From a bacterium (GTDB lineage Bacteria > T1Sed10-126), in NCBI GenBank assembly GCA_003557545.1, contig PWOD01000134.1, positions 1 to 33,585 on the forward strand: a DNA stretch of 33,585 nt, given 5' to 3'. The position numbers and the translations under genes are program-made. The notes beneath the pieces were generated by a model. The model searched no databases. It worked only from the letters and a program-made list of their open reading frames with translations, and was not told the origin of the DNA. Shown piece after piece: positions 1 through 33,585 of this stretch. Position 1 is the first letter of the stretch, and the number at the start of each line of letters is the position of its first letter.

Positions 1-3000
1 CCATCCGGCTCCACCGTTAGCCGTCGAGCCGGCGAACTGGGAATAGCCGTAAACAGACTGATCGAGATCGTTGACCAGCTGAAAATATGAATCAAGGAAT
101 CCCTTGGCATTATTCAGATGCTCCCAATTGGCGATCTCAAAGGGATCTTCTACCGTGCCACGGCCATCCTCAAAAGGTGGCTGGAAGCTGGCTGTCGCTG
201 CCAGATCCTCAACCATAAAGATAGATTGAGTCGGCTGCGTACCGGTCAAATCACCGGACCAATGCTGGAACTGCCACGGCCAGATTGGAGTTGCATGGAA
301 ATTAACAGTTTGACTGGAGGGCATCTCTAACCGGAGAACTTCAGGGTAGGTCTCTCCATCAACAAAAATCTTCCCGCGATAACGCCGGGTATCATCATCT
401 TTGACAATTTCAACATCCCAGGCGGCACCATCAATAGATATCTCACCTTTTCCGCTGAGATAGATATCAAAATAGACAACCGGTAATTTCCAGGTGGGAT
501 CGGTGTCACCGGCAAAATATGGATAGCCACTATTAATATCTTCAGCTGTGTGAACAATATCCCAACCGGCATCCAGGTAGTTCTGAATATTTTTCATTTC
601 GGCTGTTGAAAGAGCAGTTCCACCGGCGCTATTATTCTGACCGGTAACCTGAGTATCCCAGAAACTATCGTCAACAGCACCCTCAAAACTAAATCCAACG
701 AGACCCCCGGCATTAGACGTACCAGAGACAGTACCGGCGACAAAGGTTTGGTCGACCGAACCCTCATTCTGACCGACAAGACCACCAACTCGATCATCTC
801 CAGAGACATTTACCATGGAATAGACCGTATCAAGTCGGCCATCCTCTTCCTGGCGACCAATCAAACCACCGGTGTAATCAGCACCCTGAACAGAACCAGC
901 ACGAATATTCAGATGACTGATCAGACCATAGTTTCTTCCGACTAACGCACCGGTAAAATCAGCACCCTGAACGGTAAAATCAGCAAGATTAAGATCGGTC
1001 ACGGTACTCTGTGGACCAACCACACCGAACAGGCCGACCTCATCCTGTCCAGATCGAGTTATATGGAAATTAGATATCGTCCGACCACGTCCATCCATAT
1101 GACCATCGAAGGGATCCGCGGAATTACCAAGTGGCTGCCAGCCAACAGGAATATTCACATATTGACTGTATCCCGGAGATTGATGATCAAGACTCTCCGA
1201 CAACATATAGTAGTTACCGGGGAAACATCTTACACTGTTCAGATGGTCCCAGCTGGCGATCCGATAAGGATCACCGGCGGTTCCCTGTCCTCCAGCAAAA
1301 TTCGGAACAAAGACCGCAGTAGTGTGGATATCATCAAGGACCAGAACTTCACGGACTGCATCCCAACCGGTCACATCACCCAACCAGCGTGAATGACGAT
1401 AACATTCGTCAACAACGGAGGCTTCCAACAGGACAGTCTCACCGCCGGGCAAGATCAGCGGGTCGGTATAAAAATGCCCCCCATTAACCGTAACATCTCC
1501 AACACCCTCCTGATCGATCGTAAGAAGATAGGTATCCGGCTTTGTAAAGGTCACCGTTGCTTCGGTCCAGGAGTCGATATAAACATCCATGATCCGCTGA
1601 TTACCGCTCAAATCCCCACCCCAACTATCAAATCTCCAGTAATCTTCGCCGAAGGTTTCCTCGGGAACAGCCTCCAAAGTATAGGTTTCACCAACGGAAG
1701 GAATGATTATCGGCTCAACATAGGGCGTACCGTTAACCAGGACCTCACCTTCACCAAAGATCTCCAGCTGGAAATTTTCAATCGTTTTTAACCAGATGGG
1801 ATTTTCATTTTCATCCATCGTCAAGAAAGGATAACCATCATTTTTCACAGTTGTGGTATCCTCAATCGTCCAGCCAGCATTAAGAAAGGTTCCAATCTCT
1901 GTCATCTGTTCGGTGGGAAGGGAAGTTCCTGCTCCATCCGAACGGCCGGCCGTATCCTGATCGAAGAAACAGTTATTAACTGTTCCCGATTGCTGACCGA
2001 TAAAGCCATTTACATTGGTATTACTAGATGCTGTCACATGTCCGGTGGAATAGGAGTTGGTAACAGTATTATAATTCCGACCGATAAACCCACCAATTTC
2101 TCGGTTGGGATTACGATCATCAAATATATCACCGGTGGAATAAGAGTTATGAACCTGCTGATTCAGCTCACCGATAAAACCACCCACATAACGATTACCT
2201 GAAACATCACCGGTTGAGTAACTGGAGCGGACATGTCCGCTGCCCCGGGAATCACCCACTAAACCACCAACGTACTGATTTCCACTAACCTCTCCGGTTG
2301 CATAGGAATAATGGATATGACGGCCCTGAAAATAACCAACCAGTCCACCGGTATAGTTCTGCCCGCGAACATCACCGGTGGCATAAGAATATTCAATTTC
2401 GAGATTACCGGCACCCCAGCCAACAAGACCACCGGTATAATCCCGATTGCTAGTATTAACATTACCGGTGGCATAAGAGCGATAAATCCGGGAATTGTTA
2501 TAGGCATAACCTACAAGGCCACCACGATCACGCTGAGTAGAATTAACATCGCCGGTGGCATAAGAGTATTCTATCAACCCGTTGGGCATCCGACCGACAA
2601 GTCCACCAATAAAACGGTGGTTGCCACCATTGACGGTTCCCTCGGCGAAAGAATGGCTGATCGTTCCATTATCGTTATCACCGACCAGCCCACCCTGCCG
2701 TTGATTGCTTCCAGTAATTTCTGCATCAGAACTGGAATGCTCAATTAGCCCATAATTACGGCCAACCAGACCTCCACCATCATATCGGGCCCGAATATCG
2801 CCCGAACTATGAGAGTTATAAATCTCAGCCCCATTGTCATTCTGACCAACAAGTCCACCAAAAAAATCATACCGTCCGTGAACATAAGCGTCAGCCGTGG
2901 AGTTACGGATAACCGCACCGCTGTAGTTCTGGCCGACCAGACCGCCCAACTCATAATCACCAGGGCCAACCTCACCTTCAAAATGGGAGTTATCAATCTC

Positions 3001-6000
3001 GCCATGGTTTCTCCCGATCAGACCACCAATTCGACGTCTGATATCTCCACGGACCCGGCCTTCAATCCAGACATTATAGATTTCACCGTAGTTGTAGGCG
3101 GCAAGACCTCCAACATCATTATTTCCATAGACATAGATATCTTCCAGACCGAGGTTGATAACCCGGCCAGCCGATTCAATCCGCTGAAAAAGACCTATTT
3201 CATTAGTCCCGGAATGGTTGACATTAAGACCGGAGATAGTATGTCCACGCCCATCAAGCTGACCGGTAAAATTACCCAGACGGGTCCAATTGCTAATATA
3301 GCCATGGGCGGTTTCATCAAAATCAGTTATCACAGCATAATAAGCACTGAGATTATTACGTATATCATCCAGATGTTCCCAGTTAGCTATGAGATAGGGG
3401 TTATCTTCAGTTCCATCCCCACCGGCAAACTCAGTCGCCTCCACAAAATTAGCCGTAATCTCTTTGTCAGAATTAACCACTAACTCCAGCTCGGCCTCAG
3501 GAGAGCTAATATCACCGCTCCAGTTATCAAACTCCCAGAAAACATTTCCGGCAAAATCGGACAGCGGCCGAGCTTCAATTAATATGGTTTCTCCAGGTGT
3601 TACCATGATTGGTTCAACATAAGTGTCGCCATCAACAAAAATAGTTCCCTCACCATTGATAGAAACTATTTCAAAAGAACTACTAAGTACCCATCCATCG
3701 GTGTCCGGGTTCAGATAAGGATACCCATCATTTACATAAACAGTAGTTGGTTCGATAGCCCATCCAGCATCAAGGAAAGTTTGTAACCCACGCATTTCAA
3801 AACGGCTCTTTCCGGTTCCACCAGCACTACTGGACTGACCTGAACTATCAACATCCCAGAAACTGGCATCAACAGTTGTGGCTGCTGCGCTACCAATCAG
3901 CCCACCAACCGAGGCATCCCCTGTGACTGAAGCAGCTGCGTAAGATTCTAACAGCTGGGCCCCATCGGCCTGACCAATCAAACCAGCTGTATGATCCTGC
4001 CCGACAACCTCACCCATAACATAACTACTGGCAAGACTACCGGTAAATCTACCGAACATACCACCTGTATAATCAGCTCCCGAAACCATCCCGGTCAATC
4101 CGATGGTATTCAGCTGACCGGAACCATAACCGGCAAGACCACCGGTATAATCCCCACCGGTGACCATAAAATTATCCAAACGAAGATCAAAAATCTCCGC
4201 GCCCGTATCCAGAATCCCAAACAGCCCAATATAATCTGAATCGGAGCGGTCGATATAATAATCACTAATTGTCTTGCCCTGACCATCAAAGACACCGCTG
4301 AACCCGGTTAAAAGATCACCCACAGGTTCCCAGCCTCTATCAGCATGGGCGGTGGCCGAAGCATATTCCTGATAACCAAAGGTGGCTGAATCAAGATCGT
4401 TAATCAATAAATAGTCGGCATCCGGGAACCAGCGCATATTATTCAAATGGTTCCAGTTGGCGATTTCAAAGGGTGCTTCCGGATCACCATATCCAGCGGC
4501 AAACAGATCATCGTGAAAGATAAGTTCAACATTTGTATCGGTTTCAACGAATAACTGATCGATCCGCTCGGTACTTACCAGGGCTCCACCCCATTCAACA
4601 AAGAACCAGTAATCAGCCGGAAGTGCTTCCAGGACAACCGACTCCCCGGGTTGAACAACCATTCCCGGTTCAGTATAAGTTTCACCATTGACCAGCAAGG
4701 TTCCCTCACCGGTAATATCAACGGTCAGATAAGTGCTCTTGACCCAGACCGGATCGGCTTCGCCGGTGGGGTGGGGATAACCATCATTAATATCCTCACC
4801 AACATTAACTATCGACCAGCCAAGATCGACGTAGGTCTGAAAATCAAGCAGTTGCTGATTAGATTTAGGTTCACCCAGCGGACTGCTGGATTGACCGCTG
4901 ATATCTTCATCCCAGTAGCTATCCACAGCCTGAGATCCTGCAGTTATGTCACCCACCAATCCACCCACCAGGAAACCACCGTCAACATTACCGCTGGCGT
5001 AACTCTGTTCTATATAGCCATCCTGGTCAAACCCGACCAGACCCCCCACAGCCTGCATTCCTTCAACATCAACACGGCTGTAAGAGTTAAATATTGAGGC
5101 TTCCAGATTAAAGCCGACCAGTCCACCCACACCATTATCGGAAATAACCTGACCCCGGGCATAAGAAGCAGAAATAGTTCCCTGGTCATTCTGTCCGACC
5201 AACCCCCCGATTTGGGTCTGACCACCAGAAAGTTGGATATCTACACCGGAGGTATGAATTTCCCCCAGCCGGTTTCTTCCTACCAGTCCACCAATTCTGT
5301 CGCCAATTCCAACAACTTCACCCTCTAAATAACTGTTTTGAATTGTTCCTTCATTTTCACCCGCCAGCCCACCAACCTCCTCATCACCTGAGACATAAAC
5401 AGATGTCAGCTGCAGCGAATCAACCACAGCGCCACTCAAAAGATGACCGAACATACCGACCAGAGCCTCACCGGGCCGATCGATATAGAGGCCGGATATA
5501 GTATGATTCTGGCCATCAATCTGACCACTAAAGCTAGCCACAGGATCCCACCCGGCTCCACCGTTAGCGGAAGAGCTGGCGTAATCATCATAGCCGTCAG
5601 AGGACTCATCGATATCCTCAATAAGCTCAAAATAAGCATTACTGAAATCACGGACATTCTGCAGATGGAGCCAGGAGGCCAGCTGATAGGGTGATTCCTC
5701 GGTTCCCTGTCCTCCAGCAAACTGCTCCGGTTGAAAGCTGGCCAGAACAGTCCGATCGGTAGTTACATAAAGCTGTTGTTCCACGACATCACCCTGCAGG
5801 TCACCATCCCACTCAACAAATCCCCAGTAAGAATCCGGTGCGGCGGAGAGGGTAACAGTTTCTGATACGATCAGAGGTTCAAGATAGGTCTGTCCATCGA
5901 TTTTAACAGTACCCTGACCATCAATATTTACCAGTAACAGGGGTGATTTTTGCCAGCTTCCTGTTGCCTGAGAGATTATCGGATAACCATCATTAGCCAG

Positions 6001-9000
6001 CTGATCGGAGTAGGAGATTGCCCAACCTTCGGCAAGATAGTTGCTTAACTGACGCATTTGGGTTGAATCCCGACCAACCCCACCGTCGCTAACAGTGACC
6101 TCGGAACTTTCCATATCCCAGAAACTGCCAGAAATAGTTCCGGTATTATTACCGATCAATCCACCCCGCTGCGTAGCTCCATAAACTTTTCCAGTAGAAT
6201 AAGAGTTAGTAAGATTACCGCTGTTCCAACCGATCAGCCCACCAACTTCACCCTCACCCTCGACCCATGTCCGGGCATAAGAATTAGTGATTGAGTTCAG
6301 ATTACGACCAACCAAACCACCGACCCGATCAGCTCCAGAGGTTACTGTGGTTTCGGTGAAACTACCGGTTATTGTGCCATCATTATATCCCACAAGACCT
6401 CCGGCATAGGCTCCACCATAGACAGGACCGGTAACAGATGAGCGATCTACCTGGGACTGGTTTTCACCGACCAGACCACCAATTCGCTCGGTTTGACCAA
6501 CGACTTCGGCAGCCGACTGAACATAACGAATCAAACCGGAGTTGATACCTATAACTCCGCCAACCTGTTGGTCGGCCTCGACTTTACCATCGACGAACAG
6601 CTCCGACACAGTGCCAGAAAGATGGCGGCCAACAACCGAGCCGACCGCGTAATTGGCAGTAATATCAAAATCCAACAGCTGAAAATCAGTTATTACTCCA
6701 CCATCAACAACACCAAAAAGTCCCTGGTTGCCACTATCAGGCCGATCGATATAGAGATCTTTTATAGCAAAACTATCTCCTGAAAAATTACCGGAGAAGG
6801 GAGTTGACTGGTCACCCAGCGGATACCAACCGGAATAATCCCGGGCCTGGGGCCCGGCCAGTTCATCATACCCTGCAGTTGTTTGATCAAGATCGGTCAC
6901 CAGTTTAAAATAGGCCTCCGGATGGTTCCGGACATTATCAAGATGGGCCCAGGTGATAATTTCATAGGGCTGCTCCTCAGTTCCCTCGCCACCGGCAAAT
7001 TCAGAGACTTCAAAGTTCGCCCTGATAACCTTATTAGCATCCATTAAAACAGTCTTAACCGGTTCCGTGCCAGACAGATCAAGATCCCATCCGGCGAACC
7101 TCCAGTACTGATCCTCGGGAACACTCACATAGGGAACAGCTTCCAGCGTGATTGTATCACCGGCAAGAACTGTTTCAACATAACTATCCCCATCGATCAG
7201 AACCGTCCCCATTCCTTCAATATGAACAGTTATCCTGGTCGCAATTCTCCAGGTCGGCGTGCTTCCAGTCAGGTAGGGATATCCATCATTTTTCTCAACA
7301 TCAGAGCCAATAATGTCCCAGCCCGCCGCTGTAAAACTACTTATATCTTTAATTTCATCAGTCGCAAGACCGCTGGCTCCAGCACTCGATTCTTCGCCCG
7401 ATTTTTCAATGTCCCAGAAACTATTACTGATTGTTTCAGTATTTACGGCGGCAAACCCACCAACCTGGTTAAGCCCACTGACCTCGACTGTGGAATAGGT
7501 AGAATCAATCGTTCCGGCATTATGAGCAACAAATCCGGCAACAACTTCATTCCCGTCAACCTGACCGTGAACAAAGGAGTTCTCGATGGTTCCATCCTCG
7601 AGCTGGCCAGCAACGCCACCAAGATAATCAGCTCCGGTAATAGCAACATCAAGCTCTGCGAGCGCGATCTCACCACCGGTGATATGGCCGGCAACACCAC
7701 CAAGATGATTTCTACCATAGACTGCTATTCTTCCACCAGAACCACCGCCTGAAGCCTTAAAGTTAAGTCTGCCTTGATAACCGATTGTGTCAGGCGGACC
7801 AGAAACCTGCATAGCCGACATACGTCCGGCCAGACCACCGAGGTAATCATTTCCACTAATATCTGCAGCAACATCCAATCCCCATGCATGACCCGTATCA
7901 GCAAGTCCGACTACACCACCAAGGTAATCTCCACCCTCCAACTGCAGATCGATATCCAGCAGCATCAGCTCAACATCTTGGGCATGACCGGCCACTCCAC
8001 CCAGATAGTTGGCACCGTTGATATCTCCTTCTAATGCAAAACCGGTAACCTCTGAGTTAATCAACCGACCGGCAACACCACCAAGATAATCAGTCCCGGA
8101 GATGGAAAATTTAACAGTGCTATTTTCATCCAGATCAACTGTTGATCCAGCTAACGTCCCGGCAACCCCCCCAACATAATTTAAACCCTTGGTTTCAACA
8201 TCAATTTCAAAGATACTGGAGATGGTTGTACTATCGGCCTGACCAAACAGACCACCAACATAACTATCCCCAATCACTTCAGCGCTGAGGTGCATGTCGG
8301 AGATCTCACCAGAAAAAGTTCCGGCCAGGGATCCCACACGGGAGCGACCCCAACACCAGAGGTCATCCCCTTCAACTGCACTCATTTTTGCCCCTTCAGC
8401 CCTTCCGGCAAGAGCGCCCACATACTGATTACCCTGAACTTCCCAGCCGGACAGTTTGAGGTTACTGATTTCACCTTCCAACCGAGAAAAGAGTCCGACA
8501 TAATCAGAGTCGGTGCGATCGATATAAAGGTCACTTATTGTATAACCGCGACCATCCAGAGTTCCAGTAAAGTTACCTACTACACTATCACCCGGATCCC
8601 AGCCTAACCCCTGGTTAGCATCGGGACCGGCAATGCTGTCATAACCTCGTGTAGAGGAATCCAGATCATTCGCCAGCCGATAATGGAGGTCGGGAAAGCC
8701 TCTGATACTCTCCAGATGATGCCAGTCAGAGATCTCATAGGGAAACTCCTCAGTTCCGTCACCGGCCTGAAAATAAGGGGTGAATTCAGCCAGCAGACTC
8801 AGATCCTCTTCAACCATAAACTCAACAAAGGTATCGGGACCCGAGAGGTCCTCCCACCAGTGTGAGAACTGATAAAATTCAGCGGGGACAGCCTCGATAG
8901 TGGCCAGTTCATGGCTGGGCAACTCGACCGGAGCAAGATAGGTTTCACCATTGATCAGTACCTTACCCTCACCCTCTATTTGGACAGTAATATAGATATA

Positions 9001-12000
9001 AGGCAACTGCCAGACCGGAGTATCCTCGGAAAAATAAGGGTATCCCTGATTGTCAACTTGAGCGGCGCGAACAATATCCCACCCGGCATCACGATAGGTA
9101 TTTACATTTTTCATTTCAGCGGTGGTCAGAGGTTTACCACCAACACTTTCATCAACCCGGGTCGTTTCGAGGTTCCAGAAACTGTTTTCAATCCGGCCAG
9201 CCGACCCAGCACGGGCAACTAATCCCCCGGAATTTTCACTGGCAGTAATTTTACCAAGTGCATACCCACGATTGATATGTCCCGATTGATTAACAGCTAT
9301 CAACCCGGCGGCAAACCGCTCGCTGGCCTCAATCTCCCCGGTGCTATATATATCTGTCAATATTCCCTCATCAACCGAACCAGCCAGTCCACCTACTCTA
9401 TTTCGACCGGTGAGATGAACTTCAGAAAAGGACTGTTCAAGCTGAAATTGATCGACCTTACCAACAATTCCGCCCAGCTCGTCACGACCGGCAATAGTCC
9501 CATTTACACCAATTTCATGGGCAGTTAACTCCTGGGCGCGACCAACAGCTCCCCCTACCTGATCACGACCGTGAAGTTCAACCATTATATCGACTGTGGA
9601 AAACTGACCGGTTTCTAAAAATCCTACCAACCCACCAAGCTGATTCCCACCATGAAGTTCTCCAGAAACTGTCAGATCAGAAATTTCAGCACGGCGAGCG
9701 TATCCCGCGACTCCACCAACCTTTTCCCTTCCGATTAGATGCAGGTTATCAAGCAGCAGATCGGTCACCTTGAACTCGTCATTTACAAAGCCAAATAGAC
9801 CGACAAACTCACGATCGGGGCGGTCAACAGTCAGATCAGCTATCGCATAACCCTGACCATCCAGAGTTCCCCTGAAGGGCTGCCAGTGATTAAGTCCCAC
9901 CGGGTCCCAACCAGCACTATCGTTAGCCGCGCTGGAGGCAACTGTTTCATAACCCCAGGTCCCGCTATCGAGATCGCCGATCAGTTCATAATGAGCTGTA
10001 AGATCATCACGTATATTGTTCAGGTTATACCAGTTTATTATCCGGTAAGGTGTTTCTTTAGAACCATCCCCACCAGCGAAATCATCAGCAACAAAACTGG
10101 CCTCAACCTTTCTATCCATGCTCATATCAAGGGTTTGGAACAGGTCGGTTCCAACAACATCGCCGTCCCATCCAACAAACTGCCAGTATTCAGCCGGATC
10201 CGCCAGAAGCTCTATAGTATCAGCCGTTGTAACCGGCTCCCGATAACGGTCACCGTCTACCCAGATCTCACCGGCGCCCTCAATTTCAAGTACCAGCGTG
10301 GGACTTTTAAGCCATATCGGGGTGTCACCACTGAGATAAGGATAGCCATCATTATTAACCTCTACAGTCTGCTCAATATCCCAGCCGGCAGCAGTATAAT
10401 TAACCAACTGTTTCATTTCAGCTGTCGTCCAACCAACCCCACCGTCACTCTCGTCCTGACCGGTCAGATCAACATCCCAGTAACTGTGTCTTACTATACC
10501 GGCTATGTTATAACCAATAAGTCCACCCAGATCAACCTCACCTGTAAGCGGGGCGGCCGCATAACTGTTTTCAACCAGGGCATCCTCGAGGAAACCGATT
10601 AACCCCCCGACTTCGTGGGCACCCGTCAGTTCTACCCGAGCATAAGAGTTTCTGATAGCCCCCTGCTCTAACAATCCAACAAGTCCACCAGCCTTATCCG
10701 CAGCAGTTAACTGACCGGACGCATATGCTTGAGAAATCTGGCTGTTATAACTGGCCCCGGCCAGACCACCCGATTTATCTCCAGCATCGAGGGTAAGATT
10801 TTGAACTGCAGCGTGATGAATGGCCGCATGATAATTTCGACCAACCAGGCCACCGGTGTAATAGTCCCCCGCCAGGACCAGCTCATCTGCCTCAATACTG
10901 CTTAAATCAGCCTGGTTCGCACCGGCCAGGCCACCCAGATAATTTCCACCGGAAACAGCACCATGGTTCAGGTGAAGGTTTTCAATTGAGGCACAAGCAC
11001 TATAACCGGCAACAGCACCTACATAGTTTTTCCCGGTGACAACAAAATCTTCAAGAATCAGATCGGTCAGAGTTCCGTCACCGGAGATATGGCCAAACAA
11101 CCCCACATAATCGACCTGCGGATGATCCGCACGGAGGCCTGTAATCGTATGTCCCGCTCCATCGAGATGGCCGGTGAAAGCAGTTGTTTCATTACCAACT
11201 GGTATCCAGCCACTATCAGCAGCGACAAATTTTTCGTAACCATCAGTTTGTTCATCCAGATCAGCAGTCAGCTGAAAATCAGCTGTAAGAAAACAGCGCA
11301 TGCTATTAAGTTGATACCAGTTAGAAATCTCATAGGGCTCTTCCGCCGTCCCCTGTCCAGCATCAAAATTCGGTTTGAAGAGAGCGGTAACGGAATGATT
11401 GTCAACCACAGCCAGATATTTAACCAATTCATCCCCGGTAAGTTTTCCCTGCCACTGTTTAAAACGATAACAGATATCGCTTTCCAGAACAGTAAGCTGA
11501 ACGGTTTCTCCCACCATCAGGGGCAGAGGAGCGATGTAGGTATCACCATCAACCATAATATCACCCTGACCAACAATATCAACAGTCAGAAAGACAACCG
11601 GTAGTTGCCAGTAAGGATCAGCTTCTTCGTTCAAATAAGGATATCCATCATTGCCGGCAACTGTGGTCGTATCAATCTCCCAGCCGGCGGCTTGATAACT
11701 ATAAATGTTCTTCATCTCAACAGTGGTCAAAGCCATCCCGCCGGCGCTTTCCGACTGTCCAGTGGCCAGTTTGTCCCAAAAACTATCCTCCACAGCGGAT
11801 GTCACCTGATGACCAATCAACCCACCGGCCCGATTATCAGCAGTTACGGGACCAGCAGCGTACGAATTAGAAACAAGACTGTCATCAAGATAACCAACCA
11901 GTCCGCCTGCTTCAAGCTCAGCAGCAACCTGGCTGCGGGAGAAAGAGTTGACGATAGAGCCCTCAACACTATTTCCCACCAGCCCACCGATCTGATTTTC

Positions 12001-15000
12001 ACCCCAGACAGAACCGGTTGACCAGGCGTATTCGATCGAACCATCACGCCAATTTCGTCCAACCAGCCCACCTACACGATAGTCACCACTAACGTCTGCT
12101 TCCGAACTAACCCACTGCAGCTGCCCGTCATTTCGACCAACCAGCCCACCAACCCTGGTTCGACCACTGACTGTACCGGCCGCGGTAACGTTGCTAACCG
12201 TTCCAGCTTCTAAATGGCCCAGCAAACCACCCACGTACCAATCACCCCGTATGTCGAGGTATTCAAGCTGCAGGTCGGCAATAGCAGCCTGATGACCGGC
12301 CAGACCGAACAAACCAACGAAAGATTCTTCAGGCCGTTCTATATAAAGATCAGAAATTGTATGATTTGCACCATCAAATGAACCGGTGAAGGGAGTATCG
12401 ATGCCATCGTCAGGGCGACCTTCTCCCAACGGTTGCCAGCCTAAACCGGCATGGGCATGGGAGGAGGCCAGCTCCTCATAGCCATAGCTGAGCTGGTCCA
12501 GATCGTCGATCAGCCGGAAATAAGCATCCAGATGATCACGGACGTTATTCAACTGTGTCCAGTTAGCTATCAGATAAGGATCGGCAGCGGTCCCTTCACC
12601 CCCGGCGAACTCATCGGGAGCAAAGTCGGCCTGAAGATTTATACTATCATCAACATAGATTTCAACCAGCGTATCAGAGCTGTGAAGATCACCGCTCCAG
12701 CCGACAAAATGCCAGTATAACTCGGGCACAACCTCCAGCACGATAGTTTCGCCAACCACCGGAGTCAGCTGTTCCACATATGTTTCACCATCTACCAGAA
12801 CATCACCCAATCCAACTATATCGATTGTCAGATGAACAACCGAAATCTCCCAGATCGGACTATCACCGGTAAGATAAGGATAACCATCATTTTCCACCTG
12901 TAAGACACCTTCAATATCCCAACCGGCATCACTATACAGTGCTAAAGATTTCATCTCCGAGGTGGTTTTTCCTTCGCCACCATCACTGGTCGGCTGCTGA
13001 GAAAGATCAATATCCCAGAAACTTGCCAGGACATCTCCCTGGTTATCAGCCACAAGGCCCCCACCGCTATTATGAGCAATGACCTCAGCAGTCGAATAAA
13101 GGTTTTCAAGAGTCCCGTGGTTAGAGCCACTGACACCGGCCACAGCAGACTGCCCGGTTACCAGACCTCGAACAAAACTGTTTAGTATTGTGCCCTGGTT
13201 GACCCCGACAACTCCACCCACATCAACCTGACCATTTACTTCACCGACAAAACTGGTCAGCTCCAGCTGACCGGCATGGTGGCCGACAACTCCACCAACC
13301 TGATCGGTTCCATTAACCACTGTTGTTTTAAAAGTTAATTTAGTTAGATTAGTATTATCGTTATGGCCGATTAAACCACCGGTGTTGTTTTCCCCATCCA
13401 CCAGGTGATCAAGAACTTCACCCCGGCTGACAGTTCCGCCTTCGGTCTGTCCGATAAGCCCCCCAACGGAATTAGCACCGGTAACATCCAGACCCTGAAG
13501 CAGAAAATCATCAAGGTCGGTCTGCTGACTGTGACCGATAACTCCACCCACCCGGTCATCGGCAGCTATCAGAAGATCAGCTGCATCCAGATTAGTTATT
13601 GTTAGATCGACCCCGGTGCCAAGCAATCCACCAACATTATTATTACCATGAATTTCAAAATCGATCAGATCGATCTGATCAAACTGACTCTGTCCTGCAT
13701 GACCGGCCAGACCACCAAGATTATCATCTCCTGTTACCTGACCGGCACCAACAATTATATTTACAAAAGTTGCCTGCTCCGCCACACCTACCAGACCAGC
13801 CGTATAATCGGCACCGGTAAGTTGATAATCCCGCAGTTGGAGATTCTCCACCGCAGCGGTACCGGCGATATAACCAAAGAGGCCGACCGCTTCCTGACCC
13901 GGACGATCGACGTAAAGATCATCCACAATATGATTCTGACCATCAAGATGGCCGGTGAAAGGTTCTGACTGACTACCAATTGGCTGCCAGCCGGCACCTC
14001 CATCAACCGTTGGTCCGGCATAAATATCATATCCATAGGAATTTTCATCAATATCATCGGTAATAATAAAGTAAGAGTCGGGATAATCCCGAACATTGTG
14101 CAGATGAGACCAGGCAGCGATTTGAAAAGGATCGGTTTCAGAACCGGAGCCACCATCAAACTGGTCCTCAGTGAAAAACGCAGCGATCTGCTTATCCCCA
14201 TCAATGAATAACTGCTGGAGGGGGACGGTTCCGGCAAGGTCTCCATCCCAGAAAACAAACGACCAAAAATCATCAGCTACTGCTTCGAGGGTCGCGGTTT
14301 CTCCAGGCACAGCACCGGTAACCCCTTCCTGTGGAACACCGTTCACCAAAACATGGCCGTCACCAAAAATATTTATATCAAGTTGATTACTGATCAACCA
14401 GACCGGAGAGACCTCGCCGGAGATATAGGGATAACCATCGTTCCCATAAACTCCCGATCCTTCAATATCCCAGCCGGCATTAAGAAAAGTATCCAGCCGT
14501 TTCATTTCATCCGTTGTTTTACCCTCAATATCACTGGTTGCTTCATCATTACCTATACCATCGGTCAAACCGGAGCTTTCAATATCCCAAAAACTATTCT
14601 GAATGACACCGGTAAAAATATTCTGACCAAGTAGTCCCCCAGCACGTCCGTCTGCCACCACCTCACCGGTAGCGAACGAGTTGCTGATTGTCGAACGGTT
14701 TTCTCCGACCAGTCCCCCGGCAATTATACTGGAAGCAAAAACCTCCGCCCGGGAGTAGCTATTAGTAATATTACCCGGTTCGTTTCGGCCAACCAGACCA
14801 CCAACCTCAGCACTACCTGTGACGGTTCCGGCGGAGGATGAACTGGCAATCAGACCCTGGTTACGACCAGCCAAACCACCGGTTCTTTCCTCCTCAGAAT
14901 TGACAGTAAGGTCGACATGGGAGTAGATAATAGTTCCCTCACTCTCATTCAACCCGACCAGACCACCGACCAGACGGTCATTTCCAGTTACCTGGCCCCC

Positions 15001-16461
15001 TTCAACCAGAACATTCCGAACCATGGCTCGACTCAAGCCGGCCAGTCCACCAACCCGGCCATTACCGAAAACAGTAATATTTTGCAGCGTAAGATCAACT
15101 ATTGAACAGCCCTCATCGGCATAACCAAACAGCCCTACATAATCATCACTATCACGATCGATATAAAGATCACCAATAGTGTGATCATTACCATCAAAAA
15201 TTCCTTCAAAGGTAACCGCACTGTTACCAATAGGCTCCCAGCCCGAACCACCATGGGCAGCCGGACCGGCCAGATCAGCATAGCCAACGCTGTTTTCATC
15301 AAGATCACGAATCAGAATAAAACTTGAATCACGATAATCACGGACATTATGTAACTGTTCCCAGCTGGCAATCTGGAAGGGATCGAGAATGGTTCCGGAA
15401 CCAGCATTAAACTCAGCTTTAGAAAAGCTGGCTGTGATATTCATATCTTGATCGATTAACAGGGTTTCAGCTGGATTATCACCACTCAAAGCCCCACCCC
15501 AGCTATTCAACTCCCAGAGTTCCTCAGGTACCGCAGTAATTTCGACAGTTTCGTTACCCGGCAGAAATAACGGTTCAACATAGGTTTCACCATCGACCAG
15601 AACGACACCCTCCCCACTAACAACCTGCACAGTCAGTTCCAGAATCGGAAGCTGCCAGATCGGCGTATCGGCCAACAGCTGGGGATAACCTCCGTTAGTA
15701 ATTATATTAGTTGGTTCAATATCCCACCCGGCATTAGTAAAGGTTTCAATATCTTTCATCTGTTTTGTTGTTTTACCTTCGCCGCCCTGGCTGCTGGGTT
15801 GACCAGAACTATCAATGTCCCAAAAACTTTCTATTACCTGACCGGTTGGTTCAGCCTGTCCAACAAGACCACCCACCATGTCCAGCCCATTAACTGAAGC
15901 TGCAGAAAAGACATGCTCAATCGAACCGGCATTTACTCCGCTGATTCCTCCCACCCAGAAATCACCGTTCACCTGCCCGGTAACGTAGGTTTGATAAATT
16001 TCCGCACCATCAGCCACCTGACTGACCAGTCCCCCCACATAATCTCCACCGGTAATCTGCACACTGCGCAACCCGAGCCCACTAATCCTTCCACCGGCTT
16101 CAAGAGTTCCAAACAAACCGATTTCCGACGCAAAACGATCGATAAAAAGGCTGGATATCTGATAACCCTGCCCGTTAAGCTGCCCGGAAAAACTATCTAT
16201 CGGATCCCAGCCAAATCCCCCATCGGCAGTGGGTCCAGCAAGATCACCATACCCGGGACTGCTACTGGTCAGATCATTCATCAGTACATAGTACGCCCCC
16301 GGGTCAGCTCGCATTTCATCAAGCTGCCACCAGTCCTCAATCTGATAAGGATCAGTATCGGTCCCGGAACCAGCTCCGGAAAAGGCAAAAATAACGGTTG
16401 GAACAAACAACATTGTACAAAGGATGGAAAAGACTACAAGAATCTTATAGGAATGCTTCAT
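1..16461 (-). CDS. Giant secreted/surface repeat protein: signal peptide + GLUG-repeat / InlB-B-like cassettes (partial; C-terminus beyond left edge)
   Basis: ATG at 16459-16461 (minus) with GGGAGG upstream (plus cctccc 16472-16477). N-terminus reads MKHSYKILVVFSILCTMLFVPTVIFAFSGAGSGTDTDPYQIEDWWQLDEMRADPGAYYVLMNDLT. The last in-frame residues at the left edge read ..DLDQSVYGYSQFAGSTANGGAGW. All minus ORFs the track lists in this interval lie in another frame (end coordinate = 2 mod 3). No ORF ending at a stop in the 0 mod 3 frame is listed, consistent with this frame having no stop from 16461 to 1. Confidence 0.93.
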   Translation of the reverse strand, partial: MKHSYKILVVFSILCTMLFVPTVIFAFSGAGSGTDTDPYQIEDWWQLDEMRADPGAYYVLMNDLTSSSPGYGDLAGPTADGGFGWDPIDSFSGQLNGQGYQISSLFIDRFASEIGLFGTLEAGGRISGLGLRSVQITGGDYVGGLVSQVADGAEIYQTYVTGQVNGDFWVGGISGVNAGSIEHVFSAASVNGLDMVGGLVGQAEPTGQVIESFWDIDSSGQPSSQGGEGKTTKQMKDIETFTNAGWDIEPTNIITNGGYPQLLADTPIWQLPILELTVQVVSGEGVVLVDGETYVEPLFLPGNETVEITAVPEELWELNSWGGALSGDNPAETLLIDQDMNITASFSKAEFNAGSGTILDPFQIASWEQLHNVRDYRDSSFILIRDLDENSVGYADLAGPAAHGGSGWEPIGNSAVTFEGIFDGNDHTIGDLYIDRDSDDYVGLFGYADEGCSIVDLTLQNITVFGNGRVGGLAGLSRAMVRNVLVEGGQVTGNDRLVGGLVGLNESEGTIIYSHVDLTVNSEEERTGGLAGRNQGLIASSSSAGTVTGSAEVGGLVGRNEPGNITNSYSRAEVFASSIIAGGLVGENRSTISNSFATGEVVADGRAGGLLGQNIFTGVIQNSFWDIESSGLTDGIGNDEATSDIEGKTTDEMKRLDTFLNAGWDIEGSGVYGNDGYPYISGEVSPVWLISNQLDINIFGDGHVLVNGVPQEGVTGAVPGETATLEAVADDFWSFVFWDGDLAGTVPLQQLFIDGDKQIAAFFTEDQFDGGSGSETDPFQIAAWSHLHNVRDYPDSYFIITDDIDENSYGYDIYAGPTVDGGAGWQPIGSQSEPFTGHLDGQNHIVDDLYVDRPGQEAVGLFGYIAGTAAVENLQLRDYQLTGADYTAGLVGVAEQATFVNIIVGAGQVTGDDNLGGLAGHAGQSQFDQIDLIDFEIHGNNNVGGLLGTGVDLTITNLDAADLLIAADDRVGGVIGHSQQTDLDDFLLQGLDVTGANSVGGLIGQTEGGTVSRGEVLDHLVDGENNTGGLIGHNDNTNLTKLTFKTTVVNGTDQVGGVVGHHAGQLELTSFVGEVNGQVDVGGVVGVNQGTILNSFVRGLVTGQSAVAGVSGSNHGTLENLYSTAEVIAHNSGGGLVADNQGDVLASFWDIDLSQQPTSDGGEGKTTSEMKSLALYSDAGWDIEGVLQVENDGYPYLTGDSPIWEISVVHLTIDIVGLGDVLVDGETYVEQLTPVVGETIVLEVVPELYWHFVGWSGDLHSSDTLVEIYVDDSINLQADFAPDEFAGGEGTAADPYLIANWTQLNNVRDHLDAYFRLIDDLDQLSYGYEELASSHAHAGLGWQPLGEGRPDDGIDTPFTGSFDGANHTISDLYIERPEESFVGLFGLAGHQAAIADLQLEYLDIRGDWYVGGLLGHLEAGTVSNVTAAGTVSGRTRVGGLVGRNDGQLQWVSSEADVSGDYRVGGLVGRNWRDGSIEYAWSTGSVWGENQIGGLVGNSVEGSIVNSFSRSQVAAELEAGGLVGYLDDSLVSNSYAAGPVTADNRAGGLIGHQVTSAVEDSFWDKLATGQSESAGGMALTTVEMKNIYSYQAAGWEIDTTTVAGNDGYPYLNEEADPYWQLPVVFLTVDIVGQGDIMVDGDTYIAPLPLMVGETVQLTVLESDICYRFKQWQGKLTGDELVKYLAVVDNHSVTALFKPNFDAGQGTAEEPYEISNWYQLNSMRCFLTADFQLTADLDEQTDGYEKFVAADSGWIPVGNETTAFTGHLDGAGHTITGLRADHPQVDYVGLFGHISGDGTLTDLILEDFVVTGKNYVGAVAGYSACASIENLHLNHGAVSGGNYLGGLAGANQADLSSIEADELVLAGDYYTGGLVGRNYHAAIHHAAVQNLTLDAGDKSGGLAGASYNSQISQAYASGQLTAADKAGGLVGLLEQGAIRNSYARVELTGAHEVGGLIGFLEDALVENSYAAAPLTGEVDLGGLIGYNIAGIVRHSYWDVDLTGQDESDGGVGWTTAEMKQLVNYTAAGWDIEQTVEVNNDGYPYLSGDTPIWLKSPTLVLEIEGAGEIWVDGDRYREPVTTADTIELLADPAEYWQFVGWDGDVVGTDLFQTLDMSMDRKVEASFVADDFAGGDGSKETPYRIINWYNLNNIRDDLTAHYELIGDLDSGTWGYETVASSAANDSAGWDPVGLNHWQPFRGTLDGQGYAIADLTVDRPDREFVGLFGFVNDEFKVTDLLLDNLHLIGREKVGGVAGYARRAEISDLTVSGELHGGNQLGGLVGFLETGQFSTVDIMVELHGRDQVGGAVGRAQELTAHEIGVNGTIAGRDELGGIVGKVDQFQLEQSFSEVHLTGRNRVGGLAGSVDEGILTDIYSTGEIEASERFAAGLIAVNQSGHINRGYALGKITASENSGGLVARAGSAGRIENSFWNLETTRVDESVGGKPLTTAEMKNVNTYRDAGWDIVRAAQVDNQGYPYFSEDTPVWQLPYIYITVQIEGEGKVLINGETYLAPVELPSHELATIEAVPAEFYQFSHWWEDLSGPDTFVEFMVEEDLSLLAEFTPYFQAGDGTEEFPYEISDWHHLESIRGFPDLHYRLANDLDSSTRGYDSIAGPDANQGLGWDPGDSVVGNFTGTLDGRGYTISDLYIDRTDSDYVGLFSRLEGEISNLKLSGWEVQGNQYVGALAGRAEGAKMSAVEGDDLWCWGRSRVGSLAGTFSGEISDMHLSAEVIGDSYVGGLFGQADSTTISSIFEIDVETKGLNYVGGVAGTLAGSTVDLDENSTVKFSISGTDYLGGVAGRLINSEVTGFALEGDINGANYLGGVAGHAQDVELMLLDIDLQLEGGDYLGGVVGLADTGHAWGLDVAADISGNDYLGGLAGRMSAMQVSGPPDTIGYQGRLNFKASGGGSGGRIAVYGRNHLGGVAGHITGGEIALAELDVAITGADYLGGVAGQLEDGTIENSFVHGQVDGNEVVAGFVAHNAGTIDSTYSTVEVSGLNQVGGFAAVNTETISNSFWDIEKSGEESSAGASGLATDEIKDISSFTAAGWDIIGSDVEKNDGYPYLTGSTPTWRIATRITVHIEGMGTVLIDGDSYVETVLAGDTITLEAVPYVSVPEDQYWRFAGWDLDLSGTEPVKTVLMDANKVIRANFEVSEFAGGEGTEEQPYEIITWAHLDNVRNHPEAYFKLVTDLDQTTAGYDELAGPQARDYSGWYPLGDQSTPFSGNFSGDSFAIKDLYIDRPDSGNQGLFGVVDGGVITDFQLLDFDITANYAVGSVVGRHLSGTVSELFVDGKVEADQQVGGVIGINSGLIRYVQSAAEVVGQTERIGGLVGENQSQVDRSSVTGPVYGGAYAGGLVGYNDGTITGSFTETTVTSGADRVGGLVGRNLNSITNSYARTWVEGEGEVGGLIGWNSGNLTNSYSTGKVYGATQRGGLIGNNTGTISGSFWDMESSEVTVSDGGVGRDSTQMRQLSNYLAEGWAISYSDQLANDGYPIISQATGSWQKSPLLLVNIDGQGTVKIDGQTYLEPLIVSETVTLSAAPDSYWGFVEWDGDLQGDVVEQQLYVTTDRTVLASFQPEQFAGGQGTEESPYQLASWLHLQNVRDFSNAYFELIEDIDESSDGYDDYASSSANGGAGWDPVASFSGQIDGQNHTISGLYIDRPGEALVGMFGHLLSGAVVDSLQLTSVYVSGDEEVGGLAGENEGTIQNSYLEGEVVGIGDRIGGLVGRNRLGEIHTSGVDIQLSGGQTQIGGLVGQNDQGTISASYARGQVISDNGVGGLVGFNLEASIFNSYSRVDVEGMQAVGGLVGFDQDGYIEQSYASGNVDGGFLVGGLVGDITAGSQAVDSYWDEDISGQSSSPLGEPKSNQQLLDFQTYVDLGWSIVNVGEDINDGYPHPTGEADPVWVKSTYLTVDITGEGTLLVNGETYTEPGMVVQPGESVVLEALPADYWFFVEWGGALVSTERIDQLFVETDTNVELIFHDDLFAAGYGDPEAPFEIANWNHLNNMRWFPDADYLLINDLDSATFGYQEYASATAHADRGWEPVGDLLTGFSGVFDGQGKTISDYYIDRSDSDYIGLFGILDTGAEIFDLRLDNFMVTGGDYTGGLAGYGSGQLNTIGLTGMVSGADYTGGMFGRFTGSLASSYVMGEVVGQDHTAGLIGQADGAQLLESYAAASVTGDASVGGLIGSAAATTVDASFWDVDSSGQSSSAGGTGKSRFEMRGLQTFLDAGWAIEPTTVYVNDGYPYLNPDTDGWVLSSSFEIVSINGEGTIFVDGDTYVEPIMVTPGETILIEARPLSDFAGNVFWEFDNWSGDISSPEAELELVVNSDKEITANFVEATEFAGGDGTEDNPYLIANWEHLDDIRNNLSAYYAVITDFDETAHGYISNWTRLGNFTGQLDGRGHTISGLNVNHSGTNEIGLFQRIESAGRVINLGLEDIYVYGNNDVGGLAAYNYGEIYNVWIEGRVRGDIRRRIGGLIGRNHGEIDNSHFEGEVGPGDYELGGLVGQNYSGAVIRNSTADAYVHGRYDFFGGLVGQNDNGAEIYNSHSSGDIRARYDGGGLVGRNYGLIEHSSSDAEITGSNQRQGGLVGDNDNGTISHSFAEGTVNGGNHRFIGGLVGRMPNGLIEYSYATGDVNSTQRDRGGLVGYAYNNSRIYRSYATGNVNTSNRDYTGGLVGWGAGNLEIEYSYATGDVRGQNYTGGLVGYFQGRHIHYSYATGEVSGNQYVGGLVGDSRGSGHVRSSYSTGDVSGNRYVGGFIGELNQQVHNSYSTGDIFDDRNPNREIGGFIGRNYNTVTNSYSTGHVTASSNTNVNGFIGQQSGTVNNCFFDQDTAGRSDGAGTSLPTEQMTEIGTFLNAGWTIEDTTTVKNDGYPFLTMDENENPIWLKTIENFQLEIFGEGEVLVNGTPYVEPIIIPSVGETYTLEAVPEETFGEDYWRFDSWGGDLSGNQRIMDVYIDSWTEATVTFTKPDTYLLTIDQEGVGDVTVNGGHFYTDPLILPGGETVLLEASVVDECYRHSRWLGDVTGWDAVREVLVLDDIHTTAVFVPNFAGGQGTAGDPYRIASWDHLNSVRCFPGNYYMLSESLDHQSPGYSQYVNIPVGWQPLGNSADPFDGHMDGRGRTISNFHITRSGQDEVGLFGVVGPQSTVTDLNLADFTVQGADFTGALVGRNYGLISHLNIRAGSVQGADYTGGLIGRQEEDGRLDTVYSMVNVSGDDRVGGLVGQNEGSVDQTFVAGTVSGTSNAGGLVGFSFEGAVDDSFWDTQVTGQNNSAGGTALSTAEMKNIQNYLDAGWDIVHTAEDINSGYPYFAGDTDPTWKLPVVYFDIYLSGKGEISIDGAAWDVEIVKDDDTRRYRGKIFVDGETYPEVLRLEMPSSQTVNFHATPIWPWQFQHWSGDLTGTQPTQSIFMVEDLAATASFQPPFEDGRGTVEDPFEIANWEHLNNAKGFLDSYFQLVNDLDQSVYGYSQFAGSTANGGAGW
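1285..1800 (-). repeat. Two back-to-back InlB-B-like domains
   Basis: First copy: PIWLKTIENFQLEIFGEGEVLVNGTPYVEPIIIPSVGETYTLEAVPEETFGEDYWRFDSWGGDLSG. Second copy: YLLTIDQEGVGDVTVNGGHFYTDPLILPGGETVLLEASVVDECYRHSRWLGDVTG. The other inter-array segments I read have one copy. Confidence 0.8.
1890..3340 (-). repeat. Longest and most regular GLUG-repeat array in the protein
   Basis: Minus reading gives successive units such as SYATGDVNSTQRDRGGLVGYAYNNSRIYRSYATGNVNTSNRDYTGGLVGWGAGNLEIEYSYATGDVRGQNYTGGLVGYFQGRHIHYSYATGEVSGNQYVGGLVGD. The plus-strand DNA shows accggtggcataagag-type words about 77-92 bp apart between about 2040 and 2560. Confidence 0.85.
16384..16461 (-). other. Predicted Sec signal peptide of the giant protein
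   Basis: MKHSYKILVVFSILCTMLFVPTVIFA|FSG: basic n-region, long hydrophobic core, small residue (A) at predicted -1. Confidence 0.75.
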
Positions 16462-16511
16462 TTAGCATAAACCTCCCACTAATATTAGGGACTATTTTAG
16501 ACAGCTGTATC

Positions 16512-16540
16512 ATTATAAGACGTTCGACAACAAAAAGCAA
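16512..16540 (-). promoter_or_regulatory. Putative sigma70 promoter proximal to giant gene
   Basis: Minus strand TTGCTT - 17 nt - TATAAT (plus: aagcaa 16535-16540, attata 16512-16517), about 50 nt upstream of the start codon. Confidence 0.45.
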
Positions 16541-16560
16541 AATAGTTTTTCAGTCCAAAA

Positions 16561-16590
16561 ATTAAATCTGCTGTTAGGTTAAGGTGTCAA
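16561..16590 (-). promoter_or_regulatory. Second putative sigma70 promoter upstream of giant gene
   Basis: Minus strand TTGACA - 18 nt - TTTAAT (plus: tgtcaa 16585-16590, attaaa 16561-16566). Confidence 0.45.
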
Positions 16591-16670
16591 TCGGAACAGA
16601 ACAGAAGCTCAACTATAATTTAGAGCTAATCTTAAACTTTACAACATAGTTTAACTGCAATGGCTAACAA

Positions 16671-16696
16671 AGTCCAGAAAAACTTCAGCCTGGACT
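16671..16696 (-). terminator. Possible weak terminator hairpin after dapB
   Basis: Minus strand AGTCCAG-(12 nt)-CTGGACT followed by TTGTT; 7-bp stem, short T tract. Confidence 0.3.
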
Positions 16697-16748
16697 GCAA
16701 GTATTCTGAAACTTTTCATCCCTAATTTTTTAATCGAATCAGTCAATT

Positions 16749-17570
16749 TCAGCTCAGACCGAGGACCGCATCCATATCGTACAACCCCGGGGGAGCAGTT
16801 TGAACAAACTCCGCGGCCCGCAGGGCCCCCCGGGCAAAAGTTTCTCTACCGGAGGCTCTATGGGTAAACTCCAGTCGTTCACCATCACCGGCAAATATGA
16901 CGGTATGATCCCCCGGCACATCGCCGCCGCGCAAGGATAAAACGGCGATTTCATCCGGGGCGCGTTTTCCGGTAAAACCCTGCCGACCATAACAGACAAC
17001 ATCCTCCAGCTCCTGCTGTCGGGCCCGGGCAAGATCGCCGGCCAGAGTGAGAGCGGTTCCACTGGGAGCATCCTCTTTATACCGATGATGCATCTCAACT
17101 ATTTCCAGGTCGAATCCTGAATCAAGAATTTCCGCCGCCTCAACCAGAAGTTTACGCAACAGATTAATTCCGGTACTCATATTTGTTGCATAGACAACCG
17201 GGACGATTGCCGCCAACTCCTCCAGAGACTGACGGTCTGCCCTGCTCAACCCGGTGGTTCCGATAACCGCCGGAGTGGCCTTCTGCCGGGCAACCTCCAG
17301 CAGTTTACGTGTGGCCGCCGGACGGGTGAAATCAATCAGAACAACGGTTTCATCCAGAAGTTCCGCCGGAGCTGTAGAGATCTGGCAATCTGTCGAGAGA
17401 TCGAAACAAAACTGCTGTAACGAGCTGCCCGCGGCGGGATGACCCGGTTTTTCCAGGGCGCCGGCCAGCTGAAATTTTGCGGATTGAGCAACAAGCTGTA
17501 AAATCGCCTGCCCCATCCGGCCGGTAACACCACTGATTACCAGCGACAGGGGCGAGGGAGCCTGTGACAT
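16749..17570 (-). CDS. dapB: 4-hydroxy-tetrahydrodipicolinate reductase
   Basis: 273 aa; N-terminal GVTGRMGQAI nucleotide-binding motif, HHRYKEDAPSGTALTLA motif; adjacent to dapA. Confidence 0.95.
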   Translation of the reverse strand: MSQAPSPLSLVISGVTGRMGQAILQLVAQSAKFQLAGALEKPGHPAAGSSLQQFCFDLSTDCQISTAPAELLDETVVLIDFTRPAATRKLLEVARQKATPAVIGTTGLSRADRQSLEELAAIVPVVYATNMSTGINLLRKLLVEAAEILDSGFDLEIVEMHHRYKEDAPSGTALTLAGDLARARQQELEDVVCYGRQGFTGKRAPDEIAVLSLRGGDVPGDHTVIFAGDGERLEFTHRASGRETFARGALRAAEFVQTAPPGLYDMDAVLGLS

Positions 17571-17571
17571 T

Positions 17572-18441
17572 TCAAAGCACCCCCTGCTGTTTCAGCAGAC
17601 GGCTGAGTTTCTCACGTTGATCGTCCGCCATCTCCACGAGGGGAAGCCGCAGCTCGGAGCGACAGTAACCCATTAAACTCAGGGCCGTTTTAACTGGAAT
17701 AGGATTAGTATCCCAGAACATCGCCTCGGTCAGCGGCAAAAGTTCCTGATGAATTTCACGCGCAGTTTCCAGCTGTCCCTGCTGCCAGGCATCAACCAGT
17801 TGTTTTACAGGGCCGGGCAGTAGATTGGCCAGCACCGATACAACTCCCTGCCCACCAACAGAAAGAATCGGCAGAGTACAACTATCATCACCACTAAGCA
17901 CAGCAAACTCCGCCGGGGTTTCCTTAACTATCCGGGAGATCTGATTAAGCTCCCCGGAAGCCTCTTTAATTCCAACTATATTAGGAATTTCAGAAAGTTT
18001 AATAACAGTATCCGGCTGAAGATTAACTCCAGTCCTGGAGGGTACATTGTAAAGCACTATACCGATATCAACCGACTCCGCTATCCGGCGATAATGTTGG
18101 TACAACCCCCGTTGTGGCGGACAGTTATAATAGGGTGTAATAACCAGCGCGTAATCACAACCGGTTTCCTGGGCATGGCGGGTAAGCCGGATTGCCTCAC
18201 GGGTGCTATTAGAACCAGTCCCGGCCAGAACCCGGGAGGAGTTAACGGCGTCAACAACCGTTTCCACGACTGTTTCATGTTCCTCATAAGCAAGAGTCGC
18301 CGATTCCCCTGTGGTACCACAGGGAACAATAAAATCAGTTCCTGCCTCCTCCTGAAACTGAACCAGGCGACGAAGAGCAGCGCGGTCAACGGTCCCCTCA
18401 TTAAATGGGGTGACCAGAGCAACCATTGAACCTTGTAACAT
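17572..18441 (-). CDS. dapA: 4-hydroxy-tetrahydrodipicolinate synthase
   Basis: Family motifs GSMVALVTPFNEG, VPCGTTGESATL, YNVPSRTGVNL, IVGIKEASG. The track start at 18450 is a GTG abutting AAGGAG; the ATG at 18441 has AAGGAG with 8-nt spacing, so I prefer 18441. Confidence 0.95.
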   Translation of the reverse strand: MLQGSMVALVTPFNEGTVDRAALRRLVQFQEEAGTDFIVPCGTTGESATLAYEEHETVVETVVDAVNSSRVLAGTGSNSTREAIRLTRHAQETGCDYALVITPYYNCPPQRGLYQHYRRIAESVDIGIVLYNVPSRTGVNLQPDTVIKLSEIPNIVGIKEASGELNQISRIVKETPAEFAVLSGDDSCTLPILSVGGQGVVSVLANLLPGPVKQLVDAWQQGQLETAREIHQELLPLTEAMFWDTNPIPVKTALSLMGYCRSELRLPLVEMADDQREKLSRLLKQQGVL

Positions 18442-18487
18442 TTCGCCCACTCCTTTGTGACAGATTTAAAATTAAACTTTTATAAAT

Positions 18488-19747
18488 TTATTGTTCAATG
18501 AGCCGTTCCTTGGCCCAGAGATCCTGATAGGTCTCGGGGCGACGAATAAGCTGTACCTCAGTTTGATCAACCAGGATTTCAGCCGGCCGCGGGAAAGAGT
18601 TATACTGCGAGGCCATGCTGGCCCCATAAGCTCCGGCTTCCAGCACAGCCAGACAATCCCCCGGTTCCGGGGGAGGCATCAACCGATCTTTCCCCAGCGT
18701 ATCGCCGGTTTCACAGATCGGTCCGACAACATCGAGCCGGCTGGGCTGTTGGCTCCGTTCAACAGCCGGGACTATCCGATGATAAGCATCATACATGGCC
18801 GGACGGAGCAGACTGTTCATTCCCGCATCAACTATGGCAAAATTTTTATTAACCGACGGTTTATAATAGACAACTGAGGTTAGCAACGCCCCCGCGCCGG
18901 CCGTCAGATAGCGACCAGGTTCAATCAACAACCGTCCCTCGAAGCTCCCGAGCTGAGAACGAACGGCCTGTAACCAGCGTTCAGGAGTGAGAGTTTCTTC
19001 CTGATCATAACAAACCCCCAGACCACCGCCAATGTTCAAAGTTTTAACCTCAATCCCCGCTGTTTCCAGGCGATTCAACAGATCGACCGCCCGTTGTCCC
19101 AGCCGTTCAAATGGATCAGAGCTGGTGATCTGAGAACCGATATGAAAATGCAATCCCATGAACTGTAAATTATCCAGTTCAACAACCTGACGGGCAGCCT
19201 GTTCAATCAGATTCAACGGAATGCCAAATTTATTTTCTTTCTTTCCGGTGGTTATTTTATGATGGGTCCGGGCATCCACCTCGGGATTTACACGGATTGC
19301 CACCGGCGCAAGCAGACCAAGTTCGCCAGCCAGCTGGTCAAGTTGTTTAAACTCCGGAAAAGATTCAACATTAAAAGTGGCTATACCCGCCTCCAGAGCT
19401 GCCCGCTGTTCCGAGCGGGTCTTGCCAACGCCGGAGTAAACTATCTTCTGCGGATCGCCTCCCGCCTCAAGCACCCGGGCCAGCTCACCACCGGAGACAA
19501 TATCAAAGCCGGACCCTTCCCGGGCAAGCAGCTGCAAAATTGCCAGGTTACTATTACTTTTCACAGCAAAACAGACCAGAGATTGAGGATCATTAACTGC
19601 CTTAACCAGTTCCTGATACCGATTAAGCAGATAGTTTTTACTGTACACATAGAGCGGAGTACCATACTCTTCAGCCAGCTCCACCAGGGGCAGCTGTTCA
19701 CAGTAATAACGTCCATCTTTTGAATAAAATCCAGCAGTCTTCATCAT
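18488..19747 (-). CDS. lysA: Diaminopimelate decarboxylase
   Basis: 419 aa; FAVKSNSN PLP-lysine motif, HFHIGSQ, NIGGGLG, CETGDTLGKDR motifs; ATGA overlap with argH. Confidence 0.95.
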   Translation of the reverse strand: MMKTAGFYSKDGRYYCEQLPLVELAEEYGTPLYVYSKNYLLNRYQELVKAVNDPQSLVCFAVKSNSNLAILQLLAREGSGFDIVSGGELARVLEAGGDPQKIVYSGVGKTRSEQRAALEAGIATFNVESFPEFKQLDQLAGELGLLAPVAIRVNPEVDARTHHKITTGKKENKFGIPLNLIEQAARQVVELDNLQFMGLHFHIGSQITSSDPFERLGQRAVDLLNRLETAGIEVKTLNIGGGLGVCYDQEETLTPERWLQAVRSQLGSFEGRLLIEPGRYLTAGAGALLTSVVYYKPSVNKNFAIVDAGMNSLLRPAMYDAYHRIVPAVERSQQPSRLDVVGPICETGDTLGKDRLMPPPEPGDCLAVLEAGAYGASMASQYNSFPRPAEILVDQTEVQLIRRPETYQDLWAKERLIEQ

Positions 19748-21126
19748 GATTCCACCTCATTTAACCAGTCAGTTGCTCGTTCAACGGCCTGTTGGACAAC
19801 ACGGGGACCTGTACCACCGATAATTTCCCGGCGTTCCAGACTGGCCTGGGGCTGCAGTAACTGGCGCACCTCATCACCCAACAGAGATGAGGCAGCTGTT
19901 AACTCCTCTGTCGTCAGTTGTTCCAGTTTACGATCAGTTTTACGAGCGAGTTCAACCAGCTGCCGGACAATATTATGGGCCCGGCGAAACTCAACACCAC
20001 GCTCAGTTAAATAATCAGCAAGGTCAGTGGCGGCGAGAAAATTTTTCCCGGCGGCAGCAGCCATTGTATCCCGGTTAAACCGGACAGAACTAACCAGTCG
20101 GGCCAGCAGTGGCAACCAGCTTCTTACCGTATCCAGAGCGATAAACAGATAAAATTTATCCTCTTGAAGATCACGATTATAGGCCAGCGGCTGGGCTTTC
20201 AGGAGGCTCCCCAGTCCCTGGTAGGCGGCCAGTAGACGACCGGCCTGACCACGGATAAGTTCAAGTATATCAGGGTTTTTTTTCTGCGGCATAATACTGC
20301 TGCCGGTCGTAAAACTGTCTTCCAGACGGCAGAACCCGAAAGTGGGAGATGACCAGATAATCCAGTCTTCGCTGAGACGGGAAGCGTGCAGGGCCAATAC
20401 TGTCAGGCCATGCAACAGATCAAAGATAAAATCCCGTTCAGAAACGGTATCGAGGCTATTACGGCTGGGTTCTGCAAAGCCCAGACGACGGGCCAGAAAC
20501 TCACGATCGATGGAGTAGCCACTTCCAGCCAGGGCACCGCTTCCAAGCGGCAGCGTTTTCAGCCCCTGATTACCCCGATCTAGCCGCTGATAATCACGAC
20601 GAAATTTTTCAAAAAAAGCCATAAGGTAATGAGCAAGAGTTACAGGTTGAGCCGGTTGAAGATGGGTAAACCCCGGCAGAACCGTCCGCTGTTCACCAGC
20701 CGCACGATCGACAAAAGCCTGCAGCAGCTGCCGCAGCTCCTGCTTTAATTCGGCCAGCTGATCACGCAGATAGAGTTTAACATCAACCAGGACCTGGTCA
20801 TTCCGCGAGCGTCCGGTGTGCAGACGGGGACCCAGGTCGGGCAGCCGGCTGGTTAACTGCGCCTCAATATTCATATGAATATCTTCCAGCTGGGGATCCA
20901 ACTGCAGCTGACCCCGCTCAATATCAAGTTCTATTTCCCGAAGAGTTTGAGTCACAGTTTGCAGCTCATCAGAGTTATAAATACCGGCTTTTTCCAGAGC
21001 TTCAGCCCAGGCCACAGAACCCTCAATGTCATATTTGAAAAGCCGGCTATCCAGCTCCAGGGAACCGGTAAACTGTAACAGCCCCTGATCCGGCCCGAGT
21101 TCAGCGGATGATTGCCAGAGAGTCAT
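19744..21126 (-). CDS. argH: Argininosuccinate lyase
   Basis: 460 aa; TGSSIMPQKKNPD fumarase/lyase signature, HTGRSRNDQV, YDIEGSVAWAEAL; ATGA overlap with argG. Confidence 0.96.
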   Translation of the reverse strand: MTLWQSSAELGPDQGLLQFTGSLELDSRLFKYDIEGSVAWAEALEKAGIYNSDELQTVTQTLREIELDIERGQLQLDPQLEDIHMNIEAQLTSRLPDLGPRLHTGRSRNDQVLVDVKLYLRDQLAELKQELRQLLQAFVDRAAGEQRTVLPGFTHLQPAQPVTLAHYLMAFFEKFRRDYQRLDRGNQGLKTLPLGSGALAGSGYSIDREFLARRLGFAEPSRNSLDTVSERDFIFDLLHGLTVLALHASRLSEDWIIWSSPTFGFCRLEDSFTTGSSIMPQKKNPDILELIRGQAGRLLAAYQGLGSLLKAQPLAYNRDLQEDKFYLFIALDTVRSWLPLLARLVSSVRFNRDTMAAAAGKNFLAATDLADYLTERGVEFRRAHNIVRQLVELARKTDRKLEQLTTEELTAASSLLGDEVRQLLQPQASLERREIIGGTGPRVVQQAVERATDWLNEVES

Positions 21127-22331
21127 CGACTACGCCGCCGGCCGGCAACTTCGAGGGGAAGTCCCCAGAGTCTAACGAAGCCTGTAGAAAGTGATTGGTC
21201 GAACTGATCACCCTGCTCATAGGTGGAAAGTGCCCGGTCATACAGGGAATGGGGACTACGACGGCCATTTACCACGGCCCGACCTTTATAAAGTTCTATC
21301 CGTACCTCACCCGAGAGATAACGCTGAGCCTGATCGATCAGAGCATCAAAGGCTTCACGCCGTTCAGAAAACCAGAGGCCGTTATAAACCAGCTCTGCAT
21401 AACGGAGGGACAGTTCCTGTAAATAATGGTACAGATCACGTTCCAGCACGAGATCCATCAACGCCTGATGTGCGCTGTGCAGAACCAGTCCAGCCGGGGC
21501 TTCATAAATCTCTCTTGATTTAATTCCGACGAGCCGGTTTTCAACCATATCTATCCGACCTACCCCATGGGCTCCTGCCAGCTTATTCAACTGTTCAATT
21601 AACTCAACCAGAGGGAGTTCCTGCTGATTAAGTTCAACCGGCCGGCCGGCTTCAAATTTCAAGGTTATTTCCTCCGGCTCCTCCGGCGCTTCCGCGGGGG
21701 AGACGGTCATCTGATAGATATCATCCGGGGGCCGCTGCCAGGGATCTTCCAGCGGTCCACATTCAATACTTACTCCCCAGAGATTACGATCATAACTATA
21801 GGGGCTGGCAGCTGTCACCTCGATCGGAATCTTATGTTTTTGTGCATATTCTATCTCAGCCTCACGGGTTTTAAGCTCCCAGTTACGGACCGGAGCCAGC
21901 ACCTCAATATCAGGGGCCAGAGCCCGGGCAGAGACCTCAAATCGAACCTGGTCATTACCTTTACCGGTGCTTCCATGGGCTACGGCATCAGCTTCATATT
22001 TTTCAGCCACCTCAACCAGGTGACGGGAGATCAACGGCCGACCCAGCGCCGTCGCCAGGGGATAACCGTTTTCATAGATTGCCTGGGCCTTAAGCCCCCG
22101 TAAAACATACTGCTCAGCAAACTCCTGGCGGAGATCCTTAATCACAATGTCAGCCGCACCGGCGGCTTCGGCACGGGCGGGAAGCGGTTTAAGGTTTTCT
22201 CCCTGCCCCAGATCGGCTGCAAAGGCAATTACCTCACAACCATAGTTTTCCCGCAACCAGCGAACCATAACTGAAGTATCAAGCCCTCCGCTGAAGGCCA
22301 GTACCACACGGTTTAACCGATCTTTTCCCAT
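21123..22331 (-). CDS. argG: Argininosuccinate synthase
   Basis: 402 aa; VVLAFSGGLDTSVMVRWL ATP motif, HGSTGKGNDQVRFE; strong SD (gaggaggaactagttATG). Confidence 0.97.
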   Translation of the reverse strand: MGKDRLNRVVLAFSGGLDTSVMVRWLRENYGCEVIAFAADLGQGENLKPLPARAEAAGAADIVIKDLRQEFAEQYVLRGLKAQAIYENGYPLATALGRPLISRHLVEVAEKYEADAVAHGSTGKGNDQVRFEVSARALAPDIEVLAPVRNWELKTREAEIEYAQKHKIPIEVTAASPYSYDRNLWGVSIECGPLEDPWQRPPDDIYQMTVSPAEAPEEPEEITLKFEAGRPVELNQQELPLVELIEQLNKLAGAHGVGRIDMVENRLVGIKSREIYEAPAGLVLHSAHQALMDLVLERDLYHYLQELSLRYAELVYNGLWFSERREAFDALIDQAQRYLSGEVRIELYKGRAVVNGRRSPHSLYDRALSTYEQGDQFDQSLSTGFVRLWGLPLEVAGRRRSR

Positions 22332-22373
22332 AACTAGTTCCTCCTCTTAAAAACTGTTTTTAAAGCTATCTTT

Positions 22374-23198
22374 TTACTGTTCATCCCGAAACTTTTGCCG
22401 GGCCAGCAGCTGTATGCTGATCTGCAAAAGTTTTATAAGATTTTGATGCCGCTGTTCAACAACCAGTTCGGGCGCTGCCCGGCCATCTCCACCCTCCAGT
22501 GGGGGCAACAGCAACCCGAGGTTTTCTCCGGCCTCCTCCAATCGCCGGGTAAAACCGGGAATCCGACGAGCTCCCCTTCCCAGACATAAAATATCTCCGG
22601 TACGGAGCGGGTGGCTGAGAGAAAGTGGAAAAACCTCTCCGCCTCGCTCCCGAACTGAACGAAGCAAGAGCGGGTCAACCGGACAGCCCGGTAAAATTCG
22701 TAATGCCAGTTTAAAATCGAGAGCCAGACTGAGCCGCATTAAACTGTACAGATAGGGGCCGGGGCGACCGGCGTAACAGAGCTTTTCGACCTGCCCAATT
22801 TTCTGTTTAATTGTATAATAATCCGCCAGAACCTGACAGGGGGCAGCCCAGTCAGTTCCAAGATTTAACAGCGGCCGGCGAGATTTCATTGCCAGCTCCT
22901 CGGCCAGCCGGTGGCGGGAAAATTGAGCCAGACATACAACCCCTTCGGGCAGAGTTTCAGAGATAGTTTGAACTGCCTGTTCATCCCGAATTGTTGGACC
23001 AATCGCCCGGATATGCTGCTTACCGATCACGGCCAAAAGAAGCTCCCGGAGCAGGCTTGAATCCGCGGCCAGCCAGAGCGGAACCGTAACTTCAGAGTCC
23101 ACCCTGTCCAGCTGCTCCAACAGCCGGGCAAGAGAGCCGGGAGTTAAAAACTCAAGGCTCAGCAGATGGGGAGGAAACTCAATGCCGGTTCTACTCAT
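22374..23198 (-). CDS. Divergent ornithine/aspartate carbamoyltransferase-like protein, probably lacking canonical catalytic motifs
   Basis: 274 aa. HLLSLEFLTPGSLARLLEQL resembles the OTC N-terminus and NLGTDWAAPCQVLADYYTIKQKIG resembles OTC ..LTD..HPCQALADL.TI..K.G. No S-T-R-T-R phosphate-binding motif. Start overlaps the stop of the upstream gene by 8 nt. Confidence 0.7.
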   Translation of the reverse strand: MSRTGIEFPPHLLSLEFLTPGSLARLLEQLDRVDSEVTVPLWLAADSSLLRELLLAVIGKQHIRAIGPTIRDEQAVQTISETLPEGVVCLAQFSRHRLAEELAMKSRRPLLNLGTDWAAPCQVLADYYTIKQKIGQVEKLCYAGRPGPYLYSLMRLSLALDFKLALRILPGCPVDPLLLRSVRERGGEVFPLSLSHPLRTGDILCLGRGARRIPGFTRRLEEAGENLGLLLPPLEGGDGRAAPELVVEQRHQNLIKLLQISIQLLARQKFRDEQ

Positions 23199-24294
23199 TC
23201 AGCAATTTTTTCATAATTGTTATCCGCTTATCAGCCTGTTCGACCAGCGCGGCCTGACTATCAGCCTGGTCCCCCAGCTTCTGCCAGCGGTCCAGATAAA
23301 GCTGGTACAGCTGTTCAACCTCAGATCGTTCAATGAAAGGCCACACCTTCCGCCGGCTCTGATATAGCTGATCCAGCTCCTGGTAATCAGTTTCCGGCCA
23401 GCGCTGATGATAGGCCTGTTCCAGCGTTAACCCTGAATTTTTTAACTGTTCCCAGTATTCAATAACCTCATCCACATGTTCTCGATAGGTAAAAGATTTA
23501 GCTCCAAGATCATAAATTGCACAGCGTTCCAGTGGAATATGCAGCCGATCATAAATTGTTTTTTCATATTCGGGAGCCAGTACTGCCGGAGCCCGCAGAA
23601 GATCGGTTCCGGGCAGGGCAATCGTCAGATTCATATCTTCCGAGGCCAGCTTAAACCTTCCTTCAATATAAAATACCATGGTTCGGTTATACTCAAACCG
23701 GTCACTAAACCGCTGATGAAACTTTTCCATGATCTCCCGGGCCTGCCGGCAGCCAATGGTAAAAATAACAAGATTCTTCACCGAAGCTTCAGTTTCAGAT
23801 GCATGGTTGTATAAAACTTCCAGACCATTTTCCATTGTTGAACCGGTAGCAATACAATCGCCAATCAAAACAGTGGAGCCCGCTTTATAATCGATCTTTC
23901 TGTACTGGTCCTGTTTAATTTTCCAGCGTTTACCCCGCTGATAACGCTGTGAGGTCATGTAGGCACAATACTGACGAGAAAAACCATACGCTTCATGTAA
24001 GGCCTCCCGCAGCTGAAAGTTTAATCCCCCGCGAAGAAAATGCAGGACACAGCAGTTCAACGGACTGCCCTCGCCGATCAGCTGTTTAAGGGGCGAGAGT
24101 TGAAAAAGTCGCGCCTTAGCCCGCCGCATACCAAGTGGAAAATCCATCCCCACCAGTTCTGGCCGGTTACAGATCTCCCGGGTTTCCGGGGTAGAGAAGA
24201 TATATTCTTCAACACCGTTATCCGTGGTTTCCGGTTCAAGCAATCGATACAAACTAATTTTTTCATCCCTGTGCAAAGCTTCCAGATGGGCCAT
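23191..24294 (-). CDS. Phosphoribosyltransferase-like protein (PRTase fold)
   Basis: 367 aa. HFLRGGLNFQLREAL resembles a PRTase RGG/RPG strand-turn; TVLIGDCIATGSTM resembles the PRPP-binding loop (VLVVDDVIATGGT). SD aggagg + 7 nt + ATG. Confidence 0.65.
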   Translation of the reverse strand: MAHLEALHRDEKISLYRLLEPETTDNGVEEYIFSTPETREICNRPELVGMDFPLGMRRAKARLFQLSPLKQLIGEGSPLNCCVLHFLRGGLNFQLREALHEAYGFSRQYCAYMTSQRYQRGKRWKIKQDQYRKIDYKAGSTVLIGDCIATGSTMENGLEVLYNHASETEASVKNLVIFTIGCRQAREIMEKFHQRFSDRFEYNRTMVFYIEGRFKLASEDMNLTIALPGTDLLRAPAVLAPEYEKTIYDRLHIPLERCAIYDLGAKSFTYREHVDEVIEYWEQLKNSGLTLEQAYHQRWPETDYQELDQLYQSRRKVWPFIERSEVEQLYQLYLDRWQKLGDQADSQAALVEQADKRITIMKKLLNE

Positions 24295-24398
24295 ATTGAT
24301 TCCTCCTGTGAAATACTGTAATTTAATTAATCAGCAGTTAAAATCGAGACTGTTCGGTGCAATGAACTCAGATCCAAGCAGCCCGGTTTACCCCGCTG

Positions 24399-24427
24399 AT
24401 TATAACCGTTAAAGCAGTTTTTAAAAA
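24399..24427 (-). promoter_or_regulatory. Possible promoter for the PRTase-like/OTC-like/arg/lys/dap operon
   Basis: Perfect TATAAT on minus (plus attata 24399-24404) in the 194-bp gap upstream of the PRTase-like gene; the -35 at 17-nt spacing is poor (TTTTTA). Confidence 0.3.
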
Positions 24428-24488
24428 GATTTTCACCGGTAGAATAGTGAAAAAACAGCAGAACTGTAGGGCGACCAGAAGGGATTAA

Positions 24489-25232
24489 TTAAAATCTATT
24501 GCGCCAGGCTCTCAACTGCAAAAAAATTTCCCGGTCAGAAGCACCGGTTAAGTCGGGTAGCTGATTTTTTAAACAATCAGTAGAAAAACGAAAAAATGGA
24601 TTATAGCACTTTTCCTCGGCCAGATTGGAGGAAGGCTCAATATTCTGTTGAGAGTCCTGCTCAACCTCCTGAAGCTTATCTCTGGCAGCTTGATTGTCCG
24701 GCTCCAGGGAGAGAGCAAACCGAAGATTTTTATGGGCATAATCATGTCCGGGATAAACCCGCAACTGCTCCGGTAAATTAATCAGTTTACGGCTGAAAGT
24801 TTCATATAGCTGACCGGTATTCCCACCAGCCAGAGGATTTCCACAACCGGCCAAAAAGAGCGTATCCCCGGTTATCAACCAGTCTTCGCCCTGCAAACAG
24901 ATACTATCAGGAGTATGACCGGGTGTATGGATGATAGTAATCCCAAGGTTAGAAAGCCGAATTGTCTCACCATCAGCCAGCGGCCGGTCGGTCTGATCAA
25001 GATCAGGATGGGCCGCGACAGACAGAGCCCAGCGCTGCCGAAAGCTGCGATTGGCCGACGTATGATCGGAATGGGAATGGGTATTAATCAGCAGCCGCGG
25101 TTCTAATTGCTGACGGTCAAGATAGTCATCGACCGCCTGTTCAGCCACAGGATCAACTAAGACTGCCGGACCCGGACTATCCTGATAGATGACATAGGAG
25201 TAGTTATCACCCCGGCGCAGCTGTTTTATCAC
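24489..25232 (-). CDS. Metallo-beta-lactamase-fold hydrolase, hydroxyacylglutathione hydrolase (glyoxalase II)-like
   Basis: 247 aa; NTHSHSDHTSA metal motif, HTPGHTPDSICL, TGDTLFLAGCGNPLAGG, VYPGHDYAHKNLRFALSLEPDN. GTG start overlaps the preceding TGA. Confidence 0.88.
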   Translation of the reverse strand: MIKQLRRGDNYSYVIYQDSPGPAVLVDPVAEQAVDDYLDRQQLEPRLLINTHSHSDHTSANRSFRQRWALSVAAHPDLDQTDRPLADGETIRLSNLGITIIHTPGHTPDSICLQGEDWLITGDTLFLAGCGNPLAGGNTGQLYETFSRKLINLPEQLRVYPGHDYAHKNLRFALSLEPDNQAARDKLQEVEQDSQQNIEPSSNLAEEKCYNPFFRFSTDCLKNQLPDLTGASDREIFLQLRAWRNRF

Positions 25233-25636
25233 CGGTCGCCATCACCCTCCAACAGCGCCCGCGCCTGATGGGGATCGCCCGTGCGGATTACCATTAAACC
25301 TTTTTTCTGGGCGGGCATCCCGGTACAGTAGGCATACTCAATATTAATCCCATGCTCTGCCAGTTTTGTAGAAAGTTCGGCCAGAGCTCCCGGTTTATTT
25401 TCCAGACTAACCACCAGGACATCATTTTCTACTACTAACAGCCCCTTTTCCTCCAGTTGATGAACCGCTTTGCCAGGCTTATCGACCAGCATTCTAACAA
25501 CCGCATGATCAACCGTATCGGAAACGGTCATCGCCAGAATATTAATCTCCCGGTCCCGTAAATTCTTACTGATATCTGCCAGCGTTCCCGGCCGGTTGGC
25601 CAGAAAAATTGAGATCTGTTTACGAACGTTAACCAC
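25229..25636 (-). CDS. Tandem ACT-domain protein
   Basis: Two ACT-like halves: KQISIFLANRPGTLADISKNLRDREINILAMTVSD and DVLVVSLENKPGALAELSTKLAEHGINIEYAYC. The track ATG at 25657 contains the SD (AAAGGAG) in its own codons; GTG at 25636 (VVNVRKQ..) follows that SD at good spacing. Confidence 0.85.
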   Translation of the reverse strand: MVNVRKQISIFLANRPGTLADISKNLRDREINILAMTVSDTVDHAVVRMLVDKPGKAVHQLEEKGLLVVENDVLVVSLENKPGALAELSTKLAEHGINIEYAYCTGMPAQKKGLMVIRTGDPHQARALLEGDGDR

Positions 25637-25778
25637 GCCGATCACTCCTTTTAGCATAATATATTGATTAGCAGCTACCTTAACTATAGTATCTATCCGG
25701 CAGTTTTGAAAGTTTATTTATTTTTTATGAGATTAACCTGCAGCAGAACAGCCTTGTGGTTGATTGAACGGTCGAAAC

Positions 25779-28700
25779 TCACTCCCGGGAGTTGAACAGA
25801 GCCAGATGGCCGGGACCCAGTATACCCTGCAGCCGTTGGGCCAGGGCAGCTTCCAGACAGACATTCTGAGTAAGTTTTAAAAAAACCTGCTCATTCTGAT
25901 GATTAACAACAAGCCGAACCGGCGATTCACCGGGGAACTCAACCAGCTGTTCCTGGATCTTTCGCAACTGATCAATGCGCTGATGTTCGGTTAAATAGAT
26001 GTTCAACCCGGGGAGAAAATCAGCTGACAGCGGCTGGAGATCTTTTATCCTCCAGCCGGTTGGAACAGACTCCATCTCACAGAGCACAACCCGCTGTTTA
26101 ACAGATTCCTGAGGAGCGGTCGGCAAAAGGGGAAAACTCTGTTCCTGCTGTTCACCGAGCAACTGCAGCTGCTCCCGGGACTGACCGGAGCAGAAAGCAA
26201 TCAGCTGAGCCGGGGCGACCAATCCCGCAACAGTAAAATTTTCTTGCTGCAGCAGCTCAACTCGGCCCGGAGTCAATAACTCCACAAGATGAAGGAATTT
26301 TTCCAGCGGATGACCTTCCGAATAATATCCAAGAACATCCCGTGCGGCCCGAGAACGCTGTTGGAAACTCCAGCCAGAACCGCTGGGAGGAACAAGTTTT
26401 TCCAGCTTCCGACCGGAGGCCTGAAAAAGATTTTCCTGCCCCGACCGTTGTTCACTATAGAGGGTTTGTCCCCGGCGCAAAAGATCCTCAGCATAATCAA
26501 CAAGCCCGGCCCGGGCAAGTTTAAAGGGATCAAAATATCCGGCTGCAGCTAGCGAGCGGAAACTTTCGAGGGTTAAATTTCGAGGGTTGAGCCGGGAAAA
26601 AAAATCAGTCAGATCATCAAACGGCTGTTTATCCTGCTCCTGCTCAATTCTCCGGGCCAACCTGGAACCAATATTTTTAATTCCACTCAATCCATACCTG
26701 ACCCCGTGCGAGGCAACTGAAAATTCAGCGCCAGAACTGTTAATTCGAGGGGGACAGAGCTGTAAACCATCACTCTCCATGGCCCGGGCGATTCGACCGA
26801 TTCGATCGCGATCGTGCGATTTAACCGTACATAGAGCGGCATAAAACTCCCGGGGGTAGTGGGCCTTAAGGTAGGCGGTGCGGAAGGTGATTTCAGCATA
26901 GGCAGCACTATGGGAACGATTAAACCCATACTGAGCAAAATTAGCCAGGGTGGAGAACAGCTGTTGAAGCCAGTTTTGATCATAACCGGCAGCCACTCCC
27001 CCTTCGATAAACTCCGTTTCCAGTGAAGCCATCAACTGCGGATTTTTTTTGCCCATGGCCCGGCGGAACAGATCAGCTCGAGACCAGCTAAAACCAGCAA
27101 CCACCCGGGCAATCTCCATAACCTGTTCCTGGTAGATTATTATTCCATAGGTATCCTCCAGAACTGGCTGCAGGTCAGGATGAGGATATTCAACCGGTTC
27201 ATCATTACTGCGGCGACGCAGGTAACTATCCACCATTCCCGACTGCAGTGGACCGGGCCGATAAAGTGCCAGGCAGGCCATCAGATCGGCCTTGGTGCGG
27301 GGTTCAACCCGCCGCACGAGATCCCGACAGCCGGCAGTTTCAAACTGGAATATTCCCTCCAGTGAGCCTTCCATCAAGAGCTTTCTTACAGAAGAATCAA
27401 GCCGGGTTATGTTTTCCAGACGAGGTCGGGAAGCGGCAGGAATCCGCTCCAGAGTCAACTCCAGAAGGGTCAGGGTTGTCAACCCGAGAATATCGAGTTT
27501 CAAATAGCCCAGGTTGTTAAGATCATACATATCAAACTGGGCGGCGGGCAGCCCCCCCTGGCTATCCCGATAGACCGGCAGCTGACGATCAAGCTCTTCG
27601 TTACCAATGACCAGACCGGCGGCATGAATCGAGGAGTTGCGCACAAGACCTTCGAGTTTTTTTGCCTGGTCATACCAATCTTCCAACCCCTCCTCCTGTT
27701 TGAGAGCAGCCTCCAGCTGTTCAAACCTCCGGGGCAGCTGATCCAGGGAAAAATCGCTATCGGCGGGAAAATAATTAAGCAGCCGGTTAATTTTCTCCTG
27801 GGGTTCCCCCCGGATTCTCCCGAGATCACGCAGAGCTGTCCGGGCCTTAATTCGATTAAATGTTATGATCTGCAGGACAGAACTATCACCAAACCGCCGG
27901 CGGATATAATCGATAACCTCATCCCGACGGCGATCGGCAAAATCAAGATCAATGTCAGGCATTTCGCGGCGCTCATCGTTTAAAAATCGTTCAAAAATCA
28001 GGTCATGTTGAAAAGGATCGATTTCAGTGATCCCCAGCAGGTAAGCAATCAGGGCACCGGCCGCCGAGCCGCGGCCCGGTCCCACAGCAATACCGGTTTT
28101 ACGGGCCCAGTTAACAATATCAGCAACAATTAAAAAATAATCCGAAAATCCCCTGCTGATTATAACCTTCAGCTCATGCTCCAGCCGTTCAACCGCCTGT
28201 TCCCGGGAAGCAGCCAGAGATTTTTCGTCAACTGCTTCACGGCAGAGTTGTTCCAAATATTCAGCCGAATCACGGGATTCCGGGCAGGGATAAGAGGGTA
28301 ACTTATGATTATCTTCCCGCAGCTCAAAATAACAGCGGCGGGCCAGACGCTCGGTCAAATCCAGGCGGTGAGACTGTTCACCCAACCAGCTGCGCATCTG
28401 CTGTTCATCGGCGATAAACTGCTGCCGGCGATAGGCCGGCAGCTCAGCCATCTCCGCCAGTCGGAGGTTTTCCTGAACCGCAATTCGCAGCCGTAAAACT
28501 TCTGAATCAGTTCTGTCAGGATAGTAGGCCGGATGGGTTATTATGGTTTCAATATCCAGTTCATCGGCCAGCCGGAGATATTGTCGTTCCCGGTCGGACA
28601 GTTGATCATAAAGGGGTAATTCAAAATAAAACCGGTCTTTATAAAGTTGTTTAGCCCGAACGAGAGCTTGTTTCAAATCATCCGGATCGCTCTGCCAGGG

Positions 28701-29120
28701 AGGAGCTCCCAGGTGACTCTCCGGCCCCAGCACAAACAGCCCGTCAAGCTTTTCGGCCAGTCGTTCCCGGGTGACAAAGAGGCCGCGCTGCGGACGTTTT
28801 TGATAACTTTCTGCCAGCAGCTGACAGAGGTTACTGTATCCCTGCTGATTTTCCACCAGAATCCGCAAAGCCCGATTAGCTCGATAGAGATCAGGAACAT
28901 TCTCTTTACCAATAATCAACTCAATGCCAATCACCGGTTTAATCCCCCGGGCGAAGGCCTGTTGTTGAAATTTATAAGCAGCAAATAGATTATGGCGATC
29001 CAGCAGCCCACACAACTCAATACCCTGCTCTTTAAGCTTTTCAAGGTACTGCACGATCCCCATACAACCATCCTCAAGGCTGTATTCAGAATGTGCATGG
29101 AGACAGGCATAACCGCTCAT
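25779..29120 (-). CDS. dnaE: DNA polymerase III subunit alpha
   Basis: N-terminal PHP-like HAHSEYSLEDG; GPGRGSAAGALIAYLLGITEIDP; PDIDLDFADRRRDEVIDYI catalytic motif; FNRSHSAAYAEITFRTAYLKAHYP. ATG at 29120 has GGGAGG + 6 nt; the track start (29309) adds 63 implausible residues. Confidence 0.94.
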   Translation of the reverse strand: MSGYACLHAHSEYSLEDGCMGIVQYLEKLKEQGIELCGLLDRHNLFAAYKFQQQAFARGIKPVIGIELIIGKENVPDLYRANRALRILVENQQGYSNLCQLLAESYQKRPQRGLFVTRERLAEKLDGLFVLGPESHLGAPPWQSDPDDLKQALVRAKQLYKDRFYFELPLYDQLSDRERQYLRLADELDIETIITHPAYYPDRTDSEVLRLRIAVQENLRLAEMAELPAYRRQQFIADEQQMRSWLGEQSHRLDLTERLARRCYFELREDNHKLPSYPCPESRDSAEYLEQLCREAVDEKSLAASREQAVERLEHELKVIISRGFSDYFLIVADIVNWARKTGIAVGPGRGSAAGALIAYLLGITEIDPFQHDLIFERFLNDERREMPDIDLDFADRRRDEVIDYIRRRFGDSSVLQIITFNRIKARTALRDLGRIRGEPQEKINRLLNYFPADSDFSLDQLPRRFEQLEAALKQEEGLEDWYDQAKKLEGLVRNSSIHAAGLVIGNEELDRQLPVYRDSQGGLPAAQFDMYDLNNLGYLKLDILGLTTLTLLELTLERIPAASRPRLENITRLDSSVRKLLMEGSLEGIFQFETAGCRDLVRRVEPRTKADLMACLALYRPGPLQSGMVDSYLRRRSNDEPVEYPHPDLQPVLEDTYGIIIYQEQVMEIARVVAGFSWSRADLFRRAMGKKNPQLMASLETEFIEGGVAAGYDQNWLQQLFSTLANFAQYGFNRSHSAAYAEITFRTAYLKAHYPREFYAALCTVKSHDRDRIGRIARAMESDGLQLCPPRINSSGAEFSVASHGVRYGLSGIKNIGSRLARRIEQEQDKQPFDDLTDFFSRLNPRNLTLESFRSLAAAGYFDPFKLARAGLVDYAEDLLRRGQTLYSEQRSGQENLFQASGRKLEKLVPPSGSGWSFQQRSRAARDVLGYYSEGHPLEKFLHLVELLTPGRVELLQQENFTVAGLVAPAQLIAFCSGQSREQLQLLGEQQEQSFPLLPTAPQESVKQRVVLCEMESVPTGWRIKDLQPLSADFLPGLNIYLTEHQRIDQLRKIQEQLVEFPGESPVRLVVNHQNEQVFLKLTQNVCLEAALAQRLQGILGPGHLALFNSRE

Positions 29121-29160
29121 AATATTCCTCCCGCTATAAGCTATTTTTCTCCCCGGCTCA

Positions 29161-29179
29161 GGAAAAAGTTGATTTTTCC
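29161..29179. repeat. Inverted repeat between divergent dnaE and pduS-like genes
   Basis: GGAAAAA-gttga-TTTTTCC, flanked by ctcag (29157-29161) and ctgag (29184-29188). Confidence 0.6.
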
Positions 29180-29198
29180 CAGACTGAGAAGCTATTAT

Positions 29199-30560
29199 AT
29201 GTTGCTGTTTATTATACAAGAACTGGAGGCTGAGCAAACAATTACTATCGTAGAAGCTGCACTTGAAGCGGGAATTGTTGGTGCCGGTGGTGCCGGATTT
29301 CCCACCCACGTTAAACTACAGGCCGAGGTTGAAACGATCATTGCTAACGGAGCTGAGTGTGAACCACTGCTCTCAACCGATCAGCACTTGATGGTAACCC
29401 GGGCCCGGGAGATTGTTCGAGGAGTTGAACTGGCTCAACAGGCTACCGGAGCCAAAAATGGCATAATTGCACTGAAAAAAAAGTATAAAAAAGCTGTTGC
29501 CAGCCTGGAAAAAGCAATTCAGGGCAGCGATGTAAAACTCAGTCTTATGGGTAACTACTATCCGGCCGGAGATGAGGTTGAGATGGTTCATGCCGTAACC
29601 GGAAAAATTGTCCCGGAAGGTGGTCTGCCCCTTGATGTGGGAATAGTTGTCAGTAATGTAAACCCCCTGCTGAACCTTTACCTGGCAGTCACTGAAAACA
29701 GACCTGTAACAACCCGCTGGGTGACAGTCGCCGGCGCGGTTGACAAACCGTTCATAGCCGAAGTCCCGATCGGGACAACCGCGGAACTACTGCTGGAAAC
29801 GGCCCAACCTCAGGTGGCTGATCCGGTACTAATTACCGGCGGCCCGATGACCGGTAACCTGGTAGGTCCCGAACATGGTATGTCTAAAACCTGCGGGGCC
29901 CTGATTGTTCTGCCGCCGGATAACACCACGGCCGTCCGGAAACAGCGACCGATCACAGCAGAATACAGGCGGGGAAAATCGATGTGTGACCAATGTTTTG
30001 AATGTACCATAGTCTGCCCCCGCAACCATGTCAGCCATGATCTATATCCCGATAAAATAATGCGTAACCTGTTCATCGCACCGGAGGAAACAAAATATGA
30101 TCTAACCTCAGTCTACCTCTGCTGTGAATGTGGACTGTGTGACATGTATGCCTGTCCGCTTGACCTGTCGCCACGTGATTTAATCGTGCAACTCCGCTCA
30201 GAACTGAGGGCGGCGGGGATCGAGAATCCGCATAACAAGAAACCGGATACTCCCCATCCAGAGCAGGGGTTTCGTAAAGTTAACGCTGACAAGCTGCTGA
30301 CCAGACTGCAGCTGCGCAAATATGACCGGCCGGAATTTCCCCTGATTGAGCTCAATCCCAGCCGGGTTCTAATTCCCCTGGACGGACATGTGGGTGTCCC
30401 CTCAAAAGCAGTTGTTAAACCGGGGCAAAAGGTTATTAAGGGAGATCTCATAGCCGACATACCACCCAACTCACTGGGCAGTAAAATTCATGCCAGCATC
30501 GACGGAACCGTTACAACGATTGAAAATAATAAAATCGAAATTACTGCGGAGGCAAATTGA
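29199..30560 (+). CDS. pduS: PduS-like / RnfC-like Fe-S flavoprotein (SLBB/NADH-binding)
   Basis: AGIVGAGGAGFPTHVKLQ, NGAECEPLLSTDQ, YYPAGDEVEMVHAVTG; two [4Fe-4S] motifs CDQCFECTIVCPRNH and CCECGLCDMYACPLDLSP; C-terminal HVGVPSKAVVKPGQKVIKGDLIADIP...HASIDGTV. The track start at 28992 would overlap dnaE; the ATG at 29199 is in frame. Confidence 0.85.
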   Translation: MLLFIIQELEAEQTITIVEAALEAGIVGAGGAGFPTHVKLQAEVETIIANGAECEPLLSTDQHLMVTRAREIVRGVELAQQATGAKNGIIALKKKYKKAVASLEKAIQGSDVKLSLMGNYYPAGDEVEMVHAVTGKIVPEGGLPLDVGIVVSNVNPLLNLYLAVTENRPVTTRWVTVAGAVDKPFIAEVPIGTTAELLLETAQPQVADPVLITGGPMTGNLVGPEHGMSKTCGALIVLPPDNTTAVRKQRPITAEYRRGKSMCDQCFECTIVCPRNHVSHDLYPDKIMRNLFIAPEETKYDLTSVYLCCECGLCDMYACPLDLSPRDLIVQLRSELRAAGIENPHNKKPDTPHPEQGFRKVNADKLLTRLQLRKYDRPEFPLIELNPSRVLIPLDGHVGVPSKAVVKPGQKVIKGDLIADIPPNSLGSKIHASIDGTVTTIENNKIEITAEAN

Positions 30561-30561
30561 T

Positions 30562-31110
30562 ATGAACAACGCTATCGGACTTATTGAACTAACCGGGATC
30601 GCCCGTGGATATAAGGCAACAGATGGCATGCTGAAAGCGGCCGACGTTGAGCTGATTGAGGCTCACACAGTCTGTCCCGGTAAATTTATCGCCCTGATTA
30701 CCGGTGAGGTGGGTGATGTTGAGCGCTCAGTAGCGACCGGTATAGAGCTGGCCGAACATACCCTGGTCGATGATTTAATCATTCCGAACATTCACCCCCA
30801 GCTAATACCGGCGTTACGTGATACAGCCGATGTGGGCAAGGTAGACGCACTGGGGATTGTGGAGTTTTTCTCGGTTGCCTCAACTATAATTGCCGCCGAT
30901 GCCGCAGCCAAAAAAGCGGATGTTAAACTGATTGAAGTACGTCTGGCCAATGCACTTGGGGGCAAAGGTTTTTTCACCGTGACCGGAACTATAGAAGCTG
31001 TAAATTCAGCCATCACAGCCGGCTGTGATACGGTCAAAGAAAAGGGAATAATAATCGAACGGACAGTTATTCCACGGCCGGACGAAACACTCCATTCAGC
31101 TATCCTCTAG
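30562..31110 (+). CDS. pduT: Tandem-BMC-domain microcompartment shell protein, PduT-like
   Basis: MNNAIGLIELTGIARGYKATDGMLKAADVELIEAHTVCPGKFIALITGEVGDVERSV.. plus second BMC repeat ALGIVEFFSVASTIIAADAAAKKADVKLIEVRLANALGGKGFFTVTG; C-terminal VIPRPDETL. CPGKF carries the Cys known in PduT to ligate an Fe-S cluster. SD gcggagg upstream of ATG 30562. Confidence 0.9.
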   Translation: MNNAIGLIELTGIARGYKATDGMLKAADVELIEAHTVCPGKFIALITGEVGDVERSVATGIELAEHTLVDDLIIPNIHPQLIPALRDTADVGKVDALGIVEFFSVASTIIAADAAAKKADVKLIEVRLANALGGKGFFTVTGTIEAVNSAITAGCDTVKEKGIIIERTVIPRPDETLHSAIL

Positions 31111-31189
31111 CAGCTTTTAAACCAACCGGAGGTCCAGAGGCAGAGGCAAAGCCAAACTTACCGGATCGGGTAACAGCAACCGGAGTGGA

Positions 31190-32941
31190 CTAATCACGTT
31201 CCTTTTCAGAGACAAAATCCTGAAGAATCTTGCTGCGGGATGGATGCCGCAGTTTTTCCAGGGCTTTATTTTCAATCTGACGAATACGTTCCCGGGTAAC
31301 CTTAAACATATTACCGACCTCTTCCAGGGTACGTTCATATCCATCATCCAGCCCGAACCGTAATCTGATCACCTGCTCTTCACGCCAGTCAATACTTTTC
31401 AGAACATCCTCAAGCTGACCCTGGAGCAACTCATCAGAAGTATTTTTCATCGGTGACTCCAGCTTTTTATCCTCAACAAAATCACCCAGGCTGCTCTCCC
31501 CATCATCACCGATTGGTGTTTCCAGAGAGATTGGATCCTGGGATATCTTCAAGATGTTTTTAACCCGCTCTTCCTCCCAGTTAAGCGCTTCAGCAATCTC
31601 TGACGGCTGTGGTTCACGGTTATTTGTCTGGACCAGCTCCCGAGCCACCCGCAGGACCTTGTTGATCTGCTCGACCATATGTACCGGTACCCTGATAGTC
31701 CTGGATTGATCGGCTATTGAGCGGGTAATCGCCTGACGAATCCACCAGGTTGCATAGGTGGAAAATTTAAAACCCTTACGATATTCAAACTTATCAACCG
31801 CCTTGGTCAGGCCAATGTTTCCCTCCTGGATCAGATCAAGGAAAGATAGACCCCGATTCGTATAGCGCTTGGCGATACTAACAACCAGCCGAAGATTACT
31901 GCTGACCATCTTATTATGATATTTCTGCATCTTATTTTCGGCCAGCTGTATCTTATGATAAACTTTGCGCAGATCCCGTTCATGGAGCTGAAACAGCTCC
32001 AGTTTTTTCTCGGCTTCCACTGCCTTTTTTATCAGACGTCGAGAAAAACGCTCAATGTTACGCCAGCTATATTTACTACCGGCCTCCCATTTCTTCCGGG
32101 CCTCCGGGTCGTTAAGCAGCCGTTCATAGAGTTTCAACAGCTGCTTCGGGCTACGATTCAACCGCTGTTTCACCTGTTCCTCCAACTGTTTGAGACTGTC
32201 GATTAACTCAATAGTCTGCTTGATCTCCTCGGTCCATTCAAAGACCAGATCCTTATTGATCTCCAGCTCATCAAAGGCCAGGTAAAGTTTTTCGCAGATT
32301 TCCCGATAGTTTTCAGCAAGCTCCCGGGTTTCATCAGGATCATCGGTGGCCTGGATCTTCTTATAACTTTTTTCCAGCATCGCACGGTACTGAATTACCC
32401 GGTTACGGGCGGTTTCAATCTTATCAAACCAGTACTCAACATCATCCTCCTCCAACCGTTGAGTCTTCTTCACCTGAACCAATTTTTTCAGACTGATCTC
32501 CCGATCCAACACCTTTCGGGCAAACTCGATATATTCTCGAGCAGCAAAAGAGGTGCCTAAAACCGCCTCCATAACCCGTTTCTTACCCAGCTCAATCTGT
32601 TTTGATATATGAACCTCTTCCTCCGAGGAAAGCAACTCATGATTCCCGATCTCTTTCAGATAGAGTCGAACCGGATCTGTCAATCCCTCGTTCATATCGT
32701 CATCATCACGATTGAGCAAACCCAGCTCTTCGGCAAAATCATAACCAGTATCGTCACTGACAATTTCAATCGACTGTTTACGCAGATAAACAATTAGATC
32801 ATCGACATTCCAGGTTTCAGTAGACTCATCCGGCAAGATATCATTCAACTCGGAATAGGTAATATTCCCCTTCTCTTTAGCAACTGCGAGCAGCTCATCG
32901 ATTCCTGCTAAATTTTCAACCACATCTTCAACCTTTTGCAT
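31190..32941 (-). CDS. rpoD: Primary RNA polymerase sigma factor (sigma70/RpoD)
   Basis: 583 aa; [76 protein letters not shown]; region 4 [36 protein letters not shown] gggagg upstream of ATG. Confidence 0.97.
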
Positions 32942-33189
32942 GGGAAACGATCCTCCCTTTAATTTTAAGATAAATCCTGGTTTAATTTCTGCGGCTGCAT
33001 TCTAATGGCCTGATAAAACGATAGAGGATCAACCACGGCACACAGCCCGGTGCGGGTGACAAACTTTACCGTACACTATTTAATTTCAACCAGGCCCTTC
33101 ATTACTACATTACTGGTTATTTGGAAAAATTCCTTCTACAAATATATTTACTACATTTCTGACTGTTTTACAAAGATTATTTATAATAA

Positions 33190-33238
33190 CACTGTCAGCC
33201 TCAGCAGTACTGACCGACAGGGAGCGGCGAGGACAGTG
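33190..33238 (-). promoter_or_regulatory. Possible alternative RNA hairpins in the rpoD upstream region
   Basis: On minus RNA, CACTGTC/GACAGTG (outer) competes with CUGUCGGUC/GGCUGACAG (inner, two GU pairs) for the same GACAG arm. Confidence 0.3.
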
Positions 33239-33274
33239 CTTGAGCTATGAGGAGAAAAATTCAGTTAAAGAGGT

Positions 33275-33585
33275 TCAGGCCTGATTTTCCTCCTGTTGTT
33301 TCATTCTAATCAGCTCATTAAGGAGGGCTTTTTGCCCGGAATTAAGCTTTCCGGAACTCTCAGAACCAGCCTGTTGACCGAGGGTCTGAACAGTCTGAGC
33401 CCGTTCATGGCGGTTAGCCTGTTTTTTTATCATTTCAGCAATCTTCTGTGGTTCAACTCCAGACAAGAACTCCTCAATGTGATCAGAGCTGAGCAGTTTG
33501 GCCAGATAAGCATGCTGCTCATGGGGGACAAAATTCAACCATCTTTTAGGGGTAAACTCCAGCTTCTCCTTCTTGATTTTAAACA
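33275..33585 (-). CDS. C-terminal part of a protein of unknown identity (DnaG possible from context only)
   Basis: The frame remains open through the right edge (..FKIKKEKLEFTPKRWLNFVPHEQHAYLAKLLSSDHIEEFLSGVEPQKIAEMIKKQ..EENQA*). The track start at 33538 is an in-frame TTG and probably not the true start. Confidence 0.6.
   Translation of the reverse strand, partial: FKIKKEKLEFTPKRWLNFVPHEQHAYLAKLLSSDHIEEFLSGVEPQKIAEMIKKQANRHERAQTVQTLGQQAGSESSGKLNSGQKALLNELIRMKQQEENQA

Follow-up and report, generated by a model that had tools for sequence, protein, structure and literature searches.

What kind of protein is encoded by a reading frame that takes up nearly half of a bacterial contig and then runs off its end, and where in the cell would this protein be found? 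We analyzed a 33,585-nucleotide stretch of DNA (the window), which is the entire contig C61 of a 2.15-Mb genome assembly (G000; 239 contigs, estimated to be 91.9% complete), so the giant frame exits at the contig end. The first-pass annotation described a single minus-strand frame from position 16461 to position 1, and on re-translation it is indeed unbroken: it has an ATG start and zero stops over 5,487 codons. The other two sense frames of this region contain 216 and 606 stops. At the base composition found here, a frame of this length would arise by chance with log10 P of about -127, and the GC content at the three codon positions (0.61/0.43/0.42) is of the coding type. It is also the longest ORF once open-ended frames are admitted. 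The first-pass annotation had flagged the frame as missing from the ORF track. It is truly unlisted, but this reflects a listing rule and not biology: the default ORF list lacks it because frames that leave the source sequence go unlisted.

The start of the gene is as first described, with a signal peptide and a ribosome-binding site (Table 1). The N-terminus of the protein (MKHSYKILVVFSILCTMLFVPTVIFA) reads by eye as a signal peptide. No promoter-like site was found upstream of the gene, and no Rfam families were found within the window. The visible part has a computed mass of 584.0 kDa, in agreement with the initial estimate of 0.57-0.6 MDa. The giant is acidic and glycine-rich (pI 4.09, 1.2% lysine), in contrast to the adjoining housekeeping proteins (pI 5.4, 4.2% lysine).

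Table 1. Features of the giant gene, with positions in the window.
Feature	Positions	Strand	Description
Giant GLUG/InlB-B surface protein	1..16461	-	open frame, 5,487 codons, cut at contig end
Shine-Dalgarno-like GGGAGG	16472..16477	-	10 nt upstream of ATG, read directly
Signal peptide	16384..16461	-	codons 1-26; cleavage after VIFA, by eye
Module 1	15412..16389	-	326 aa; GLUG solenoid and InlB-B-type domain
Module 2	14161..15411	-	417 aa
Module 3	12610..14160	-	517 aa
Module 4	11368..12609	-	414 aa
Module 5	10081..11367	-	429 aa
Module 6	8773..10080	-	436 aa
Module 7	7000..8772	-	591 aa; extended solenoid
Module 8	5722..6999	-	426 aa
Module 9	4504..5721	-	406 aa; the single module modelled
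Module 10	3430..4503	-	358 aa
Module 11	1300..3429	-	710 aa; 13 GLUG motifs
Module 12	175..1299	-	375 aa
Module 13	1..174	-	first 58 aa; cut by contig end

The visible protein consists of 12 complete modules (326 to 710 residues) and the beginning of a 13th. In each module, a GLUG beta-solenoid precedes a divergent InlB-B domain. In a typical module, the solenoid is followed by a conserved closing stretch (SFWD...GWDI...NDGYPYL) and then by the InlB-B-type domain. When the protein was searched in three thirds, Pfam's Glug family (PF07581) matched throughout the visible sequence (E = 2e-52, 9e-43, and 4e-53), with scores of 172, 142, and 175 bits against a gathering cut-off of 20.5, so the giant is a GLUG-repeat protein. 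Divergent matches to Flg_new_2/InlB-B were also found along the entire visible protein. The AlphaFold model of module 9 is a beta-solenoid (pLDDT 92.8), and its best PDB matches in Foldseek are the solenoids of IgA1-protease-type proteins (3n6z and 6xjb). No 25-mer occurs twice in the gene, and the modules are 25-43% identical to each other at the protein level.

The C-terminus of the giant cannot be read from this assembly because we found no contig that continues the left end of C61. This end did not overlap any contig end that we checked, and across the whole genome its outermost 150 bp matched only itself and, at 70% identity, a paralogous stretch within this gene. Extending the contig leftwards to the stop, as the first-pass annotation had suggested, therefore failed.

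Relatives of the giant with visible C-termini are more informative. GLUG frames are found on many contigs of this genome (4,459, 4,363, 4,310, 3,024, and 2,846 codons; several are cut by contig ends), and two additional tailed frames, of 3,351 and 2,793 codons, lie on contig C133. In the stretches that we read, the GLUG or tailed frames add up to 188 kb, or at least 8.7% of the genome, which is a lower bound. The giant had been proposed to be a single exported protein of exceptional size. The single giant protein was confirmed, but it is not exceptional within its own genome, where at least five other frames exceed 3,000 codons. Among the 22 GLUG frames in G000 with a visible stop, 20 have one of two tails at the C-terminus: 10 have tail A (alignment A2) and 10 have tail B (alignment A3). 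The other two are an internally stopped frame on contig C214 and one frame without a tail; closed GLUG frames that lack a tail number one in G000 and two in G001, the second genome that we analyzed from this phylum. Because 20 of 22 end in tail A or B, we predict that the giant does so as well. BspA-LRR proteins and a subtilase carry tail A as well, so it is a portable tag. Among the anchors that were initially proposed (SLH, LPXTG, type IX/autotransporter, or dockerin), type IX has support from these paralogs; the others do not, and no SLH, LPXTG, or dockerin was found in the visible part of the giant or in the paralogs that we scanned. On contig C214 (L065, minus strand), two in-frame stop codons, a TAA and a TAG, interrupt a giant GLUG frame of over 5,350 codons.

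We think that the giant is probably an outer-surface protein of the type IX secretion (T9SS) kind, and most likely a fibre with an adhesive or structural role. The first-pass suggestion of an exported adhesin or surface fibre is supported by the signal peptide, the beta-solenoid model, the acidic and glycine-rich composition, and the tailed paralogs. A narrower proposal is that the protein follows the same export route but has a structural role, as a matrix, sheath, or S-layer-like fibre, instead of being an adhesin that binds a partner. The regular modular rod, the very acidic composition, and the many paralogs (at least 8.7% of the genome) would all suit such a role. But the modules are highly divergent, unlike those of many ordered-array proteins, and the tagged set also includes the subtilase and the BspA-LRR cargo. 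We consider a purely structural role to be rather unlikely, although it is the strongest of the alternatives.

Are the tails really T9SS signals? Among the proteins scanned, tail A was matched weakly, and below the curated cut-offs, by CHU_C, Por_Secre_tail, and the C-termini of PorU and PorZ. The best score for TIGR04183 was 21.7 bits (the cut-off is 23) and the best for PF18962 was 18.9 bits (the cut-off is 27). Since the tails are below the model's cut-off, we do not classify them as formal members of TIGR04183. FlgD_ig also matches the tail weakly by sequence. We used AlphaFold to model tail A from a paralog (pLDDT 82), and the top PDB matches of the model were PorZ (5m11; E = 6e-7), PorU (6za2; E = 3e-4), and the NucA substrate tail (8glk_D; E = 6e-4). 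The only matches with E ≤0.001 were PorZ, two chains of PorU, and the NucA tail in a T9SS complex; FlgD ranks far below these four. Tails A and B are related to each other (profile-profile probability of 98.1). The tail-A profile has 35 matches in G000, a few of which are type-B tails, and 12 in G001. More broadly, 102 of 290 diverse genomes encode tail-A-like domains (E ≤1e-6). In one unrelated genome (contig G029:C6), tail-A-type domains are found on frames of 8,313 and 9,114 codons. Given how widespread the tail superfamily is, including on these two frames, tailed giants are not unique to this lineage.

We also identified candidates for the type IX machinery. A divergent SprA-like protein is split over contigs C23 and C86 (TIGR04189, E = 2.9e-21; 74.5 bits, as compared to a curated cut-off of 200). 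An SprA-like N-terminus is also found in G001 (52% identity), on a cut contig. The SprA-like pieces had no PDB relative by sequence. Six proteins match PorV_fam (NF033709) above its cut-off (116-167 bits vs. 90). The stretches that we read contain 14 PorV-like genes, seven in each genome, and every one of them begins no more than 100 bp after a tailed gene; these stretches had been picked for tails or GLUG motifs, so PorV genes that are not linked to cargo would have escaped notice. Some of the PorV-like barrels behind tailed cargo have a C-terminal TPR-like extension (L069:8772-10094, L072:673-1962, L229:5309-6700, and L242:6214-7632). For the C25 peptidase or sortase (PorU), there was no match to PF01364, in a search that had no positive control (the controls gave nothing either).

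If the tail were instead a generic Ig-like or FlgD-like terminal domain with no T9SS signal, then the giant would be exported by another outer-membrane route. This would be consistent with the weak FlgD_ig match, the missed cut-offs, the presence of tail-A-like domains in 102 diverse genomes, and the lack of PorU in a search without a positive control. Nevertheless, we view it as improbable: the four best fold matches are all T9SS tails, with FlgD far lower, and both of the analyzed genomes contain SprA-like sequences and cargo-linked PorV-family genes.

If the giant is indeed a T9SS-type surface protein, then the sequence suggests that its signal peptide would carry it across the inner membrane. 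Extrapolating from the one module that we modelled, the GLUG solenoids and InlB-B-type domains may stack into a long rod. We predict that a tail of type A or type B lies beyond the contig end and would be read by the SprA-type translocon, which would then export the chain over the outer membrane. A PorV-family barrel, of the kind that is encoded beside some of the cargo genes, might collect the tail and hold the protein at the cell surface, by analogy to SprB-SprF and PorV. The divergent modules along one rod could provide many binding or spacing sites.

Two other explanations for the giant are much harder to sustain. The GLUG solenoid has weak matches to Peptidase_M26_N (E = 9e-7 and 8e-11), and the modelled module is most similar in the PDB to the solenoids of IgA1 proteases, as expected if the giant were an IgA1-protease/ZmpA-type (M26) enzyme whose catalytic domain is past the contig end. 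But these matches are confined to the GLUG solenoid region, where the C-terminus of a GLUG paralog can be seen it is a sorting tail, and scans of these paralogs did not find an M26 catalytic domain; similarly, Pfam shows no metalloprotease catalytic domain within the visible 5,487 amino acids. We consider an M26 enzyme very unlikely. And although many contigs of this 239-contig assembly end within such genes, we reject as highly unlikely an artefact in which tandem modules from several genes were fused into one frame: a collapsed, chimeric, or misassembled repeat is implausible because no exact repeat within the gene reaches 25 bp and the modules are just 25-43% identical, GC and skew are uniform, and other contigs independently contain long frames (3,351 to 4,459 codons).

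Our sample of the phylum is the two genomes, and the tails, the SprA-like N-terminus, and the PorV-family barrels are common to both. Both genomes also encode BamA and DnaE, and each has PolC-type matches. In G000, the gene order is rpsB-tsf-pyrH-frr-uppS-cdsA-dxr-rseP-ispG-proS-polC, after which come bamA, a skp-like stretch, lpxD, and lpxC/fabZ (genes that were not scanned were assigned by eye). Because BamA, LpxD, and LpxC/FabZ are encoded, an outer membrane is present. PolC and the rpsB-to-polC order are characteristic of Bacillota rather than of FCB bacteria. Together with BamA and LpxC, this gene content resembles that of diderm Bacillota. Two scans with DnaE gave no match above about 35% identity. 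In trees of RpoD and DnaE, the two genomes form a long branch with no supported neighbour; since these trees left the lineage unplaced, the Bacillota-like reading rests on gene content.

We also noticed some peculiarities of individual genes. The PolC gene (L170:6367-10680, plus strand; contig G000:C236) has one in-frame TAG, at codon 644, which could reflect an error in the assembly, variation between strains, or decay. For DnaE (window 25779-29309, minus strand), the mechanical GTG start is probably about 63 codons too early, as the alignment to G001 begins at Met64. Beside dnaE (window 28992-31110, plus strand) are an RnfC-like gene (TIGR01945) and then a protein with two BMC shell domains; this pair is reminiscent of the PduS-PduT microcompartment pair, and no other shell genes were seen in the window. 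Finally, beside argG and argH, the protein at 22374-23198 (minus strand) has a weak, sub-threshold match to the carbamoyltransferase domain OTCace_N and is possibly from a divergent family.

T9SS was found only in Bacteroidetes in a 2016 survey (PMC4793230), and in 2024 its genes were stated to be absent outside of the FCB phyla (PMC11285876). We tentatively propose that a type IX-like system is native to a deep diderm non-FCB phylum with Bacillota-like gene content, and that it has a one-cargo-one-partner design, with PorV-family barrels (some of them TPR-fused) each behind its own tailed cargo and a repertoire of mostly giant GLUG fibres. What is new in this lineage is the set of tagged proteins with PorV partners of their own; the giant itself is of a familiar type. 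Our literature search found no paper that links GLUG to type IX secretion. If our proposal is correct, then T9SS would have a wider range than has been reported, with SprA, PorV, and tails occurring alongside PolC, BamA, and LpxC in two genomes from another phylum, and this would inform the question of its spread. The pairs of cargo and PorV genes could be a simple test system for PorV's choice of substrates, and the GLUG family may illustrate how a small genome diversifies giant surface fibres through the divergence of modules.

Among the known systems, we compare the giant first to SprB, which is also giant in size. SprB is a repetitive gliding adhesin from Flavobacterium johnsoniae that is exported by SprA via its C-terminal domain and is held by a co-expressed FadL-type barrel, SprF (PMC9143113). 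Both are giant repetitive surface proteins, and we infer SprA-type export and a barrel partner here. However, the partner barrels here are from the PorV family, not PorP/SprF, and the giant in the window has no visible partner or tail of its own. The type-A cargo of T9SS, such as RgpB, PorZ, and PorU, has a tail that is a C-terminal 3+4 beta-sandwich (PMC11285876). Our model of tail A matches PorZ and PorU, but the tails here do not reach the cut-offs of TIGR04183 and PF18962, a search without a positive control found no C25 sortase, and the host's gene content is unlike that of the FCB phyla reported to have T9SS. The N-terminal region of IgA1 protease and ZmpA (M26) shares the GLUG-type beta-solenoid fold, but here the solenoid is repeated at least 12 times and no peptidase domain was seen. 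Giant1-5 of Apilactobacillus kunkeei are surface proteins of 3,000-8,000 amino acids with beta-solenoids that take up about 6% of a small genome (PMC12863079). They resemble the GLUG family in being very large beta-solenoid surface proteins that occupy a sizeable share of a small genome; they differ in that their host is monoderm, their solenoid is N-terminal only, and they have no outer-membrane sorting tail. More generally, surface attachment is among the main groups of huge bacterial proteins (over 5,000 amino acids; PMC11573180). The giant is in the same size class, but here the giants come from a single paralogous family.
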